64,000 nucleotides of DNA from Thermophilibacter mediterraneus (GTDB taxonomy: Bacteria > Actinomycetota > Coriobacteriia > Coriobacteriales > Atopobiaceae), in contig NZ_FPKO01000009.1 in NCBI RefSeq assembly GCF_900119385.1, forward strand, positions 829,405-893,404, written 5' to 3'. A model generated the notes under the pieces. It saw nothing but the letters and a program-made list of their open reading frames with translations, was not told the origin of the DNA and ran no database searches. The translations under genes and the position numbers were made by a program. The stretch's first letter is position 1. Each line of letters starts with the position of its first letter. Shown piece after piece: positions 1-64,000 of this stretch.

Positions 1-1
1 C

Positions 2-748
2 GAGCAGGTGGTCGACGTCTTCAAGAACCAGATGGACGCCAACCTGGTCTACGTGGACGCCACCGACCGCTTCCTCGACCTGCTCGCCGGCGTGGCCGAG
101 CCCGAGCGCAAGCGCAAGATCATCGGAGCCGAGTTCATCCGCGTCTTCGAGGAGGAGGCCCGCAAGGTCGCGGGCGAGGTCGACTTCCTCGCCCAGGGCA
201 CCATCTATCCCGACATCGTCGAGTCCGACGGCGTGAAGGCCCACCACAACGTGGGCGGCCTGCCCGACGACCTGCAGTTCGAGCTCGTCGAGCCGGTGCG
301 CCTGCTCTACAAGGACGAGGTTCGCGTGGTGGGTCGTGCGCTCGGGCTTCCCGAGTCCATGGTCGAGCGCCAGCCCTTCCCGGGCCCGGGCCTGGGCGTG
401 CGCTGCCTCGGCGCGATCACGCGCGACCGCCTGGAGGCGCTGCGCGAGGCCGACGCAATCCTGCGCGAGGAGTTCGCCGAGGCGGGCCTCGCCGGCAAGG
501 TGTGGCAGTACTTCGTCGTGGTTCCGGACATGCGCGCCACCGGCGTGCGCGACGGCAAGCGCGCCTACGACTGGCCTGCCATCATCCGCGCCGTCAACAC
601 CGTCGACGCCATGACCGCGACCGTGCCCGAGCTCGACTGGGCGCTGCTCAAGAAGATCACCGACCGCATCCTGGCCGAGGTGCCGGGCATCTGCCGCGTG
701 GCCTACGATCTCACGCCCAAGCCCGTGGGAACGATCGAGTGGGAGTGA
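2..748 (+). CDS. guaA: GMP synthase (glutamine-hydrolysing), C-terminal part
   Basis: Only the C-terminal 248 residues are present because the gene enters from the left edge. The protein converts XMP to GMP in purine synthesis. Visible family features are the dimerisation-domain stretch DFLAQGTIYPDIVES, the PFPGPGLGVRCLG segment and the terminal KPVGTIEWE, which is the classic end of GuaA. The last codons, ATCGAGTGGGAGTGA, are also the integration target of the neighbouring prophage; the gene is left intact because the element restores the same 3' end. The guaA 3' end is a known hot spot for genomic islands in many bacteria. Confidence 0.97.
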   Translation, partial: EQVVDVFKNQMDANLVYVDATDRFLDLLAGVAEPERKRKIIGAEFIRVFEEEARKVAGEVDFLAQGTIYPDIVESDGVKAHHNVGGLPDDLQFELVEPVRLLYKDEVRVVGRALGLPESMVERQPFPGPGLGVRCLGAITRDRLEALREADAILREEFAEAGLAGKVWQYFVVVPDMRATGVRDGKRAYDWPAIIRAVNTVDAMTATVPELDWALLKKITDRILAEVPGICRVAYDLTPKPVGTIEWE

Positions 749-750
749 TT
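734..750 (+). other. attL: 17-bp copy of the guaA 3' end
   Basis: The sequence ATCGAGTGGGAGTGATT here recurs exactly once more, at 33,773-33,789, next to the integrase gene. The two copies bound the prophage. The identity covers the last four sense codons, the stop codon and two further bases. Confidence 0.9.
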
Positions 751-806
751 CGCCCCTCAAAACGGTTCGCAACGGTCTAAGTCAGAAACCAACATTTCCG
801 CAGGTA

Positions 807-843
807 AGAAAGGGTTTTTCTCCGAAGGAGGAAAACCCTTTCT
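807..843 (+). terminator. Intrinsic terminator after guaA
   Basis: An inverted repeat AGAAAGGGTTTTtCTCC / GGAGgAAAACCCTTTCT with a GAA loop lies 60 bp after guaA, inside the prophage left end. A diverged copy lies at 33,845-33,881, beyond attR, as part of the fossil element. Confidence 0.75.
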
Positions 844-867
844 CTCACTTCAAAACGCTCCGTTCGG

Positions 868-890
868 GATGATTCTTCCACGAATTCTTC
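868..890 (+). other. Putative integrase arm-type sites, left end
   Basis: Two direct copies of RATTCTTCCA (868-877 and 881-890) lie about 120 bp inside attL. The same pair recurs at 33,661-33,681 just inside attR. Paired direct repeats flanking the core site at both element ends are typical arm-type binding sites of tyrosine integrases. This assignment rests on position and repetition only. Confidence 0.55.
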
Positions 891-957
891 CATGGAAGAG
901 GGCTCTGGGAAGGCAGGGATAAGGTTAAAACCAATCAATACGGAAACGGAGGAGCCC

Positions 958-1260
958 ATGCTGAGCGAGAGGGAACTTAAGGAAATGATGGAACTCGAGG
1001 ACTACGCGCACTTCCGCGCGGAGCTCGTCGAGATCTCACCGCAGAGCTTCGACATCTACGAGCTCAAGGAGATCCTCGGCGACATGATCAGAAGCAAAGT
1101 TGCCATGGAGGACAACATGAGGGATAGCTTCGCGGAACTCAGCGAGGTCGAGCAGACGCAGCTCCTCGACATGCTCGGGGAGAGCGGCTACAAGGACCGC
1201 GACTGGTGGTACCGGATGCTCATGGACGGCCCCAGGCACCGGACGTTCCCGACCATCTAG
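958..1260 (+). CDS. Prophage left-end gene, unknown function
   Basis: This encodes a 100-residue acidic soluble protein. The ATG at 958 was chosen over an upstream one at 892 because GGAGGA lies at 948-953. I recognise no domain. It is transcribed rightward, against all late genes, between attL and the lysis genes, and ends in its own terminator. A diverged copy of its first ~45 codons survives beyond attR (33,992-34,110), fused to an integrase fragment, so it is a conserved left-end gene of this phage family. A recombination-accessory or lysogenic-conversion role is possible but unproven. Confidence 0.75.
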   Translation: MLSERELKEMMELEDYAHFRAELVEISPQSFDIYELKEILGDMIRSKVAMEDNMRDSFAELSEVEQTQLLDMLGESGYKDRDWWYRMLMDGPRHRTFPTI

Positions 1261-1267
1261 GCGCCGG

Positions 1268-1302
1268 CGCCCCCGCATCCAAGCAACGGGATGCGGGGGC
1301 GT
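1268..1302 (+). terminator. Intrinsic terminator
   Basis: Perfect hairpin CGCCCCCGCATCC / GGATGCGGGGGCG around a short loop, followed by TCCTTGTGT, directly after the left-end gene. It also separates that gene from the convergent lysis genes. Confidence 0.75.
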
Positions 1303-1444
1303 CCTTGTGTAGGCCTTCGTGAAGCGACGGAACGCTACGGATCGAGCCTGCCCGCGAGCCAGAGCAGCGGCACGAGCGGCAGCGCGCCCAGGCACAGCAG
1401 AACGGCGAGCGCCGTGGCCACGCCCCAGCGGGCGTCCTCGCGCG

Positions 1445-2389
1445 TCACGACAGGATCTCGTTCACGCGCGCCTGCACGGCGCCGTAGAGCGACCCCAGGC
1501 GGCGCTTGCGCTCCGCGCCGTTTCCGTAGTCGCCGCGGATGACGGCGCGCGCCAGAGCGTCGACGTCCGCGCCGCCGGACGACCCGCCGGAGCCCCCGGC
1601 GCCCAGCATCTCGTTCACGCGCGCCTGGACCTCCGCGTAGCGGTCGCCCAGCGCGGCCCTCCGCGCCTTCCCGTTGCCGAACTCGCCCGCGATCACCCTG
1701 CGGGCGAGGTCGTCCACGTCATCGGCCGCCGGCGCCTGGGCCGCGCCCCCGCCGGAGCCGCCCGCCAGGATGCGGTTCACCTCCGCCTGCACCTCGTCGT
1801 AGCGGCTCCCCAGCGCCGCGCGGCGCGCGTCCCCGTTGCCGAACTCGCCCGCGATGACGCGCCGCGCGAGCTCCGCGACCGTGCCGCTGGGCGCTGCCTC
1901 AGTCGTCCCGCCGGAGGAGCCTCCGCCCGTGATGCGCGCCTTCAGCGCCGCCCACTTGGACGCCGCCACGTAGGGCGCCGGGCAGAGCTTGCCCGTCACG
2001 TCGTAGTGGCGGATCACCCCGGATGCCCCGATGCCGTACTTGGCCATGAGCCTCCTCACGAGCCAGCCCAGCTTCTCGACCTCGGTCGCGCTGAAGTCCT
2101 CGCCGGCCGAGACGACCTCGATGCCGATCGCGCGGCAGTTCATCTGCCAGTCACCGGCGTGCCAGGCGGTGTCGCCCTCGGCCACGCTCTGGTAGATCTC
2201 CGGCGTGATGTCGTCGACGAAGTAGTGCGCAGACGCGCCCTGCACCTCGTTCCGCGCGAAGTACGTCGCGTTGTTCCGCGCGGAGGCGAGCGTCGCCGTG
2301 AAGTGCACCACGATGCGGTCGACCGCGCGCGAGCGCCCGCGCGTCATGTGGTCGCTCCCGCACTGCTTGAAGAGGATGCTATACGCCAT
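1445..2389 (-). CDS. Phage endolysin: N-acetylmuramoyl-L-alanine amidase with three CW_7 repeats
   Basis: A 314-residue lysis enzyme that should cleave the amide bond between muramic acid and the stem peptide. The N-terminal ~165 residues form an amidase_2/PGRP-type domain (VDRIVVHFTAT, zinc-type histidines in IRHYDVTGKLCP). Three C-terminal repeats of the pattern LARxVIAGEFGNGxxRRxxLGxRYxEVQAxVNxIL match the CW_7 (Cpl-7) cell-wall-binding repeat, separated by Gly/Ser linkers. The ATG at 2389 has GGAGGT upstream; the longer reading frame runs through the preceding gene and is not used. It is the last gene of the late operon, directly behind the holin. Confidence 0.93.
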   Translation of the reverse strand: MAYSILFKQCGSDHMTRGRSRAVDRIVVHFTATLASARNNATYFARNEVQGASAHYFVDDITPEIYQSVAEGDTAWHAGDWQMNCRAIGIEVVSAGEDFSATEVEKLGWLVRRLMAKYGIGASGVIRHYDVTGKLCPAPYVAASKWAALKARITGGGSSGGTTEAAPSGTVAELARRVIAGEFGNGDARRAALGSRYDEVQAEVNRILAGGSGGGAAQAPAADDVDDLARRVIAGEFGNGKARRAALGDRYAEVQARVNEMLGAGGSGGSSGGADVDALARAVIRGDYGNGAERKRRLGSLYGAVQARVNEILS

Positions 2390-2522
2390 CGGGCACCTCC
2401 TCGAAGCCGCCGTCCTCGCCCTCGTCGGGCTCCCAGCCGTCGGGCGCGGCCGCCTCGACGCCCTCGCAGCGCAGCGCCTCCCAGCGCTCCTCCTCGCTCG
2501 CGAACTCGCGCTCGTCACTCAT
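2379..2522 (-). CDS. Small acidic phage protein between holin and endolysin
   Basis: A 47-residue very acidic ORF (starts MSDEREFASEEERWEALR, ends EEVPDGV) whose stop overlaps the endolysin start and whose ATG overlaps the holin 3' end, the tight packing expected of a real late-operon gene. Two tryptophans and many Glu/Asp but no recognisable domain. The endolysin ribosome binding site lies inside it, so translational coupling is likely. Confidence 0.6.
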   Translation of the reverse strand: MSDEREFASEEERWEALRCEGVEAAAPDGWEPDEGEDGGFEEVPDGV

Positions 2523-2742
2523 CGCAACCACCGCCCGACGGCAGCGCCGCGCCGAGCTCCGCCATCACGGGCGACAGCACGGCCATCACGAGCGCCACCA
2601 CGATCGCTCGCCACTCGGGCTCCAGCACCGCGCAGCCCACGAGCATGTCCACGTTCGCCACGACCACGCCGAGCACGCCCTGCACGATCGTTCTCGCCAG
2701 GCGCCACGGCCACTCGTTGGATGTCAGGAAAGCCTCCATCAT
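2515..2742 (-). CDS. Putative holin
   Basis: A 75-residue protein with a hydrophobic middle (LARTIVQGVLGVVVANVDML and an IVVALVMAVLSPVMAEL stretch) and a short polar C-terminus, directly upstream of the endolysin. It should form the membrane lesion that releases the amidase. The start ATG at 2742 overlaps the stop of the preceding gene (ATGA) and has AGGAAGGGG upstream. Family assignment rests on size, topology and position. Confidence 0.75.
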   Translation of the reverse strand: MMEAFLTSNEWPWRLARTIVQGVLGVVVANVDMLVGCAVLEPEWRAIVVALVMAVLSPVMAELGAALPSGGGCDE

Positions 2743-2954
2743 TGCCCCTTCCTCAGGTTGTCGATCTCCGCCTTCACGACGGCGACGTCCTGCTCCAGGG
2801 CGTAGGTGCGCTCGACGAGGCAGTTGTGCCTCTCGACCTGGCGCGTCAGGTTGTCGATCTTGACCTCCATGACCGCGCGGCTGCGCGAGTTGGACACGAG
2901 CACCCCGGCGAGGGTGAGCACCCCCGTCACGAGCGCCGCGACGACCGACTCCAT
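2739..2954 (-). CDS. XhlA-like lysis-cassette membrane protein
   Basis: A 71-residue protein with one N-terminal membrane segment (VVAALVTGVLTLAGVLVS) followed by a heptad-rich coiled coil (VEVKIDNLTRQVERHN onward to AEIDNLRKGQ). Such TM-plus-coil proteins accompany holins in many phages. It overlaps the holin by ATGA, so the two are translationally coupled. Its exact role is inferred. Confidence 0.65.
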   Translation of the reverse strand: MESVVAALVTGVLTLAGVLVSNSRSRAVMEVKIDNLTRQVERHNCLVERTYALEQDVAVVKAEIDNLRKGQ

Positions 2955-3041
2955 GCGCGCCTCCTCCCCGGACGGGAACGCCCCGCCCCTCGGGAGAAGT
3001 GTCCGACGCGGTCACAAACGGGCCTGTCTAACTGCGGATAC

Positions 3042-3183
3042 GTTGCGAAGCGTCGCGTTTCGTCAGTTCACAAAACACTTCACAAGCAGAACGACAGGGT
3101 CTTGCGCAGACATCCAACGGGTACAATCGCGCCAACGAGAATTGCACACACATAATGAAGTGCGATGAGAAGCGAGGTGACTT
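3042..3183 (+). promoter_or_regulatory. Promoter/operator region of the rightward accessory gene
   Basis: This stretch precedes the only rightward gene in the lysis/tail region. It contains GTTGCGAAGCGTCGC (3042-3056), whose first 12 bases recur at 30,974 beside the early promoter, and a possible -10 TACAAT near 3121. A shared operator with the lysogeny control region is plausible but not demonstrated. Confidence 0.4.
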
Positions 3184-3669
3184 ATGGAGAAAAACGAGCA
3201 GGCGGTGTCCAAGGAAGATCAAGGGCAGCCGATAGAAGAGTGCTGCGAAGAGGCTCCCAATGAAGAAAAAGAACTGACCGTTATCGATAAAGCGAAGAAC
3301 GCTCTTGCGACAGGCAAGGAACGTGTTATTGAGTTTTGGGACGGTAACAAGCACTGGATAGTGCCTGTAGCAGGCGCGGCAGCCGCAGCTGTTGCAGCAA
3401 TCGTAAAACAGGCGATGGACAATGATGAGCTGAAGCAAGAGAACCGACGACTCAGCGGAGAAGTTGATGATCTTCGTCAGGAAAACCAGGCGCTCAACGA
3501 CGAGAACGACTACGTGACCGGCAGACTTATCGCCTCGTATGAGCGTCATGCCGAGAAGGACGCCTGGATGGATGCGGTGGCATCTGATGACTTGAGGAGG
3601 GGCGGGTCGCTCGGTGGTCAGGTCCTTCGGAGCAAACGGGATTATATCCAGGAGCAAGAAGGACTCTAA
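3184..3669 (+). CDS. Prophage accessory (moron-type) membrane/coiled-coil protein
   Basis: A 161-residue protein: acidic N-terminus, a hydrophobic alanine/valine-rich segment (residues ~57-75, WIVPVAGAAAAAVAAIV), then a leucine-zipper-like coil (LKQENRRLSGEVDDLRQENQ) and a polar tail. It is transcribed against the surrounding late genes, has its own promoter region and strong terminator, and is visibly lower in GC than its neighbours. These are the hallmarks of a lysogeny-expressed moron. No family recognised; superinfection exclusion or host-surface modulation would fit but is speculation. Confidence 0.75.
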   Translation: MEKNEQAVSKEDQGQPIEECCEEAPNEEKELTVIDKAKNALATGKERVIEFWDGNKHWIVPVAGAAAAAVAAIVKQAMDNDELKQENRRLSGEVDDLRQENQALNDENDYVTGRLIASYERHAEKDAWMDAVASDDLRRGGSLGGQVLRSKRDYIQEQEGL

Positions 3670-3752
3670 AGGGGAATCTGTTGGCACGATTTCCCCGCCC
3701 CTCGCGCCGCCCGCACGGTGGGCTCGTCCCGAGTTTCCTCCGGCGGCGCGTC

Positions 3753-3806
3753 CACCCCTCCGGCACATGCGGCGCAGGCGCCGCACGCGCCGGAGGGGTG
3801 CCTTTT
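3753..3806 (+). terminator. Strong intrinsic terminator
   Basis: A nested hairpin with outer stem CACCCCTCCGGC / GCCGGAGGGGTG and inner GCGGCGC / GCGCCGC, followed by CCTTTTA on the plus strand. It ends the rightward gene at 3184 and abuts the convergent tail-tip gene. Confidence 0.85.
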
Positions 3807-5184
3807 AGGAGCTCTTCGCGGTGAGGTAGCCGGCGCCGCCCACGCCGTCGATCCTCATGTACTGGTAGCCCGCGCGCGAGCTCGCGTAGGTCGTGCCCGC
3901 GCCGCCCACGAGCGAGGAGCACTGGTAGAACGTCTGGAAGCCGGAGACGCCGGAGGACGGCAGCGCCCAGTCGGCGTCCGCCCAGATCGTCACGAGCGAC
4001 CCGCACCCTCCGAAGGTGTAGGCGAGGTCCTCGAGCGAGGACGGGTCGAGCCCGGAGAGGTCGATCTCGGTGAGCCCCTCGCAGCTGTTGAAGGTGTGCT
4101 GCATCTCGCGCACGCCGCAGAGGTTCCCCATCCCCGTCACGTCGGTGATCGACTGGTGTCCGTAGAACCAGTAGTTCGTGTTCACGTGGTCGTAGGTCGC
4201 CATGTCGGCGGCGATCTCCACCGCCTCCACGTCGTGCCGGTGGTCGTACCAGGGCTGGTAGCCGACGGAGTTGTACCGTGCGTTGGCGCACAGGCGCCCT
4301 GACGACACGAGCTCCCGCCCCGCCTCGGGCTCGGCCGCTGCCGTCAGCACGAGCTCTCCGTCGGCGTAGAGGAAGCACCGGAACCACTCGCGCTGGTCGC
4401 TCGCGGGGTCGGTCAGCACGCCGTCCACCCCGTAGTTGAGCTCGTTGTGGTTGTCCATCTGCTCGGGAACGTAGCCTTGCCCGCCCACGAGCCTGCTGCA
4501 CCCGCTGAACATGAGCGACCCGCTCGTGGCGGACGAGGTGAACCCGTCCGCCCAGATCGTCTCGAGCGAGGCGCAGCTCACGAACATCTGGTTCATGCTG
4601 GTCGCTCCGGAGAGCTCCTCGAAGCCCTCCACCTCCACGAGGTTCTCGAACCCGTGGAAGAGGTAGCTCGCGTTGGCGAGCCCGCCCTCGGAGAAGTCGC
4701 CGTCGAACACGACGCGCGTCACGGAGAGCTTGACGTCGTCCCAGGGCCGCGCGCCGGCGGAGCCGTAGCCCGCGGGGTCCACCTCCCAGGCGTCCAGGAT
4801 CACCGCGCCGGGCACGTCGGAGGAGCGCCCGTCGCGGTAGTTGAACTCGAGCGTGCCGTCCGCGAGCAGGATCGCGCGCATCTTCACGCCCACGTCCCAT
4901 GCGAGCGCGAGTATCGCCGGCGCCATCTCGGAGGGCTTGTAGGTCTCCGAGAGCCCGTTCTGCGCGCGGATGGCGTCCGCGATGCCGTCGAACACGGAGT
5001 CCGAGATCACGCCCGTTCCCGTACCGGCGAGCGCCTGGAGCGGCGTCCCCGCCTTGGTGCCGTCGAGCGCGAGCACCGCCGCCGCCATCTCCGAGGGCTG
5101 GTAGGTGCCCGTGCCGCCGTTCTGGGCGCGGATCGCGTTGGCGATGTCGGTGAGCACCGACCTCTGGATCGTCCCCACGGCCAT
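3805..5184 (-). CDS. Tail-tip / receptor-binding protein with BspA-like (DUF285) repeats
   Basis: A 459-residue protein. Residues 1-95 contain two copies of a module of the form I(A/A)NAIRAQNG...Y.PSEMAxAxLAL, a common N-terminal module of gut-phage tail proteins. The rest carries repeats of the type MNQMFVSCASLETIWADGF and MQHTFNSCEGLTEIDLSGLD, the BspA-like/DUF285 leucine-rich repeat found in adhesins and phage fibres. The ATG overlaps the preceding stop (TGATG), so translation is coupled to the collagen-like fibre gene. It is the most distal structural gene and so the best candidate for host recognition. Confidence 0.8.
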   Translation of the reverse strand: MAVGTIQRSVLTDIANAIRAQNGGTGTYQPSEMAAAVLALDGTKAGTPLQALAGTGTGVISDSVFDGIADAIRAQNGLSETYKPSEMAPAILALAWDVGVKMRAILLADGTLEFNYRDGRSSDVPGAVILDAWEVDPAGYGSAGARPWDDVKLSVTRVVFDGDFSEGGLANASYLFHGFENLVEVEGFEELSGATSMNQMFVSCASLETIWADGFTSSATSGSLMFSGCSRLVGGQGYVPEQMDNHNELNYGVDGVLTDPASDQREWFRCFLYADGELVLTAAAEPEAGRELVSSGRLCANARYNSVGYQPWYDHRHDVEAVEIAADMATYDHVNTNYWFYGHQSITDVTGMGNLCGVREMQHTFNSCEGLTEIDLSGLDPSSLEDLAYTFGGCGSLVTIWADADWALPSSGVSGFQTFYQCSSLVGGAGTTYASSRAGYQYMRIDGVGGAGYLTAKSS

Positions 5185-6866
5185 CAGAACTCCACCCCGC
5201 TCAGGTCGTCCAGGGCGGCGATCGCCTGGTCGACGTACTGCTTCGTCGCGTAGGCCGAGAGGTCGGGCGTCGCGCCCGGCGTCCCGTCCTCGCCGTCTTG
5301 CCCGGGCGCTCCCTGCGGCCCCTGCTCGCCCGTCTCGCCCTTGAGGCCGGAGAAGGCGAACGCGAACGTGCGCGCCCCCGGCGTGCCGCCGAGCGTCACG
5401 GTCACCGACGGCGTTCCCGTGGAGGCGTCCACCGTGGCGGTCGCGCCCGTGATCTCGGCGTCCGCGCCGTCCTGCCCGTCGGCCCCCGGCGCGCCGTCGG
5501 CGCCGTCCTCTCCGCGCAGGGCATCCAGCTGCTCGGAGGTGAAGTCGGCGAAGGTGAAGGCGTCGCCCTTCGGGCCGCGCAGGTCCGCCGAGCTCGTGCC
5601 GCTCGCGCTCGTCACGGTGAGCACGGAGCCCGACCACGAGTGGGTGCAGCTGACGCCGTCGGCCCCGTCCGCGCCCGGCGCGCCGTCCTGACCGTCCTCG
5701 CCGTCGGCGCCCGGAGGCCCCTGCACGCCCTGCGGGCCGCGCAGCGTCTCCAGCTGCTCCGGGGTGAAGTCCGAGTAGGCGAACGCCTCGCCGGGCTCTC
5801 CCTGCGGGCCCGGCGGCCCCTGGGTTCCCTGCGGTCCGCGAAGCGCCTCGAGCTGTTCGGTGGTGAAGTCGGAGTATGTGAACGGGTCGCCCCTGTCGCC
5901 CTTCTCGCCGCGAAGCGCCTCGACCTCGTCCTCCGTGAGGTCGTCGAACGTCATCTTGTCGCCCTTGGGGCCCCGGAGCGCCTCCAGCTGCTCGGCGGTA
6001 AAGTCGGCGTACTCGAAGGGGTCACCCTTGTCGCCCCTCTCGCCGTCGTCGCCCTTGTCTCCCTTGGGGCCGTGAGTCAGCGTCGCCGTGGTGGTGCCCG
6101 TCGCGTCCGTGACCGTCACCACCGCGCCCGCCTCGGTCTGCTCGACCTTGGCCGTGGGGCTCACGCCGTCGGCGCCGTCCTCGCCGTCGGTCCCCGGCAG
6201 GCCGTCCGCGCCGTCGAAGTCGCCGCGCGCGGCCGCCTCCAGCAGCTCGTCCTTCGCCTGCGTCGCGGCAGCGGCGGCAGCGTTGGCGGCGGCGACCGCG
6301 CCGGAGGCGCCCTGCGCCGCCTCGACCGCCTGCCCCGCCGTGGCCACCGCGCCCTGGGCCGTCGTGACGGCATCCTGCGCCTTGGCCACGGCGTCGGCGA
6401 TGACGCCGTCCGCGTCCTCGAACTTCTTGAGGGCGTCGAGGAAGAGCGAGTATCCGTCCGAGCCCCCGCCCTCGCCGCCGACGAGCGCCGGCCCCACCAG
6501 CACCGTGAAGGAGAGCGACGAGAGCGCCCGCTCGTCCCAGGAGACCATGACCTGCGCGTCGACGGTGCCCTCGGCGCGCGCCATCGCGGCGGGCCAGTAG
6601 ACCCTGAACTTGCCGGCCTCGGCGTCGACCTCCTCGAGGGGCTCGCAGCCGCGCACGCGCAGCTCGCGGTGGCGCCACAGGAGGTAGAGCGAGGCGTCCG
6701 CGAGGTCGACCGCCTCTCCGCCGCGCGTCACCGAGAGCGCGATCCCGCGCCCCTCCGCGTCGGCGGGCGAGGCGACGAACGGCCCCGCGAAGGGCGCGTC
6801 GCACTCGTCCCAGACGACCTCGCGCAGCCCGTCTCCGTCCAGCGGGAACGTGATCGTATCGCCCAT
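5184..6866 (-). CDS. Collagen-like phage tail fibre with BppU-type N-terminus
   Basis: A 560-residue fibre protein. The first ~130 residues resemble a baseplate upper protein domain. An alanine-rich helical stalk follows (~150-215), then Gly-X-Y collagen-like blocks interrupted by a repeated module of the form [19 protein letters not shown], present about five times between residues ~280 and 480. The C-terminus ends in a short linker to the distal adhesin. In siphoviruses such fibres attach to the Dit/Tal hub; the order here (Dit, endopeptidase, fibre, adhesin) matches. Confidence 0.85.
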
Positions 6867-6867
6867 G

Positions 6868-8040
6868 TCAGAACTCCCTCTCGCCCAGGTCCTCGTAGGA
6901 CGCCACCGTGTCGGAGGCGGCCGCAGCCGCCTCCTCGACCGCCGTCACGCGCGCGGCCACGTCCGCCGAGGCCGCCCACGTCGTGCGCTCGACCGCGCCC
7001 AGCGTGAGCCGCACCGCGGGCGCGCCCTCGCCGAGCTCGCGAACGCGCCGCACGCAGCGGGCGCGCAGGTGCCACTCGGGCGAGCGCGACGAGTCGATGA
7101 CGGCCACGTCGTCGCCCAGCCGCACGCCCGCGCCGCCGTCCACCGCCGCGACGTCCACCTCGTAGGAGACGCGCGGCTCGCACGCCGCCGCGAGCGCCGC
7201 GGTCGTCAGCGCCTTGAGCTCCGCCGCGTCCTCGCAGTCCGGGAACACCACGTGCCCGAACCGGTGCGCCTTCCCGCCCGCGCCGTCGGGCCGCCCCCAC
7301 GTCATGCGCGCGGCCTCGTCGCCCACCCAGTTCACGTCGTTGTTCACGGAGCCGAAGGTCAGCCGCCGCGTGAACCCGCCCGTGGCCACGCCCTGCTCGT
7401 CGTAGATGGGGAGGCCCTTCCCGTACCCGTAGAGCGCCGTGAAGACCTCGTCCTCGAGCACCGTGCGCGTGCACGCCGCGAGCGTCTTGCCGTAGGAGAA
7501 GCGCGCGCCCCGCCACTCGCCGCGCCGTGTCGGGAGGTTCACCGTCCGCGAGGCCACGCGCCCGTCGGCCACGGCGATCACCGCCTCGGCCTCGCCGCCC
7601 CACACCTCCTCGACGCGCCTGAGCGCAGCGAGGGCGTTCACGTGGTAGAGGAGGCACCCGCGCGCCGCGCCGCCGACGCCCACCTCGCCCGCGGACCAGC
7701 GCGTCACCCCGAGCACCGAGGAGAGCGCCTGCGCTGCCGTCTTGCTCACGAGCTGTATCTCCTCGACGAAGTCGCCCAGGAGCTCGCAGAGCGACGACTC
7801 CGCGTAGACGTGTGCGGGACCGCCCAGCGGCTCGTCGGTGCGCACCACCACGTGCTCGCGCCACACGCCGTCCGTCGGGTCGCGCCACAGCAGCCGCTCG
7901 CCCTTCTCGGGGGCGGAGAGGCAGTCGAACTCGATCGTGTCCTCGCCGCCTAGCTCCTCGGTGTGCGTCACCGCGCCCACGGCGGGCAGGATCCCCAGCC
8001 GCGCGTCGAAGCGGTCGAAGAGGTAGAGCGTCGGCACCAT
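6868..8040 (-). CDS. Phage tail endopeptidase / Tal-like minor structural protein
   Basis: A 390-residue protein immediately behind Dit, with the N-terminal pattern [20 protein letters not shown] seen in prophage tail-endopeptidase (Gp37/Tal) proteins and an alanine-rich C-terminus. It should form the tail-tip hub. The start at 8040 was chosen because it overlaps the Dit stop; the longer frame extends into Dit coding sequence. Family assignment is by pattern and gene order. Confidence 0.75.
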
Positions 8041-8756
8041 CAGAGCCACCTCTCCACCCACTCGACGGTGTGCGCCGAGCACCCGGAGAAGGCCAGGGTG
8101 TGAGAGCCGGGGGCAAGCGAGAAGAACGTGCTCTCCACGGCCACGTCGGCGGAGGCGTCGGCACCGTCCACCGTCACGGCCTCGGCGGCGAAGTCCATCA
8201 CCACCACGCCGCCGGCGGAGAACTCGCACTCCACGAGCACGTAGCGCCCCAGGCCGTCCGTCACCTTCACCGACGACCCCGCCAGCGCCGTCATCTCCAC
8301 CACCGGCCACGTCGCCCACGTGCCGCCGACCGTGAACGTGCTAGCCGCGCTCGACTTCCCCTCACCGTAGGCCACCGGGTCGAAGCACGTGAACGCCAGC
8401 TCGCAGCTGCCGTCCTCGAAGAGCGAGTCCCAGTCGGAGGCGTCCGTCACCACGGCGTCGTGCCACGAGAGCCCCGGCTCGCCGGGCAGCTCGAGCTCGG
8501 CGCCCGAGGGCGCCGCGAGCCACCCGTACAGCGCGTGCCGGATCTCGGACCTCTCCTGGGCGGTAAGCGCTATGCCCGCGTCGAGGAAGAGCCGCACGCG
8601 CAGGACGCGCGGCGGCAGCTCGCACCCCAGCAGCGCCGCGCCCGGCCGCCCCGGCACCGCGAGCGCCCGTGGCGAGAGCGCGTGTCCCGCCGGCTCCACC
8701 AGCTCCGCCGTCACGTACTCCGAGAGGTCGTGCCCGTTGTACACGATGGAGCTCAC
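8040..8756 (-). CDS. Distal tail protein (Dit, Sipho_tail family)
   Basis: A 238-residue protein with the typical Dit opening (SSIVYNGHDLSEYVTAELVEP) and a conserved CFDPVAYG element near residue 150, followed by a galectin-like C-terminal half. Dit forms the hexameric hub joining tail tube and tip. The GTG start at 8756 is preceded by a GGGGGCG stretch. A copy of GCGAGAAGAAC lies antisense near its 3' end (8117-8127). Confidence 0.8.
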   Translation of the reverse strand: MSSIVYNGHDLSEYVTAELVEPAGHALSPRALAVPGRPGAALLGCELPPRVLRVRLFLDAGIALTAQERSEIRHALYGWLAAPSGAELELPGEPGLSWHDAVVTDASDWDSLFEDGSCELAFTCFDPVAYGEGKSSAASTFTVGGTWATWPVVEMTALAGSSVKVTDGLGRYVLVECEFSAGGVVVMDFAAEAVTVDGADASADVAVESTFFSLAPGSHTLAFSGCSAHTVEWVERWL

Positions 8757-8938
8757 AGTCGCCCCCGCGCCCGCCCGTAGGCCGTCGCGCGGCGCTGCTG
8801 CTCGCGCCCCATGCGGTCGGTCTCCGCCGAGCCCGACCGCTGCTCGCGCGACCCCTGGGCCGCACGCTGCAGCGGGTTGCTCTTGCGAACCACGTCGCGG
8901 TCGTCGACGCCGCGCCCGGCCCTAACCCTGTCCGCCAA
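8753..8938 (-). CDS. 61-residue basic ORF at the site of the missing tail-tube and tape-measure genes
   Basis: An arginine-rich ORF with TTG start at 8938 that overlaps the end of the connector gene and the start of Dit. It has no hydrophobic or coiled segment and matches no family I know. In this phage type the major tail protein, two tail chaperones and a tape measure (usually 4-6 kb) belong exactly here. It may be a small genuine gene, but more likely it is sequence left by a deletion. Whether it is translated is uncertain. Confidence 0.35.
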   Translation of the reverse strand: MADRVRAGRGVDDRDVVRKSNPLQRAAQGSREQRSGSAETDRMGREQQRRATAYGRARGRL

Positions 8939-9380
8939 AGTCGATCACCACCGTCAGAATCAGCGTGAACCCCCAGAGCCAGCGCCCGGAGCCGTCTCGG
9001 CCGCGAGGCGCGGAGCCCCCGGTGTCCGCGGCCGCCACCCTGCACCGCCATCCGTCGCCCGCGCCCGTCCAGGAGTCCCGGCGCAGGTCGCGCTCCACCG
9101 CGCGGCAGGTCGCCTCCGCGTCGCGCGCGGCCTCGCAGCACACCAGCACGTCCACGGGCACCCGCCCGCGCTCCGCGCCGTCCGCGAGCCTCGCCTCGCG
9201 CTGCCAGGCGCCCTGCGTCAGCACGATCGGCTCGCAGCAGAGGCGCGCCGGCGGCGGCGAGCAGAACGCGTTGCCGTAGCCCAGCGCCCGCAGGAGCGTC
9301 GCCACCGCGCCGGCGACCCCGCCGCCCTCGGCGTCCCAGTCGGTCGGCGCGTGCGCGCCGAGCGCGTCAGAACGGGACAT
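8922..9380 (-). CDS. Head-tail connector / tail terminator-type protein
   Basis: A 152-residue protein with AGAVATLLRALGYGNAFC near the start and a C-terminal hydrophobic beta segment (WLWGFTLILTVVIDF). Size, composition and position (third gene after the capsid) match the minor-capsid/tail-completion proteins of A118-like phages. The ATG overlaps the preceding stop by one base. Role inferred from synteny. Confidence 0.6.
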   Translation of the reverse strand: MSRSDALGAHAPTDWDAEGGGVAGAVATLLRALGYGNAFCSPPPARLCCEPIVLTQGAWQREARLADGAERGRVPVDVLVCCEAARDAEATCRAVERDLRRDSWTGAGDGWRCRVAAADTGGSAPRGRDGSGRWLWGFTLILTVVIDFGGQG

Positions 9381-9709
9381 CAGCCCACCTCCAGCTCCCA
9401 GTGGTGCACCTGGCCGCGCACCACGCAGCACCGCCGGCAGGCCCTGACCAGCATCGACGGCCCCGCGCCGATCAGCACGCGCGCCCCGGCCGGCACCTCG
9501 AGGGCGCCCTCGCTGTTCACCGCGTCCACGAACACGGTCCCGTGCCCCGCGTCGGCCGAGCGGTGCGCGTCGGAGACGACCCCCTCCGCGCGCTCGAACC
9601 TCACGTGGCGCACGAGGCGGCTCTCGCCGCGCCCGCCGCCCTCCGCGGGCAGGAACACCAGCATGTCGTCGGGCAGGAGCCTCTTGGGTATCGGCCTCAG
9701 GTACCTCAT
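9380..9709 (-). CDS. Head-closure / minor capsid protein
   Basis: A 109-residue beta-rich protein (RYLRPIPKRLLPDDMLVFLP at the start, HHWELEVG at the end) typical of the Minor_capsid_1-type head-tail stoppers. The ATG overlaps the upstream stop by ATGA. It shows an internal cluster RACRRCCVV. Assignment is by size, order and overall pattern. Confidence 0.6.
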   Translation of the reverse strand: MRYLRPIPKRLLPDDMLVFLPAEGGGRGESRLVRHVRFERAEGVVSDAHRSADAGHGTVFVDAVNSEGALEVPAGARVLIGAGPSMLVRACRRCCVVRGQVHHWELEVG

Positions 9710-10095
9710 CGGCGCACCCCCGAGAAGCAGAGGCCCGTCCCCGCGAGCTCCGCGAGCGCGGCCTCCCGCGCCACCACCGAGCCGGTCGTGCCCTCGTCGC
9801 GGTAGTTGGTCACCGAGAAGGACCCGACGGAGAAGCCTCCCACGCGCCCCTCGCCGTACTCGGCGAAGGCGTCGGCCGCCGCGCAGACGGCGCGCCGCCA
9901 CGCGTCCGCGACGCCCTCGTCCCATCGGGGGTCGGGCTCGCGCCGCCCGGTCAGGCCGCCCACGCACCGCACCGCCGCCGGCAGCGCCTCCGCGAACGCC
10001 TCGGCGGCGAGCGCCCCGCCGTACCCGTCGAGGTAGAAGTCGTAGGAGACGGGCGCGGGGCCGCAGCCGGCCGCGCCCGTCAGCCCCTCGCTCAC
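9706..10095 (-). CDS. Head-tail adaptor protein
   Basis: A 129-residue, mostly helical protein with a GTG start overlapping the capsid stop. The ending YRDEGTTGSVVAREAALAEL with short polar tail resembles Gp6-type adaptors that sit under the portal. It is the first connector gene after the capsid. No catalytic motif is seen. Confidence 0.6.
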   Translation of the reverse strand: MSEGLTGAAGCGPAPVSYDFYLDGYGGALAAEAFAEALPAAVRCVGGLTGRREPDPRWDEGVADAWRRAVCAAADAFAEYGEGRVGGFSVGSFSVTNYRDEGTTGSVVAREAALAELAGTGLCFSGVRR

Positions 10096-11108
10096 GCCAG
10101 CGGCGCGCAGGAGACGTGCACGCCGTCCAGCTTGTTGTCCAGCAGCTCAACGATGCCGTACTTGCGGTACTTCATCATGTAGCTGTCCAGGTTCTCCAGT
10201 TCGTCGGGCGAGAAGACCCTCGAGGCCACGTGCTTGTCGAACTTGATGACCGCCGAGCGCTCCACCACCATGAAGTTGATCGGCGCGCCCGCGCCCACGA
10301 GCTCGTAATAGCTGGAGAGGCTTCCCGATGCCGGGCTCGAGACGGGCGTGTACTGCTCGCCGCTCTTCGTGTAGTAGGTCTTGCCCGAGACCACGGAGGT
10401 GTCCTCCGTGAGCTGATAGGTCCCCTCGGCGCGAGAGTACCCGAACTGGTCCTCCTCGCCGGAGTTGAGCGCGATCGCGCTGTAGAAGCGCGTCTGCGGC
10501 ACCTCCACGATGCGGGAGAAGCGCTCGAGCACGCGGTTCGAGCGCGCCGGGTTCGCCAGCGAGAAGTCGTCCAGCACGCCCTTGAGCGTCGGCGTGATGA
10601 AGAGGATGCGGCTCCCGGTCGTCACCTCCGCCTCGTCCATCGCGTTCGTCGCCGCGCGGAGCGCCGTCAGCACGTCCTCGGCCTCGGCGTCGGAGAAGTC
10701 CTCCACGGCGGGCGTCACGCCCGTATGCCCCGCGATCTCGGAGAACGTGAAGGCGTCGGCCTCCGGCGCCACCTGCGTGCGCTGGAGCTCGGAGCCCGCC
10801 GCCACGAAGCAGTCGAGGACGCCCGCCTCCTCCACGTCCATGACGTCGGCGAGCAGCTTGATGCCGCGGTCGTAGTTGAACGTCTTGGTCTCGAACTCGT
10901 AGGTGATCGAGCCCGTCTTGTAGCCCACGTTGCGAGTGTAGTCGCCGAGCCCCGTCACCTCGATCTTCGGGACCATGATCTCCTTGGCGTTGCGCCCGGC
11001 GCGCGCCATGCGGCGGGGGCTGTTCAGGCACGTCGAGCACGCGGCCCTCTTGTAGACCTCGTCCAGGATGCTCGTGTAGTTCTTGGTGGATGCGATGGAG
11101 TTCGCCAT
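10092..11108 (-). CDS. Major capsid protein with an inserted beta domain
   Basis: A 338-residue protein. The N-terminal pattern (LDEVYKRAACSTCLN..RAGRNAKEIMVPKIEVTGLGDY, then NYDRGIKLLADVMDVEE) is that of capsid proteins of gut siphoviruses. The C-terminal part (INFMVVERSAVIKFDKHVASRVFSP) is also typical. Residues ~225-275 contain an extra module, YQLTEDTSVVSGKTYYT followed by YTPVSSPASGSLSSYYELVG, a small beta domain found as a mobile insertion in capsid and tail proteins of intestinal phages, probably surface-displayed. AGGAGGAA precedes the ATG. Confidence 0.85.
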   Translation of the reverse strand: MANSIASTKNYTSILDEVYKRAACSTCLNSPRRMARAGRNAKEIMVPKIEVTGLGDYTRNVGYKTGSITYEFETKTFNYDRGIKLLADVMDVEEAGVLDCFVAAGSELQRTQVAPEADAFTFSEIAGHTGVTPAVEDFSDAEAEDVLTALRAATNAMDEAEVTTGSRILFITPTLKGVLDDFSLANPARSNRVLERFSRIVEVPQTRFYSAIALNSGEEDQFGYSRAEGTYQLTEDTSVVSGKTYYTKSGEQYTPVSSPASGSLSSYYELVGAGAPINFMVVERSAVIKFDKHVASRVFSPDELENLDSYMMKYRKYGIVELLDNKLDGVHVSCAPLA

Positions 11109-11111
11109 GTC

Positions 11112-11639
11112 CTATTCCTCCTCGTCGTCGATGCCGGCGATCTTGCGCCAGCGGCTCATCTGCGTGGACTCGTCGGCCCCGGCGGCGCCGGCGCTCGGGA
11201 GCCCCGTCGCGCCGGTCGGCGCCGGGGCGGGGGACGCCGAGAAGAGCCAGGGCTCCGCGGCCTTCAGCTTCTCTATGTCGCCGTCGTGGTCGGGCAGGAG
11301 CGCGCGGGCGGCCTTGACGTTGCGCGCCCCGGCGAGCTGAAGCTCGAAGCCTACGCGCTCCTCGTCGCCCTTCCGGCGCAGCTCGTCCATCTCGGCGCGC
11401 AGCTTCTCCGCGCCCTCGGCGGTCTTCGCGGCCTCCGCGATCTCGCCCTCGAGCTCCGCGATGCGGGCGTCGCGCTCCGCGAGCGCCGCCTCGTAGTCCG
11501 CGCGCGCCTTGGCGGCGCCGTCGTCGGCCACGGGGGGCGCGGCGGCGCCATCGTCCCCGCTCACCTGCGACGGCGCGCCCTGCGGCTCCTGCGCCGCGCT
11601 CTCGCCGACCTGTCTCGCCTCGTCCTGCAAGCCATCCAT
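11112..11639 (-). CDS. Phage scaffolding protein
   Basis: A 175-residue protein with a central coiled coil (LAERDARIAELEGEIAEAAK, AEKLRAEMDELRRKGDE), disordered Pro/Ala-rich flanks and a C-terminus ending in IAGIDDEEE, immediately upstream of the capsid gene: a standard scaffold organisation. The ATG at 11,639 follows AAGGACGGG. In related phages the portal and a minor head protein precede it; here the next upstream gene on this strand belongs to the cargo. Confidence 0.75.
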   Translation of the reverse strand: MDGLQDEARQVGESAAQEPQGAPSQVSGDDGAAAPPVADDGAAKARADYEAALAERDARIAELEGEIAEAAKTAEGAEKLRAEMDELRRKGDEERVGFELQLAGARNVKAARALLPDHDGDIEKLKAAEPWLFSASPAPAPTGATGLPSAGAAGADESTQMSRWRKIAGIDDEEE

Positions 11640-11658
11640 CTGCCCGTCCTTCCGGTAA

Positions 11659-11713
11659 GGCGGGCAAGAAGCCCGCACCCAAACGATGGGTACAGGCTAT
11701 GGGCGTGTCACAA
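11659..11713. repeat. Direct repeat, copy 1, flanking the ArsR/SdpI cassette
   Basis: The segment GGCGGGCAAGAAGC...AAACGATGGGTACAGGCTATGGGCGTGTCACAAG is repeated in diverged form at 13,592-13,648. The best-conserved core is GATGGGTACAG..ATGGGCGTGTC. The copies enclose the four rightward genes 11,849-13,496. Confidence 0.7.
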
Positions 11714-11763
11714 GTGGCCCATGGGCCCCCTTGGCTCGTCGGCTCGATACCATCTCAAAAAAG

Positions 11764-11814
11764 TTCGACGAACGTCGAATAGTACGACACACATCGAACA
11801 ATCGGGGGTATACT
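11764..11814 (+). promoter_or_regulatory. Promoter/operator of the SdpR-like operon
   Basis: The palindrome TTCGACGAACGTCGAA (11,764-11,779) and a related half-site around 11,785-11,798 lie upstream of a -10 TATACT (11,809-11,814) with GACACA 17 bp before it. This is a typical ArsR/SdpR autoregulatory layout. Confidence 0.6.
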
Positions 11815-11848
11815 CCGTAGCAAGAGGTCCATGGCGAGGGGAGGCGAG

Positions 11849-12127
11849 ATGGTCGGTGACGGGTTCAAGGCGCTCTCGGATCCCACGCGCCGCCGCATCC
11901 TCGAGCTCCTCGGCGAGCGGGATATGACGGCGGGTGAGATCGGCGAGCACTTCCCCCAGAACAAGGCGACGCTCTCGCACCACCTCGAGGTCCTGCGCGA
12001 GGCGGGTCTCGTGGAGGCGGAGCGCCGGGGCAGGAACGTCCTCTACCGGCTGGACACCACCGTCCTGCAGGGCCTCATCTCATGGTTCCTCGGGCTCACG
12101 GAAACGGAGGCAACGGATGAAGGTTGA
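11849..12127 (+). CDS. ArsR/SdpR-family autorepressor
   Basis: A 92-residue winged-helix regulator: GFKALSDPTRRRILELLGER, TAGEIGEHF, then the recognition helix region NKATLSHHLEVLREAGLVEAERRGRNVLYRL. No metal-binding cysteine pair is seen, consistent with the SdpR branch that senses via its partner SdpI. The ATG at 11,849 is preferred to the one at 11,831 because GGGGAGGCGAG precedes it. It overlaps the SdpI-like gene by 11 bp. Confidence 0.88.
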   Translation: MVGDGFKALSDPTRRRILELLGERDMTAGEIGEHFPQNKATLSHHLEVLREAGLVEAERRGRNVLYRLDTTVLQGLISWFLGLTETEATDEG

Positions 12128-12800
12128 GCTTGGGCGCGGGGAGCGCGCCTTCTGGGTCGTCCTGTTCGCGGCGGTGATTGTCCACCTCGCGGCGTACGCG
12201 CTGCTGGCCTACCCCGCCATGCCCCAGACGGTGCCCACGCACTGGGGCGCCGACGGCGCGGTCGACGGCTGGGGCGACAAGGCGGGCACGCTCCTCATGG
12301 CGGCCGTGCCGCTCGTCCTCGCGCTCGTCATGCTCGCCGTGCCGCGCCTCGACCCAAAGGGCCGCAACTTCGAGCGTTTCCGCGGCGTCTACCTGGGCAT
12401 GAGCGCCGCGCTCACCCTGTTCATGGTCGCCGTCGCGTGGATGACGCCGCTCACCGCCCTCGGCCTCGTGCCCGAGGGCGGCTCGCTCGTCTCGACGATA
12501 ATCCTCCTCGCGCTCGGCGCCCTCACGATTGCGCTCGGCAACTACCTGCCGCGCGTCAAGCCCAACTACACCTTCGGCATCCGCACGCCCTGGACGCTCG
12601 CGAGCGAGGACAACTGGCGCCGCACGCACCGCTTCGCCGGACCCGTCTTCGTGGTCGCGGGCGCGGCGATGCTCGTCGCCGCCCTGCTCTCGGTCGTGGC
12701 GCCCGAGGCGTCGTTCTGGGTCGGCATGGCGGCGGTCCTGCTCGCGACCCTCGTCGTGGGCGTCTACAGCTTCCTCGTCTGGCGCCGCGAGGGCCGCTAG
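12117..12800 (+). CDS. SdpI-family immunity / signalling membrane protein
   Basis: A 227-residue protein with about six membrane segments. It opens with a DUF1648-type domain (PQTVPTHWGADGAVDGWGDK) and contains the conserved SdpI element NYTFGIRTPWTLASEDNWRRTHR. In Bacillus SdpI gives immunity to the SdpC toxin and sequesters SdpR at the membrane. No SdpC-like toxin gene is visible nearby, so the pair may act against exogenous toxins or have a general envelope role. Confidence 0.88.
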   Translation: MKVELGRGERAFWVVLFAAVIVHLAAYALLAYPAMPQTVPTHWGADGAVDGWGDKAGTLLMAAVPLVLALVMLAVPRLDPKGRNFERFRGVYLGMSAALTLFMVAVAWMTPLTALGLVPEGGSLVSTIILLALGALTIALGNYLPRVKPNYTFGIRTPWTLASEDNWRRTHRFAGPVFVVAGAAMLVAALLSVVAPEASFWVGMAAVLLATLVVGVYSFLVWRREGR

Positions 12801-12825
12801 GGAGAACGTTAGGAGGGAGGCCGCG

Positions 12826-13275
12826 ATGGGCGAGAAGGACGAGCGGCCGGAGCGGGTGCTCCCCGGCCGGAGCGACCCGTGGTTCATAGCGGTCATGGTG
12901 ATTGTGGCGGGCGGTTTATCCGCGGCGTGTATCGCGTGCTTCGCGGGCGCGGGACCCTCGTCCCCGTGGGGCTGGCTCGCGCTCCTGCCCGTCCCGGCCC
13001 TTGTTGCCCTGGCCGCCCTGCCCGTCCGCAGCAACCGCGTCGAGCTCTACGAAGACCGCCTCGTCGTCGTGTACGCCGGGACGCGCACGTCGATCCCCTA
13101 CGCCCACGTGAGGGGCGTCCGGCGCACCAGGACGCTCTGGGCCGGCACTGCCAACTCGCTCGACCGCGTCTACATCGAGGCGCCCTATGACGGCGACGCC
13201 ATCGTCTCGGTGACCGACAACGACGCCCTCGTGGACGAGCTGGAGCGCAGGTGCGGCCTTGGGCCCGGCGCCTGA
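12826..13275 (+). CDS. Small membrane protein with PH-like domain
   Basis: A 149-residue protein with two N-terminal membrane segments (WFIAVMVIVAGGLSAACIACF and WLALLPVPALVALAALPV) followed by a bacterial PH-like beta domain (RVELYEDRLVVVYAGTRTSIPYAHVRGVRR). It has GGAGGGAGG before the ATG and follows SdpI by 25 bp, so it is probably co-transcribed. Such proteins often accompany SdpI-type modules. Function not known. Confidence 0.7.
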   Translation: MGEKDERPERVLPGRSDPWFIAVMVIVAGGLSAACIACFAGAGPSSPWGWLALLPVPALVALAALPVRSNRVELYEDRLVVVYAGTRTSIPYAHVRGVRRTRTLWAGTANSLDRVYIEAPYDGDAIVSVTDNDALVDELERRCGLGPGA

Positions 13276-13298
13276 CGCCCCTAAAGGAGGAGGAGAGG

Positions 13299-13496
13299 AT
13301 GGACGTTCCGCACTGGCCCTACTGGAAGAAGAACTCCCTCGGCGGCACGCAGGTCTGGTACGCGGACTGGGGCGACCGCCCCTTCGACGCGCCCGACATG
13401 GGCGAGAGGGACGAGGAGGCCGTGCACGAGCTCAAGAGGCTGGCGGAGAGGTACGGCTCCGGCAGGAAGGACCCGGAGCGCGATTCGCGCGGCTAG
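13299..13496 (+). CDS. Small hydrophilic protein of the SdpI operon
   Basis: A 65-residue aromatic-rich protein (WPYWKKNSLGGTQVWYADWGDRPF then a Glu/Arg-rich helix). AAAGGAGGAGGAG precedes the ATG at 13,299, a very strong ribosome binding site. It lies 23 bp after the PH-domain gene, so operon membership is likely. I do not recognise a family. Confidence 0.65.
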   Translation: MDVPHWPYWKKNSLGGTQVWYADWGDRPFDAPDMGERDEEAVHELKRLAERYGSGRKDPERDSRG

Positions 13497-13591
13497 GACG
13501 TGACCGACCCGTTGCAGCGCCTGATGGCGAGGAGGATGACCGGTATCGGGAACTCTATGCCGCAGGTGACCGCCGGGGCGCTCATGTCAGG

Positions 13592-13648
13592 CGGGCAGAG
13601 TAATAGGTCACTCCCCAAAGATGGGTACAGACCATGGGCGTGTCGCAA
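13592..13648. repeat. Direct repeat, copy 2, flanking the ArsR/SdpI cassette
   Basis: Diverged copy of 11,659-11,713 (shared core GATGGGTACAG..ATGGGCGTGTC.CAA). It lies in the 200-bp gap 13,497-13,699, which otherwise holds no convincing gene. Confidence 0.65.
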
Positions 13649-13699
13649 AGCTTGACGCCGGGATAATGGAGGGAAGAACGAGGGCGAGAGGAGGCAGCG

Positions 13700-14317
13700 A
13701 TGTGCGTGAGGATGTGCCCGCTCACGGTTGAGGAGGCGCAGGCGGTGCTGGACGCGCGCGCCACTCCCGGCACGCACGCGATCCGCTACATAGAGCGCCC
13801 GGACCCCCTGCGCGACGCCCGCCCCGGTAGCCTCGTTCCCGTGTACGTTCCAAAGGACGATGGACTTGCCGTAGCTCGCCTCACATGGGGCTTCCCGCTC
13901 GACGGAAAGCCCAACGCCGTCTTCAACACGCGCATCGAGTCCGCCCTCGAGCAGCTGCGCCTGGGCAGGCGCGGCATGTGGGCGAAGGCCATAGCGGAAG
14001 GCCGCTGCCTCGTGCCCGTGCGCGCCTTCTACGAGGGGCACATGACCGAGAAGGTCGAGAGCGAGAGGACCGGCAGGCCGGTTCGCCGGCAGTACCTGTT
14101 CCGGCTTCCCGGCGCCAGGGCGTTCCTGCTCGCCGCCGTGCGCGAGGGCGACCGGTTCTCGATCGTCACCACCAGGCCGAACGCCAGCGTGTCGCCCGTC
14201 CACGACCGCATGCCACTCGTTCTCGGGCACGGGGAGTCGGGCGTGTGGCTCGGACCGGACTTTCCAACACTAGGGAGGCGAGACGGCATTTCGCTTATTT
14301 CAAGACCGGAGCCCTAG
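13700..14317 (+). CDS. SRAP-domain protein (YedK/HMCES family)
   Basis: A 205-residue protein. SRAP proteins self-cleave to expose Cys2 and form a stable DNA-protein crosslink at abasic sites in single-stranded DNA, protecting replication forks. Cys2 directly follows Met1 (MCVRMC), the catalytic Glu lies in GRCLVPVRAFYEGH, and the conserved His lies in SPVHDRMPLVLG. The C-terminal WLGPDFPTLGRRDGISL is family-typical, so the protein looks complete. It is transcribed rightward into the convergent end of the defence operon, 11 bp away. SRAP genes are frequent in phages and defence islands. Confidence 0.88.
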   Translation: MCVRMCPLTVEEAQAVLDARATPGTHAIRYIERPDPLRDARPGSLVPVYVPKDDGLAVARLTWGFPLDGKPNAVFNTRIESALEQLRLGRRGMWAKAIAEGRCLVPVRAFYEGHMTEKVESERTGRPVRRQYLFRLPGARAFLLAAVREGDRFSIVTTRPNASVSPVHDRMPLVLGHGESGVWLGPDFPTLGRRDGISLISRPEP

Positions 14318-14328
14318 CGCCCAAGAGA

Positions 14329-15075
14329 TTAAAACGGGATATACCAGTCGTTTCGGTCAAGTATGGTTCTAATTCGACTAGCCAAACGTTTCCTGAGAGA
14401 CTCGCGACCCGCTTCGTTGTTTTCATACACGAGCACGCGGTGATGCTTGACGTCAAAGGGGACGTCATCGATGGACTGAGAGACTGGGATGACTTCCTTT
14501 CCCAAGGCGTGCGCGACACCGGTCTCGTACATTACGTTGGGGTTCTTGCCCGAGAAATCGACGATCACGATACACGCCGTCCGTATCAGATTCATTATGT
14601 CATCGATGAGGATGGATTCCTCCCAGACGTCATCCGCAGCCTTCAGCGTCAAGTGGTTCTCTCGGCATGCCCGGGCCATGGCGTTTCTGACGTCATCGAA
14701 TTGTGGGGTGAATGGAATCATCACCGCAGCCATCGAGATGTCGAGTTTTGAAGCGGCGGATGTTGGGTTCATGGGCCCTCCGTTCGTGCCTTCGGGATGT
14801 GATTGGTCTCCGGCGCTCTTGTCGGCAAGCATCTTCTCAACCAGTGCCAGTGAGTCGGGGTCCTTGCTGTAGAGCTGCCCAATGACGGAAGCGACACATG
14901 ACGGATAGTCTTCGTCCCCAAAATAGAGGCTCCTCAGGAGCCTGTCGTGGCCAGTGATGATCGTGCCGTAATTCCCTAGGTACATGGCAAGAAGCTGCCA
15001 ATCGCCGTTGTCGAAGGTGTCTATGACCCTCCTTACGACTCGATCGATAAGCTCAACACGCCTCATGTCAATCAT
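14329..15075 (-). CDS. Defence effector candidate: small effector-associated domain fused to a TIR/deoxyribosyltransferase-like domain
   Basis: A 248-residue protein. The N-terminal ~75 residues (VVRRVIDTFDNGDWQLLAMY..HDRLLRSLYFGDEDYPS) resemble small helical effector-associated domains of bacterial conflict proteins. The C-terminal ~150 residues form a Rossmann-like domain related to nucleoside 2-deoxyribosyltransferases and TIR-like NAD hydrolases: MIPFTPQFDDVRNAMARAC, DDVWEESILIDDIMNLIRTA, VDFSGKNPNVMYETGVAHALGKEVIPV. The conserved N-P-N-V-x-Y-E-x-G element is the likely nucleotide-handling site. It is the last gene of the mod-res-abiH operon, which supports a suicide-effector role. The enzymatic activity is inferred. 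Confidence 0.7.
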   Translation of the reverse strand: MIDMRRVELIDRVVRRVIDTFDNGDWQLLAMYLGNYGTIITGHDRLLRSLYFGDEDYPSCVASVIGQLYSKDPDSLALVEKMLADKSAGDQSHPEGTNGGPMNPTSAASKLDISMAAVMIPFTPQFDDVRNAMARACRENHLTLKAADDVWEESILIDDIMNLIRTACIVIVDFSGKNPNVMYETGVAHALGKEVIPVSQSIDDVPFDVKHHRVLVYENNEAGRESLRKRLASRIRTILDRNDWYIPF

Positions 15076-15107
15076 TGGTGCCCCCAAGATCGTCTCATCG
15101 GACTCAT

Positions 15108-16634
15108 TCAGTCAACCGGCAGCCCGCGAATTATCAGTCTTCCCTCAAGCAGAAGCTTGTGCATGAGGTTCTTGCCATGATCTGAGTTGTCCATGGTTGC
15201 CCCATATGCAACCAGCAGGTTGTTGATCGAGTTTGCGAGCTTCGAGCGCCGCTCGTTGTTGATCCTCTCCGAGTTATCTGAACTGTCCAGCGGGAAATAG
15301 AAGACGAGCACAGTCTCACTCTCGTAAAGATCAACGCCGTCGAATATTGACTGGAAGTAGGAGTAGTCTGCCCTGCCGAGCGAGTGCCCGTAGAACTTAA
15401 TGACGTCGGTCGCATCCTGAAGGTTTGAGCTGTTTGCAGTGCTTATCAGACCACCAGTCCTCGACCCGCCACGCAGCATGAGACGGTACGTCTTGGTGAA
15501 CGGGACTGCGACGGGGTTGTCCATGCAGTCCTTGCCGTCTATGCCGAATATGATGTCTTCCCCAAGCTTTCCGTGGATGTTGACGAACACGCCGTCGTCG
15601 CCCTTGTCGAAGTGGTCTTCGGCAACGCTCGTGTAGTTGAAGCTCAGAACGGAAGTCGACACATAGAAGTCCTCGTCGCTCTGCTTGCCGTCCTCAACAA
15701 TCATCCGGCAGAGGTTCCTACATTCCCCGACATACTCGTTGTTGTCGTCAATCTCCTTGGATAGATGGGCACCGAAAGCCCGCTCGAGCCTTCCCAGATC
15801 TCGTTTAAGCAGCTTGACGAAAAACTCTGGAGTGCATTGCTCGTCGGAGAGCTCGGGGTTGATTGTTAGGACGTAGCGAGCGATGTTGCAAAAGAGATGG
15901 GTTCTGTCATCCTCTTCGCCCGCAAGGCGTCTGCCGCCTTCGCGCCACACGGTGCATGTCATCCCGTCAGTGAACAGGTCCGCGCGCTTCACTGCCTTAA
16001 GCGCGCCCCAGAACAACGACGTCTTGGAGTTTTGGTCAGAGTAGGAGAGAATCCACCTCTCCATTTCGCCTTCGACGTCGCACCACGCGTCATCTATGTT
16101 CGCCTCGAGAATAAAGTCCCAAAGGGTCAGGTCGGAGTCTTCTAATACACTCTCCCAAGCTGCCCTGCTGTAACTTTCGATGCCAGCAATCACCTCGAAT
16201 CGGGGCTTGAAGAAGTCGCCGAATCTCGAGTGGAGCCCGCACTGGAGGTCGAAGCCGTTCCCCAGGATGATGAGCTGCTGCCAGCTGGACTTCGGATATG
16301 AAGAGAGCTCACGATACATAGAAGAATGGTCAGGAATCGTGTAGTTTGGGGTCATGCCCTCAAATGCTCCGCCCAGATCATAATCGGGTAGCTTTAGCGC
16401 AGAAGCATCAAAAGCCTTCGTCACCTCGTCCGTCAGAGAAGACGGGAACGAGCTGGACAGAGATCCGAAGTCTGTGCCCGCAAGAGCGTCTCGGATAGGG
16501 TCAGTTACCGAGCTGGCGATGTCTGCCAGCTTTGACGCCTGGCCAATCGCCGAACTGTCAAATTGAGGAATGTGGGAGACGACTCCCTTCGTCGCGTCAG
16601 CCGTGCGCCCCTGCCCTTCGCCTAGCTGATCCAA
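15108..16634 (-). CDS. AbiH-family abortive infection protein
   Basis: A 508-residue protein. The family hallmark LIILGNGFDLQCGLHSRFGDFF lies near residue 105, after an N-terminal extension of ~100 residues. Further conserved elements are SFNYTSVAED, NIHGKLGEDIIFGIDG and KFYGHSLGRADYSYFQ towards the C-terminus. AbiH confers abortive phage resistance in Lactococcus; its biochemistry is not settled. The start is a TTG at 16,634 with GGGGG upstream, ten bases after the res stop. The TTG is the least certain point. GC is lower than in the flanking phage genes, suggesting separate acquisition. Confidence 0.88.
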   Translation of the reverse strand: MDQLGEGQGRTADATKGVVSHIPQFDSSAIGQASKLADIASSVTDPIRDALAGTDFGSLSSSFPSSLTDEVTKAFDASALKLPDYDLGGAFEGMTPNYTIPDHSSMYRELSSYPKSSWQQLIILGNGFDLQCGLHSRFGDFFKPRFEVIAGIESYSRAAWESVLEDSDLTLWDFILEANIDDAWCDVEGEMERWILSYSDQNSKTSLFWGALKAVKRADLFTDGMTCTVWREGGRRLAGEEDDRTHLFCNIARYVLTINPELSDEQCTPEFFVKLLKRDLGRLERAFGAHLSKEIDDNNEYVGECRNLCRMIVEDGKQSDEDFYVSTSVLSFNYTSVAEDHFDKGDDGVFVNIHGKLGEDIIFGIDGKDCMDNPVAVPFTKTYRLMLRGGSRTGGLISTANSSNLQDATDVIKFYGHSLGRADYSYFQSIFDGVDLYESETVLVFYFPLDSSDNSERINNERRSKLANSINNLLVAYGATMDNSDHGKNLMHKLLLEGRLIIRGLPVD

Positions 16635-16643
16635 GCTGCCCCC

Positions 16644-19256
16644 TTATCCCAAAATCTCGCTACCGAACTCCGCCAGTGTGAACGCGTTGTCCGCGTCCGG
16701 CGCCTCGTGCTCGAACACCATGAAGTACCGGAATCCGATGCCGGCCATGTCGGCCCACCTCGTTCCCAGGCTCAGTTTGCGCTTGGCGTCGTCGCCCAGG
16801 TGCTCGCCCTTCGTCTCGATGGCCATGAGGACGCCGTCGTCGCGCAAAGCGAGGAAGTCCGGGTAGTGGTTGACAAACCCGTTGATGCTGAACTCCCCGG
16901 GCTTGCGCTCCACCACGCGGTGCCACCACCTCACGCGTCGGTTGTTCGCGAGCAGGTCCACCATCTTTCGCTCGAGGCCGTCAACGCGCCCGTCCTCGGC
17001 CTCGTAGAGCGCCCCGTCGTAGGCAGTCATAGGGGTTGCCTGCACGAACGACTCGGGGAACCGGTACGCCGGCTCGAGCCGCACGTCACCCCGCGAGAGG
17101 AGCTTTCCGAAGCGGTCCTCGCAGAAGTCGTCGGCGAGCCCGCGCACGGCGTCCGTGACGGCGCGTGCGACGCCGCCCACGCTGTGGAGGCACGCGTCCA
17201 CGACGGGCGAGTCCATGTCGTCCACCACGCGGGCGATGTAGCCCGTGAGCTGGGCGCTCCCGAAGGTGTTCTTGAACTGAGAAGACATCGCCTGGAGGAC
17301 GAGCGCCTTCAGGCTCTCGCGCTTGCCCTCGTCGGACATGTTGGCGAAGAGCATCGCCATGTTCTTCCTGACGTCGTCCTCGAGCCAGCGGATGCGGTAC
17401 TCGTCGGAGTCCGAGGCGAGGTCGACCTCGCGCGCCTCGGAGAACGTGTCGGAGTCGACCTTCACGTCCTCGATGCCGTACTTGGACAGCCTGAAGTCGG
17501 CAAGAAGGTCCTCGCGGTCGAGCGGCTTCCAGGTCACGTCATCGGTGAACAGGCCACCGTCCACGCGGATCGTGAACCGCGGGACGACGAGCTCCCTCGC
17601 CGAGTCTGCGACCGCCTCGCGCATGCGGTACACGTTGGATCCCCCTCCCAGGCCGCCGAGCGGGGTGCCGGCGCCGCCCGAGCCGGCCTCCTCCTCGAAG
17701 CGCTCCTCGACGTGCTCGGAGGTGCCGATGATGTCGTCCACGGACGCGGACCCAGTGCCGGCGGCAGCGCCGTCGGGCGCGATCAGGTCGAGCCCGTCGA
17801 GGTCGAGGTCGTCCCCCTCGCCGCCCTCGGGGCCGCCTGCCGGCTCGCTCGGGAAGTCATTCTGGTCCTGACGCGCGGGCGTCGCGGGCGCGGTCCCCGC
17901 GACCTCCACGTCCTCCCGGGAGAAGCCCACGCCGTTGAGGCCGTCCACCACCTGCGTGAGGGTCGCATCGAAGTCCGCCGAGGCCGTGAGCACGTAGGCG
18001 ATGTTGAGGCTGCGCGCCCCCGCGCGAGCCGCGTGGGGCTGCCTCAGCACGCGGCCCACGATCTGCTCCACGCTCACCTGCGAGCTCTTGTTGGCCACGG
18101 TGGCAAGCACGTAGGCGAAGGGGCAGTCCCAGCCCTCAGCGAGCGCCTCCACGGTGATGATGAAGCGTATCGGACACTCGCGGCTCATGAGGTCGGCGCC
18201 GCCAATCTCGTCCACGTCGCCCGTCCGCACGGCTATCTGCTCGGCAGGTATGCCGCCCTCGACGAGCTTGTCCTTGAGCCTCTGGTAGGTCTCGGCTCCC
18301 TCGGCGCCGCGCCGCTCGGCCTGGAAGAGCACGATGGGGCGGATGTAGCGCCCGGTCCTCTTCTCGTCCTGCTCGGCGATGGCCTCCAGCCTGCGCTGGA
18401 GTGTGACGGCGTCGGCGATGGTCGTCCGCTTGTCCGGGCGGCGGTACACCACCACGGGCAGCTTCACCATCTCCTCGCGCTTGAGCTGGCGCGCGGTCGC
18501 CTGGGCGATGACGTTCGCGCCCCTGGCCGGCGTCGCCGTGAGCTCGAGCACGAAGCGCGGGTTCAGGTTGCGCAGCATGTCGAGCGAGAGCTTCGAGCGC
18601 GCGTGGTGGCTCTCGTCCACGACGACGATCGGGTTCGTGCCCGCGAGCGCGGTGATGAGCGCGGTGTCGTCCGCGCCCTCCACGTCCACGGCGGTGCCTG
18701 CGTCTCGCTGGTATGCGGTGAGCCCGGCGAGCGCCGAGTTCTCCGCGTAGGCGCGCCTCCCATCCCTGTTCTTGAACGAGTCGTAGGAGAGCACGAAGAG
18801 CGTGAGCTGCTCGCCGACGGTCGACGCGGTGAACGAGCGGCCGCGCAGGCCGTCCTCCTTGTCGAGCACCTCAACGCGCCCGCCGAAGTCGCGGTCGAGC
18901 GCCATGCGCAGGAAGTGCTCGGGGTTGCGGAAGTTGCGGAGCGTCTGCGACAGGATCTCGCGCCTCGGCACGAGCCACACCACGACGTTGGCGGCCGAGG
19001 GCAGCGCCTCGGTCAGCACGCGCACGGCGCTCGCGCCGATGAAGGTCTTGCCGCCGCCCGTGGGCACCTTGACGCACACCTTCGGCGCTCCGCCGAGGTC
19101 GTCGCGGTAGCGCTCGACGCCGCCCTGACCGGGCGTGAGGCCGACCGCGTTCATGAAGACGCCGTAGGCCGTCGCCGCGTCCCTGGTCATCGCGTACGTC
19201 CGCGCGAAGCGGCCGACCTCTTTGAGCACGTCCTTCTGGTACTGCTTCAGCTCCAT
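16644..19256 (-). CDS. res: Type III restriction enzyme, Res subunit
   Basis: An 870-residue helicase-nuclease. Walker A is VPTGGGKTFIGAS, motif II is VVDESHHARS, motif III is LTATPARG, and motif VI is EQIVGRVLRQPHAARAG. The C-terminal nuclease shows the PD-(D/E)XK pattern in PDFLALRDDGVLMAIETKG. With the Mod subunit it should cut DNA with unmethylated sites in head-to-head orientation. The gene starts 2 bp after the mod stop and has the full length of the family, so the system looks intact. Confidence 0.92.
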   Translation of the reverse strand: MELKQYQKDVLKEVGRFARTYAMTRDAATAYGVFMNAVGLTPGQGGVERYRDDLGGAPKVCVKVPTGGGKTFIGASAVRVLTEALPSAANVVVWLVPRREILSQTLRNFRNPEHFLRMALDRDFGGRVEVLDKEDGLRGRSFTASTVGEQLTLFVLSYDSFKNRDGRRAYAENSALAGLTAYQRDAGTAVDVEGADDTALITALAGTNPIVVVDESHHARSKLSLDMLRNLNPRFVLELTATPARGANVIAQATARQLKREEMVKLPVVVYRRPDKRTTIADAVTLQRRLEAIAEQDEKRTGRYIRPIVLFQAERRGAEGAETYQRLKDKLVEGGIPAEQIAVRTGDVDEIGGADLMSRECPIRFIITVEALAEGWDCPFAYVLATVANKSSQVSVEQIVGRVLRQPHAARAGARSLNIAYVLTASADFDATLTQVVDGLNGVGFSREDVEVAGTAPATPARQDQNDFPSEPAGGPEGGEGDDLDLDGLDLIAPDGAAAGTGSASVDDIIGTSEHVEERFEEEAGSGGAGTPLGGLGGGSNVYRMREAVADSARELVVPRFTIRVDGGLFTDDVTWKPLDREDLLADFRLSKYGIEDVKVDSDTFSEAREVDLASDSDEYRIRWLEDDVRKNMAMLFANMSDEGKRESLKALVLQAMSSQFKNTFGSAQLTGYIARVVDDMDSPVVDACLHSVGGVARAVTDAVRGLADDFCEDRFGKLLSRGDVRLEPAYRFPESFVQATPMTAYDGALYEAEDGRVDGLERKMVDLLANNRRVRWWHRVVERKPGEFSINGFVNHYPDFLALRDDGVLMAIETKGEHLGDDAKRKLSLGTRWADMAGIGFRYFMVFEHEAPDADNAFTLAEFGSEILG

Positions 19257-19258
19257 GA

Positions 19259-21010
19259 TCAGATCCTCACTATCTGGTCGGGCACGCGCCTGAAGACGAC
19301 GCCCATCTCGTCCAGGCGCTCGGGCGCGATGGCGCAGCGGTCGGCGAAGATCACGGTCGGCGACCCCTTGCGCGGCAGACCCCGCAGGAGGTCGTAGGTG
19401 AGCGTCGTCTCCTCCCCGGGCTCCCAGGTGAGGTAGTAGACCGCCTGGGCGTGCTCGCCGAGGAGGTAGGGGTGCTCGTCCGTGAGGTCCTCGTAGGGCG
19501 CGCGGGTCTCGGTCGCCCAGACGTAGCGGGCGAGGTCCGCGCGCGTGACGTCCGGGCTCAGCGTCCCGTCTCCCTGGAAGAGCGCGGGGCCGAGCTCGTA
19601 GTAGGAGAAGCCCGAGTCGACGCCCTCGGCAGCGTTGTTCCCCTCGCCGTAACCCGAGATGACGCGACGAACACGCTCGGCGGTAACGGTATCTGCGTAG
19701 TCATCGAACTCTACAAGGATGAAGCGCCGGCTCCCGCCGTCCTCGGCGTTCTTGCGGAGAACGGCCTCGGCGGTTGTGCCAGATCCCGCAAAGGAGTCGA
19801 GAACCAGGGAATCACCGGAGGTCGCAATGTGTAAGATTCGCTCAATCAGGCGCGGCGGCTTGGGCGTGTCGAACACCACCTTCCCATCGAAGATTCTCCT
19901 GAGTAGCCGCGACGCTTCGCCCGTGTGGCCGGTCTCCTCATGAGTCCAAAAGTTCGTGACCGGTCGGCCCGCGACGGAGCTCAGGTACGCCTTGCGATAG
20001 AGGACTCCCTTACCCTTGCTGGAGAAGAAGAACTCCGGAAGGACGCCGCTCTCATAGACGTTAAGGGCACGACTCCGAGCCTCCTCAAGAGGCAAGTTCA
20101 GCGTAATTGCGGGAACACCAACCTTAACGTCGCCTGGCGAAAGGTTGCACACTTCAGCACGCGCTTCTGCGTCGTCGATTTCTTCAAGCTTATATGGGCA
20201 CCATTCGTTCATAGAGGCGAGCATCTGAGGCTGCCCCAGACTCCAGTGACGACCCTTCGGCGGATAAGCCATCTTTCCAGTAACCGGATTCTGAATGGCA
20301 TAGACCATTCCTTGATGCGCGACGGAGTCTGGTGCGCTAGCAACAATGCTACGCCATGCCCCGCGCGGGTCGTTATCAGCATTCGAGAAACGAGCGTCCA
20401 TCTCTTCAGTACGGGGGAGCTTGTTCGGCTGCCACTGCGGAGAAGCGCCGTAGACCAAAATATGCTCTACCTCCGAAGCGACTCCCTTTACGTCGTTGCG
20501 CATGGAGTATGTTCTCTGCCAAGAGATGTTCGCCACAAAGCAGGAGGGGCTGAAAATCTCGTCACAAATAAGCTTGAGGTTGGCCTCCTCGTTGTCGTCG
20601 ATGCTGATGAAGATGGCGCCCGTCGAAGCGAGCAGCTTCCGTAGCAGCTGGAGCCTCGGGTACATCATGCACAGCCACTTGTCGTGGCGGCTGAAGTCCT
20701 CGCCCTCCTTGCCCACGACCTGCCCGAGCCATTTCCTGATGCGAGGGTCGTTGACGTTGTCGTTGTAGACCCAGCCCTCGTTGCCGGTGTTGTACGGCGG
20801 ATCGATATAGATGCAGTCGACCTTACCCTCGTACTCGGGCAGCAGCGCCTTCAGCGCCTCGAGGTTGTCGCCGTGGATGACCATGTTCCCGCAGTCCGAG
20901 CCGTGACTGTCCAGCACGCCCTTCTCCGGCACGCGTTCGAGCACGCGGTACGGGACGTCGCGGTGGTGGTTGACCACCTTCTCCTTGCCCATCCAGTTGA
21001 GAGTCGGCAT
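19259..21010 (-). CDS. mod: Type III restriction-modification DNA methyltransferase, Mod subunit
   Basis: A 583-residue beta-class amino-methyltransferase: catalytic motif IV DPPYNTGNEGW lies at about residue 75 and SAM motif I LVLDSFAGSGTTAEAVL at about 405, the order of Mod proteins. The middle region (~130-330) should hold the target-recognition domain. The ATG at 21,010 (MPTLNWMGKEKVV) is the best start; a TTG 17 codons upstream is an alternative. It heads the leftward operon mod-res-abiH-TIR-like. No simple-sequence repeat for phase variation is visible in the coding sequence. Confidence 0.92.
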   Translation of the reverse strand: MPTLNWMGKEKVVNHHRDVPYRVLERVPEKGVLDSHGSDCGNMVIHGDNLEALKALLPEYEGKVDCIYIDPPYNTGNEGWVYNDNVNDPRIRKWLGQVVGKEGEDFSRHDKWLCMMYPRLQLLRKLLASTGAIFISIDDNEEANLKLICDEIFSPSCFVANISWQRTYSMRNDVKGVASEVEHILVYGASPQWQPNKLPRTEEMDARFSNADNDPRGAWRSIVASAPDSVAHQGMVYAIQNPVTGKMAYPPKGRHWSLGQPQMLASMNEWCPYKLEEIDDAEARAEVCNLSPGDVKVGVPAITLNLPLEEARSRALNVYESGVLPEFFFSSKGKGVLYRKAYLSSVAGRPVTNFWTHEETGHTGEASRLLRRIFDGKVVFDTPKPPRLIERILHIATSGDSLVLDSFAGSGTTAEAVLRKNAEDGGSRRFILVEFDDYADTVTAERVRRVISGYGEGNNAAEGVDSGFSYYELGPALFQGDGTLSPDVTRADLARYVWATETRAPYEDLTDEHPYLLGEHAQAVYYLTWEPGEETTLTYDLLRGLPRKGSPTVIFADRCAIAPERLDEMGVVFRRVPDQIVRI

Positions 21011-21061
21011 TGACGCACATCCAATCCGGCACAAGCCGTGACGGTTAACAACACAATGCAA

Positions 21062-21100
21062 CCATTATCCCACAGGGACCAGACATGTTGAAAAGTCAGG
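21062..21100 (-). promoter_or_regulatory. Possible promoter of the mod-res-abiH operon
   Basis: Read leftward, TGGGATAAT (extended -10) ends near 21,065, about 55 bp before the mod start, with TTTTCAACA about 17-20 bp upstream. A copy of GCGAGAAGAAC and a second overlapping one lie just upstream at 21,111-21,130. Weak evidence; position is approximate. Confidence 0.35.
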
Positions 21101-21289
21101 GCCGAGCAAGGCGAGAAGAACGAGAAGAACACCGGCTCGTCAACGAGTCCGATTTGAACGACCCGAGACGAGCCCATTGCCGTAGCGACCATCCGGATGC
21201 AGCCCAACCCAACTCGAGTTTTGCCCGCCGCCACCCCGGGGTGTCGCCACCGCCGTCCGCTGCCCATCGAGGGCTGTCCGCAGCCCGCC

Positions 21290-21750
21290 CGCCTCCGCTC
21301 CGTTGCGCGCACGGCTCGGGCCCGCCCCCGCCCCGCCCGCTCCGGCTGTGTATTGCGCCGCGGCTCGCTCCAGCCGGCTGCGCCCTCGCATCGCGCCCGG
21401 CTCGGTCCGGCCGGCTGCGCCGTCCGCCCCTCGCGGCGGGCGCATGCTTCGGGCTCCGCCGTCTGTCGCTCGCACCGCGCGCATACACAGCCTCCGCGTC
21501 CGGTGCGGCCTGACGTCGGTCAACCTTCGCGAGGGGCGGGTCGGTCCCTCGCGGCGGCGCGCACTCCGCTAAGGCAGTCGGGCTGCTGCGCCGTCTCGCT
21601 CGCCCGCTGCCGGCAGTGTCGTCACCCCAGCCCGGCGGCGGGCGTCCCGGCGCGAGGCCCGTGCCCGAGCGCGACGTGGCCGTTGCCGAGGCCGCCTCCG
21701 GCAACCGCGCTGCGCGCGGTCCGGCTCCGCCGGTCCCGGTCGCGGCCGCG
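21290..21750. repeat. GC-rich degenerate palindromic repeat field
   Basis: Repeated near-copies of CTCGGTCCGGCCGGCTGCGC appear at about 21,364, 21,402 and 21,709, and again at about 22,482. Open frames here lack ribosome binding sites and coherent composition, so I see no gene in 21,130-21,750. A second stretch of the same character runs from 22,320 to 22,584. The two stretches flank the ORF at 21,754-22,149. Confidence 0.5.
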
Positions 21751-21753
21751 CCC

Positions 21754-22149
21754 TCAGCGGTCGCCGGCCCTCCGCCAGGCGCCCGCCTCGTCGTCCCAGG
21801 CGAGCTCGACGCCGCCGGCGAGCTCCTCGAGCCTCGCGAGCGCGACCCCGAGCCACTCGACCAGATCGTCGCAGGGTCCCATCGCCCAGTGGGTGATGTA
21901 GCGGCACTGCGAGAAGCACGCGTCCCCGAGCGTCTGCACGTCGTCGATGCGGGCGAGCTCGCGCCCGAGGCCGCGCACGTCGTGCAGGGCGAGGCCGTAG
22001 CGCTCCTCGTACGAGTGCCCGCAGTCCATCCTGAAGCCGAGCCCCCAGAAGCGCCCCGCCCAGTCGAACCTATCGAGCGCGGCAGCGCCCTGCTCCTCGA
22101 TCCTCTCCCTGAGCTCGCGCGCGAACCGCGCGACGTCGCGTCCCTCCAC
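21754..22149 (-). CDS. Uncharacterised 131-residue cargo protein
   Basis: A soluble protein starting at a GTG with AAGGGAGG six bases upstream: VARFARELRERIEEQ, DRFDWAGRFWGLGFRMDCGHSYEE, then a helical half with CFSQCRYITHWAM and DDLVEWLGVALARLEEL. Regular codon use and a strong RBS support a real gene. It lies alone between two GC-rich repeat stretches and two arrays of the GCGAGAAGAAC motif (21,111-21,130 and 22,279-22,310). I do not recognise the family; cysteine and tryptophan richness suggests a compact folded domain. Confidence 0.6.
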   Translation of the reverse strand: MEGRDVARFARELRERIEEQGAAALDRFDWAGRFWGLGFRMDCGHSYEERYGLALHDVRGLGRELARIDDVQTLGDACFSQCRYITHWAMGPCDDLVEWLGVALARLEELAGGVELAWDDEAGAWRRAGDR

Positions 22150-22584
22150 GGCACCCTCCCTTCCTCGCCCGAGACGATTGTCCCACAAGGGACGACGAGA
22201 GGGACGACACTTCGCAACAGTACGTCTGACCTGCGCATCGTTTTCGACAGACGATAAGGAATTGTCGATAAGGGCGAGGCGAGAAGCACGTCGAGAAGAA
22301 CGAGAAGGGCAATGTCTCGCCGCCCACCCGGCACCGCCGCCACCGGCCGCTGCCCGCCTAGGGTCGAGCGCGCCGTGACCGCCGCCGCTGCGTCGCGCGC
22401 ACGGGGCGTCCGTGCCGCCGTCGTGCGCGCGGGGGTCAGCCTCACGGCCGCGCCCCGCTCCGGTCGCGCCTTCGCCGCCGGCTCGGGCCAGCCCGCTGCG
22501 CGGTCTGCCCTCGCCAGGGGACTCAGCCGCTTCCCTCCGCTCTCGCGCGGCCTGCAGCGGCCGATGCGGGCGCGCACGCCGTCG

Positions 22585-24117
22585 TCACGCCCGCCCGGCG
22601 GCGCGCGACGCAGCGGCGGCGGCCCCGGCGCTGGCGAATCCGGCTCGCCCGCGGCCGGCGTCGCCGGTGCCCGACCGGGCGGCTGTCCTCGCGGTCGCCT
22701 CGTCCTCGCCACGCCACTTTGCCCGGTACTCCCACGGCTCGAGGAGCCCCGCCGCCACCTCGTCCATGTCCTGGCGCTTCTCGGCCGTCGTGTCCGTGAT
22801 GATGCTGTCGTCGAACGTCACCCTGATCCCGCCCTCGTCGGGCAGCCCCACGCCGAGCCGCCGCTCCACCGCGAGCAGCGCCCGGCAGATCCCTGCGATC
22901 GCGCCCTCCAGCGCATGCTCGTGTCTCCTGATGTTGCGCATCAGCGCCGAGTTGTCGGCCGACACCTCCGTGGCCGTCTTCACGTACCCCACGTTCTCGA
23001 GGTCGAAGTAGTTGATGCCGAAGCCGCACAGGTCGCCGAGCGTCTGCAGGGCGACCCTGAACGCCCGCGCCTGCGCCTCGGTGCGCAGCGCTGGCGCGAA
23101 CTCCTGAATGGTGTCCTCGGTCGACATCACCTTGCGGAACACCGTGCAGTCGCCCTTGCCGAACGGGATCGACACGCGCCCGCCCTTGCCGTCGCGCTCG
23201 ACGTCGAACATCACGTCCGACAGGAACACCCGCATCTTGCCGTTGTCGATCTCCGACATCATGGCGTCGTAGCACAGGTCGACCGCCTGGATCGCGTCCA
23301 CCGCGTCCGCGAACACGCTCTGCCCGTAGGGCGACATGTCCACCCGCGTGTTGTCGACGGCAGGCTTCACGATGGCGAACGTGGGCCACACCGAGCCCGT
23401 GTCGTACACCGGGCACACGCCCTCCGGCTCGACGCGGTTCCCGTCCCGGTCGAAGCACGCCGTCACGATCCGGTACGTGCCCTCGCTTTCATCGTCAGTC
23501 AGGCGAGAAGGACCCGCCGCCGAAGCCCCTCCGGATGATTCGCTTGGCGAGAAGAACGCGTCGGCAGCACCCTTCAGGTGCAGCTGCACCTGGTCGATGG
23601 CACGTCCCCTCCAGAACGCCCGCGTCACGAACGCGCACTCGGTGACGCCCTCCTCGTCCCACGTGAGCGGCACCACCATCCGCGCGTCGTATCTCCTCAC
23701 GCGCACCTCGCCCGCGCCGGCGTCCACCCAGAGCGCCCACGCGCCCGTCCCCAGGCCGAACGCCCGCACCACGCATTCCTGCGCCGAGGCGAGAAAGCCG
23801 GTCCGCGCCATCCACGCCGCGAGCCAGTCCGTGCACGCCTGGTCGCCGCACGCCACCTGCGTCCGGTCGTTCAGCAGCAGCGACCCCCACTCCCGGCACA
23901 CCCGCATCGCCGGGTGGATCGAACGCCGATGCACCTCGTACACCCGCCCCACGCCGTCCGTGTCGCGGTAGTCGTAGAAGTCCCCGAGCGCCCGCATCCA
24001 CCGATCCCACGCCCGGATGTGAGGCTCCATGTCCTCCAACGGCAACGAGAACCCCAGCCCCCGCAGCCACTCCCTCACATGCTCCGGCACCCAGTACTCG
24101 TCATCCAGCCCCTGCAC
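22585..24117 (-). CDS. Phage portal protein (A118-like)
   Basis: A 510-residue protein forming the dodecameric ring through which DNA enters the capsid. Family features are the N-terminal WEIHR-type region (VYEVHRRSIHPAMRVCREWGSLLLND), WALWVDAGAGEVRVRRYDARMVVPL, and the stem segment YFDLENVGYVKTATEVSADNS. The GTG at 24,117 is chosen because GGGAGG lies six bases upstream; an ATG at 24,150 has no clear RBS. The linker around residues 190-215 contains two copies of the recurring motif (23,503-23,513 and 23,547-23,557). The C-terminus is alanine/arginine-rich and may have been altered by the adjacent cargo junction. Confidence 0.88.
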   Translation of the reverse strand: MQGLDDEYWVPEHVREWLRGLGFSLPLEDMEPHIRAWDRWMRALGDFYDYRDTDGVGRVYEVHRRSIHPAMRVCREWGSLLLNDRTQVACGDQACTDWLAAWMARTGFLASAQECVVRAFGLGTGAWALWVDAGAGEVRVRRYDARMVVPLTWDEEGVTECAFVTRAFWRGRAIDQVQLHLKGAADAFFSPSESSGGASAAGPSRLTDDESEGTYRIVTACFDRDGNRVEPEGVCPVYDTGSVWPTFAIVKPAVDNTRVDMSPYGQSVFADAVDAIQAVDLCYDAMMSEIDNGKMRVFLSDVMFDVERDGKGGRVSIPFGKGDCTVFRKVMSTEDTIQEFAPALRTEAQARAFRVALQTLGDLCGFGINYFDLENVGYVKTATEVSADNSALMRNIRRHEHALEGAIAGICRALLAVERRLGVGLPDEGGIRVTFDDSIITDTTAEKRQDMDEVAAGLLEPWEYRAKWRGEDEATARTAARSGTGDAGRGRAGFASAGAAAAASRAAGRA

Positions 24118-24191
24118 AGCGCACCTCCCGCCTCGTCCGAACACGCCCATTGAACCCGCCCGTCACAAAGGCCGAGGGCAAAGAGCGCCTG

Positions 24192-24207
24192 GCGAGAAGA
24201 ACGTCCC
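24192..24207. repeat. 16-bp direct repeat, copy 1, at the end of the GIY-YIG gene
   Basis: GGCGAGAAGAACGTCC, identical to 25,139-25,154. The two copies enclose the GIY-YIG gene between the portal and terminase genes. Confidence 0.85.
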
Positions 24208-24208
24208 G

Positions 24209-25078
24209 CTAGTTGTCGTTGTATCCGTGCCTCCGCGTGTCGAGGCAGTCCTTCCACCACGACTCCCGCTCCAGCACCTTCTGGGGGTCGTAGCTCATGC
24301 CGAAGTACTCCAGGAGCGTGAACACGAAGTACCTCCTGAAGTACGCCTCGCCTCTCTCCTCGTAGAGCCTGCGCAGCTTCTCGTTGCCCCCGTGCTTGGT
24401 GTCGAGGTAGTTCCCCCAGCGCTGGGCCACGCCGCCCTCTCCGGTCGCGGAGCCGACGTAGAGCCTGCCGGTGTTCGTGTCCGTGAGGCAGTAGACACCG
24501 GTCACGCTCTCCAGCGCGTCGTGGTACGAGGGCATGATCTCGCGCCTGAATATCCTGTCCAGCTTGCCGAACGACAGGCGCACCCGGTCGTACCCCTGGA
24601 ACGTCTCACCGCTGTACATCGCCGGCAGGACCTCCTTGACCGTCGCCTCGCCGAGGAACTTGTCGAGCCTGAAGACATAGAGCGAGAACTTGTTGCCCTT
24701 GTGGAGGTTGATGACGAGCCGCCCGAACAGCGGCGCGTAGTCCTCGAGTATCCTCACCGTTGCGTACCCGTTCTCGGCGCCGTACTCCGGCGTCTCTAGG
24801 ATCTCGGCGGCGGACACGAACAGCCACTCGTCGCTGCGGTAGAGGCGCATGAAGCTGAACACCCAGTTGCCCTCTTTGAAGTTCCTTCGGTCGGCCCTGT
24901 ACCAGGTCCAGTACGAGCACCTCTTGGCCAGGCCTGCCGCCCGCTCGCTCTCCGGACGGTCGAGCCAACGGTCGATAAACGGCTCCCTGGTCCTCCCGTC
25001 CTTCATGTTCAGCTCGATCTTGCTGTTGTCAATCTGCTCCTCGGTGAGGTTGAGGATGCTGTTCAGGGGGATACCCAT
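24209..25078 (-). CDS. GIY-YIG nuclease-domain protein, homing-endonuclease-like insertion
   Basis: A 289-residue protein. The C-terminal ~110 residues carry a GIY-YIG fold: SVTGVYCLTDTNTGRLYVGSATGEGGVAQRWGNYL supplies the GVY...YVG pair and the downstream Arg, and a Glu lies in the VLERESWWKDCL helix. The N-terminal part has WVFSFMRLYRSDEWLFVSA and resembles GIY-YIG proteins of phage genomes. It sits between TerL and portal, which are normally adjacent, and is bounded by perfect 16-bp direct repeats, which points to an inserted cassette. The start is ATG 25,078; a GTG at 25,093 is possible. Confidence 0.82.
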   Translation of the reverse strand: MGIPLNSILNLTEEQIDNSKIELNMKDGRTREPFIDRWLDRPESERAAGLAKRCSYWTWYRADRRNFKEGNWVFSFMRLYRSDEWLFVSAAEILETPEYGAENGYATVRILEDYAPLFGRLVINLHKGNKFSLYVFRLDKFLGEATVKEVLPAMYSGETFQGYDRVRLSFGKLDRIFRREIMPSYHDALESVTGVYCLTDTNTGRLYVGSATGEGGVAQRWGNYLDTKHGGNEKLRRLYEERGEAYFRRYFVFTLLEYFGMSYDPQKVLERESWWKDCLDTRRHGYNDN

Positions 25079-25124
25079 GGCGCACCTGTTCACGTAGCCG
25101 CACTGTTTCTTTTTTCAATTCTAG

Positions 25125-25154
25125 GCGAGAAGAACCTAGGCGAGAAGAACGTCC
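25125..25154. repeat. Tandem GCGAGAAGAAC motifs; includes 16-bp direct repeat copy 2
   Basis: Two copies of CTAGGCGAGAAGAAC lie head to tail at 25,121-25,135 and 25,136-25,150. The second, extended to GGCGAGAAGAACGTCC (25,139-25,154), matches 24,192-24,207 exactly. They lie between the GIY-YIG start and the TerL stop. Confidence 0.85.
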
Positions 25155-25160
25155 GCGTCG

Positions 25161-26438
25161 CTAGCCCCTCAGCACGTCGTCCATCATCGCGTAGCGCACC
25201 GCGTCGATGCTGTGGTCGTTGCCGTCCGGGATGTCGTCGAGCCACGTGCCGTCGCGGTCGCGCTCGTACTCCTTGAGCCGGAACTCCTCGTAGGCGAGCG
25301 GCGCCCGCTCCGGGTCGATGCAGATCTCGCGCAGCCCCGCCAGCCACTCGTAGGAGAGCCGCCGCATGTTGCTCTTCCGCGCCGGCCGCACGCGCAGCCC
25401 CGCCTCCCGGCGCCACACCGCCATCGACTGCTTGCCGTCCGGCGTGTCGTCGCACCAGATCAGCTCGTCGTGGAGGTAGGCGTCCTCGCCGGGCTCGTCC
25501 GCGTAGGTGAGCGCCCCCACGACGAGCGCCGCCGTCTCGGAGGGTGTCTTCCTGTTCGCCGACAGCTCGCCGAAGATGGTGAGCCTCCGCTCCCCGGGCT
25601 CCCAGCCGCAGCGCACGAACCGCCAGGGGTCGGGGAACCAGCCCCAGTCCACGCCGTTTCGCGTGCGCGAGAAGCCCCGGCACGCCGCGTCGGACAGGCG
25701 CACCGAGACCACGTTGTTGAACACGCTGCCGCCGGTCCCCGTAACCTCGCCCAGGTACTCGCTTCTCCACGCCTGCTCGTCGACCTCGCGCAGGTACTCG
25801 GCCTCCTCCACGAAGGGGCCGCCCAGCCACTCCGGGTGGCTCTCGACGACGTCGAGGTAGCTCGACTGCCGCACGAGCGTGTCCGAGCGCCGCTCGCGCT
25901 CCAGCTTCTCGCGGTTCACCCAGGACCACAGCGTCCTCGGCGGGTTGTAGCTGTAGAAGATCCAGAAGTCCTCGCCGCCGCGCCTGAGCGAGTTCAGGAT
26001 CGAGCGAACCGCGTCGATCCCGTCGAACTGGTCGAGCTCCTCGAACCACGTGACGGCGCAGTACCCGCGCGTGAACTTCACGCCCTTGAGCTTCAAGGGG
26101 TCGTCGGCGCCACGGAACACGATGCGCTGCCCCGTGGGCAGGTACGTGATCTCCATCGGCGAGATGCGGGCGCGGAACCACCGCTCGAGCCCCAGCTCCG
26201 CGATCGCCCACGTCACCTGCTGGAACACCGAGTCGCGCAGCGTGTTGCTGAACCGCCGCACCACCACCGCGTTCGCCTCCGGCCGCGCCAGGAGGAGAAG
26301 GACGACGCACACGCTGATGAACGAGCTCTTCGTGGAGCCTCTGCCCCCGTGCAGCCAGTAGTGCGTGTGGCCGTGCGCCATCACGTCGCCGAGAACGTCG
26401 TGGAAGGCCGGGATCACGAGCGAGGAGGCGTCAACCAT
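25161..26438 (-). CDS. terL: Terminase large subunit (PBSX/A118-type)
   Basis: A 425-residue packaging motor. The ATPase has Walker A HGGRGSTKSSFIS and Walker B region CAVTWFEELDQFDG; the nuclease half includes VDWGWFPDPWRFV and a terminal DDIPDGNDHSIDAVRYAM with the metal-binding aspartates. It cuts concatemers and drives DNA into the prohead. The ATG overlaps the TerS stop, so translation is coupled. Length and motifs suggest it is functional. Confidence 0.93.
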   Translation of the reverse strand: MVDASSLVIPAFHDVLGDVMAHGHTHYWLHGGRGSTKSSFISVCVVLLLLARPEANAVVVRRFSNTLRDSVFQQVTWAIAELGLERWFRARISPMEITYLPTGQRIVFRGADDPLKLKGVKFTRGYCAVTWFEELDQFDGIDAVRSILNSLRRGGEDFWIFYSYNPPRTLWSWVNREKLERERRSDTLVRQSSYLDVVESHPEWLGGPFVEEAEYLREVDEQAWRSEYLGEVTGTGGSVFNNVVSVRLSDAACRGFSRTRNGVDWGWFPDPWRFVRCGWEPGERRLTIFGELSANRKTPSETAALVVGALTYADEPGEDAYLHDELIWCDDTPDGKQSMAVWRREAGLRVRPARKSNMRRLSYEWLAGLREICIDPERAPLAYEEFRLKEYERDRDGTWLDDIPDGNDHSIDAVRYAMMDDVLRG

Positions 26439-26853
26439 CGGCGCCGCCCCCGTCGAGGCCGGGCAGCCTCTCCTGCACCGGCTGGGCAACGACGCCGAGC
26501 ACGATCCTGGGCGCCGCGCCCTCGCGGCCCTCGTCGGTCTTGCGCTCCGCCTTGCCGAACTCGTCGGGGTACTTGCGCTCGAGGAGCCATGCCGCCGCCG
26601 TCCAGTACTGGTTTCTCGCCAGCGCCGCCGAGCGGATCGTGGTGAGCAGCGTCCGCTTGAACGCACTCTCCTCCTTTTTTAGCCCCTCGCTTAACGCGCG
26701 CTGCAGCCTGTTCTTGGGGTCGCCGATCCACCTATAGAAAGTGCTCTCGTGGATGCCCAGCGCGCAGATGATGTCGCCGTTGGAGAGGCCGTCCGCCTTG
26801 AGCGCAATGGCCTCGTCCACCATCTCCTGCGTCAGCTTCGGACGCCTCGCCAT
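26431..26853 (-). CDS. terS: Terminase small subunit
   Basis: A 140-residue DNA-recognition subunit with an N-terminal helix-turn-helix (MVDEAIALKADGLSNGDIICALGIHESTFYRWIGDPKNR) and a helical oligomerisation segment, the Terminase_5/HTH_7 arrangement. It precedes TerL with an 8-bp overlap. GGGGGTGATTGC lies before the ATG at 26,853; the longer frame to 26,889 has no better RBS. Confidence 0.87.
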   Translation of the reverse strand: MARRPKLTQEMVDEAIALKADGLSNGDIICALGIHESTFYRWIGDPKNRLQRALSEGLKKEESAFKRTLLTTIRSAALARNQYWTAAAWLLERKYPDEFGKAERKTDEGREGAAPRIVLGVVAQPVQERLPGLDGGGADG

Positions 26854-27008
26854 GCAATCACCCCCGTGAAAGTCGATAGAACCTCTCACGGTGGATTGTC
26901 CGGGTGCGTCACAAGAAGTGTTATAGAATCGATAGGTGCCTTTTGCTTGTATGCGCCATGATGGAGTTCGGCGCCTGCCTCTTAGACCTTTTTCTGGAGG
27001 GAGGCCTC

Positions 27009-27113
27009 ATGGGTAGTGTCTTACTGTCGAACGTTCTTTCTTTGGTGGCGACTTGGCTAGGCGGCGGCGCGTCGTCCCATCATGGTTATACAAGGCTGAT
27101 GCCAACCGGGTAA
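27009..27113 (+). CDS. Possible 34-residue hydrophobic peptide on the opposite strand
   Basis: An ORF starting MGSVLLSNVLSLVATWLGGG with a very strong RBS (CTGGAGGGAGGCCTC before ATG). The first 18 residues could form a short membrane helix; the tail is polar. It is rightward, opposite to all neighbouring phage genes, in the 280-bp gap upstream of terS, with a possible -10 TATAGA near 26,920. Size and topology recall type I toxin peptides or small membrane peptides. Translation is unproven. Confidence 0.35.
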   Translation: MGSVLLSNVLSLVATWLGGGASSHHGYTRLMPTG

Positions 27114-27131
27114 CACCCGGGCGCCGCCACC
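27060..27131. ncRNA. Possible structured RNA / regulatory fold upstream of terS
   Basis: An outer stem GGCGGCGGCGC (27,060-27,070) / GCGCCGCCACC (27,121-27,131) encloses two hairpins: CATCA/TGATG (27,078-27,082, 27,097-27,101) and CCGGG/CCCGG (27,106-27,110, 27,116-27,120), a three-way junction. Read rightward it ends in ACCA. It does not satisfy tRNA T-loop or anticodon-arm rules. Read leftward, TTACCC-N17-TATAAC makes a possible late promoter for terS in the same stretch. Confidence 0.3.
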
Positions 27132-27134
27132 ATT

Positions 27135-27548
27135 TCAGCCCTTCCTCTCCCGCCGCCCCTTGAGCCCGTACTTCCTGCACAGGCGGCTGTTCCGCTGCCG
27201 CATCATGTCCCGCTCGCGCCGCACCTTCTCGAGCTCGGCGGACTCCTCCGCGCGCGCCCGCTCGCGCTCGAGCTGCTCGTTGAAGGCGCGCTCCTGCTCC
27301 AGGTGGTAGCGCTCGGTGCACAGCGGGCACATCCCGGTCTGCCGGTTGATCTTCACGCCCACGGCCCCGCACTCGGGGCACACCGTCTGCACGGCGAGCG
27401 AGCAGTGGATCCGCGACGCGCGCATCTCCACGGCGCGCGCGGAGTGGGCGACGCCGCAGCGCCGCTCGATCTCGGCGGCCGCGTAGGCCGCGCCCCGGAA
27501 GCTCACCTCGCGCAGGACGTCGTCCTGCTCCTCGGTCCACCAGCTCAC
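27135..27548 (-). CDS. Phage DNA-binding protein with SANT/HTH-like N-terminus and zinc ribbon
   Basis: A 137-residue protein: an N-terminal Myb/SANT-like segment (SWWTEEQDDVLREVSFRGAAYAAAEIERRCG), then CPECGAVGVKINRQTGMCPLC, a four-cysteine zinc ribbon, then a basic coiled coil. Similar proteins of gut phages sit between replication and packaging genes and are thought to be late regulators. The GTG at 27,548 follows GGAGGGAGG by eight bases; another GTG nine bases upstream has no room for an RBS. Confidence 0.68.
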   Translation of the reverse strand: MSWWTEEQDDVLREVSFRGAAYAAAEIERRCGVAHSARAVEMRASRIHCSLAVQTVCPECGAVGVKINRQTGMCPLCTERYHLEQERAFNEQLERERARAEESAELEKVRRERDMMRQRNSRLCRKYGLKGRRERKG

Positions 27549-27559
27549 CGCGCGCACCT

Positions 27560-27813
27560 CCCTCCGCGTCTCATGCCGCTACCCGGGTGCGTCTCGTCCC
27601 CGGTCAAGACGGCGAACAGCCCGCCTACCAGCGAGGACGCCGCCCGTCTCAACGTCTCGACCGAAACCGCGCCCAAGGCCCCCGCCCGCGCGTGCGCGCG
27701 CCCGCGCCCGCCCGCGCGCGACGTCCCCCCATGTCTCGTCCCCGTCAAGACGTCGAGACGGGAGGAGGGGACGCGCACCCTCACCAGCCGCCAGGGGCGT
27801 CTCGACCCGTGTC
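27560..27813. repeat. GTCTC-rich gap downstream of the primase gene: possible replication origin
   Basis: This 250-bp gap has no convincing gene. Counting the first bases of the primase 3' end it holds about nine GTCTC/GAGAC pentamers, several within longer repeats such as GTCTCGTCCCCG.TCAAGACG (27,594 and 27,733) and CGTCTCGACCCGTGTCTC (27,797). Clustered iterons beside a primase-helicase gene are typical of phage origins. The origin assignment is inference. Confidence 0.4.
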
Positions 27814-30600
27814 TCAGCATGGCCCGCCCCCTTGAGACGGCGCCACCGCAGGCGGCGCCCCCGCCGAGCGCTCGAGCATGGCCTCCAGCGCCGCGTTGTC
27901 CACGCACACGCAGTACACCCGCGAGTCGCCGAAGCGCTTCTGCCGCGTGAACCCGCGCCCGGAGCCCGGCAGCAGCACGCCCTCGTCGGCCATGCGCCTG
28001 AGCGTCTTCTGCCGGTCGAAGTTGGCGCCCGCGAGCGCCTGGTCGAGCACGGACGAGAAGACCCACCAGCAGAAGCCGGGGCGGTCCCGGTACTGCTCCA
28101 CGGAGCCCCAGCGCTCGAGCCGGTCCATCTCCGCCGAGCTCTCGAAGTGCAGGCGGTTGCGCACCAGCCACTCGGCCACGAACTGTATGGCCTTCACGTC
28201 GGTGTCGCCGCCGTCCGCGCCCGTGGCGTTCACGAGCGCCCAGCGCGCCATCAGCATCGCGCCCTCCAGGCACGCCGCCCAGTCGCTGCCCGGCGCGAAC
28301 ACGTAGAACTGCGCGAGGGCGTCCGCGAGCGCGAGCAGCGCCACGTTGTCGGCCTGCGGGTGCCCGCCGGCGGCGGCGCACACGGCGTCGCGCACGGAGG
28401 AGAACTGCCCCGCGTAGAAGGCCGCGTCGTTTCGCCGGAGGGCCGCCACGTATGCCCGCCCCGCGGTTCCGTGCTGCGCGGAGACGAGGTGGTGCATGGC
28501 CTGGGCGGCGCGCACGTCCTCGAAGGGCTCGGCGCAGAGCTCGAGGGTGCGGTTCGCCGCGCCCTGCTGCGTGGAGGAGCCCACGATGGGGATCTCGCCG
28601 GTGGCGATCGTGAGGCAGCGCCACGAGCCCGCCCGCATCATCGTCCGGTCGCTGTTCAGCGCGCCGCGCTCGTGCCCGAGCGAGAGCGAGTAGAGCAGGT
28701 CCTCCACGACCTGCCGCTTGCCCGCCTGGCCGCCCACGGCGCCCTTGCTCTGCAGCTCGTCGATGATCACGGGTATGTCGTGCAGGAGCGCCGCCGCGCG
28801 CACGATGCTCTTGGGCGTGTCCGCGAAGGTGCGGAAGTAGCTGTCCGCGCCCTCGGTGGGGTCGCCCCACACGCTGCCCGCGGCCTTGAGGGTCGGCGTC
28901 TTGCCGGAGCGCGAGCGCCCCCAGAGGTAGACGATGAAGGTCTGGACACCGAGAAGGGACACCAGCGGGGAGGCGAAGCTCGCCGCCAGGACGCAGCGGA
29001 ACGCCATGGAGGCGGCGCGCGCCGGCGCCACGCCCTCCACCCACGCCGCGAGCGTGCCCGCGGGCTCCATGAAGGGGCGCGCCTTCACCGCCTCGTCCGG
29101 GCTGGGGTCGAAGCGCACGCCGCCCCCGCCCAGGTCGTAGGGCATGAAGGCGGAGAGAGGGCCGTCCGCCCACCCCAGGTGCACGACGCTCCTCGCGCGG
29201 GGCCTCGCCCAGCCGAAGCGGCGCTCCACGTCGGTCAGGTAGCGCACGACGTCCTTGGCGTTGGCCGAGGAGACGTTGGCGCCCAGCGGCGCGAGCGCGC
29301 CGATCACCTTGCTCTGGTTGAGCAGCACCTCGCGGTCGAGAGCCCGCTCGCGGGTTCCGCCGGGGACCGTCACGCGCACGAGGGCGCGCACGTCGCCGGT
29401 GTCCACGTCCACGAGGTCGGCCGCCACCCAGGGCGCCGTCGAGGTGACCGAGCGCGCCAGCTCCCCGTCGCGCCCGCGGACCCAGAGGCGCCCGCGCGCG
29501 TCCACGAACCACCCCTCCACCGAGGGCGCCGTCTCGAAGTCCGGCGCCTCCTCGTCGGGGGAGCCCCCTCCGTCCGTGTCGGGCGCAGCGGTCGAACACA
29601 TGTTCTTGTCACTGGCGCGAGAAGGACGCACGGGGCGAGAGGGACGGTCGGCCCGCCCCTCCCTCGGCCGGTAGAACTCCGTGCAGCCCTCTATCGCCCG
29701 CTCTATCGTCTGCGCGCCGTACGTGGTGCCGCCCCGGCGGCTGTCCCACTTGTCGCGCATGAGGCCGCTTGCGCGGAAGATCCGGTCCATGCGGGCGGCG
29801 TCGCCGGCGCACCAGAAGGCGAGGTGCGAGCACAGAGCCATGTCTGCCGCCGATCGGTCGCCTCCCTGCGCCGAGCAGTCGCCGGCCATGAGGGCGCGGA
29901 TCGCGTCGCCGCTGCGGGAGGCGTACATGCGCCCCAGCAGGGCCTCGTCGTCCATGGAAGCGTCGGGGCCGCGCGTCGCTGCCGCCGACAGCGTCGGCTG
30001 CGCGGCGGCCCGCTCCGGCTCGATCCAGGTGCGGTACGCCCTCTCCACCACGTCGGGGTTCGAGGCGAGGGAGGCGCGACCCTCGAAGACGTCCCCCGTC
30101 ACGGTGAAGTAGCGGTCGTGGTCGTACATCTCCACCACGCGCCCGCCGGGCTGCCCCTTCCTCGAGCGCTGGGCCCAGTCGGGCTTCGCGCCCCGGAAGA
30201 TCAGGTGCAGCCCGTCGCCCGAGGGCGAGACCTCCGTGTAGGTGCCCGCCTCGTCCACCACCCAGCGGTACACGGGGTCGAGGGCGCCGCCCTCGATCAC
30301 GTGGTCGAGGTCGAGCCCCGTGAAGGCGCGGTCGGGCCCGAACACGAACCCCACGCCGTCGCAGCGCCAGCGGCCCACGGCCGCCACCGCATCCTCGAAG
30401 GTCGCCCAGGTCGCAGGGTCGGTGCTCTTGGCCATGCGCCCGGTACGGGCGTCCACGGGCAGCTTCGTCGCCCTGCCGTTCCGCTCCTCGCGCCGCCAGC
30501 ACACCCAGCGTGCCTCGGCCTTGAGCTCCACAGGGACGCGTGCCAGCGCGTCGGCGAGGGAGCCCGCCCCGCGTGGGCTACTCGCGGCCCTCTCCGTCAT
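27814..30600 (-). CDS. Phage primase-polymerase/helicase (prim-pol plus DUF927 ATPase)
   Basis: A 928-residue replication protein. The N-terminal ~300 residues match phage/plasmid prim-pol domains (LKAEARWVCWRREERNGRATKLP; GVGFVFGPDRAFTGLDLDHVI with metal-binding acidic residues; SPSGDGLHLIFRG). A low-complexity linker (about 320-350) follows, then a DUF927-type helicase/ATPase with Walker A LWGRSRSGKTPTLKAAGS and IIDELQSKGA. The linker is where two motif copies fall (29,617-29,645). It is preceded by AAGGGGG and the excisionase-like gene. Confidence 0.85.
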   Translation of the reverse strand: MTERAASSPRGAGSLADALARVPVELKAEARWVCWRREERNGRATKLPVDARTGRMAKSTDPATWATFEDAVAAVGRWRCDGVGFVFGPDRAFTGLDLDHVIEGGALDPVYRWVVDEAGTYTEVSPSGDGLHLIFRGAKPDWAQRSRKGQPGGRVVEMYDHDRYFTVTGDVFEGRASLASNPDVVERAYRTWIEPERAAAQPTLSAAATRGPDASMDDEALLGRMYASRSGDAIRALMAGDCSAQGGDRSAADMALCSHLAFWCAGDAARMDRIFRASGLMRDKWDSRRGGTTYGAQTIERAIEGCTEFYRPREGRADRPSRPVRPSRASDKNMCSTAAPDTDGGGSPDEEAPDFETAPSVEGWFVDARGRLWVRGRDGELARSVTSTAPWVAADLVDVDTGDVRALVRVTVPGGTRERALDREVLLNQSKVIGALAPLGANVSSANAKDVVRYLTDVERRFGWARPRARSVVHLGWADGPLSAFMPYDLGGGGVRFDPSPDEAVKARPFMEPAGTLAAWVEGVAPARAASMAFRCVLAASFASPLVSLLGVQTFIVYLWGRSRSGKTPTLKAAGSVWGDPTEGADSYFRTFADTPKSIVRAAALLHDIPVIIDELQSKGAVGGQAGKRQVVEDLLYSLSLGHERGALNSDRTMMRAGSWRCLTIATGEIPIVGSSTQQGAANRTLELCAEPFEDVRAAQAMHHLVSAQHGTAGRAYVAALRRNDAAFYAGQFSSVRDAVCAAAGGHPQADNVALLALADALAQFYVFAPGSDWAACLEGAMLMARWALVNATGADGGDTDVKAIQFVAEWLVRNRLHFESSAEMDRLERWGSVEQYRDRPGFCWWVFSSVLDQALAGANFDRQKTLRRMADEGVLLPGSGRGFTRQKRFGDSRVYCVCVDNAALEAMLERSAGAPPAVAPSQGGGPC

Positions 30601-30781
30601 CCGAGGCCCCCTTCTTCGCGTTCTTGAAGATCACGTCGCGGCAGATCCGCCAGCGACCGTTCACCTTGTCGGCGGGTATCCGCCCCTCGCGTATGCCGCG
30701 GGTGATGGATCCCTCGTGCTCGCCCGTCACGTCGGCGAGCTGCTTGGGGGTCATGAAGTACGGCAGCTCCTCGAAACTCAT
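30578..30781 (-). CDS. Excisionase-like HTH protein
   Basis: A 67-residue MerR/Xis-type DNA-binding protein: ELPYFMTPKQLADVTGEHEGSITRGIREGRIPADKVNGRWRICRDV is a helix-turn-helix followed by the wing typical of excisionases and helix_turn_helix_17 proteins. It is the first leftward early gene and overlaps the primase start by 23 bp. It could act as recombination directionality factor for the integrase or as an early regulator. Confidence 0.7.
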   Translation of the reverse strand: MSFEELPYFMTPKQLADVTGEHEGSITRGIREGRIPADKVNGRWRICRDVIFKNAKKGASDDGEGRE

Positions 30782-30889
30782 CTCTCGCTCCCTCTCATCC
30801 GATTTGCCTCTGGACCGCACGCTCGGCTCCGCCCCTTCTGTCACGAAGTGGCACGTTTCGTCGCCGTGCAGCGGTAGAATATCACAGGA

Positions 30890-30972
30890 TTTGTCAGCAA
30901 ATGAGATTCTTTGCAAGATATGAGGTAGAATAAGCCTATGAGATTGAATGGCTTGTCAACAAGTGATATAAT
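30890..30972 (+). promoter_or_regulatory. Lysogeny control region: early promoter with two operators
   Basis: A near-consensus rightward promoter TTGAAT-N17-TATAAT (30,944-30,972) has the palindrome CTTGTCAACAAG (30,952-30,963) inside its spacer; a related site TTTGTCAGCAAA lies at 30,890-30,901. A further inverted repeat GTTGCGAAGCGTAAC follows at 30,974-30,988. One or both XRE proteins encoded downstream probably bind here. The region is AT-rich against a GC-rich background and must also hold the leftward early promoter. Confidence 0.8.
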
Positions 30973-31054
30973 CTGTTGCGAAGCGTAACAAGGATTCGGA
31001 GGGCGACAAGGGCCTCCCTCCACAGGACGAACACATCCGAGAAAGGCGGAGGGC

Positions 31055-31741
31055 ATGGCGAGCAACCTCCTGGAGCTGCGTAAGGCGGCGGGCTACAAGA
31101 ACTCCAACGATTTCGCGCTGGCGCACAAGATGTCCGTCTCCACCTACGCGCGCTACGAGTCCAACCCCGACAAGATCCCCATGGGCGCGGCCCGGCAGCT
31201 CGCGGACATCTTCGGCACCACCATCGACGCCATCGTCGACCGCGAGGCCCCCGACCCCGCGTGCATGCGCGGGGAGGTGCAGCTCGAGTACGACGGGCTC
31301 ACGCCAGAGGCGAGGGCGCTCGCCGACGAGCTCCGCGAGTTCGTGCTCATGAAGGACGCCAAGATCCGCGAGCGCAAGCGCCGCGAGGAGGAGCGCCCCT
31401 ACGAGGCGCTCTGCTACCAGTACGAGCGCCAGATGCTCGCGGAGATGGGCGAGGGCGCCGCCTTCGGCGAGCTCGTCGCGTTCGACAGCGCCGAGGCGGC
31501 GCGCGCCGCCTTCGAGTCCTTCCTCCGGGAGCAGGCGGCGAAGAAGCGCGGCGAGCACCCCCTCAAGGCGCAGGAGGTCGTCGACAACAGGACCATCGAG
31601 AAGATCATGGCGGCATACGACCGCACCCACGGCGAGTTCGAGCTCGACGGCATGCGCGTGCTGTGGGGCTCCGCCGACCACGGCGTCGTGGTCGAGTACG
31701 ACTCCGGGGCGAGCGCGAGGGGCGGTGATGCGGAGGAGTAG
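31055..31741 (+). CDS. XRE-family phage regulator, long form
   Basis: A 228-residue protein with an N-terminal XRE helix-turn-helix (NLLELRKAAGYKNSNDFALAHKMSVSTYARYESNPDKIPMGAARQLADIFGTTIDAIVDRE) and an unrelated charged C-terminal region of 150 residues with a helical Arg/Glu-rich middle (KIRERKRREEERPYEALCYQYERQ). It is the first gene after the early promoter and the likely lysogeny repressor. The C-terminus does not look like an S24 LexA-type peptidase, so induction by RecA autocleavage is not expected. Confidence 0.85.
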   Translation: MASNLLELRKAAGYKNSNDFALAHKMSVSTYARYESNPDKIPMGAARQLADIFGTTIDAIVDREAPDPACMRGEVQLEYDGLTPEARALADELREFVLMKDAKIRERKRREEERPYEALCYQYERQMLAEMGEGAAFGELVAFDSAEAARAAFESFLREQAAKKRGEHPLKAQEVVDNRTIEKIMAAYDRTHGEFELDGMRVLWGSADHGVVVEYDSGASARGGDAEE

Positions 31742-31756
31742 AGGCTCAAAAGCAGG

Positions 31757-31790
31757 TGGGCCCGCGGGAGCTGGCACTCCCACGGGCCCG
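31757..31790 (+). terminator. Hairpin after the first XRE gene
   Basis: GGGCCCGcGGGAG / CTCCCaCGGGCCC with a short loop between the two XRE genes. There is no U tract, so it may be an attenuator or processing site rather than a full terminator. Confidence 0.45.
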
Positions 31791-31834
31791 GCGTCCGGTC
31801 CAGAGGCAAATCCAGAAGGGACGGTGACAAGTAT

Positions 31835-32221
31835 ATGTCACTAACCGCAACCTCCCAAACCCCCTACAAGGCCATCAGCGGCAAAAGAACACTCCAGCGC
31901 CTGCGCCGCGAGGCGGGCTACCGCTCCGCGAAGGAGTTCGCCGAGGCGCTCGGCATCCCCGGCTCCACCTACGCTCGCTACGAGCGCGCCGGCGACGGCG
32001 CCGACTGCGGCATCCCGCTGCCGGCGGCGTGGCAGATCGCGGACAAGCTTGGCTGCTCCATCGACCTCGTCATCGGCCGCGAGAACATCGACGCGCCCGA
32101 GCCCGAGGGAATCCAGCCCCGCTACGACGCCCTCAGCCCCGAGGGCCGCGCCCTCGTGGACAGCTACCTCTCCTACGTGGAGCTCGGCGAGCGCGCCGCC
32201 CGCTCCCAGGGAAGGCGGTGA
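31835..32221 (+). CDS. XRE-family phage regulator, short form
   Basis: A 128-residue protein whose HTH (RTLQRLRREAGYRSAKEFAEALGIPGSTYARYERAG...IPLPAAWQIADKLGCSIDLVIGREN) is clearly paralogous to the preceding regulator, indicating tandem duplication. The tail (YDALSPEGRALVDSYLSYVE) also matches a short stretch of the longer one. Both are rightward, towards the integrase. A Cro/CI-like pair with opposing roles is possible. Confidence 0.82.
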   Translation: MSLTATSQTPYKAISGKRTLQRLRREAGYRSAKEFAEALGIPGSTYARYERAGDGADCGIPLPAAWQIADKLGCSIDLVIGRENIDAPEPEGIQPRYDALSPEGRALVDSYLSYVELGERAARSQGRR

Positions 32222-32226
32222 GCGCC

Positions 32227-32424
32227 ATGACCAAGGACGAGAAGAACCTCAGCGTCGTGTCCTTCTCCCTCACGGACGGCTCCGGCGCGGAAATCCCCGC
32301 CGTCGCCCTCGTCGCCGCGCCCGGCGAGGCCCTGCGCCTCGACGAGCCCTGGCAGCGCGAGCTCGCCCGCGACCTCGAGTGGCACTACCGCCCGCCCTAC
32401 GTCGTAGTCGGGGACGGTGAGTAG
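32227..32424 (+). CDS. Small phage protein upstream of integrase
   Basis: A 65-residue protein (MTKDEKNLSVVSFSLTDGSG...WHYRPPYVVVGDGE) that overlaps nothing upstream and whose stop abuts the integrase start. No domain recognised. ACGAGAAGAAC, a variant of the recurring motif, encodes residues 4-7 (DEKN). Confidence 0.6.
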   Translation: MTKDEKNLSVVSFSLTDGSGAEIPAVALVAAPGEALRLDEPWQRELARDLEWHYRPPYVVVGDGE

Positions 32425-32425
32425 C

Positions 32426-33616
32426 ATGGCCAAGGTGACCGGCGAGGGCTCCATCATCCAGATGGAGAAGGACAAGCCAAAGTCCAAGTGCCGCAAGTGG
32501 CAGCTCCGCGTGCCCATCGGGCTCAACCCGCGCACGGGGAAGTACCAGCAGAAGACGCGCGTGGTCGAGGGGACCTTCACCAAGGCAAAGGCCGACCTGC
32601 GCGAGTTCATCAAGGAGATCGAGCACGACGAGGTGCAGGGCCGCACGTCCTACACCTTCGAGGAGTACTGCATGCGCTACCTCGAGATCCGCGCCGCCAA
32701 GAAGGAGGTCGCCCCCACCACGCAGGTGCGGCAGGAGTGGCAGTTCAGGGCCGCCATCCGCCACATCGGGAAGGTCAACCTAGCCGCCGTCACGCCCACC
32801 ATGCTCGACGACATGTACATCGCGATGCTTAAGGGCGACACGCTTTCCGGAAGACCTTCGAGCGGATCCTACGTCAACCAGATTCACGACAACATAACGC
32901 TCGTGTTCGAACACGCCATCAAGGAAGGGATCCTCGTGAAGAACCCGTGCGACGCAGCCAACCCGCCCAAGATGGACACGCGCGAGAAGCGTGCCATGAA
33001 GCCCGAGCAGATCCAGGAGCTCATCGAGGGGCTCGACCCCGAGGTGCCGCGCGAGTGCGCCTATCTCGTCGCCATCACGATGGGGCTCAGGCGCGGTGAG
33101 GTCTGCGGCCTGTCATGGAAGGACATCGACTTCGAGAACGGGATCGTCGACGTGAGCCACAGCTTCGACGGGCTCGGCAACCTCAAGGAGACCAAGACCA
33201 AGGCCGGCATGCGCCTGCTACCCCTGCCCGAGGTGACGCGCGAGGCGCTGCTCAGACAGAAGGCCGCCCAGGCAGAGCAGTTCGCGAAGACGAACCAGTG
33301 GCGCAAGCCGGAGGAGGGCTACCTGGAGCAGACCGAGGAGACCCCCGTCATCGCCACGCACTACGGCGAACGCGTGACGCCTGGCTCCCTCAGCCGCTGG
33401 TGGTCGATCGACCGCGAGCGCTTCGGGCTCGACGGCTGGAGCTTCCACGAGCTGAGGCACTCCTACCTCACCCTGCTCGCGCTCAACGGCGTGCACCCGA
33501 AGGTCATGCAGGAGCTCGCGGGCCATTACAGCTCCCAGATCACGATGGACATCTATACGCACGTTAACCTCGACGCAAAGAAGGAGGCGGTGGCCGCGGT
33601 GTCGAAGGTGTTCTGA
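32426..33616 (+). CDS. int: Tyrosine integrase
   Basis: A 396-residue recombinase: an N-terminal AP2-like arm-binding domain (KCRKWQLRVPIGLNPRTGKYQQKTR), a SAM-like core-binding domain (TFEEYCMRYLEIRAAKKE..), and a catalytic domain with Arg in MGLRRGEVCGL, HxxR in FHELRHSYLT, and the nucleophile Tyr in TMDIYTHVN. It integrates into the guaA 3' end; attR lies 160 bp downstream. The ATG at 32,426 is preferred to the overlapping GTG at 32,417. It looks intact. Confidence 0.95.
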   Translation: MAKVTGEGSIIQMEKDKPKSKCRKWQLRVPIGLNPRTGKYQQKTRVVEGTFTKAKADLREFIKEIEHDEVQGRTSYTFEEYCMRYLEIRAAKKEVAPTTQVRQEWQFRAAIRHIGKVNLAAVTPTMLDDMYIAMLKGDTLSGRPSSGSYVNQIHDNITLVFEHAIKEGILVKNPCDAANPPKMDTREKRAMKPEQIQELIEGLDPEVPRECAYLVAITMGLRRGEVCGLSWKDIDFENGIVDVSHSFDGLGNLKETKTKAGMRLLPLPEVTREALLRQKAAQAEQFAKTNQWRKPEEGYLEQTEETPVIATHYGERVTPGSLSRWWSIDRERFGLDGWSFHELRHSYLTLLALNGVHPKVMQELAGHYSSQITMDIYTHVNLDAKKEAVAAVSKVF

Positions 33617-33660
33617 GTCGGGGAGGGACGCGTCTCTCCATCCTGAGAACCAGCGTCCCG

Positions 33661-33681
33661 ATTCTTCCAAGATTCTTCCAT
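33661..33681 (+). other. Putative integrase arm-type sites, right end
   Basis: GATTCTTCCA twice (33,661-33,670; 33,672-33,681), matching the pair at 868-890 inside attL. Confidence 0.55.
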
Positions 33682-33772
33682 GCAAGCCCGCAAGAAATCT
33701 GACAACCGAATCAACAAAGCCCTGACCTGCCCAAACGGAGCTGCGAAATTCAAGCTCAACCAACTGCTAGTA

Positions 33773-33789
33773 TCGAGTGGGAGTGATTT
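33773..33789 (+). other. attR: second copy of the guaA 3'-end core
   Basis: ATCGAGTGGGAGTGATT, identical to 734-750. Similarity to the left end continues beyond it (CCCTCAAAxCGGTTCGCAACGGTCT, then the terminator), because what follows attR is the left end of an older related element. Confidence 0.88.
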
Positions 33790-33844
33790 TCCCCTCAAAG
33801 CGGTTCGCAACGGTCTGAACCAGAAAGCAACATAATCGCAGGTC

Positions 33845-33881
33845 AGAAAGGGTTTCTTCGAAGTTCGAGGGAACCCTTTCT
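33845..33881 (+). terminator. Diverged copy of the guaA-proximal terminator
   Basis: AGAAAGGGTTTCTTCG / CGAGGGAACCCTTTCT-type hairpin, homologous to 807-843, in the left end of the fossil element. Confidence 0.6.
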
Positions 33882-33991
33882 CTCACTCCAAAACGCTCCG
33901 TTCGGGATTATTCGTGCCGGAATTCGTACCAGCTCAGGAAGCGAAAAGCGCCAAGGCTGGGGGGGGACAAACGAGCTGCGACATCCAGGCA

Positions 33992-34300
33992 ATGAAGGAA
34001 CTGGAAGACTGCGCGCACTTCCGCGCGGGCCTCGTCGAGTACTCGCCGGAAAGCTTCGCCGCAGAGGAGCTCAGAGAAATACTCGATGACATGATCCGCG
34101 CACGCTTTGGGCTCGACGGCTGGAGCTTCCACGAGCTCGGGCACTCCCATCTCACGCCGCTCGCCCTGAACGGCGTGCGCCCCAAGGTCATGTGGGAGCT
34201 CGCCGGCCACTACAGCCCCCAGACCACCATGGACATCTACACCCACGTGAACATGGACGCCAAGAAGGAGGCGGTGGCCGCCGTGAGCAGGGTGTTCTGA
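33992..34300 (+). pseudogene. Fusion scar: left-end gene N-terminus joined to integrase C-terminus
   Basis: An in-frame ORF whose first ~38 codons (KELEDCAHFRAGLVEYSPES..EELREILDDMIR) match the left-end protein at 958 and whose last ~63 (RFGLDGWSFHELGHSHLT...MDIYTHVNMDAKKEAVAAVSRVF) match the C-terminus of the resident integrase. The catalytic HxxR has decayed to HELGHS, losing the Arg, while the Tyr remains. It cannot be an active recombinase; it might still bind core DNA or the resident integrase if expressed. Confidence 0.88.
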
Positions 34301-34344
34301 CCATGGAGGGCGGGCGCCGACCCTCGACGCCGGTGCCCGCCCGT

Positions 34345-34420
34345 GGTATAAAGTAGATGGCTTTCCCCAATAGGGAGGGTTTCCAAGTGCCGGGGACGTT
34401 TTCCCCGGCTTTCGTTTTTT
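34345..34420 (+). ncRNA. DUF3800-type structured RNA
   Basis: A -10-like TATAAA (34,346-34,351) is followed by TTTCCCCAATAGGGAGGGTT and then a perfect hairpin GCCGGGGA/TCCCCGGC (34,389-34,409) with TTTCGTTTTTT, ending 14 bp before a DUF3800 start codon. Conserved structured RNAs immediately upstream of DUF3800 genes are known (the DUF3800 RNA motifs from comparative-genomic surveys). Assignment is from recall of pattern and context, not a covariance search. Confidence 0.6.
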
Positions 34421-34433
34421 ATAGGGGCATCAA

Positions 34434-34496
34434 TGAGCGAGCTGAGCCTGTTCCTCGACGAGTCGGGGAGCGACAGCCTCCGCGACACCTTATAGC
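34434..34496 (+). pseudogene. Truncated DUF3800 gene, 20 codons left
   Basis: Starts MSELSLFLDESGSDSLRD, the characteristic opening of DUF3800 proteins (xLxxFxDESG, an RNase H-like first strand with its Asp-Glu), and stops after 20 codons at TTATAG. A normal gene is 200-300 codons. It is followed by a terminator, so the 3' part was removed cleanly. The RNA upstream may survive as an orphan. Confidence 0.7.
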
Positions 34497-34503
34497 TAGA
34501 CGG

Positions 34504-34541
34504 AAAGGGGTCATGGAAAGCCATGGCCCCTTTCCTCTTTT
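34504..34541 (+). terminator. Intrinsic terminator
   Basis: AAAGGGGTCATGG / CCATGGCCCCTTT hairpin with AAAG loop, followed by CCTCTTTT, eight bases after the DUF3800 stub. The stretch 34,545-34,820 beyond it shows only decayed frames and no gene I can support. Confidence 0.85.
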
Positions 34542-34822
34542 CGCGCGGGCGCCCCGCTCCTGGGCTGCCTGACGAGGGCGGGCGAGAAGTACCGGCCCTC
34601 GCCATGTTGGCGTAGCGCTCCGGTCGCGCGAACCCGGCGGCGAGGTCCAGCCTCAGCCCGACGATCGACACCTCGATCGTTACCGTTGACGCCCCTCGTG
34701 GGCGGTGACCCTGAGAATCTTGTCGTGCTGGCCCTCTGGCCCGAGCCCCACGCACGAAATGGTGTCGCAAGCCGTGCGCGGGACTCGGGTGAACGTCGGG
34801 CGCGCCGCACCCCCAACGGTCG

Positions 34823-34844
34823 TATATTGTTAAACTGAGCTAAC
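34823..34844 (+). promoter_or_regulatory. -10 element with DtxR/IdeR-like iron box
   Basis: TATATT (34,823-34,828) is directly followed by the interrupted palindrome GTTAAACTGAGCTAAC (34,829-34,844), which resembles DtxR-family operators. It lies 68 bp before the FeoB-associated gene, where repression by iron would make sense. Confidence 0.45.
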
Positions 34845-34911
34845 TTGACGGTGGCAATCCGCGCGGGGGGGGGTGCGCCGGGTCGTCGCCCACGGGACTT
34901 TGGAGGCGGTT

Positions 34912-35289
34912 ATGGTCGACTACCTGATTGCGGGCGCCGTTCTTGTGCTCGCGGTGCTCGTTCTTGCTCGACAGGCGCTGCGCATCCGGCGCGGCGGGGG
35001 CTGCGGGTGCGAGGGAGGCGGGTCGAGCTGCGCCGCGCCGCGCCGGGTGCGCCGCCGGTCGGCCGACGCGTCCCGCTATCCGCACTCACTCGAGCTGCGG
35101 GTGGCCGGCATGCACTGCGAGGGCTGCGTGCGCCGCGTCGAGGATGCCCTCGGCACGCTCGACGGCGTTGCCGCCGAGGCCAAGCTGCCCGATGCGGTCG
35201 TCGTTCGCGGAAGCCGCCCGATTGACGCCGCCGCGTGCGAGCGAGCCCTGCGCGCCGCGGGATACGAGGTCGTCGAGGTGCGGTCCTAG
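34912..35289 (+). CDS. FeoB-associated Cys-rich membrane peptide fused to a heavy-metal-associated (HMA) domain
   Basis: A 125-residue protein. Residues 1-22 (VDYLIAGAVLVLAVLVLARQAL) are the membrane anchor of FeoB-associated Cys-rich proteins, followed by GGGCGCEGGGSSC. Residues ~60-125 form an HMA ferredoxin-like domain with the metal-binding pair in AGMHCEGCVRRVEDAL and a typical ending YEVVEVRS. The ATG has TGGAGGCGG upstream. FeoB is not adjacent. The fusion suggests metal delivery at the membrane, with iron or copper as the candidate; the metal cannot be read from the sequence. Confidence 0.8.
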   Translation: MVDYLIAGAVLVLAVLVLARQALRIRRGGGCGCEGGGSSCAAPRRVRRRSADASRYPHSLELRVAGMHCEGCVRRVEDALGTLDGVAAEAKLPDAVVVRGSRPIDAAACERALRAAGYEVVEVRS

Positions 35290-35427
35290 GGGCCGTCCCT
35301 CTCCGAAGATGCGAATCCGCCCCGATTTCTGGGCCGTCGCGTTACCTGCCGGCGGGGAGGGTACGAGAGGACTATCTACTTCCGATTGCCCGGGTCGCGA
35401 GCCCGGGTGGGAAGGGGGTCCTCCCCC

Positions 35428-36387
35428 ATGTGCACCGGCATCCGCTTCACCGGCTCCGACGGCTCCATGTACTTTGGCCGCAACCTCGACTGGACCCAGG
35501 GCTACGGCGAGCGCGTGGTGGTGACGCCTCCTGCCGCGCGGGTGCCGGCCGCCTTCCCGCGTCCCGGGGAGCCGGAGCGCGGGCACGCGGTCATTGGCAT
35601 GGGCATCGTCGTGGGTGGCGTGCCGCTCTACTTTGACTGCGGGAACGACGCCGGGCTCGCCGTGGCGGGTCTCAACTTCCCCCAGAGCGCACGCTACGCG
35701 ACCGCTCCCGAGCCCGGGCGCACGAACGTGGCGGCCTACGAGTTCCCGTACTGGGTCGCGCGCAACTTCTCCTCGCTCGATGAGGTGCGCGCCGCGCTCG
35801 GCGGGGTCCGCGTGGTCGCGCGTCCGGTGAACGACCGGCTTCCCGTCGCGAACCTCCACTGGCTCGTCGGTGACGCCACGGGCAGCGTGGTGGTGGAGTG
35901 CCTGGAGGACGGCCTGCGCGTCTGGGAGGACGACGTCGACGTGCTCACCAACGAGCCGGACTTCGGCTGGCAGCGCACGAACCTGCGCTCCTACCTGACG
36001 CTGAGCGAGAACGAGCCCGAGCCCGCGTCGTGGGGGCGCGCCCGCCTCGCGCCGTTCGGGTCGGGCATGGGCATGCGGGGCATGCCGGGGGACTACTCCG
36101 GCCCCTCCCGCTTCGTGAAGGCCGCCTTCGTGAACGCACGCTACCCCGTCCAGGATGGCGAGCGCGCAAACGTCACGCGGCTCTTCCGCACGCTCGGCTC
36201 GGTCGCCGTTCCGGACGGCTGCGCGCGCACCCCGGACGGCGCCTTCGAGCGCACCCTCTACACGAGCTGCTTCTCCGCCGCGACGCTCACCTACTACCAC
36301 GCCGCCTATGACGACCTCTCCGTCAGCGCCTACCCGCTCGCCTCGTGCGACCTGGGAGGGTCCGAGCCCCTCGTCCTGACGGCCTGA
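35428..36387 (+). CDS. bsh: Choloylglycine hydrolase (bile salt hydrolase type)
   Basis: A 319-residue N-terminal-nucleophile hydrolase. Cys2 follows the initiator Met (MCTGIRFTGSDGSMYFGRNLDW), with Arg18 and Asp21 at the positions required for catalysis; an Asn lies in GLNFPQSARY and the NEPDF.WQ segment matches the family. It would deconjugate taurine- or glycine-linked bile acids in the cytoplasm; penicillin V acylase activity is the alternative. The start at 35,428 is forced because the mature N-terminus must be Cys. Monocistronic, it points to a gut habitat. Confidence 0.9.
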   Translation: MCTGIRFTGSDGSMYFGRNLDWTQGYGERVVVTPPAARVPAAFPRPGEPERGHAVIGMGIVVGGVPLYFDCGNDAGLAVAGLNFPQSARYATAPEPGRTNVAAYEFPYWVARNFSSLDEVRAALGGVRVVARPVNDRLPVANLHWLVGDATGSVVVECLEDGLRVWEDDVDVLTNEPDFGWQRTNLRSYLTLSENEPEPASWGRARLAPFGSGMGMRGMPGDYSGPSRFVKAAFVNARYPVQDGERANVTRLFRTLGSVAVPDGCARTPDGAFERTLYTSCFSAATLTYYHAAYDDLSVSAYPLASCDLGGSEPLVLTA

Positions 36388-37394
36388 CCCGGCTTGACGG
36401 TATGACCTGACGAGATTGTCACCTTGCGCCAGGCGCTCGGGGACATTCCCGTCGCCTGTGAGAAGGCGTGGTCGAAGGCCGAGGGGCTCGGGTAGCCGAG
36501 AAGAACGGCGACGTCGGCGACGCCGAGCGCGCGGTCGCGCAGGAGCTCACAGGCCCGCTCCGCCCGCAGGCGCCGTCCGAAGGCCCCCACGCTCTCCCCG
36601 GTCTCGCGCTTGAACGCCGCGCAGAGGCGCGACCGGCTCACGTAGAGGCGGTCGGCGAGCTCCCCGATCCCCGTCGGTGCCTCGCCGGAGCCCACGGCGA
36701 GCTCGATGGCGTCGCGGGCTCGCCGCACGAGGTCCCCCTCGCCCGTCGCCGTCCCTCCCGCACGGCTCGCGGCGAGCGACGCCGCCATGGCATCGACCGT
36801 TGCCCTGAGCGCGAGCTCGCCGCCCGCCTCGCGGGGAGGGCGCTCCGGCACGGCAGCGAGCGCCCGCGCGATGGCAAGCCGCTCGTCACGCGATGAGACG
36901 TCACCGAACGACGAGAAGACCCCGCTGAACTCGCCGGGGTAGCGACGGTCGAGTTCGTCGAAGAACTCCGGGAGCACGATGATGGAGCGCGAGCGATAGG
37001 GGCGTCCCGCGAGGAGGCTGCTGACGTGCTCCCGTGGCGCGCGCTCGACGAACGTGGCGAGCTCCCCACCCCCGCCTGCGCCGGGGCCGAGGGGTCGGAT
37101 CGGCAGCCCGCACGTTCGCGAGCAGCGAAGCGCGTCGTCGCCGAGCGCGCACGCGCAGGCATAGGGCCCGGTCGACGCCTCGCGCAGCTCCATGTCCGCG
37201 CGCGGGGTGACGTCGTGGTGCAGCACGAGGCAGTGCGGGGTCGGCGCCGAGAGCCACATCGTGCCTTCGGCGGCGTCGCCCACGGCTCTCCCCACCCAGA
37301 TCGCTCCGCACCGCTCGAGGCGCATCTCGAGCTGGACCGCCTGCGGCACGAAGAGCGCGGCGAGCTCGCGTGGTATGTCTCCCACCCCGCCCAT
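36330..37394 (-). CDS. AraC-family transcriptional regulator
   Basis: A 354-residue protein with a ligand-binding N-terminal region containing cysteines (GPYACACALGDDALRCSRTCGLP) and a C-terminal AraC double HTH (GIGELADRLYVSRSRLCAAFKRETGESVGAFGRRLRAERACELL...VADVAVLLGYPSPSAFDHAFSQATGMSPSAWRK). About 30 unusual residues follow, encoded across a 36-bp repeat (36,388-36,423) and overlapping the bsh 3' end by 58 bp, so the natural C-terminus was probably altered. It is divergent from the ABC pair, which it probably activates. The start at 37,394 is the first ATG of the homologous region. Confidence 0.85.
   Translation of the reverse strand: MGGVGDIPRELAALFVPQAVQLEMRLERCGAIWVGRAVGDAAEGTMWLSAPTPHCLVLHHDVTPRADMELREASTGPYACACALGDDALRCSRTCGLPIRPLGPGAGGGGELATFVERAPREHVSSLLAGRPYRSRSIIVLPEFFDELDRRYPGEFSGVFSSFGDVSSRDERLAIARALAAVPERPPREAGGELALRATVDAMAASLAASRAGGTATGEGDLVRRARDAIELAVGSGEAPTGIGELADRLYVSRSRLCAAFKRETGESVGAFGRRLRAERACELLRDRALGVADVAVLLGYPSPSAFDHAFSQATGMSPSAWRKVTISSGHTVKPGQAVRTRGSDPPRSHEASG
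36388..36423 (+). repeat. 37-bp palindromic repeat, copy 1
   Basis: CCCGGCTTGACGGTATGACC..GAGATTGTCACC, closely similar to 41,173-41,209. It begins at the base after the bsh stop and lies inside the AraC 3' end. See the matching copy. Confidence 0.8.
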
Positions 37395-37434
37395 GTTGCG
37401 GATGCGTCCGTCCTTCTTGCGGTATCGTCTCCGA

Positions 37435-37452
37435 TTAGTTAGCCAACGTGAA
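37435..37452. promoter_or_regulatory. Possible iron-regulator box between AraC and ABC genes
   Basis: TTAGTTAGCCAACGTGAA resembles the DtxR/IdeR consensus TTAGGTTAGSCTAACCTAA with single-base gaps. It lies in the 126-bp divergent intergenic region. Weak match, supported by the likely siderophore-related role of the transporters. Confidence 0.35.
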
Positions 37453-37520
37453 CAATAGGCAATCGCCATGATACGGTGCGTCAGGTCGTCAATCAAGTCC
37501 TCGTTGCGTGAGGAGGAGCG

Positions 37521-39347
37521 ATGTCTGATTCGCCCGCACCGCGGCGGGAGGGCGGCGCCGTCGGGCGCCTGCTCGCCTTTGCCGGTGAGCGGCGGAGGCT
37601 CACCTATCTGGGGTGCGCCCTCTCTGCCGTGTCCATGCTGATCTCCTTTGGCCCATACGTCTGCATCTGGTTTGCCGCACGCGACCTGATCGCCGTCGCC
37701 CCGGACTGGTCCCGTGCCTCGACGATCTCCACGTACGGATGGTGGGCGCTCGGCTTCGCCGTGGCATCAATAGCTCTTTACTTCGCCGGCCTCATGTGTA
37801 CGCACCTTGCCGCCTTCCGCTGCGCCTCCAACATGCGCAAGCGCTCCGTCGGCCACCTCATGCACGCGAGCCTGGGGTACTTCGACACGCACGCGAGCGG
37901 GGCTCTGCGCCGCGTGGTGGACGGCTGCGCGGCGGAGACCGAGGGGCTGCTCGCGCACAAGCTTCCGGACACGGCGGGCTCCGTGGCGATGATCGTGGGC
38001 ATGCTCGCCCTGTTCTTCGTCTTTGACTGGAGGCTGGGCGTCGCGTGCCTCGTGCCCGTGGCGGTGTCGCTCGCCTGCATGTTCTACATGATGGGAGGGC
38101 GCGGCATGGACTTCATGACGCGCTACATGGAGTCGCTCGTAAAGATGAACAAGACCGGCACCGAGTACGTGCGCGGCATTCCCGTCGTCAAGGTCTTCCA
38201 GCAGACGGTCTTCTCGTTCAGGGCCTTCCACGACTCCATCGAGGAGTTCACGCGCCTCGCGCAGGACTATGCCGTGAAGTGGTGCCAGACGCCGCAGTCG
38301 CTCTCGCTCACCGTCATCAGCGCCGCCGCGGTCTTCCTCGTCCCGGTTGCGCTGCTCGTCGTCCCCGGCGAGGCTGACCTCGCGCGCCTCGCGGCGAACT
38401 TCGCGTTCTACGCGATCTTCTCCGCCGTCATCCCCACGGCCATGACGCGCGTGATGTTCATGTCGGAGGCGTTCCAGTCCGCGGCGGACGCTGTGAGCCG
38501 CGTGGAGGAGGTGCTCGCCGCCCCCGTTATTGAGGCTCCGGCCTCCCCGTGCTCGCCGCGCGACAACTCCATCCGCTTCGAGGACGTGTCCTTCTCCTAC
38601 GAGGGCGCCGAGGCGCCGGCGCTCGACCACGTCTCCTTCGAGGTTCCGGCGGGTGCCACCGTGGCGCTCGTGGGGCCCTCGGGCGGCGGCAAGACCACGG
38701 CGGCGAGCCTCGTGCCGCGCTTCTGGGACGCGAGTGCGGGGCGCGTCCTCGTTGGCGGCGTGGACGTGCGCGACGTGGACCCCGCGGAGCTCATGGGTCG
38801 CGTGGCCTTCGTCTTCCAGGCCAACCGGCTCTTCTCGCAGTCGATACTCGAGAACGTGCGCGCGGCGCGGCCGGATGCGACGCGCGAGGAGGTGATGGCC
38901 GCGCTCGAGGCCGCGCAGTGCGGCGACATCGTCGAGAAGCTGCCCGACGGCGTGGACAGCGTCTATGGAGCAGGCGGGACCCACCTCTCCGGAGGGGAGG
39001 TCCAGCGGCTCATGCTGGCCCGCGCCATCCTCAAGGACGCGCCGATCGTGGTGCTCGACGAGGCAACGGCCTTCGCCGACCCCGAGAACGAGGTCAAGAT
39101 CCAGGCCGCCTTCAGGCGCCTCGCCCGTGGGCGGGACGGCGCGCCGCGCACGGTGCTCATGGTTGCCCACCGGCTCTCCACGGTGAGAAACGCCGACAAG
39201 ATCGTGGTGCTCGACCGGGGTCGCGTGGCCGAGCAGGGCACGCACGACGAGCTCCTCTCCGCGGGCGGCCTCTACGCTCGCATGTGGGCCGACTACGAGC
39301 GCGCCGTGAGCTGGAGGATTTCGAGCGTCGAAGGGGGAGTGGCATAG
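37521..39347 (+). CDS. ABC transporter half-molecule 1 (membrane plus ATPase), siderophore-importer-like exporter fold
   Basis: A 608-residue type IV fold half-transporter: six membrane segments in the first ~330 residues, then an ATPase with Walker A VGPSGGGKTTAAS, signature HLSGGEVQRLMLARAI and Walker B PIVVLDEATAFADPENE. The LSGGE and DEATAFADPENE forms are typical of IrtA/YbtP-type pairs. Its stop is followed immediately by the second half-transporter, so they form a heterodimer. The AraC partner fits siderophore uptake systems; the substrate is inferred. Confidence 0.82.
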   Translation: MSDSPAPRREGGAVGRLLAFAGERRRLTYLGCALSAVSMLISFGPYVCIWFAARDLIAVAPDWSRASTISTYGWWALGFAVASIALYFAGLMCTHLAAFRCASNMRKRSVGHLMHASLGYFDTHASGALRRVVDGCAAETEGLLAHKLPDTAGSVAMIVGMLALFFVFDWRLGVACLVPVAVSLACMFYMMGGRGMDFMTRYMESLVKMNKTGTEYVRGIPVVKVFQQTVFSFRAFHDSIEEFTRLAQDYAVKWCQTPQSLSLTVISAAAVFLVPVALLVVPGEADLARLAANFAFYAIFSAVIPTAMTRVMFMSEAFQSAADAVSRVEEVLAAPVIEAPASPCSPRDNSIRFEDVSFSYEGAEAPALDHVSFEVPAGATVALVGPSGGGKTTAASLVPRFWDASAGRVLVGGVDVRDVDPAELMGRVAFVFQANRLFSQSILENVRAARPDATREEVMAALEAAQCGDIVEKLPDGVDSVYGAGGTHLSGGEVQRLMLARAILKDAPIVVLDEATAFADPENEVKIQAAFRRLARGRDGAPRTVLMVAHRLSTVRNADKIVVLDRGRVAEQGTHDELLSAGGLYARMWADYERAVSWRISSVEGGVA

Positions 39348-41123
39348 ATGTCGATCAAGGAGAAGTACGCGCTCACCGACGAGGGCGTAAGGAACGTGCG
39401 CCTCGGCGCGTTCTGGACCACCGTCACCAACCTCGTGGTCTTTGCGGGCGTGGGGCTTGCCTACCTCGTCATGAGCGCGCTCGTGGCGCGGCTCGTGGGG
39501 GGACCGGTCGAGCTGGGGCCGTGGGGCGCGCTCGGCTTCGACCCCCTCTCCGTGCCGGTTGCGGGCTGGCTCGCGGCGCTCGTTGCGTACCTCGTCGTCC
39601 TCTTCGTGTGCGAGCGACTCCAGTACTACTACCAGTACGGCGTCATCTACAAGGAGAGCGGTCGGCAGCGCATCGCCCTCGCGGAGCGTCTGCGGAAGCT
39701 CCCCCTCTCGTTCTTCGGTCGGCGCGACCTCGCGGACCTCACCGAGACGCTCATGACTGACGTCAAGACGACGGAGCACGCCTACAGCCACGTTCTCCCC
39801 GAGCTCTACGGTGCCTATGCGACCATGGTCATCGCGTTCGTGTGCCTCCTGTGCTTTGACTGGCGCCTGGCGGTGGCGTCCATGTGGTCCGGTCCGGTGG
39901 CTCTGGCCCTGCTCTTTGGGGTGCGCTCCAGGCTCCAGCCGCTCATGCGAAGGACCCGCATGGCGGGGCTCGAGGCGTCCGAGCGCATCCAGGAGGCACT
40001 CGAGTGCGTGCGCGAGGTGCGCGCGACCAACCAGGAGGGGCGCTACCTCGAGCGCATCTACGAGAGCGTCGATGCCGCGGAGCGGCGTGCCACGCGCGCG
40101 GAGATCGCGACCGGCATCTGCGTGAACGGGGCCCAGATCGTGCTGCGCCTGGGCCTCGCCACCACGCTGCTGGCGGGCGCCGCCCTCGTGATCGACGGCA
40201 GCTGCGACTTCCTTGCGCTCTTCTGCTTCCTTCTGGTGGTGAGCCGCATCTACGCCCCCTTCGACCAGGCGCTCATGCTCATCGCCGAGCTCTTCTCGGC
40301 ACGGACCGCAGCCGGTCGCATGAAGGGCTTCTTCGAGGAGCCGCTGGCAGAGGGCGGAGAGGCGTATGAGCCCGTCGGCCACGACGTGACCTTCGAGCAC
40401 GTGTCCTTCTCCTACGAGAGGGATGGCGAGAAGGTCCTGGACGACGTGTCCTTCACCGCTCGCGAGGGCGAGGTGACGGCACTCGTGGGACCGTCGGGTT
40501 CGGGAAAGTCCACCTGCGCGCGCCTTGCCGCCAGGCTCTGGGACGCGAGCTCGGGGCGCGTCGCCGTGGGCGGCGTGGACGTCTCGACCGTCGACCCGGA
40601 GGTGCTGCTGCGTGACTTCTCCGTGGTGTTCCAGGACGTGACGCTGTTCGACGACACCGTGATGGGCAACATCCGCCTGGGTCGACGCGGCGCCACCGAC
40701 GAGGAGGTGCTCGCCGCGGCGCGCGCCGCCAACTGCGACGAGTTCGTCTCGCGCATGCCCGAGGGCTACCAGACGATGATCGGCGAGAACGGTGCGCGCC
40801 TCTCCGGCGGGGAGCGCCAGCGCATCTCCATTGCACGTGCGCTGCTCAAGGGGGCTCCGATCGTGCTGCTCGACGAGGCCACGGCATCGCTCGACGTGGA
40901 AAACGAGACCGAGGTGCAGGCGGCGCTGAGCCGACTTCTCGCCGGCAGGACGGTCATCGTGATCGCGCACCGCATGCGGACCGTGGAGAGCGCGGACCAC
41001 GTCGTGGTGCTCGACCGCGGCCGCGTGGCAGAGCAGGGAGCGCCCGTCGCGCTCATGGCGGCCGACGGCCTCTTCGCCCGCATGGTGCGCCTTCAGCGCG
41101 AGAGCGCCGACTGGACGATCTGA
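39348..41123 (+). CDS. ABC transporter half-molecule 2 (membrane plus ATPase)
   Basis: A 591-residue partner of the preceding protein: six membrane segments, including the RIALAERLRKLPLSFFGRRDLADLTETLM coupling region, Walker A VGPSGSGKSTCARL, signature RLSGGERQRISIARAL and Walker B PIVLLDEATASLDVENE. Its ATG comes directly after the upstream stop. Heterodimeric exporter-fold pairs with an AraC regulator are characteristic of ferric-siderophore importers in Actinobacteria and Enterobacteria. Export of another compound is the alternative. Confidence 0.82.
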   Translation: MSIKEKYALTDEGVRNVRLGAFWTTVTNLVVFAGVGLAYLVMSALVARLVGGPVELGPWGALGFDPLSVPVAGWLAALVAYLVVLFVCERLQYYYQYGVIYKESGRQRIALAERLRKLPLSFFGRRDLADLTETLMTDVKTTEHAYSHVLPELYGAYATMVIAFVCLLCFDWRLAVASMWSGPVALALLFGVRSRLQPLMRRTRMAGLEASERIQEALECVREVRATNQEGRYLERIYESVDAAERRATRAEIATGICVNGAQIVLRLGLATTLLAGAALVIDGSCDFLALFCFLLVVSRIYAPFDQALMLIAELFSARTAAGRMKGFFEEPLAEGGEAYEPVGHDVTFEHVSFSYERDGEKVLDDVSFTAREGEVTALVGPSGSGKSTCARLAARLWDASSGRVAVGGVDVSTVDPEVLLRDFSVVFQDVTLFDDTVMGNIRLGRRGATDEEVLAAARAANCDEFVSRMPEGYQTMIGENGARLSGGERQRISIARALLKGAPIVLLDEATASLDVENETEVQAALSRLLAGRTVIVIAHRMRTVESADHVVVLDRGRVAEQGAPVALMAADGLFARMVRLQRESADWTI

Positions 41124-41172
41124 CGCCGCCACGTGCGCCGAGGCGGAGCCATCGACGTTCTTCTCGCCCGGG

Positions 41173-41209
41173 CCCGGCTTGACAGTATGATCTGGCGAGA
41201 TTGTCAACC
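41173..41209 (+). repeat. 37-bp palindromic repeat, copy 2
   Basis: CCCGGCTTGACAGTATGATC..GAGATTGTCAACC, nearly identical to 36,388-36,423. Its core TTGACA-N17-TGTCAA is an inverted repeat. An inverted copy of the recurring motif (GTTCTTCTCGC) lies just upstream at 41,157-41,167. A possible shortened relative occurs at 34,844-34,870. Confidence 0.8.
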
Positions 41210-41286
41210 GCGCGGGCAAGGTGACCAAGGAGTCACGTGACGGGCGACCCCCCTCGCCGGTAGGATGGCGCGAGGGGGGTGGTCGC

Positions 41287-41997
41287 ATGGGCGAGACCGT
41301 TCTTGTCGTCGAGGACGACGCTGACATCGTGGAGCTCCTCGAGCTCTACCTCACGGGGAGCGGCTACGAGGTCGTCTCGGCGCGAGACGGCGTCGCCGCG
41401 CTCGAGGCCCTGCGCGAGCGCCCGGTCGACGTGGCGCTCGTCGATATCATGATGCCGCGCATGAGCGGCTACGACTTCATCAAGGAGCTCCGGGCGACGA
41501 GCACGGTGCCCGTGATCATCGTCTCCGCGCGCACCCAGCCCGCCGACAAGATCGTGGGGCTCGACGCCGGGGCGGACGGGTTCATTGCCAAGCCGTTCGA
41601 TCCGCTCGAGGTCACGGCCTATATCCGGGCCGTGCTGCGGCGCTCCTCGCTCCCCGCGCCTGCCGTCGGCGGTGTCGCGACCCCGGACGAGGGAGCGGTC
41701 GTCTCCGTGGGGGAGCTCACCTTCGACACCAGGCGCCTCGTGCTCGCGCGCGACGGCGTGCCGGTCGCGCTCACCGCGGCCGAGCTCAAGATCATGGCAA
41801 AGCTCATGGCGTCGCCCGGACGCGTCTTCTCCAAGGACCAGCTCTACGCCTGCGTGAACGGCGAGCCCGCGCCGGGCGGGGCGGGCAGCGTGATGATGCA
41901 CATCTCGAACATCCGCGCCAAGCTCGAGGACGACCCGCAGCGCCCTCGCTTCATCAAGACCGTCCGCGGACTGGGGTACGTGCTCGATGGCTCGTGA
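41287..41997 (+). CDS. OmpR/PhoB-family response regulator
   Basis: A 236-residue regulator: receiver domain with Asp10/Asp11, phosphoacceptor Asp53 (ALVDIMMPRMSGYDF) and Lys in GFIAKPFDPLEV, then a winged-helix DNA-binding domain (LVLARDGVPVALTAAELKIMAKLMASPGRVFSKDQLY ... IRAKLEDDPQRPRFIKTVRGLGYVLDGS). Overall it resembles VanR-type regulators of cell-envelope genes. It overlaps the kinase gene by 11 bp, and the dlt-like operon begins shortly after, so envelope control is likely. Confidence 0.92.
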   Translation: MGETVLVVEDDADIVELLELYLTGSGYEVVSARDGVAALEALRERPVDVALVDIMMPRMSGYDFIKELRATSTVPVIIVSARTQPADKIVGLDAGADGFIAKPFDPLEVTAYIRAVLRRSSLPAPAVGGVATPDEGAVVSVGELTFDTRRLVLARDGVPVALTAAELKIMAKLMASPGRVFSKDQLYACVNGEPAPGGAGSVMMHISNIRAKLEDDPQRPRFIKTVRGLGYVLDGS

Positions 41998-43642
41998 GGG
42001 GGGCGCCGACCGCGGCTCGCTGCGCTCGGCCGCCCGCGCCCTGAGGGGCAGCCTCGCGATGCGCTGCCTCGCGCTCCTCGGCGTCTACGCGCTCGTGCTC
42101 GCAGGACTGCTCGGTGGCATGGGAGCGCTCGTCGACGGGCTCTTCGACGGCGCCTTCCCCTCGATGGGGACGGTTCTCGAGTACGAGGGCGAGCTTGCCG
42201 ACGACCGCTTCGGCGCGCTTGCCACGAGCAGGCTCTCCAACGCGCTCATCGTCGTCTTCGACGCCGACGGAAGGTGCCTCTACGCCTCGAGCGAGCGGGC
42301 CGCCGAGAGGGTCAGCGCGGCCGACCTCGCCATCATCGGGAGCTACGCCGGCTCGTCGTACGAGGTCTTCGAGGAGGCGGGAGAGGACGGGGAGGTGCGC
42401 TACCGCGTCATGCTCTGCGCCTACGACGGCGCGGGGGGAACGGCGAGGAGGGTGGTGGACTGGTGCGTGCTCGACGCTGACCTCAAGGTGGTGGAGGGCA
42501 CGCTCTTCTCGGGCCGAGAGCGGCTCACCCGTCGCGAGTTCGGCCTCATTCGCGGGCTCTACGGAGCGCGCATGGACATCTCGCGGCTCGACTACGCGAC
42601 CTCGTCCGGCGAGTCGCGCACCCTCGTGCTCGCGACGCCGCTCGTGACGGAGGAGGCCTACGCCAGGATCGCGGACGCGGCGAGCCGGGCGTGGCTGCTC
42701 GCGGTCCCCGCGGCGCTGGCGATAACCGCCGTCGCGGCGCTGCTCATGGCGCGCCTCGTGCGACGCTCGGCGCGCCCGCTCGACCGGGCCATCGCGGCGT
42801 GCGGCGAGCCGGGCGTCGCGCCCGAGCTCCCCGACGCCCGATCCGCCGGGGTGCCAACCGAGCTCGTCCCCATATACGAGGGGTTCTCCGACCTCATGGC
42901 CCGCCTGCGCTCGGCGCGCGACGACCAGGCGCGCATGGTCGCGAGCCTCTCGCACGACCTCAAGACGCCGCTGACCGTGATGCGCGGCTACGCGCAGGCG
43001 TTCTGCGAGGGGCGGGTGCCGCCGGAGCGCGAGGGCGCCTACCACCGCGTCATCCTCGAGCGCGCCGTCGCGGCGGCGGAGCTGCTCGAGGAGCTCTCGG
43101 GCTACGCCCGCACGGAGCACCCGGACTTCGCGCCCGAGCTCGTGGCATCCGACGCGCGCGAGCTCGTGGCGGGCACCGTCGCGGCGGCGCGGCCGCTCGC
43201 CGACCAGGCGGGGTGCGCCCTCGAGGTGGACCTCGGCCTGCGTCCGCTGCCGGTCCTCGCCGACGCCCGGCTCTTCCGCCGGATGCTTCTCAACCTCGTG
43301 GAGAACGCCGTCACCCACAACCCGCCCGGAACGCGCGTCCGCGTCTCGTGCGCCCCCGGTCCCCGGGCGCGCACGTGCGAGGTCTCGGTCGCCGACACCG
43401 GCGAGGGCGTGTCGCCCGAGGTCGCGGACCGCATCTTCGACCCCTTCGTGACGAGGGACGCCGCGCGCCCGTCGGGCGGGGGCACGGGGCTCGGCCTCGC
43501 CATCGTGCGGCGCGCGGCGGAGCTCATGGGTGGCTCGGTGCTGCTGCGCGAGCGTCCCGCCGCGCCCTGGGCCACGGAGTTCGCGGTCACGCTGCCGCTC
43601 GCGCGCGAGTCGGCATCAGCGAACGCTGAGGGTCGCGCCTGA
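41987..43642 (+). CDS. Sensor histidine kinase
   Basis: A 551-residue membrane kinase: N-terminal membrane helix (MRCLALLGVYALVLAGLLGGMGALVDGLF), an extracytoplasmic domain of ~190 residues, a second helix (WLLAVPAALAITAVAALLMARLV), HAMP-like linker, phosphoacceptor His323 in SLSHDLKTPLTVMRGY, N-box LNLVENAVTHNPPGTRV, G1 VADTGEGVSPEVADRIFDPFV and G2 GGGTGLGLAIVRRAA. Partner of the overlapping response regulator. The signal is unknown; the dlt-like genes downstream make cationic peptides or wall stress plausible. Confidence 0.92.
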   Translation: MAREGGADRGSLRSAARALRGSLAMRCLALLGVYALVLAGLLGGMGALVDGLFDGAFPSMGTVLEYEGELADDRFGALATSRLSNALIVVFDADGRCLYASSERAAERVSAADLAIIGSYAGSSYEVFEEAGEDGEVRYRVMLCAYDGAGGTARRVVDWCVLDADLKVVEGTLFSGRERLTRREFGLIRGLYGARMDISRLDYATSSGESRTLVLATPLVTEEAYARIADAASRAWLLAVPAALAITAVAALLMARLVRRSARPLDRAIAACGEPGVAPELPDARSAGVPTELVPIYEGFSDLMARLRSARDDQARMVASLSHDLKTPLTVMRGYAQAFCEGRVPPEREGAYHRVILERAVAAAELLEELSGYARTEHPDFAPELVASDARELVAGTVAAARPLADQAGCALEVDLGLRPLPVLADARLFRRMLLNLVENAVTHNPPGTRVRVSCAPGPRARTCEVSVADTGEGVSPEVADRIFDPFVTRDAARPSGGGTGLGLAIVRRAAELMGGSVLLRERPAAPWATEFAVTLPLARESASANAEGRA

Positions 43643-43732
43643 CCCTCAGCAAGCCTTGAGCAAATCCTCACGTCCGCCTGAGGGCGCCCCCGTAGGCTGG
43701 GGGATACGCATCGGACGGACAGGGAGGAACAC

Positions 43733-45328
43733 ATGGCCGAGACCATCTTCGGCTGCGGGCACAAGGCGACCTACGCCCACACCGCGCTCGCCTTTCTCGA
43801 GCGGGGCGCACGGTCCCACCCGGAGCGCGTCGCCGTGGTAGACGAGCGCGGCGAGCGCACCTACGGCGAGCTCTACGAGCGGAGCCGGCGGGTCGCGAGC
43901 GGCCTGCTCGAGCGCGGGCTGGGCGGCGGGCCGCTGATCGTGTGCATGGAGAAGAACGCGGAGGCCCTGGAGGCCTTCTTCGGGGCGCTCATGGCGGGTG
44001 GCTTCTACGTCCCGGTCGACCCGGGCGCGCCCTCGGGCCGCGCCGCGCGCTGCCTCGAGCGCCTCGGGCGGCCCCCGGTCGTCTGCGACGAGGGAGGCCT
44101 CGAGGCCGCGCGGGCGCTCTTTCCCGACGCGCTGGCGCTCACGCCGGGAGAGCTGGGGCGGTCCGCGCCCGATGACGGCGCGCTCGAGCGCGCCGCGCGC
44201 GACATCGTGCCCTCCGACGTCGCCTACGTGCTCTTCACCTCCGGCTCCACGGGCGAGCCCAAGGGGGTCGCGGTGAGCCACGCGGCGGTCCTCGAGTTCG
44301 TCTCGACCTTCGTGGGGACCTTCGGCCTGCGCCCCGACGACGTGGTCGGCAACCAGGCGCCGCTCGACTTCGACGTCTCGGTCAAGGACGTCTACGGCGC
44401 GCTCGCGGCGGGGGCCCGCGTGGTCCTGCTGCCCCGACGGCTCTTCTCGGCGCCCGCGCGCCTCGTCGCGGAGCTCGAGGAGCGCAGGGTCACGGTCCTC
44501 GTGTGGGCCGCGGCGGCGCTCTGCCTGGTGAGCGGCCTGCGCGCGCTCGACGGGGCGGCGCTCTCGCTCGTGCGCCTGGTCATGTTCAGCGGGGAGGTCA
44601 TGCCCGCGGAGCACCTGCGCCGCTGGATGAGGCGGCTGCCCGGGGCGACCTTCGTGAACCTCTACGGTCCCACCGAGGTCACCTGCAACTGCCTCTACCA
44701 CGTGGTCGACCGCGGCCGGGACTACCGGGGCGGGGTGCCGCTCGGCAGGCCCCTCCCCGGCCGCCGCGTGCTGCTGCTCGACGGACGGGGGCGTCCGGTG
44801 TCCGAGCCTGGGAGGGTGGGCGAGATCTACGTTGGCGGGACCGCCATCGCGCGCGGCTACTACGCCGACCCGGCGCGGACGCGCGACGCCTTCGTCCAGA
44901 GCCCGCTCGTGAGCGAGCTGCCCGAGACGCTCTACCGGACGGGGGACCTCGCGCTGGCGGGGGAGGACGGCGAGCTGTTCTTCTGCGGCAGGAGAGACAA
45001 CCAGGTCAAGATCCAGGGGCATCGCATCGAGCTCGAGGAGGTGGACGCGGCCTTCGAGCGCCAGGAGGGCGTCGATCGCTGCCGCTGCGCCCTTGACGAG
45101 CGGACGGGGCGTATCTGCGCCTTCTTCGAGGGGAGCGCGGGCCCCGACGAGCTCAGGCGCGCCGTCGCCCTCCTCGTGCCCGGCCCGGCGGTGCCGGCCG
45201 TAATCGAGCGCGTGGAGTCGATGCCCCTGCTCGGGAACGGCAAGGTTGACCGCGCGGCGCTTCTCGAGGACCGTCGCGCCCGGCGCGGGCGCGCGTGCGA
45301 GAGGGGAGGCGGGCGTCGTGATGACTGA
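43733..45328 (+). CDS. Amino-acid adenylating enzyme (DltA-like)
   Basis: A 531-residue stand-alone adenylation domain that should activate an amino acid and load it on the carrier protein encoded two genes downstream. Core motifs: A3 YVLFTSGSTGEPKGVAVSH, A5 VNLYGPTEVTCNC, A7 TLYRTGDLA, A8 GRRDNQVKIQGHRIELEEVDAAF, A10 MPLLGNGKVDRAALL. The Asp in LDFDVSVKDVY occupies the place that binds the alpha-amino group. DltA is the closest classical relative, but the presence of a decarboxylase next door makes D-alanine uncertain as substrate. It overlaps the next gene by 8 bp. Confidence 0.87.
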   Translation: MAETIFGCGHKATYAHTALAFLERGARSHPERVAVVDERGERTYGELYERSRRVASGLLERGLGGGPLIVCMEKNAEALEAFFGALMAGGFYVPVDPGAPSGRAARCLERLGRPPVVCDEGGLEAARALFPDALALTPGELGRSAPDDGALERAARDIVPSDVAYVLFTSGSTGEPKGVAVSHAAVLEFVSTFVGTFGLRPDDVVGNQAPLDFDVSVKDVYGALAAGARVVLLPRRLFSAPARLVAELEERRVTVLVWAAAALCLVSGLRALDGAALSLVRLVMFSGEVMPAEHLRRWMRRLPGATFVNLYGPTEVTCNCLYHVVDRGRDYRGGVPLGRPLPGRRVLLLDGRGRPVSEPGRVGEIYVGGTAIARGYYADPARTRDAFVQSPLVSELPETLYRTGDLALAGEDGELFFCGRRDNQVKIQGHRIELEEVDAAFERQEGVDRCRCALDERTGRICAFFEGSAGPDELRRAVALLVPGPAVPAVIERVESMPLLGNGKVDRAALLEDRRARRGRACERGGGRRDD

Positions 45329-46523
45329 CCGTGAGCTCCTTGGCCTCGCAGAGGGGTTCGGGACGCCGCTCTACGCGTTCGACGAGCGCGAGCTCGCCCC
45401 GCGCGCGGCGCGCCTGCGCTCCGCGCTCCCCGACGGGGTCGAGCTCTGCTATGCCGTCAAGGCCAACACCTTCGTGACCGGCGCGCTCGCCCCGCACGTC
45501 TCGCGCCTCGAGGCCTGCTCCCCGGGGGAGCAGCGCATCTGTCGCGCCCTGGGCGTCCCCGCCGGCAAGGTCGTGATCTCGGGCGTCAGCAAGGACCGCG
45601 AGTCCCTCGACGCCGCGATCGCCGCGCCGGAGCTTCCCGCGGCGGTGACCGTCGAGTCACCCGCGCAGCTCGAGCTCGTGCGAGGCATCGCGCGGGGGTG
45701 GGGCCGGCGCGTGCCGGTGCTCCTGCGCCTCTCGAGCGGCAACCAGTTCGGCGTCGACCGCGAGGAGCTCGTGCTGCTCGCGCGAGCGGCGGCCCGCGAC
45801 CCCGCCCTTGAGCTGCGCGGCGTGCAGCTCTTCACGGGAACGCAGAAGAGGTCGCCCGCGCGCCTGCGGCGCGAGGTGGCGGCGCTCGACGCGCTCATGG
45901 TCGAGCTCGCGGGCGTCTGCGGGCGCGAGCTGCCCGAGGTCGAGTACGGGCCGGGGCTGCCGGTCGCCTACTTCGAGGGCGAGGAGGCGGACGAGGGCGC
46001 GCTGCTCGCCGCCCTGGCCGAGTCGATCTTGGGCATGGCGTGCGGCGCCCGCGTCATCCTCGAGCTCGGGCGGAGCCTCGTCGCGGGATGCGGCACCTAC
46101 CTCACGCGCGTGACGGACGCCAAGGTGGTGGCGGGCGAGCGCTACGCCATCGCGGACGGTGGCATTCACCAGCTCGTCTACTACGGGCAGTCCCTGGCCA
46201 TGCGCCGGCCCCCGGTGCGCCTCCTGCGGGGCGGCGCGGGCGAGAAGGACGGCGCGGCCGAGGAGCTCGGCTGGAACGTGTGCGGGTCGCTGTGCACCGT
46301 CAACGACATCCTGGTCAAGCGGCTCCCCCTCGCCGGGCTCTCCGCGGGGTCGGTCCTGGCGTTCGACCTCGCCGGCGCCTACTGCGCCACGGAGGGCGCC
46401 GCGCTCTTCCTGAGCCGCGACCTTCCGCGCGTGGTGCTCGTCGGCAGGGACGGGGCGCCCGCGCTCGTGCGCGAGGGGGTGCGCACCGACCAGCTCAACA
46501 TGCCCGTCGCCGTGCGCGGCTGA
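45321..46523 (+). CDS. PLP-dependent decarboxylase (fold type III, DapDC/ODC-like)
   Basis: A 400-residue alanine-racemase-fold decarboxylase: Lys47 in CYAVKAN forms the PLP aldimine, the barrel ends with a phosphate-binding region, and the C-terminal domain has CGSLCTVNDIL (catalytic Cys) and FDLAGAYCATEGAALFLSRD. The RVPVLLRLSSGNQFGVD..LRGVQLFTGTQ stretch is family-typical. The stop of the adenylase overlaps its ATG. Adenylase-carrier-decarboxylase trios are known from exosortase-A-associated clusters; here the partners are MBOAT and SGNH proteins. It may decarboxylate a free or carrier-bound amino acid. Lysine-pathway LysA is the alternative but context argues against it. Confidence 0.85.
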   Translation: MTDRELLGLAEGFGTPLYAFDERELAPRAARLRSALPDGVELCYAVKANTFVTGALAPHVSRLEACSPGEQRICRALGVPAGKVVISGVSKDRESLDAAIAAPELPAAVTVESPAQLELVRGIARGWGRRVPVLLRLSSGNQFGVDREELVLLARAAARDPALELRGVQLFTGTQKRSPARLRREVAALDALMVELAGVCGRELPEVEYGPGLPVAYFEGEEADEGALLAALAESILGMACGARVILELGRSLVAGCGTYLTRVTDAKVVAGERYAIADGGIHQLVYYGQSLAMRRPPVRLLRGGAGEKDGAAEELGWNVCGSLCTVNDILVKRLPLAGLSAGSVLAFDLAGAYCATEGAALFLSRDLPRVVLVGRDGAPALVREGVRTDQLNMPVAVRG

Positions 46524-46551
46524 CGGGGGACTCAATCTGAAAGGACGTGGC

Positions 46552-46785
46552 ATGGACGCAATTCTGGACATTCTCGACGAGCTCAGGCCCGGCGCGGCGT
46601 TTGCCGGGCGCACCGACCTCGTGGACAGCCGCGAGCTCGACTCGCTCACCATCATCGCGCTCGTCGCCGAGCTCGAGGACGTCTTCGACGTCGTCGTCCC
46701 CGCGGTGGAGATCGTCCCCGAGAACTTCAACTCGCCCGAGGGCATCTGGGCCCTCGTCTGCCGCCTGCGCGCGCAGGACCTCTAG
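46552..46785 (+). CDS. Acyl/aminoacyl carrier protein (DltC-like)
   Basis: A 77-residue carrier protein. Ser31 in SRELDSLTIIALVAELED is the phosphopantetheine attachment site (D-S-L motif). The remaining helices (VVVPAVEIVPENFNSPEGIWALVCRLR) match the DltC/PCP fold. It accepts the activated amino acid from the adenylase and delivers it to the MBOAT protein. It lies between decarboxylase and MBOAT genes with short gaps. Confidence 0.9.
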   Translation: MDAILDILDELRPGAAFAGRTDLVDSRELDSLTIIALVAELEDVFDVVVPAVEIVPENFNSPEGIWALVCRLRAQDL

Positions 46786-46794
46786 GGGAGCATC

Positions 46795-48369
46795 GTGACC
46801 TCGTACTTCTCGCCGTCGTTTCTGGCGGTCTTCCTGCCCGTCGCGGTGCTCGCCTACCAGGCCGTACCGAGGAGGGCCCGCTGGGCGGTGCTCCTCGCGG
46901 CGAGCTACGCCTTCTTCTGGGCGCTGAGCGGGTGGCTCGTCGTCTTTGTGGTCGCCTCGACGGCGATCGTGTGGGGCGTCGGACGTGCCCTGGGGGCCGA
47001 GTCCTCCCGTCGCGCGCTCGCCCTCGCCGAGCCGGGAGCGGACCGTCGGGCGGTGCGCCAGCGCTGGCAGGGACGGATGCGCCTCACGCTCGCCGCGGGC
47101 GTCGTCGCCAACCTCGCGATCCTCTGGGCGCTCAAGTACGCCGGGCCGCTCGCGTCGTTCGCGGCGTCGCTCGGGGTGAGCGTCGGCGAACCGCCCTCGG
47201 TGGGGCTCCCCATCGGCATCTCGTTCTACACGCTCCAGGCCGTGTCGTATCTCGTGGACGTCTACCGGGGCGCCGTCGTCGCCGACGCGAACCCCGCCCG
47301 ACTCGCCCTGTTCCTCGCGTTCTTCCCGCAGATCATGGAGGGGCCGATCTGTCGCTACGCGCAGACGGCGCAGGCCCTCTGGGAGGGGTCGCCCGTCACG
47401 GCGCGCGGGCTCTTCTCGGGGAGCGCGCGCATGCTCTGGGGGCTGGCGAAGCGCATGGTGGTGGCGGACCGCCTGAACTCGTTCGTGCGCCCGGTCTTCG
47501 ATGACCCCGCCGCGTACGACGGATGCGTGATCGCGGTGGCGGCGGTCCTCTACACCCTGCAGCTCTACTGCGACTTCTCGGGGACGATGGACCTCGCCGT
47601 CGGCATGGGGCGCATCTTTGGCGTGGGCCTGCCGGAGAACTTCCGCCAGCCGTTCTTCTCGCGCACCGCCGCGGAGTTCTGGCAGCGCTGGCACGTGACG
47701 CTCGGCGCGTGGCTCAAGGACTACGTCTTCTACCCGGTCTCCCTGAGCGCCCCCGTCAGGCGGCTCACGGGGGCGGCCCGCCGCGCGCTTGGCGGCCGCG
47801 TGGGGCCGGCGGTGGCGAGCGGGGTGGCCCTGCTCGCCGTGTGGCTGGCGAACGGCCTCTGGCACGGGGCCGGAACGCAGTACCTGCTCTTCGGGCTGTA
47901 CTACTTTGCGGTCATCTGGCTCGGGGCGCTCGTCGCGCCGGCGTCCGAGGCGCTCTGCGCGCGCCTGGGCGTGAGCCGCGACGGCGCGCTCTGGCGCGGC
48001 CTGCAGCATGCGAGGACCCTGGTCGTGGTGCTCGTCGGGGAGCTCATCTTCCGCTCGGCGAGCGCCGCGCAGGGCGTGGAGCTGCTCGGGCGCGCCGCGC
48101 TCGGGTTTCGCGCCGCGTCGCTCGCGGACGGAACGGTGCTCGCCGTCGGCATGGACGCGGCGGACTTCGCGGCGGTCGCCGTCTTCGCCGCGCTGCTGCT
48201 CGTGGTCGGAGCGCTCAGGGAGCGCGGCGCGCGCCCGCTCGACGCCGTCTGGCGGCGGGGTCCGGTGGCGCGCGGGGCGCTGTGCTGCGCGCTGCTCGTT
48301 GGCGTGGTGGTCTTTGGGGCCTACGGCGCGGGATACGTTCCCGTCGACCCCATGTACGCGTCGTTCTAG
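46795..48369 (+). CDS. MBOAT-family membrane acyltransferase (DltB/AlgI-like)
   Basis: A 524-residue multispanning membrane protein. The start YFSPSFLAVFLPVAVLAYQ, the signature GLPIGISFYTLQAVSYLVDVYRG, the region FWQRWHVTLGAWLKDYVFYP and the catalytic His in LANGLWHGAGTQYLLFG define the DltB/AlgI branch. It moves an acyl or aminoacyl group from the carrier protein across the membrane to a glycan or teichoic acid. The GTG start follows AGGGGAG. It is followed by a DltD-like gene. Confidence 0.93.
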   Translation: MTSYFSPSFLAVFLPVAVLAYQAVPRRARWAVLLAASYAFFWALSGWLVVFVVASTAIVWGVGRALGAESSRRALALAEPGADRRAVRQRWQGRMRLTLAAGVVANLAILWALKYAGPLASFAASLGVSVGEPPSVGLPIGISFYTLQAVSYLVDVYRGAVVADANPARLALFLAFFPQIMEGPICRYAQTAQALWEGSPVTARGLFSGSARMLWGLAKRMVVADRLNSFVRPVFDDPAAYDGCVIAVAAVLYTLQLYCDFSGTMDLAVGMGRIFGVGLPENFRQPFFSRTAAEFWQRWHVTLGAWLKDYVFYPVSLSAPVRRLTGAARRALGGRVGPAVASGVALLAVWLANGLWHGAGTQYLLFGLYYFAVIWLGALVAPASEALCARLGVSRDGALWRGLQHARTLVVVLVGELIFRSASAAQGVELLGRAALGFRAASLADGTVLAVGMDAADFAAVAVFAALLLVVGALRERGARPLDAVWRRGPVARGALCCALLVGVVVFGAYGAGYVPVDPMYASF

Positions 48370-48399
48370 CGGCGCGGACCGGAGGGACAGGAGGATATC

Positions 48400-49281
48400 G
48401 TGGGGAATCGGCTCGTGCGGGCGTCGCGCTCGCTTCTCGAGGCGGCGCTTGCCGTGGCGGCGACGATCGCGGTCCTCGCCGCGCTCTCGCACGTGTTCGT
48501 GCCGAAGAACAACCAGGCGGAGTTCGGGCAGCGCGACGAGCGCGTCTACGGCGTGCTGGGGCAGCCGGAGGGAAGCGTCGAGGTGCTCTTCCTCGGGGAC
48601 TCCGAGGCGTACACGTCCTTCTCGCCGCTGCAGCTCTGGGACGAGCGGGGCATCACCTCCTACGTGCTGGGCACGTCCGGGCAGAAGCTCTGCTACACGC
48701 GCTCGCTGCTGGGGCGGGCGCTCGAGCGGCAGCGGCCGCGCGTGGTCGTGCTCGAGACCAACTGCCTGTTCAGGAGCTTCTCGGTGGGGGAGGCCCTCGT
48801 GCGGCTGGCGCAGGACGCGCTGCCCGTGCTCGAGTACCACGACCGGTGGAAGTCGCTCCGGCCCGAGGACGTCCTCGGCACGGTGCGCGCCACCTGGACC
48901 GACGAGGCGCGCGGGTTCGTGGGGAAGGAGGGGGCGGTGCCCGCCGACGCCTCCTCGCACATGGCGCCGAGCGACGAGGTCGCGGGGCTCCCGTGGCTGA
49001 GCCGGGTCTACCTGGACGACATCGCGCGGACGTGCGAGCGGGCGGGGGCGCGGCTCGTGCTCGTGAGCACGCCGAGCACGAGGAACTGGAGCACGGCGCG
49101 CCACAGCCGCATGGAGCGGGTCGCCTCGGAGCTGGGCGTCGACTACGTCGACCTCAACGTGGGGAAGGATCGCGTGGAGATCGACTGGTCGCGGGACACC
49201 TATGACGGCGGGGACCACCTCAACGTGGACGGCGCGCGGAAGGTCACGTCCGCCGTCGGCGCGCTGCTCGCGCGGGTGTGA
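48400..49281 (+). CDS. SGNH-hydrolase-like membrane protein (DltD/AlgX-like partner of MBOAT)
   Basis: A 293-residue protein with an N-terminal membrane anchor (LLEAALAVAATIAVLAALSHVF). Block I is VEVLFLGDSEAYTSFSPLQL, where the Ser is the nucleophile position; a C-terminal YDGGDHLNVDGARKV provides the Asp-x-x-His pair. Such proteins complete surface acylation together with MBOAT enzymes. The GTG start follows GGAGG. Its stop falls within a palindromic REP-like element, which may terminate the operon. Confidence 0.82.
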   Translation: MGNRLVRASRSLLEAALAVAATIAVLAALSHVFVPKNNQAEFGQRDERVYGVLGQPEGSVEVLFLGDSEAYTSFSPLQLWDERGITSYVLGTSGQKLCYTRSLLGRALERQRPRVVVLETNCLFRSFSVGEALVRLAQDALPVLEYHDRWKSLRPEDVLGTVRATWTDEARGFVGKEGAVPADASSHMAPSDEVAGLPWLSRVYLDDIARTCERAGARLVLVSTPSTRNWSTARHSRMERVASELGVDYVDLNVGKDRVEIDWSRDTYDGGDHLNVDGARKVTSAVGALLARV

Positions 49282-49324
49282 CAGGGGGACGGGGGGACTG
49301 TCACCGCTCCGTCCCCGCCGTCAC
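49277..49324. repeat. REP-like palindrome, copy 1
   Basis: GTGACAGGGGGACGGGGGGA..TGTCACCGCTCCGTCCCC. Related elements lie at 50,485-50,534, 52,607-52,656 and 53,263-53,316, all at gene ends. Confidence 0.75.
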
Positions 49325-49374
49325 GCCCCTCCGTGGCGCGTATACTCTCGTGAAACGCCTGGAAGGGGGTCCGC

Positions 49375-49914
49375 ATGGTCACCTATCGCATGGAACTGGA
49401 CGAGGAGAAGCGCCGCGCGGCGATCGAGGTCGCCCTCGAGAGCCCCGACAACGTGCGGCGCCGCAAGATCGGCGGCCGCGTCCTGGTGGCCCTGGGGGTG
49501 CTGCTGGCGCTGGAGTCGCTGCTGCTGCTCGCGATGCGCGGGCCGAGCGGGCCGAGGATCGCGCTGCTCCTCCTGGGCGCGGTGGCGCTCGGGTTCGGCG
49601 TGCGCGCGCGGGCGTGGCAGCGCTTCGTCATGCGTCGCGCGGAGCGACTCCTCGACAAGTCCCTGCGCTCCGGCGTGGCGTCGTACTCCTTCGACGACGA
49701 CGGCGTCACGATTGACTCCCGGCTCGGGCACAGCCTGTGCTTCTGGCCCTCCTTCCGAGAGTGGGGCACCAAGGGCCCCTACCTCTACCTCAGGCGCGCC
49801 GACAACCGGCTCGTCCTCGTGGAGAGGGGTGCGCTCTCGCAAGACGAGCTCGCTGAGCTGCTGCGACTGCTCGAGGCCCACGTCGGCCCGGGCAGAGGGG
49901 GCGACGCCGCGTGA
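49375..49914 (+). CDS. YcxB-like membrane protein
   Basis: A 179-residue protein with two adjacent membrane helices (VLVALGVLLALESLLLLAM; IALLLLGAVALGFGVRA) and a C-terminal beta domain (YSFDDDGVTIDSRLGHSLCFWPSFREWGTKGPYLYLRRADNRLVLVERGAL) in which the W-x-x-F..W and the final 'LVPKR'-like edge are typical of YcxB proteins. Its stop overlaps the start of the methyltransferase gene. Function unknown in the family. Confidence 0.7.
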   Translation: MVTYRMELDEEKRRAAIEVALESPDNVRRRKIGGRVLVALGVLLALESLLLLAMRGPSGPRIALLLLGAVALGFGVRARAWQRFVMRRAERLLDKSLRSGVASYSFDDDGVTIDSRLGHSLCFWPSFREWGTKGPYLYLRRADNRLVLVERGALSQDELAELLRLLEAHVGPGRGGDAA

Positions 49915-50510
49915 CCGACGAGCAGCTCGACCTGGCCGTCGCCGGGCGCTCGCTCGCGGGCGGGGGGAGGACCCGCCACGCCGCGGAGGGCGCGCACGAC
50001 CCCACCTCCACGCCCTGCTCCGTGCTCGACGAGCTCCTGGGCCCGCTTGACCTCAGCGGGGACTCCCACCTGCTCGACGTGGGGTGCGGGGAGGGACGCG
50101 TGCTCGCGTACTTCGTGGGCGCGGGGCTGCCCGGCCGCGTCACGGGAGTCGAGCTGGATCGGGGTCTCGCCGAGCGCGCCGCGGCATGGTCGGCGCGCTA
50201 CGACAACGTGCGCGTGGTGGCGGGCAGCGCGCTCGAGCTGCCGCTCGGCGAGTTCACGCACGTCTACCTGTTCAACCCGTTCGACACCCCGGTGCTCGAG
50301 GCGTTTCTCGACCGCCTCGAGCGCGAGGCGCGCGCCCCCGTGACGCTCGTGCACATGTCCGACAACGGGGAGTGGCCCGCCTACCTGGGGCGCGCTGGCT
50401 GGGAGCTGCTGCGCGAGGGCTTCCTCGAGCTTCCGGGCGAGAAGGGCGACTGCCCGCAGCACTTCTCGGTGCGTCGCTACATCGGTGGGACATCGGGGAC
50501 GGAGCGGTGA
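49911..50510 (+). CDS. Class I SAM-dependent methyltransferase
   Basis: A 199-residue enzyme: motif I SHLLDVGCGEGRVLAYFVG, acidic loop VTGVELDRGLAERAA, and YLFNPFDTPVLEAFLDRL where a catalytic motif IV would be. The substrate cannot be told. The GTG start overlaps the upstream stop by 4 bp. The last seven codons (GGTSGTER) are encoded by a REP-like palindrome that also supplies the stop, so the original C-terminus has been replaced. Confidence 0.75.
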   Translation: MTDEQLDLAVAGRSLAGGGRTRHAAEGAHDPTSTPCSVLDELLGPLDLSGDSHLLDVGCGEGRVLAYFVGAGLPGRVTGVELDRGLAERAAAWSARYDNVRVVAGSALELPLGEFTHVYLFNPFDTPVLEAFLDRLEREARAPVTLVHMSDNGEWPAYLGRAGWELLREGFLELPGEKGDCPQHFSVRRYIGGTSGTER

Positions 50511-50534
50511 CAGCCCCCCGTCCCTTGTCCCACC
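50485..50534. repeat. REP-like palindrome, copy 2
   Basis: GGTGGGACATCGGGGACGGA.. / ..CCGTCCCTTGTCCCACC. It overlaps the 3' end of the methyltransferase gene and ends next to the convergent LysR gene. Confidence 0.75.
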
Positions 50535-50535
50535 G

Positions 50536-51434
50536 TTATGCGCGCCACTCGCGCAGCAGCGCGCGGTAGCGTGCGGCGTAGCGGCTGCCGCGCTGCCAGA
50601 TGAGCGAGAAGTCGTGCTCGAGTGCGAGCCCCTCGGGCGTGACGTCGGCCAGCTCCCCGGCGGCGAGCTCGGCCTCCACGGCGACGCGGTAGAGAAAGCT
50701 CACGCCCACGCCGGCGGCGACGCACGCCTTGATCGCGGGGATGCTCGCGACCTCGACCGTGTCCGCGAAGTCGCTCACGGAGAGCCCGCGCGCCGCCAGG
50801 TGGCGCTCAAGAATCTCCCGGGTCCCGGACCCGGGCTCGCGCAGCACGAGGCGGCGCCCGAGGAGCGCGTCGATGCCGAGCGGGCCCTCCCCGGCCGCCG
50901 CCACGGCGACGAAGCGCTCCCTCGAGAAGACCTCGCTCTCGAACGCCTCTCTATCGAAGGAGCCCTCCACCAGCGCGAGGTCGATCTCGCCGCGGTCGAT
51001 GAGGGCGACGAGCTCCGCGGTGTTGCCTGCGCGCATGCAGACGCGCTCGGCGGGGTGGCGCAGGAGGTGCGCGGGCAGAATGCGCGGGGCAACGTAGTCG
51101 GCGACGGTGCGCGTGCAGCCCAGGCGCAGCGGGGCCCGCCCGCCCTCCCGCCGGCGCGCCTCGAGCTCCGCGCGCAGGCGACGCTCTGCTCTACCGCGCG
51201 CAGGCGACGCTCGTCGTTTTCCGCTGCGTCGAGCGCGCGGTAGAGCAGCTCCCCCTCCTCGGTGGGTTCCACGCCGCGCCCGGCCTTGGTGAACAGCGCG
51301 CAGCCGTAGTGACGCTCGAGCTGCCGCACGTGCTGCGAGACCGCCGGCTGGGTGACGTGCAGCTGCTCGGCGGCGCGCGTGAAGCTGCCGGTGCGGCAGA
51401 CGGTCAGGAACGTGTGCGTGCGATAGTCGAGCAT
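50536..51434 (-). pseudogene. LysR-family regulator interrupted by a 26-bp tandem duplication
   Basis: The N-terminal HTH (MLDYRTHTFLTVCRTGSFTR..VTQPAVSQHVRQLERHYG) is in one frame and the effector-binding domain (LRLGCTRTVADYVAPRILPAHLL...) in another. The break is at 51,169-51,212, where CGCGCGCAGGCGACGCTC occurs twice with a 26-bp period. Removing one period restores ENDERRLRAELEARRREGG exactly. The gene is divergent from the YeiH-type exporter and should regulate it, as YeiE-type regulators do. A start at GTG 51,461 is possible. It could be reversible by slippage, so 'pseudogene' applies only to this sequence version. Confidence 0.88.
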
Positions 51435-51466
51435 CGCCGTTCTTCTCGCTTTCTTGCCCACAAGAA

Positions 51467-51482
51467 CTTATGGGTCCATAAG
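51467..51482. promoter_or_regulatory. LysR operator palindrome
   Basis: CTTATGGGTCCATAAG, a perfect 7+7 inverted repeat in the divergent gap between lysR and the exporter gene, in the AT-rich stretch that also contains TATAAC (around 51,501), a possible exporter -10. Confidence 0.65.
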
Positions 51483-51554
51483 CAACTACTAAAAAGTGAT
51501 TATAACTGCTGGTAGTAGCCTCTTCTAAGAGAAGAAGGCGAGAGGGGCAGGTGC

Positions 51555-52607
51555 ATGGAGCTCATCAAGAACTTTGGGAAGCTGTGGCGGGGCGTGCTGT
51601 TTGCGCTGGTCGTCGCCGTGCCGGCGTGGCTTCTGGGCAAGCGGTTCGAGGTCGTGGGAGGGCCGGTCTTCGCCATCCTGATCGGCATGGCGCTCGCGCT
51701 CGTGGTTCCGGGCGAGAAGGGCGAGCCGCTTGCGGCCGGCGTCAGGTTCACGTCCAAGAAGGTGCTGCAGTGGGCGGTCATCCTGCTGGGGTTCGGCCTC
51801 AACCTCTCGCAGATCGCGCGGGTGGGCGCGACGTCGCTGCCCATCATCGTCTCGACGATCGCCACCTCGCTCGTGGTGTCCTTCGCGCTGTGCCGCGCGC
51901 TCAAGATCCCGGGCAAGATCTCCACGCTCGTGGGCGTGGGCTCCTCGATCTGCGGCGGCTCCGCCATCGCGGCGACCGCGCCCGTGATCGACGCGGACGA
52001 CGAGGAGATCGCCCAGGCCATCAGCGTCATCTTTCTCTTCAATGTGATCGCGGCGCTCGTGTTCCCCACGCTCGGCGGGGCGCTCGGCCTCTCGAACGAG
52101 GGCTTCGGCCTCTTTGCGGGCACGGCGGTGAACGACACGTCCTCGGTCACCGCCGCGGCGGCCGCCTGGGACGGCATGCACCCCGGCGCCAACACGCTCG
52201 ACTCCGCGACCATCGTGAAGCTCACCCGCACGCTCGCCATCATCCCCATCACGCTGGGGCTCGCACTCTGGCAGGCGCGCCTCGCCAGGAGGGCCGCCGC
52301 TGCCGGGGAGGGCGCCGGTCAGGCCGCCGGCAGCTTCGACCTCAGGAAGATCTTCCCGTTTTTCATCGTGTTCTTTGTGCTGGCGAGCGTCGCGACCACG
52401 GCCCTCTCGCTTCCTGCGGGCGTCACGGCGCCGATCAAGGAGCTGTCGAAGTTCCTCATCGTCATGGCGATGGCGGCGATCGGCTTCAACACCAACGTGG
52501 TGAGGCTCGTGCGCACGGGCGGAAAGCCGATTCTCATGGGCCTGGCGTGCTGGGTCGCCATCGCGTGCGTGAGCCTGGGGATGCAGCACGTCCTCGGCAT
52601 CTGGTAG
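51555..52607 (+). CDS. YeiH/UPF0324-family putative sulfate exporter
   Basis: A 350-residue membrane protein with about ten helices. Family features: [69 protein letters not shown] and [19 protein letters not shown], then [19 protein letters not shown]. YeiH-type proteins are thought to export sulfite or related compounds, often under a LysR (CysL/YeiE) regulator, as here. The regulator is currently frameshifted, so expression may be deregulated. Confidence 0.9.
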
Positions 52608-52656
52608 TGGGACACCGGGGACGTAGCACCTGTCACCGCTCCGTCCCCGGCGTTAC
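52607..52656. repeat. REP-like palindrome, copy 3
   Basis: GTGGGACACCGGGGACGTAG..CACCGCTCCGTCCCCGGCGT. It starts at the exporter stop codon and ends near the convergent flavodoxin gene. Confidence 0.75.
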
Positions 52657-52661
52657 ACGTC

Positions 52662-53129
52662 CTACCACACGGCCCAGGCGCGCAGCTCCTCTGCGCTCGG
52701 AGTTCCGTTGAGCAGCCTGCCCTCGACCACCTTCGCCCCCGGCGCGAGCGAGGCCATGCGCTCCGGGGCGCGCCCGAGTCCGCTGCCGCCGCTCGTGGCA
52801 AACGGGACGATGGTCTTTCCGGAGAGGTCGTAGCTCTCGAGGAACGTGTCGACAATGCGGGGCTCAACGTACCACCAGATGGGGAACCCCAGGTAGATGG
52901 TGTCGTAGGCGTCCATGTTGGCCACGCGGCCCACGATGCCGGGGCGACAGGACTCGTCTGCCATCTCAATCGAGCTGCGGCTGGACTTGTCCCGCCAGTC
53001 CAGGTCGGCGGCGGAGTAGGGCAGGTCGGGGACGATCTCGAAGGCGTCTGCCCCGATGGCCTGCGCCAGCCCGTGGGCAACGCGTCCCGTGGTGCCGGTG
53101 GCCGAGAAGTACGCGACGAGGGTGCTCAT
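52662..53129 (-). CDS. Flavodoxin
   Basis: A 155-residue flavodoxin-like electron carrier. FMN phosphate-binding loop VAYFSATGTTGRVAHGLA; ring-binding element YLGFPIWWYVEPRIVDTFLESYDLSGKTIVPFATSGGSGLGRAPERM. The conserved FPIWW and ATSGGS motifs place it in the flavodoxin_4-type family common in gut anaerobes. The start at 53,129 follows AAGGAAGCGCC. Its 5' region contains an inverted GCGAGAAGGAC motif (53,151-53,161). Confidence 0.88.
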   Translation of the reverse strand: MSTLVAYFSATGTTGRVAHGLAQAIGADAFEIVPDLPYSAADLDWRDKSSRSSIEMADESCRPGIVGRVANMDAYDTIYLGFPIWWYVEPRIVDTFLESYDLSGKTIVPFATSGGSGLGRAPERMASLAPGAKVVEGRLLNGTPSAEELRAWAVW

Positions 53130-53262
53130 GGCGCTTCCTTTCCGCAGGAGGTCCTTCTCGCTCCTGCTGGGTAGAGTTGGTGACGCTTCGTCATCAATAG
53201 TACCCATGCGAAAAGATAGATAACGCGGCGTTACCAGTGTGACGTGGTCCCGCCGACCCTCA

Positions 53263-53316
53263 TGTGACAGCGGGGACGGAGCGGTGACAGTCCCCCCCCC
53301 GTCCCCGCTGTCCCAA
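53263..53316. repeat. REP-like palindrome, copy 4
   Basis: GTGACAGCGGGGACGGAGCG..CCCCGTCCCCGCTGTCCCA, in the gap between the flavodoxin gene and the small membrane protein gene. Confidence 0.75.
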
Positions 53317-53320
53317 GCGG

Positions 53321-53578
53321 CTAGAGCGTCATGAAGTACAGCGCGACGTTGCTCGCGAGCGACAGCACGGGCGCCAGGAAGCACAGCAGGGCGCCGGTGA
53401 TCGAGCAGAGCATGCCGATCGCCGTGGTGAGGCTCTTGCGGTAGTCGGCCTTCTTGGCCTTTCGGGCGAGCACGATGCCGGCGATGCCCGCGAAGCCGCC
53501 CACGACCTGGAGCCAGATGAACGGTGTGAAGGCGGTCGCGAGCGAGAGCACGCCAAGAACGATGGACACGATGTCCAC
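53321..53578 (-). CDS. Small membrane protein
   Basis: An 85-residue protein with two or three hydrophobic helices (VSIVLGVLSLATAFTPFIWLQVVGGFAGIAGIVLARKAKK; LTTAIGMLCSITGALLCFLAPVL), similar to DUF4190-type small membrane proteins. The GTG at 53,578 has GGGAGGTCCC upstream and is preferred to a TTG at 53,617. No neighbour suggests a role. Confidence 0.65.
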   Translation of the reverse strand: MDIVSIVLGVLSLATAFTPFIWLQVVGGFAGIAGIVLARKAKKADYRKSLTTAIGMLCSITGALLCFLAPVLSLASNVALYFMTL

Positions 53579-53706
53579 GGGACCTCCCGAGAGAAGCGCC
53601 TGCAGTGACAAAGCCAATCATACGACACGAGTCCCGGTCGAGTGGGTGGTCGCGTCGGCGGGGGTGCCGGCGATCGGGTCGGGGCGACTCCGGGCGCGGC
53701 TTGCGG

Positions 53707-54285
53707 CTACGTCGGCATGGCGAGAAGGACGTTGAGGTAGAACACGTCGCTCTCGACCCCGGCGTGCAGGGATCCCCCGTAGCGCTCCGCGATCTGGCGC
53801 ATCGAGCGCATGCCGAAGCCATGGTTCTCGCGGTCGTTCTTGGTCGTCTCGGGCAGCCCTCCCTCGGGGATGCGCGGCACGTGCGCACAGCAGTTCTCGA
53901 CGCTCACGGCGACCATCCGACCGCGCCGCTGCACCGACACGGCAATCGCGCGCCGCTCGGCGTCCGTCACGTCGCGAACTGTCTCGATGTTCTCGCGCGA
54001 GAGGCGGTACTGGCGCTCGCGCTCGGCGAGCAGGCGCTCGGTCTCGGCGCGCTCGTTGTCGGCGCGCTCGTTGTCGGCGTGCTTGGCGTGGAGGAGCTCG
54101 TACTCGGCGGACAGCACGAATGCGCAGACGAGGGGGTGCACCAGTCTCAGGAGCACCAGGTAGCGGAAGGGCGCCCCCACGAGACAGAGCGCCTTGATGA
54201 TGACGTCGAGCCCGATGACCACGATCACGACCACGGCGAACATGGCAACCATGACGCGGTTCTCGACGTCGATGAGTCCGCCCAA
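53707..54285 (-). CDS. Internally deleted GHKL (AgrC-like) sensor kinase
   Basis: A 192-residue protein. The N-terminal half has two membrane helices and the coiled linker ERLLAERERQYRLSRENIETV that in AgrC-like kinases leads to the phosphoacceptor His. Directly after it comes AIAVSVQRRGRMVAVSVENCC, then GGLPETTKNDRENHGFGMRSMRQIAERYGG, the C-terminal ATPase part. The phosphoacceptor His and the N-box (about 80-100 residues) are missing, so it cannot be a normal kinase. The deletion is in frame. Start uncertain (TTG 54,285 or ATG 54,252). Its last codons are encoded by a recurring-motif copy (53,720-53,730). Confidence 0.7.
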   Translation of the reverse strand: MGGLIDVENRVMVAMFAVVVIVVIGLDVIIKALCLVGAPFRYLVLLRLVHPLVCAFVLSAEYELLHAKHADNERADNERAETERLLAERERQYRLSRENIETVRDVTDAERRAIAVSVQRRGRMVAVSVENCCAHVPRIPEGGLPETTKNDRENHGFGMRSMRQIAERYGGSLHAGVESDVFYLNVLLAMPT

Positions 54286-54367
54286 CGGCCCCGCGCCCTC
54301 GCCCCGTCTTGCGCATGTGCCGGGCGAGAAGAACCTCAGGATGACGGTTCGCCCGCAGCGTCCTTTG

Positions 54368-56017
54368 CTACCCGGTGAGGCCGCCGATCACGTTTGCGAG
54401 CGCGATGACCACGCCCACGATCGACTCGCCCCCGAGCACGCCGGACGCCACGACGACCCCGCGCTCCTCGGCGTCGTCGCCCCGCTCGCCGCGGCGCGCG
54501 GACGCGCGATCGTAGACCCACTTGACGAGGCCGCCGAGCGCCGCCGTGGCGGACATGTAGAACGGCAGGTAGACGCCGAGGCCGAACATCATCGCGGGAA
54601 GGCCCGCGCAGTAGAGGGCGACGCCGCCGATGAGGCCCGCCACGAAGGCCGGGACGCTCGGGATGCCCGAGACCATCGTGGCCACGACGCTCGCCTGGGT
54701 CGAGACGAACATCTTGCCCAGGCCGAAGGCGTCGGTCCCGTAGGCGCCCACGAGCACGCAGAGCACGCCCACGGCCACCACGGTGCCCAGCAGCGCCCCG
54801 ATCGACTGGCCCACCCACATGGCGCGCGGGCTCGAGCCGATGATCGCGCCGGTCTTGAAGTCGCTCATGACGTCGCCGGCGAGGCCGCACGCCACGGCGA
54901 CCACGCCCGCGACGTAGAAGAGCTGCACCTGGGAGACGTTGGCAAAGGCCGCAACGGCCAGCAGCACGATGAGGCCGAAGATCTCCATGGGGTCGATGCC
55001 GGTCTGCCCCACGGACTGCGCGCTCATGATGGTGGTCACGAAGGAGAGCGCCACCACGACCACCGCGACGAGCGGTCCCATGCCGAGGCCGATGCACACG
55101 AGCAGCGCCGCGGCCGCCACCATGAGGGCGAGCACGCCGGCGTCCAGCCGACGCGCGCGGCTCTTCTCGCCGGCCAGCGTCCCGCGCCCGCGGAGCAGCC
55201 CCGCAGCGTGCGGCAGGATGTCCCTCACCACGACGCCCACGCCCGAGCCCATCATGAGGCCCATGCCGAGGCTGGAGACGATGCCCTGCGCCGTGGCGAC
55301 GTCCCAGAGGCCGGCGGCCGACCCCCCCGTGATGATGCCGAAGTTGCCGAAGAGCGCCCCGACGAACCACGTCGCCACGCTCGCGCCGCCCGCGAGGAAG
55401 CCCACCGCGAGCATCTGCGGCGAGTTGTAGACGCCGAAGCTCACCCCGGGGACGGGCAGCTGCAGCAGCAGCGAGGGCATGAGGCCCAGCGCGTCGCGCG
55501 CCACGCACCAGAGGCCTGCCAGCCCCATGGAGCCGAACAGGCGTCGCCCGGTGCTGCCGCCCGTCTTGGTCGCGAGCAGCGTCTGTGCGGCGGCGGTGCC
55601 GATGGGGTACTCGAGGTCGGACTCCTCGACGAAGCGCCTGCGGATGGCTGCGGTGCACACGAGCCCCAGCAGCGTGCCCGAGAGGGCGACGAGGAGCATC
55701 TCGACCCAGCTGACGCTGTCGGCGAGCCCGAGCATCCAGATGCCCGGGATGGTGAAGGCGAGGCCGCCCGCCACCATGGAGCCGGCCGACATCACGATCT
55801 GGGTGACGTTGGCCTCGTTGAGGCTGCGGTGCCCGAAGGCGCGCAGCAGGAAGAGGGCGACGATGGAGGTGAAGATGGTGGGCCACGGCAGCGCGCCCAG
55901 CCTGAGGGCGGTGTAGACCGAGGACGCCGTGATGATGACGCAGCCGATGCACCCGATGGCAATGCCCACGGGGCTCAGCTGCTCGCGCCACGAGGCGCGC
56001 GAGCCAGCAGTGCTCAT
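54368..56017 (-). CDS. OPT-family oligopeptide transporter
   Basis: A 549-residue protein with about 14 membrane helices. Family elements: SSVYTALRLGALPWPTIFTSI, EANVTQIVMSAGSMVAGGLAFTIPG, DLEYPIGTAAAQTLLATKTGG, and KTGAIIGSSPRAMWVGQSIGALLG. The bacterial OPT/YSL branch takes up small peptides or metal chelates, driven by protons. GAAGGAGAAC precedes the ATG. No peptidase gene accompanies it. Confidence 0.9.
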   Translation of the reverse strand: MSTAGSRASWREQLSPVGIAIGCIGCVIITASSVYTALRLGALPWPTIFTSIVALFLLRAFGHRSLNEANVTQIVMSAGSMVAGGLAFTIPGIWMLGLADSVSWVEMLLVALSGTLLGLVCTAAIRRRFVEESDLEYPIGTAAAQTLLATKTGGSTGRRLFGSMGLAGLWCVARDALGLMPSLLLQLPVPGVSFGVYNSPQMLAVGFLAGGASVATWFVGALFGNFGIITGGSAAGLWDVATAQGIVSSLGMGLMMGSGVGVVVRDILPHAAGLLRGRGTLAGEKSRARRLDAGVLALMVAAAALLVCIGLGMGPLVAVVVVALSFVTTIMSAQSVGQTGIDPMEIFGLIVLLAVAAFANVSQVQLFYVAGVVAVACGLAGDVMSDFKTGAIIGSSPRAMWVGQSIGALLGTVVAVGVLCVLVGAYGTDAFGLGKMFVSTQASVVATMVSGIPSVPAFVAGLIGGVALYCAGLPAMMFGLGVYLPFYMSATAALGGLVKWVYDRASARRGERGDDAEERGVVVASGVLGGESIVGVVIALANVIGGLTG

Positions 56018-56197
56018 GTGTTCTCCTTCGAATATCCGCTCCCCCTTGGCGGGGAGTCGGGTTTCTGTGGACGCGCACAGTATGGCAGACCCGCCCCCGC
56101 TGCGCCAGGCGTCGGGCCGGGGTGGGGTAGAATGGGGGACGGTTGTCGGCGCGGGTCTCGCTCGCTGGGTCGCGCCTCCGAAGTGAGGTGAGCCCCA

Positions 56198-56317
56198 TGG
56201 AAACTCTGACTGAGGTCCTTAAGCTGGTCGGCGCGCTCGTCGGCCCGGTTAACGGAGTCCTGACGTTCCTGTCCAAAGCGAGCAGGTCCAACGACGAACA
56301 TGAGAGGGGCCGCTAGT
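56198..56317 (+). CDS. Small 39-residue amphipathic peptide
   Basis: An ORF METLTEVLKLVGALVGPVNG... whose central part (TEVLKLVGALVGPVNGVLTFLSK) could form an amphipathic or membrane helix, with a polar tail. GTGAGGTGAG precedes the ATG, and its final codons form the left arm of a strong terminator hairpin, so it looks like an independent short transcript. It is divergent from the OPT gene. Toxin-like, signalling or regulatory peptide are all possible; none is shown. Confidence 0.5.
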
Positions 56318-56339
56318 CCAGCGAGCTAGCGGCCCTCTC
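56302..56339 (+). terminator. Strong hairpin terminator after the small ORF
   Basis: GAGAGGGGCCGCTAG / CTAGCGGCCCTCTC with an 8-base loop, 15-bp stem with a single bulge. The U tract is poor. It separates the small ORF from coaX. Confidence 0.6.
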
Positions 56340-56448
56340 CACTCTCATTCGGCGCGACCCAGCTCCCACAGCGGGCGCTGCCGTCAACCACGGTATACCC
56401 ATCCTCCGACACCTTTGCCGGGTCAGGGACTTCTTTTTTGGAGGGCGC

Positions 56449-57243
56449 ATGGCGCAGGGCAAGAACGCGGGCGAGAAGAACGTGCTGGCCGTTGACGTGG
56501 GCAACACCCACACGCGCCTGGGGCTCTTCTCTGCTGCGGGCGAGCTGGCCGGCACCTGCGAGCTCACCACGCCGGAGCGGCTGACGGCGGACGAGGCGCG
56601 CATGCAGCTCGGCCAGGCCGTCACGATGATGGGGGAGGGGCGTCCCGACGAGGCGATACTCGCCTGCGTGGTGCCCTCGCTCACCGACGTTTGGCTCCGG
56701 GCGCTCGCGGCGACGTGCGCGGGGCGGCCGCTCGTGGTGGGCCCGGGCCTCAGGACCGGGGTGCGCATGCGCTACGACGATCCCTCCGAGGTGGGGGCCG
56801 ACCGCGTGGCCGACGTCGTGGCGGCGCGCGAGGGGTACGGTGCCCCGGTCGTGGTCGTCGACCTCGGCACGACGACGAACTTCGAGGTCGTGGACGACTC
56901 GGGCGCCTTCGTGGGCGGCATCATCGCACCCGGCGTCGCGCTGGGCGCGCGCTCCCTCGCCGAGACCGCCGCGCGCCTCCCCATGATCGAGCTGCGGGCG
57001 CCGTCGTCCGTGGTCGGCCGCAACACGCGCGCGGCGATGCAGTCGGGCGTGGTGCTCGGCGAGGTTGCGCGCATCGACGGCCTGCTCGACGCCATCGCCG
57101 GCGAGCTCGGCTGCGAGCCGCCCGTCGTCATGACCGGTGACGGCGCCGACGCGGTGGCTGCGCTGCTGCGCCACGACGCGCGCGTGGACGATACCCTCAC
57201 GCTGCGGGGGCTCCACCAGCTCTGGCTGGCCAACCAGCGCTGA
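56449..57243 (+). CDS. coaX: Type III pantothenate kinase
   Basis: A 264-residue enzyme for the first step of CoA synthesis. ATP-binding motif VLAVDVGNTHTRLGLFS, central DPSEVGADRVADVVAAREGYG (the catalytic Asp), VVDLGTTTNFEVVD, and GGIIAPGVALGARSLAETAARLP are diagnostic. A normal CoaX starts near VLAVDVG; the ~11 extra N-terminal residues (MAQGKNAGEKN) are encoded by a recurring-motif copy (56,471-56,481). TTTTTTTGGAGGGCGC precedes the ATG. Confidence 0.95.
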   Translation: MAQGKNAGEKNVLAVDVGNTHTRLGLFSAAGELAGTCELTTPERLTADEARMQLGQAVTMMGEGRPDEAILACVVPSLTDVWLRALAATCAGRPLVVGPGLRTGVRMRYDDPSEVGADRVADVVAAREGYGAPVVVVDLGTTTNFEVVDDSGAFVGGIIAPGVALGARSLAETAARLPMIELRAPSSVVGRNTRAAMQSGVVLGEVARIDGLLDAIAGELGCEPPVVMTGDGADAVAALLRHDARVDDTLTLRGLHQLWLANQR

Positions 57244-57255
57244 GTGCAAAGGTGA

Positions 57256-57286
57256 CGTGCAAAAGGGACAGGCACCTTTGCACGCT
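57256..57286. repeat. 31-bp inverted repeat, left copy
   Basis: CGTGCAAAAGGGACAGGCAC..TTTGCACGCT. Its exact reverse complement lies at 57,802-57,832; the pair encloses a 515-bp segment with the glycosidase remnant and a long palindrome. Each copy is itself partly palindromic. Confidence 0.9.
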
Positions 57287-57299
57287 TTTCCACTGAGAA

Positions 57300-57640
57300 C
57301 CGAGCGTTTCCCGAGGGGTTCCTCTGGGGTGGTGCCACGGCGGACAACCAGTGCGAGGGGAGGGTGCCACGCTTGCCTGTGATGACGCCCACTGCTACCC
57401 GAGCCGCGAAGCCATCGACCTCTACCATCATTGTGTGAAGAACCCGTACGTGGCCGAGAACGGCCTGGGTGCGCGCGACGTGGTCGAGGCAGACGGGAGC
57501 ATCGACGACGACCGCATTGAGTACCTGCGCGCACATCGAGGCCATGCGCGATGCCGTTGAGCGGAACGGCATGGGCGTCTTTGACTATACGAGCTGGGCG
57601 CCGATCGACCCGGTGAGCGCAGGCAGGGGCGGGTCCTGAG
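57300..57640 (+). pseudogene. Remnant of a GH1 6-phospho-beta-glucosidase gene
   Basis: Fragments of a family 1 glycosidase of about 470 residues: the N-terminal signature FPEGFLWGGATADNQCEG, a following YPSREAIDLYHH, then a jump to the catalytic-nucleophile region NPYVAENGLGARDVVEADG, SIDDDRIEYLRAHIEAMRDA (one frameshift) and GVFDYTSWAPIDPVSAG. About 1 kb of the gene is missing in at least two deletions. It cannot encode an enzyme. It lies entirely between the 31-bp inverted repeats. Confidence 0.85.
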
Positions 57641-57660
57641 CGAAAGGGGTAGAGGGCCAA

Positions 57661-57718
57661 CCGTACACACCTCCCGTTTCCTGCGCGAATTCGCCCCGGA
57701 AACGGGAGGTGTGTACGG
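57661..57718. repeat. Perfect 21-bp palindrome with EcoRI-site-centred loop
   Basis: CCGTACACACCTCCCGTTTCC and its exact complement, with a 16-base loop that itself contains GCGAATTCGC. This hairpin is far longer than a terminator needs and lies between the 31-bp inverted repeats. It could be a small transposable palindromic element or a bidirectional terminator. Confidence 0.9.
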
Positions 57719-57801
57719 TCGTCGTTCTGGCAGATTCCATCCTTGGTTGAGCCGCCCGTTCCGCCGGCCCCGCGCCCCTAGCCGCACATCGCGTCAACGA
57801 G

Positions 57802-57832
57802 AGCGTGCAAAGGTGCCTGTCCCTTTTGCACG
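57802..57832. repeat. 31-bp inverted repeat, right copy
   Basis: Exact reverse complement of 57,256-57,286. It ends two bases before the stop of the serine hydrolase gene. Confidence 0.9.
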
Positions 57833-57833
57833 C

Positions 57834-58817
57834 CTACGCCACGTCCCCGCACATCGCGTCGTGCGCCGCGTCGAGCGCGTCGATGAGCGGCGTGAGCCCG
57901 TCGAGGTCGGCGGGGAGGTCCGTCATGACCGCGAGCACGTACGGCCCACAGTCCGAGAAGACCACGCCGGCGTCGTTGGTCGAGGCGAGGTCGTTCTCGT
58001 CCGCCGGGAACCAGCCCGCCTTGCTCCAGACCTCGCACTCGTCGCGCAGCGTCTCGCCGATGGGCGTGACGACGGTCCGCGAGAGGTAGCCGACGAGCTC
58101 GTCGGCGCCCGCCTCGCCCGAGGTGCCGAAGCGATAGATCTCCTGCCAGCACGCGGCGAGCTCGCCCGCCGAGATGTCGGGGTAGTAGTGGTCGACCGCG
58201 TTTCGGCCGGCTCCGGGCGCGCCGTGCTCGGAGAGCCACGTCGCGAAGGGCGCGAGGCGGAAGGTCTTGATGAGCGCCTCGTAGTCCTCGTTCGACGAGT
58301 CGACCAGGCAGCGCTCCATCGTCGCCGCCATCCCGCCCGACCCGCCGTTCGCCTCGCACGCCATCGCGCAGTAGAGCGCCTTGGCGGAGCTGGCGGGATA
58401 GAGCTGCTCGTCGGCGTTGTAGGAGAGGGCTCGGCCCGTCTGGAGGTCGAGCAGGGAGACTCCCACGGTGTGCCCTCGGTCGCGCAGGGCGGCAATCTCG
58501 GCGTCCACCCGCGCGAACTCCTCCGTGGCGAGGAACCCCTCGGGCGCCGTGACGCTCACGCCGGAGGCGCTGGTCTCGGTGACGACGGGGCCGCCGGCGT
58601 CGAAGGCCGCTTCCTCCGGCTCGGGCTCCGGCTCCGGCTCGGGCTCGGTGTCCCCCTCGGGCGCGACGCGGTCGGTGACCTCGACGCTCTCGGCGGCCTC
58701 CTGCCGCCCCGCCCCCTCCTCCGGCTGCGGCACGAAGGCCCCCTGCGAGAAGGCGATAGCCCCCGCCGCCAGCGCGGCGACGGCCGATGCGCACACGACG
58801 ATGACCCTGGCTCTCAC
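57834..58817 (-). CDS. Secreted serine hydrolase (beta-lactamase/PBP class A fold)
   Basis: A 327-residue protein with signal peptide or anchor (VIVVCASAVAALAAGAIAFSQ), a low-complexity Glu/Pro spacer, and a beta-lactamase-like domain. SxxK is in LYPASSAKALYCAM, the SxN element in LVDSSNEDYEAL, and KxG in EVWSKAGWFPADE. Such proteins in gut Actinobacteria are probably wall-peptide hydrolases or esterases rather than drug-degrading enzymes. The GTG at 58,817 is preferred because GGGGAGG precedes it. A decayed paralogue lies directly upstream. Confidence 0.8.
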   Translation of the reverse strand: MRARVIVVCASAVAALAAGAIAFSQGAFVPQPEEGAGRQEAAESVEVTDRVAPEGDTEPEPEPEPEPEEAAFDAGGPVVTETSASGVSVTAPEGFLATEEFARVDAEIAALRDRGHTVGVSLLDLQTGRALSYNADEQLYPASSAKALYCAMACEANGGSGGMAATMERCLVDSSNEDYEALIKTFRLAPFATWLSEHGAPGAGRNAVDHYYPDISAGELAACWQEIYRFGTSGEAGADELVGYLSRTVVTPIGETLRDECEVWSKAGWFPADENDLASTNDAGVVFSDCGPYVLAVMTDLPADLDGLTPLIDALDAAHDAMCGDVA

Positions 58818-58901
58818 GGCGACCTCCCCACGACGCTCCCATTCTCCCATGGTCGCCGTCGAGTCGCACGTCCTTGTCGCCGGAGGGTCGCATGAGCGCC
58901 G

Positions 58902-59881
58902 CTAGTACCCGGGAATCGTCGTCGTGCCGTCGTGGAGCAGCTCCGTGCTGCCGCCGCAGAGCGCGCCGTGCGCGGCGTTGAGGGCGTCCACGAGGGGAAG
59001 GAGCCCGCGCAGGTCGGAGTTCATGTCCGTCATGACCACGATCGCGTACGCCCGCAGTCCGAGAAGACCACGCCCGCGTCGTTGGTCGAGGTGAGGTCGT
59101 ACTCGTCGGTCGGGTACCAGCCGGGCTTGGCCCAGACCTCGCACTCGTCTCGCAGGAGGGCGCCGAGGGCCGTGTAGTTGGTTGCCGCGAGCGCATCCAC
59201 GAGCTCGTCGGCCCCGGCCTCCCCCGAGGTGCCGAAGCGCTAGGTCTCCTCCCAGACCGCGGCGAGCTCGTTCGCCGAGATGTCCGGGTAGCCGTACTCG
59301 AGCGCCTGGACCGAGGCTTCCTCCGCTCCGACCTCCTCCAGCCACGCCCCGAAGGCCTCGAGCCCAAAGGCCTCCCGAAGCGCCGTGTACGCCTCGTTCG
59401 ACGAGTTGACCAGGCAGCTCTCAAGGGCGCCGGCGAGCTCGCCCGCGCCGCCGAACTCCTCGCAGACCATCGCGCAGTACGCGGCCTTGATGGCGCTCGC
59501 CGGATAGAGCGCCTCGTCGGCGTTGTAGGCGAGCTCGTAGCCGCTCTCCAGGTCGCGGACGACGATGCCCAGGGTCACGTCCTGCTCCTCGAGCTCGGCG
59601 ATCTGCTCCTCGAGGTACGCGTACGCCTCCGTCTCGAGAAACTCCGTGGGGCCGGTCACGGAGAGCCCACTCTCGGTGACGGTGGTCTCGACCTCCTCGG
59701 CGGCCACGTCGGGGGCTCCGTCCCCCTCGGTCGCACTGGCCTGGGCGGCCTCCTCCCCGCCGCCGCCCCGGTGACGAGGGACGCCCCCGCCCACAGGGCC
59801 GCGCAGGCGAGAAGGGCCACGAGCGCGAGCGCCGTCGCGGCGCGCCTCGTCCGTCGCCTTCTCCCATGGTCGTTCTCGCAT
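58902..59881 (-). pseudogene. Decayed tandem paralogue of the serine hydrolase
   Basis: The same domain as its neighbour: SxxK in LYPASAIKAAYCAM, SxN in LVNSSNEAYTAL, KxG in EVWAKPGWYPTDE. Three lesions are visible: a frame change near 59,760 separating the signal-peptide frame (TALALVALLACAALWAG) from the domain; a TAG at about 59,240 after AAVWEE; and a frame change near 59,045-59,060 before YAIVVMTD. The gene cannot make a full product in this state. The lesions lie in or near GC runs, so sequencing error should be excluded for the two frameshifts. Confidence 0.82.
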
Positions 59882-60073
59882 GGTGCCCCCTCGTGGTCGC
59901 TCCGATTATCCGCCCCGTTGCCGCGCGAGGGGACAAGGCCCCTTTCAGGGGCCGCATACCTCCCGCTTCGTCGACAAATCTCAGCGCCGGCTGAAAGCCG
60001 CGCGCCGGGGGCGCCGCGCGTCTTGGGTCCCGCCCGTGCCGTGGAGAACTTGTGCCACGACCCGCCTCGGCTT

Positions 60074-60117
60074 GTTTCTGCACAGGTTGTGCAATACTAC
60101 GCAGGCTGTGCAGAAAC
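60074..60117 (+). promoter_or_regulatory. TetR operator and promoter region
   Basis: GTTTCTGCACAG (60,074-60,085) and its exact complement CTGTGCAGAAAC (60,106-60,117) flank an inner GCACAGGTTGTGC. The site lies 22 bp before the tetR start, a normal place for autorepression of the tetR-activase operon. Confidence 0.75.
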
Positions 60118-60138
60118 GTCGAAGGGAGCCTTCCCCAC

Positions 60139-60816
60139 ATGCAGGAATGCGTGCTCAGCACCGATCGTCGGAGCGTCCGCACCAGGCTCGCCCTGCGCCG
60201 CGCCCTTGCCGAGGAGATCGCATCGACCGGCGACCTCTCCCGCGTCACCGTCACCGCGGTGACCGAACGGGCCGGCGTCACGCGCCGCACGTTCTACTCT
60301 CACTTCCGTGACATCCCCGACCTCGTTCGGCAGATCGAGGACGAGACGCTCGAGGAGCTCCGCGCCCCGCTCGCGCGCCTCGCCGCGTGCCACCTCGACG
60401 ACCTCCGCCGCGCCCTCGACCACGGCGAGCCGGCGCCCGGTGCGGAGGCCCTGCTCTCGGCCGTGCGCGACCGCGGCGGCTACCTGCGCCCGCTGCTCGG
60501 CAAGGGCGGCGACCCGGCCTTCGCGGAGCGCGTCAAGGCCCTCGCGCACGACGTCATCGGCATGCGCGCGCTCGACGGCCTCGACCTCCGGGCGCTGGGC
60601 CCCCTCTTCGACTACTACCTCACGTTTGCCATCTCGGCCGAGGTCGGCGTGCTGCTGCGCTGGCTCGAGGGCGGCATGCGCGAGAGCGTTCCCACCATGG
60701 CGCGCCTCATGACCGCGCTCATGTTCGTGCGCCCCGGAGACCTCTACGACAACCCGATCAACCTCGACATCCCCAGCTTTGCGCTGGCCGCCATGTGCTC
60801 CAAGGAGGACAACTGA
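60139..60816 (+). CDS. TetR-family regulator
   Basis: A 225-residue protein with N-terminal TetR HTH (TRLALRRALAEEIASTGDLSRVTVTAVTERAGVTRRTFYSHFRDIPDLV) and a helical ligand domain. GAAGGGAGCC precedes the ATG at 60,139. Its stop overlaps the activase start (TGATG-type overlap), so the two are co-transcribed and the regulator probably senses a metabolite connected with the activase function. Confidence 0.9.
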   Translation: MQECVLSTDRRSVRTRLALRRALAEEIASTGDLSRVTVTAVTERAGVTRRTFYSHFRDIPDLVRQIEDETLEELRAPLARLAACHLDDLRRALDHGEPAPGAEALLSAVRDRGGYLRPLLGKGGDPAFAERVKALAHDVIGMRALDGLDLRALGPLFDYYLTFAISAEVGVLLRWLEGGMRESVPTMARLMTALMFVRPGDLYDNPINLDIPSFALAAMCSKEDN

Positions 60817-63800
60817 TGAGCAAGACCGCCGCATCCATCCAGGCCGAGAGGGCCGCCCTCGCCACCAAGCCGTTCGAGCTGCGCCAGGTCGGCGCCGAGC
60901 TCTCCCCGGTGCGACCGACCGACTTCTCCCACGCGCACCTGCGCCTCGGCATCGACGTGGGCTCCACCACCGTCAAGCTCGCCGTCATCGACGACAACGA
61001 CAACCTCGTCTACGCCAACTACGAGCGCCACCACACCGACATCCGCGCCACGGCAAAGGAGCTCTTCGCCCGCGCCCGCGCCGTCATCGGCGCCGCCCCC
61101 ATGCGCGTCTCCATCACCGGGTCCGGCGGCATGCTGCTCGCCAACTGGCTCGACCTCGAGTTCGTCCAGGAGGTCATCGCCTCCAAGCGCGCCGTCGAGA
61201 CGCTCATCCCGCAGACGGACTGCGCAATCGAGCTCGGTGGCGAGGACGCCAAGATCATTTACTTCGACAACGGCATCGAGCAGCGCATGAACGGCACCTG
61301 CGCCGGTGGCACGGGCGCCTTCATCGACCAGATGGCGAGCCTGCTCCACACGGACGCCGCCGGCCTGAACGAGCTCGCAAAGGGCGCCACGCAGATTCAC
61401 CCCATCGCGAGCCGCTGCGGCGTCTTCGCCAAGTCCGACGTCCAGCCGCTGCTCAACGAGGGCGCCCGCCCGGAGGACGTGGCCGCCTCGATCTTCCAGG
61501 CCGTGGCCAACCAGACCGTCTCGGGCCTGGCGTGCGGCCACCCCATCCGCGGGCACGTGGCGTTTCTCGGCGGCCCGCTGCAGTACCTCTCCGAGCTGCG
61601 CCACCGCTTCTACGTCACGCTCAACCTCGATGACGAGCACATCATCGTTCCCGACAACGCCCACCTCTTCGTGGCGACGGGCGCGGCGCTCGCCGGCGAG
61701 TCGAGCAAGTACGTGACCTTCGACGAGGCCATCCAGCTGCTCGAGAACCTCCACGACACCCAGGGCTCCGAGGTCGCCCGCCTCGAGCCGCTCTTCGAGA
61801 GCGAGGAAGACTACCGGGAGTTCAAGGAGCGCCACGACAAGCAGGTGGTTCCCAAGGGCGAGCTCGCCAGCTACCGCGGTCGCGTCTTCATCGGCATCGA
61901 CGCCGGCTCCACCACGATGAAGGCTGCCGTGGTGGGCGAGGGCGGAGAGCTGCTCTACACCTGGTACGGCAACAACAACGGCGACGTCCTCGGCACTGCC
62001 CGCACCATCATGGACGACATCTACGACAAGATGCCCGCCGGCTGCACGATCGGCCACGTCACCACCACCGGCTACGGCGAGCAGATCCTCATCGAGGCCC
62101 TGCGCGCCGACTCCGGCGAGATCGAGACCGTCGCCCACCTGCGCGGCGCCAAGGCGTTCGTCCCCGGCGTCGAGTTCATCCTCGACATCGGCGGGCAGGA
62201 CATGAAGTGCCTGCAGGTGAAAGACGGCGTCATCGAGCACATCATGCTCAACGAGGCGTGCTCCTCGGGCTGCGGCTCGTTCATCGAGAGCTTCGCCGTG
62301 TCCATGGACATGACCGTGCAGGAGTTCGCGCAGGCGGCCGTGCGCGCCACGAGCCCCGTCGACCTCGGCAGCCGCTGCACCGTCTTCATGAACTCCCGCG
62401 TCAAGCAGGCGCAGAAGGAGGGCGCGACCATCGGCGACGTCGCGGCGGGCCTCAGCTACTCCGTTATCAAGAACGCCCTGTTCAAGGTCATCAAGCTGCG
62501 CGACTTCGACGAGATCGGGAAGTACTGCGTGGTCCAGGGCGGCACCTTCATGTCCGACGCCACCCTGCGCGCCTTCGAGCTGCTCACCGGGCGCGACGTC
62601 ATCCGCCCGGACATCGCGGGCACCATGGGCGCCTACGGCGCCGCCCTTCTCGCCCGCGACCGCGCCGGCGCGAGCGGTACCTCCACGCTGCTCAGCCGCG
62701 AGGAGATCGACGGCCTCCAGGTCAGGCACACCAACGTCCACTGCGGCCGCTGCTCCAACAACTGCCTGCTCACGATCAACGACTTCGGCGGCGGCCGTCG
62801 CTTCATCACCGGCAACCGCTGCGAGAAGGGCGCGGGCGGCTCCAAGGCGCGGAAGAACGACGCGCCCAACCTCTTCGACTTCAAGAACAAGCTGCTCTTC
62901 GATCGCCCGGTGCTCTCGCCCGACGAGGCCCCGCGCGGCACGGTGGGCATCCCGCGCGCGCTCAACATGTACGAGAACTACCCGTTCTGGCACGCGTTCT
63001 TCACCAAGCTGGGCTTCTCGGTCGTGCTCTCCGACCAGACCTCCGCTGCCACCTATGACGCCGGCATCGAGTCCATGCCCTCCGAGTCGGTGTGCTACCC
63101 GGCGAAGCTCAGCCACGGCCACGTCATGAACCTGCTCGCCAAGGACCCGGACTTCATCTGGATGCCCTGCATCCGCTGGGAGCGCCAGGAGGACGACGGC
63201 GCCACCAACCACTACAACTGCCCGATCGTCATGAGCTACCCGCAGGCGCTCGGCCTCAACGTCGACGAGCTGGGGGAGGGCTCCAAGGTCGAGTACCTCT
63301 CGCCCTTCATTCCCTACGACAAGAAGAAGGAGCTCAAGCGCCGCCTCTACGAGGTACTCGTCGAGCAGCGCGAGAGGGACGCCAAGGCGGGCCGCGGCCG
63401 CGTGCGCGGCTCCCACGTCACCCGCGCCGAGATCGACGAGGCGGTCAACGTCGCCTGGGAGGCCGACCTCGCGTTCAAGGACGCCATGCACCGCGCCGGC
63501 GACGAGGCCCTGCGCTGGATCGAGGAGCACGACGCCCACGGCATCGTGCTCGCCGGGCGCCCCTACCACAACGACCCCGAGATCAACCACGCCATCCCCT
63601 CCCTCGTCCACTCCTTCGGCTTCGCCGTGCTCACCGAGGACTCCGTCGCGCACAAGATGAGGCCCGAGCGGCCGATCCGCGTGGTCGACCAGTGGATGTT
63701 CCACAGCCGCCTCTACCGCGCGGCCCGCTTCGTGGCAAGCCGCAACGACCTCGACCTCATCCAGCTCTTCTCGTTTGGCTGCGGGCTCGACGCCCTCACC

Positions 63801-64000
63801 ACCGACCAGGTCCAGGAGATCCTCGAGGCCTCCGGCAAGATCTACACCGTCCTCAAGATCGACCAGGTGTCCAACCTCGGCGCCGCCCGCATTCGCATTC
63901 GCTCCCTCATGGCCGCCCTCTCCGAGCAGCGCGAGGAGCTCCGCCGCGCCGCGAGCCAGGGCAGGGTCCACGAGGTCGAGCCCGTGGGCGTCCACGAGGC
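60816..64000 (+). CDS. Acyl-CoA dehydratase activase / 2-hydroxyglutaryl-CoA dehydratase-related large protein, partial
   Basis: 1,061 codons are present and the frame is open at the window edge; full members have about 1,400 residues. Domains: first ASKHA ATPase (~residue 43, LGIDVGSTTVKLAVID; Fe-S Cys in NGTCAGGTGAFIDQM), second ASKHA (~358, IGIDAGSTTMKAAVVG; Fe-S Cys in NEACSSGCGSFIESF), a CGRCSNNC cluster (~643), and a DUF2229 region (~709, VGIPRALNMYENYPFWHAFF). Such proteins inject electrons by ATP hydrolysis to start radical 2-hydroxyacyl-CoA dehydration or a related reaction. Co-transcribed with tetR. The large ORF on the opposite strand here is a shadow. Confidence 0.92.
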   Translation, partial: MSKTAASIQAERAALATKPFELRQVGAELSPVRPTDFSHAHLRLGIDVGSTTVKLAVIDDNDNLVYANYERHHTDIRATAKELFARARAVIGAAPMRVSITGSGGMLLANWLDLEFVQEVIASKRAVETLIPQTDCAIELGGEDAKIIYFDNGIEQRMNGTCAGGTGAFIDQMASLLHTDAAGLNELAKGATQIHPIASRCGVFAKSDVQPLLNEGARPEDVAASIFQAVANQTVSGLACGHPIRGHVAFLGGPLQYLSELRHRFYVTLNLDDEHIIVPDNAHLFVATGAALAGESSKYVTFDEAIQLLENLHDTQGSEVARLEPLFESEEDYREFKERHDKQVVPKGELASYRGRVFIGIDAGSTTMKAAVVGEGGELLYTWYGNNNGDVLGTARTIMDDIYDKMPAGCTIGHVTTTGYGEQILIEALRADSGEIETVAHLRGAKAFVPGVEFILDIGGQDMKCLQVKDGVIEHIMLNEACSSGCGSFIESFAVSMDMTVQEFAQAAVRATSPVDLGSRCTVFMNSRVKQAQKEGATIGDVAAGLSYSVIKNALFKVIKLRDFDEIGKYCVVQGGTFMSDATLRAFELLTGRDVIRPDIAGTMGAYGAALLARDRAGASGTSTLLSREEIDGLQVRHTNVHCGRCSNNCLLTINDFGGGRRFITGNRCEKGAGGSKARKNDAPNLFDFKNKLLFDRPVLSPDEAPRGTVGIPRALNMYENYPFWHAFFTKLGFSVVLSDQTSAATYDAGIESMPSESVCYPAKLSHGHVMNLLAKDPDFIWMPCIRWERQEDDGATNHYNCPIVMSYPQALGLNVDELGEGSKVEYLSPFIPYDKKKELKRRLYEVLVEQRERDAKAGRGRVRGSHVTRAEIDEAVNVAWEADLAFKDAMHRAGDEALRWIEEHDAHGIVLAGRPYHNDPEINHAIPSLVHSFGFAVLTEDSVAHKMRPERPIRVVDQWMFHSRLYRAARFVASRNDLDLIQLFSFGCGLDALTTDQVQEILEASGKIYTVLKIDQVSNLGAARIRIRSLMAALSEQREELRRAASQGRVHEVEPVGVHE

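Follow-up and report, generated by a model that had tools for sequence, protein, structure and literature searches.

The window analysed here is a stretch of 64,000 nucleotides from Thermophilibacter mediterraneus, an actinobacterium of the gut (GCF_900119385.1, contig NZ_FPKO01000009.1, positions 829,405-893,404). Its positions 41287-49281 carry, on a single strand, a two-component system followed by an adenylase, a fold-III PLP decarboxylase, a carrier protein, an MBOAT acyltransferase and an SGNH protein. All seven frames of the locus show a codon-position GC typical of real genes. The genes are:

41287-41997, + strand: OmpR-type response regulator (Pfam Response_reg and Trans_reg_C above cut-off); homologues adjoin other loci
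41987-43642, + strand: sensor histidine kinase (Pfam HisKA/HATPase_c above cut-off); 11-bp overlap with the response regulator
43733-45328, + strand: stand-alone adenylase (Pfam AMP-binding and TIGR01733, both above cut-off)
45321-46523, + strand: fold-III PLP decarboxylase, BtrK-like (Pfam Orn_Arg_deC_N and Orn_DAP_Arg_deC above cut-off)
46552-46785, + strand: carrier protein (Pfam PP-binding above cut-off; phosphopantetheine site Ser31)
46795-48369, + strand: MBOAT acyltransferase (Pfam MBOAT above cut-off; His300, His357)
48400-49281, + strand: SGNH protein (weak Lipase_GDSL_2 match, 23 against a cut-off of 32.9; Ser68, Asp269, His273)

A preliminary description of this DNA had read adenylase, carrier, MBOAT and SGNH protein as a pathway of the dlt type for surface acylation, with a decarboxylase built in, and the analysis supports this reading. 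The coordinates likewise agree with the position it gave to the PLP gene, between adenylase and carrier, with the ATG at 45321 producing an 8-bp overlap with the adenylase stop. The histidine kinase has an outer sensor region flanked by two hydrophobic segments. A two-component system such as the upstream one, to which the same description drew attention, often adjoins other loci as well: in 16 of the 48 loci with enough upstream sequence, one of its genes immediately precedes the adenylase. In the window it probably controls expression of the operon and might, as first suggested, respond to envelope stress.

Distribution of the gene set and its relation to Dlt and PatA/PatB

The suggested search for the five-gene order in other genomes showed that it recurs widely. 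A homologue of the decarboxylase is encoded at 76 public loci. Of these, 64 have the complete set of five genes on a single strand, so that the set is not a product of chance, and 60 keep the same order; in every complete locus the PLP gene directly follows the adenylase. The five-gene loci belong to Coriobacteriia and Clostridia, including many gut Clostridia, and span two phyla. The adenylase had no match at E 1e-60 among 72,556 plasmid records, and no report of the gene set was found in the open-access literature, to which the literature search was confined.

The operon shares with the Dlt system (DltABCDX, teichoic acid D-alanylation) an adenylase, a carrier, an MBOAT and an SGNH protein, as well as a carrier-bound acyl donor; it differs by the pocket code of the adenylase, the added decarboxylase, a shuttle-like motif fused to the MBOAT and the lack of DltX. 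All its proteins fall under the cut-offs of the Dlt models: the adenylase scores 222.9 bits with DltA (cut-off 559.85), the carrier 28.6 with DltC (cut-off 68), the MBOAT 143.9 bits with DltB (cut-off 375), its sole NCBIfam match, and the SGNH protein gives no match to DltD. A true dltABCD operon coexists elsewhere in the same genome, where DltB, DltC and DltD pass their model cut-offs and a DltX-like ORF follows dltD. No DltX-type ORF ending in FxYxxF was found in the window between 41000 and 50500, and DltD was not found in six of the seven other hosts of the system tested.

The MBOAT has a C-terminal extension of about 140 residues ending in PMYASF, or in PIYANF in many relatives; YxxF is present at this terminus in 73 of 74 proteins, while nearly all of them have Pro in place of the Phe that opens the shuttle motif. 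This C-terminal tyrosine motif, together with the paired SGNH protein, recalls the PatA/PatB system of peptidoglycan O-acetylation (FIYANF in PatA), from which the operon differs by encoding a carrier protein of its own. MBOAT/SGNH pathways other than Dlt are stated to have no such carrier and to use acyl-CoA instead (PMC12148441). The residues expected to take part in transfer are conserved throughout: Ser31 of the carrier in 101 of 101 sequences, His300 and His357 of the MBOAT without exception among its relatives, and the Ser68, Asp269 and His273 of the SGNH protein, which begins with a hydrophobic segment, in 66 of 66. The SGNH profile found no match in the PDB.

The PLP decarboxylase and the adenylase pocket

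Lys47, the PLP lysine, and Cys325, the decarboxylase cysteine, both described as intact at the outset, are each invariant in 107 of 107 aligned homologues. In a profile comparison with PDB sequences, BtrK of butirosin biosynthesis ranked first (176.8 bits) and the best LysA second (161.4 bits). An AF2 model (pLDDT 87) left the two tied, with Z 37.1 to BtrK (rmsd 3.5, 384 aligned) versus 36.9 to LysA, and in a tree with long branches BtrK stood on the side of the family. The window protein carries LFTGTQ and GSLCT, and the LCT and aromatic-x-G-T-Q motifs are common to the family and BtrK, whereas LysA has ICE and HIGSQ. The cysteine is accordingly followed by Thr in the window protein and by Thr or Ser in the family, versus Glu in LysA. 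The LCT motif also occurs in SbnH, whose substrate is an amino acid with a conjugated side chain. Identity with LysA was rejected, as TIGR01048 (LysA) scores 145.6 bits against a cut-off of 297.9 and the Cys-Glu motif is missing; the genome contains another LysA-type decarboxylase, so that the operon enzyme is not the sole LysA-type protein of the cell.

The initial parallel with the adenylase/carrier/decarboxylase trios of exosortase-A clusters proved weak. Of the NCBIfam models, TIGR03099 matches the operon decarboxylase best, but the score of 173.1 is far below the cut-off of 478.45. The adenylase likewise stays far below that of TIGR03098 (175 versus 592.35), and membership was rejected; the trio is linked to MBOAT and SGNH genes in the 64 loci counted above. 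Carrier-bound decarboxylases of the BtrK/VinO/BolN type fit better. BtrI/BtrK resemble the operon in the stand-alone carrier, in the LCT motif and in BtrK being the closest solved decarboxylase by profile; their product, unlike that predicted for the operon, is destined for an antibiotic, and BtrJ, the activating enzyme of butirosin, is not known to belong to the NRPS adenylases. A full combination of adenylase, stand-alone carrier and PLP decarboxylase occurs in VinN/VinL/VinO, FlvN and BolO/BolC/BolN, which make beta-amino-acyl starter units for PKS/NRPS rather than for an envelope acyltransferase. BtrK decarboxylates glutamate bound to the carrier BtrI (PMC7857480), and in VinN/VinL/VinO loading likewise comes first and decarboxylation takes place on the carrier (PMC11284099). 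The same sequence of load and decarboxylation holds for BolO/BolC/BolN, where a bolN mutant was not rescued by fed beta-alanine.

The pocket code of the window adenylase is D-V-K-V-M-S-L-C-N-K (residues 214, 215, 218, 257, 284, 286, 310, 318, 319 and 504). In GrsA numbering, used here for positions 235, 236, 239, 301, 330, 331 and 517 (239 being Lys218 of the window adenylase), all 95 of 95 family members conform to D-V/I-K-x-x-S-L/V-C-N-K, with D235, K239, S301, C330, N331 and K517 invariant. The DltA code, DL(MYF)VLC(TS)VAK in the DltA of 12 of 12 relatives, differs at 6 or more of the 10 positions, and by its pocket the adenylase is not specific for D-alanine. Since the pocket holds a positive charge in Lys239, the substrate is expected to bear an anionic group. 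Asp235 and Ser301, each present in 95/95, correspond to D230 and S299 of VinN, and S299 contributes to the binding of beta-methyl-aspartate for activation of its beta-carboxylate; V236 is the residue fixed by A236V in an engineered beta-amino-acid TycA (PMC11253843, PMC7756342, later papers from which the VinN pocket is taken). The Lys330/Arg331 pair of VinN is absent, Cys/Asn standing there in 95/95, and Lys239 may serve in its place. The missing pair counts against a beta-carboxylate reading, and so does the presence of bulky residues at positions 236 and 301 in DltA as well. Relative to DltA, one gap lies beside the beta13-beta14 loop, which is one residue shorter in VinN, the placement of the gap being alignment-dependent; structure searches did not separate DltA from NRPS adenylases.

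The pocket code is not strictly tied to the PLP gene, a link that was considered and rejected. At L134 and L138 the same code occurs with a GNAT where the PLP gene otherwise sits, and at L137 neither PLP decarboxylase nor GNAT lies beside the adenylase, the L137 genome giving only LysA-like matches. The loaded substrate therefore need not equal the product of the decarboxylase.

A proposed pathway and its alternatives

The reading that we regard as somewhat better than an even prospect is a carrier-fed acylation of the envelope in which decarboxylation of a carrier-bound residue would produce the acyl group; it would form a second pathway next to decoration with D-alanine. The substrate would most likely be aspartate, with glutamate second. 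The adenylase would activate the side-chain carboxylate and load the Ser31 phosphopantetheine of the carrier, with the amino end presumably held by Asp235 and Ser301 and the alpha-carboxylate by Lys239. The BtrK-like enzyme could then strip the alpha-carboxylate from the carrier-bound residue to give beta-alanyl-S-carrier (or GABA-S-carrier). As the conserved residues suggest, the MBOAT would pass this group to Tyr521 in the P-M/I-Y-A-x-F motif at its own C-terminus, a motif that would replace DltX. The SGNH protein would then esterify a hydroxyl on an envelope polymer, perhaps the teichoic acid first suggested, with this group, whose amine would stay free. The predicted product is cationic, as D-alanine is, but its amine lies one or two carbons farther away from the ester; an ester of this kind should, by general chemistry, hydrolyse less readily. 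Several observations speak against this reading, namely the Pro in the shuttle motif, the structural tie between BtrK and LysA together with the long branches of the tree, and L137, where the pocket code stands with neither decarboxylase nor GNAT. The cadaverine, putrescine or ethanolamine-type product first envisaged is unlikely on chemical grounds: the adenylase requires a carboxylate, which such free amines lack, and one must accordingly be left once the substrate has been decarboxylated, as when Asp becomes beta-alanine or Glu becomes GABA.

Decarboxylation might, on the other hand, come first, the PLP enzyme releasing a free omega-amino acid (beta-alanine, GABA) or turning meso-diaminopimelate into L-lysine, for loading by the adenylase, with the same decoration or a lysyl ester as the result. 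A fold-III decarboxylase with LysA as second-best relative would suit this order, and same-code adenylases lacking an adjoining decarboxylase (L137, L134, L138) are expected if the product can be obtained elsewhere. We nevertheless consider it unlikely, as the invariant Lys239 is hard to explain with a single-carboxylate substrate, two marks of LysA, its Cys-Glu motif and the R-P within 'NDLIRP', are absent from the family, and every close precedent of the trio decarboxylates on the carrier. Loading of Glu or Asp through the alpha-carboxylate, with the PLP enzyme acting elsewhere, e.g. as a racemase or on the residue once it has been transferred, appears improbable. Lys239 is also present in A domains by which glutamate is activated at its alpha-carboxylate, which counts against the preferred reading, and together with Asp235 it would fit an acidic amino acid activated in this way; fold III moreover includes alanine racemase, and the PLP protein matches Ala_racemase_N. 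Its C-terminal domain, however, is of the decarboxylase type and has the decarboxylase Cys, and the invariable position of its gene behind the adenylase argues in the same direction.

There is only a slight chance that the genes form a natural-product cluster for a secreted small molecule: the precedents of the trio are antibiotic pathways, and at L098 a trio with two carriers lies near further adenylases without MBOAT or SGNH, but most loci do possess these two, with catalytic residues and shuttle motif, and the window operon has no PKS or NRPS gene. A plain second D-alanine dlt operon into which a copy of lysA happened to insert, for which the DltB match of the MBOAT might speak, is very hard to credit in view of the divergent pocket, the Dlt scores, the true dltABCD and the conservation of the set across two phyla.

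Implications for envelope chemistry

Resistance of bacteria to host defence peptides is influenced by cationic groups on the wall, of which D-alanine is the well-known carrier-fed example. A wider proposal, which we advance tentatively and hold a little short of even, is that the operon represents a third kind of bacterial MBOAT/SGNH acylation of the envelope, one that would be carrier-fed (Dlt-like), employ a fused tyrosine shuttle (PatA-like) and use an exchangeable PLP decarboxylase or GNAT to tailor a carrier-bound amino acid before export; its decarboxylase form would place beta-alanyl or GABA esters on the surfaces of Coriobacteriia and Clostridia in the gut. The operon appears to run counter to the stated split between carrier-fed systems with DltX and fused-motif MBOATs with acyl-CoA (PMC12148441), and permits a direct test of it. 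A pathway coupling envelope export with carrier-bound decarboxylation in the style of natural products would give common bacteria of the gut a surface chemistry that is new.

Operon layout and distribution

Seven consecutive plus-strand genes, separated by 9-90 bp or by short overlaps, span window positions 41287-49281 in a host genome of 2.37 Mb. The 8-bp overlap between adenylase and decarboxylase reported in the preliminary description was borne out, the decarboxylase starting with ATG at 45321 and the adenylase stop ending at 45328. Every operon domain exceeded its Pfam cut-off except that of the SGNH protein (Lipase_GDSL_2, below cut-off); above cut-off, NCBIfam put no name to the SGNH protein, the MBOAT, the carrier or the decarboxylase, while the adenylase passed a single model, TIGR01733, which describes amino-acid adenylation in general. 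Among named organisms, Thermophilibacter provencensis has the closest relative of the decarboxylase, at 70% identity. Just upstream of the operon lie:

35386-36387 (+), choloylglycine-hydrolase family protein
36330-37496 (-), AraC-type regulator
37521-41123 (+), two half-size ABC transporter proteins

The five genes form a conserved set. When 84,980 species genomes were scanned, 80 loci emerged, of which 76 remained after exclusion of four with LysA-like motifs (L107, L109, L110, L111). All five genes share one strand in 64 of the 76, and 60 of these 64 complete loci follow the order adenylase-decarboxylase-carrier-MBOAT-SGNH (seven with a second MBOAT); SGNH has moved in three, and MBOAT-SGNH stands in front in one. 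Most of the 12 incomplete loci are truncated by contig ends, yet at least one partner gene is missing from each of L082, L094 and L098, all of them long loci. The decarboxylase occurs in 36 of 140 genomes of the window's own family, in 7 of 296 sampled Actinomycetota, all with the window's gene order, and, as a strong match, in 9 of 291 genomes of the class of Acetobacterium. A two-component system gene adjoins the adenylase in 16/48 loci. Six loci (L061, L065, L066, L067, L079, L103) place one carrier amid two MBOAT/SGNH pairs, where one donor perhaps feeds two acceptor polymers.

Elsewhere in the window, a prophage-like region (~2700-33700) carries integrase, primase/helicase, portal, major head, tail-fibre-like and DNA methyltransferase genes. 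It is flanked by a direct repeat of about 360 bp with 72% identity, and an ORF of the right copy (33914-34300) matches the C-terminal part of a phage integrase domain; the repeats may have been left behind by successive integrations into a single site.

734-1089 and 33772-34096, flanking direct repeats
32417-33616, prophage integrase

Relation to D-alanylation, lysine synthesis and known export systems

The operon is separate from D-alanylation and from lysine synthesis. A true dlt operon resides in the same genome (host contig C1, about 1,171,950-1,176,360), with DltB, DltC and DltD over model cut-offs and, at the far end of the dltD neighbourhood, a DltX-like ORF with the C-terminus FIYDSF; in six of seven other hosts of the system that were tested, DltD was not found. 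Another fold-III protein of the genome, which may be a divergent LysA, has LysA as its best model (264.8 bits, slightly below the cut-off of 297.9):

L125:3006-4205 (-), LysA-like protein, HIGSQ absent (reads HAFLASNTHGN), below LysA cut-off

A decarboxylase profile of 31 members, run against all PDB sequences, ranked BtrK first (176.8 bits), followed by a LysA (161.4) and SbnH (160.5). Where LysA has ICE and HIGSQ, the family has LC(T/S) and aromatic-(S/T)-G-T-Q; BtrK shares LCT and YTGTQ, SbnH LCT, and both act on amino acids with a conjugated far end (PMC7857480). The AF2 model (pLDDT 87) gave Z 37.1 to BtrK, with LysA equally close, and in the tree a 100/98 split separated LysA from a side holding both the family and BtrK, a placement weakened by long branches.

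Both catalytic histidines of the MBOAT are present in 68/68 members, and Ser, Asp and His of the SGNH protein in 66/66. Solved DltB covers only about positions 134-385 of the MBOAT profile; past this part the family proteins extend into a C-terminal tail that terminates in P-(I/M)-Y-A-x-F, and 73 of 74 full-length members have YxxF there. The motif is similar to FIYANF, the hexapeptide of PatA in which the tyrosine bears the acyl group, the Dlt counterpart residing on the separate peptide DltX (PMC12148441); in the window operon, no DltX-like ORF was found. Apart from Dlt, MBOAT/SGNH pathways are reported to have no carrier protein of their own (PMC12148441); this operon combines a carrier with a motif fused to the MBOAT.

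Substrate pocket, order of steps and related loci

Mapped to GrsA positions, the adenylase code D-V/I-K-x-x-S-L/V-C-N-K occurs in 95/95 members, unlike the DL(M/Y/F)VLC(T/S)VAK of DltA from relatives. The invariant lysine buried in the pocket suggests that the substrate bears an anionic group. Ser301 corresponds to Ser299 of VinN, which adenylates methyl-aspartate at its beta-carboxylate and whose Asp230 and Ser299/Arg331 are proposed to recognise the amino and alpha-carboxyl groups (PMC7756342; PMC11253843). Val236 equals the change fixed in TycA evolved to beta-amino acids (PMC11253843). The family is not plain VinN, since the Lys330/Arg331 pair is absent.

A PLP alpha-decarboxylase requires a free alpha-amine and alpha-carboxylate, and a carrier thioester a further carboxylate. 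If decarboxylation occurs on the carrier, both needs would be satisfied solely by a dicarboxylic amino acid attached via its side chain. This arrangement has precedents in vicenistatin (VinN/VinL/VinO; PMC11284099) and butirosin (PMC7857480), and has been proposed for bolagladin (PMC7756342). Loading of the carrier by the adenylase probably comes before decarboxylation, in keeping with related loci that retain the pocket code without the PLP gene; the reverse order, which would also tolerate such loci, is unlikely and leaves the pocket lysine unexplained. Polyamine-type products such as cadaverine and putrescine, as initially proposed, are ruled out whichever step comes first, since an adenylase could not activate them. 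For side-chain loading ahead of decarboxylation, Asp is favoured over Glu as the putative substrate, given that Asp or methyl-Asp serves as substrate in the adenylase precedents.

Related loci from the same family vary at the decarboxylase position. The same pocket code accompanies a GNAT acetyltransferase in two, possibly an N-acylated variant, and no intervening gene in a third (L137). Two others carry the code SMSYLALDIK without the amino-binding Asp235, so that their acyl group may be no amino acid. In genomes G066 and G072, decarboxylase matches are only weaker and LysA-like.

L134:6416-7351 (+) and L138:3649-4569 (-), GNAT gene occupying the PLP decarboxylase slot, flanked by adenylase and carrier
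L133:5087-9545 and L135:4319-9258, decarboxylase-free adenylase-carrier-MBOAT-SGNH operons that include a two-component system

In view of the GNAT, empty and other-code loci, the decarboxylase appears to be one tailoring insert among several in a broader set of carrier-fed envelope acylation systems.
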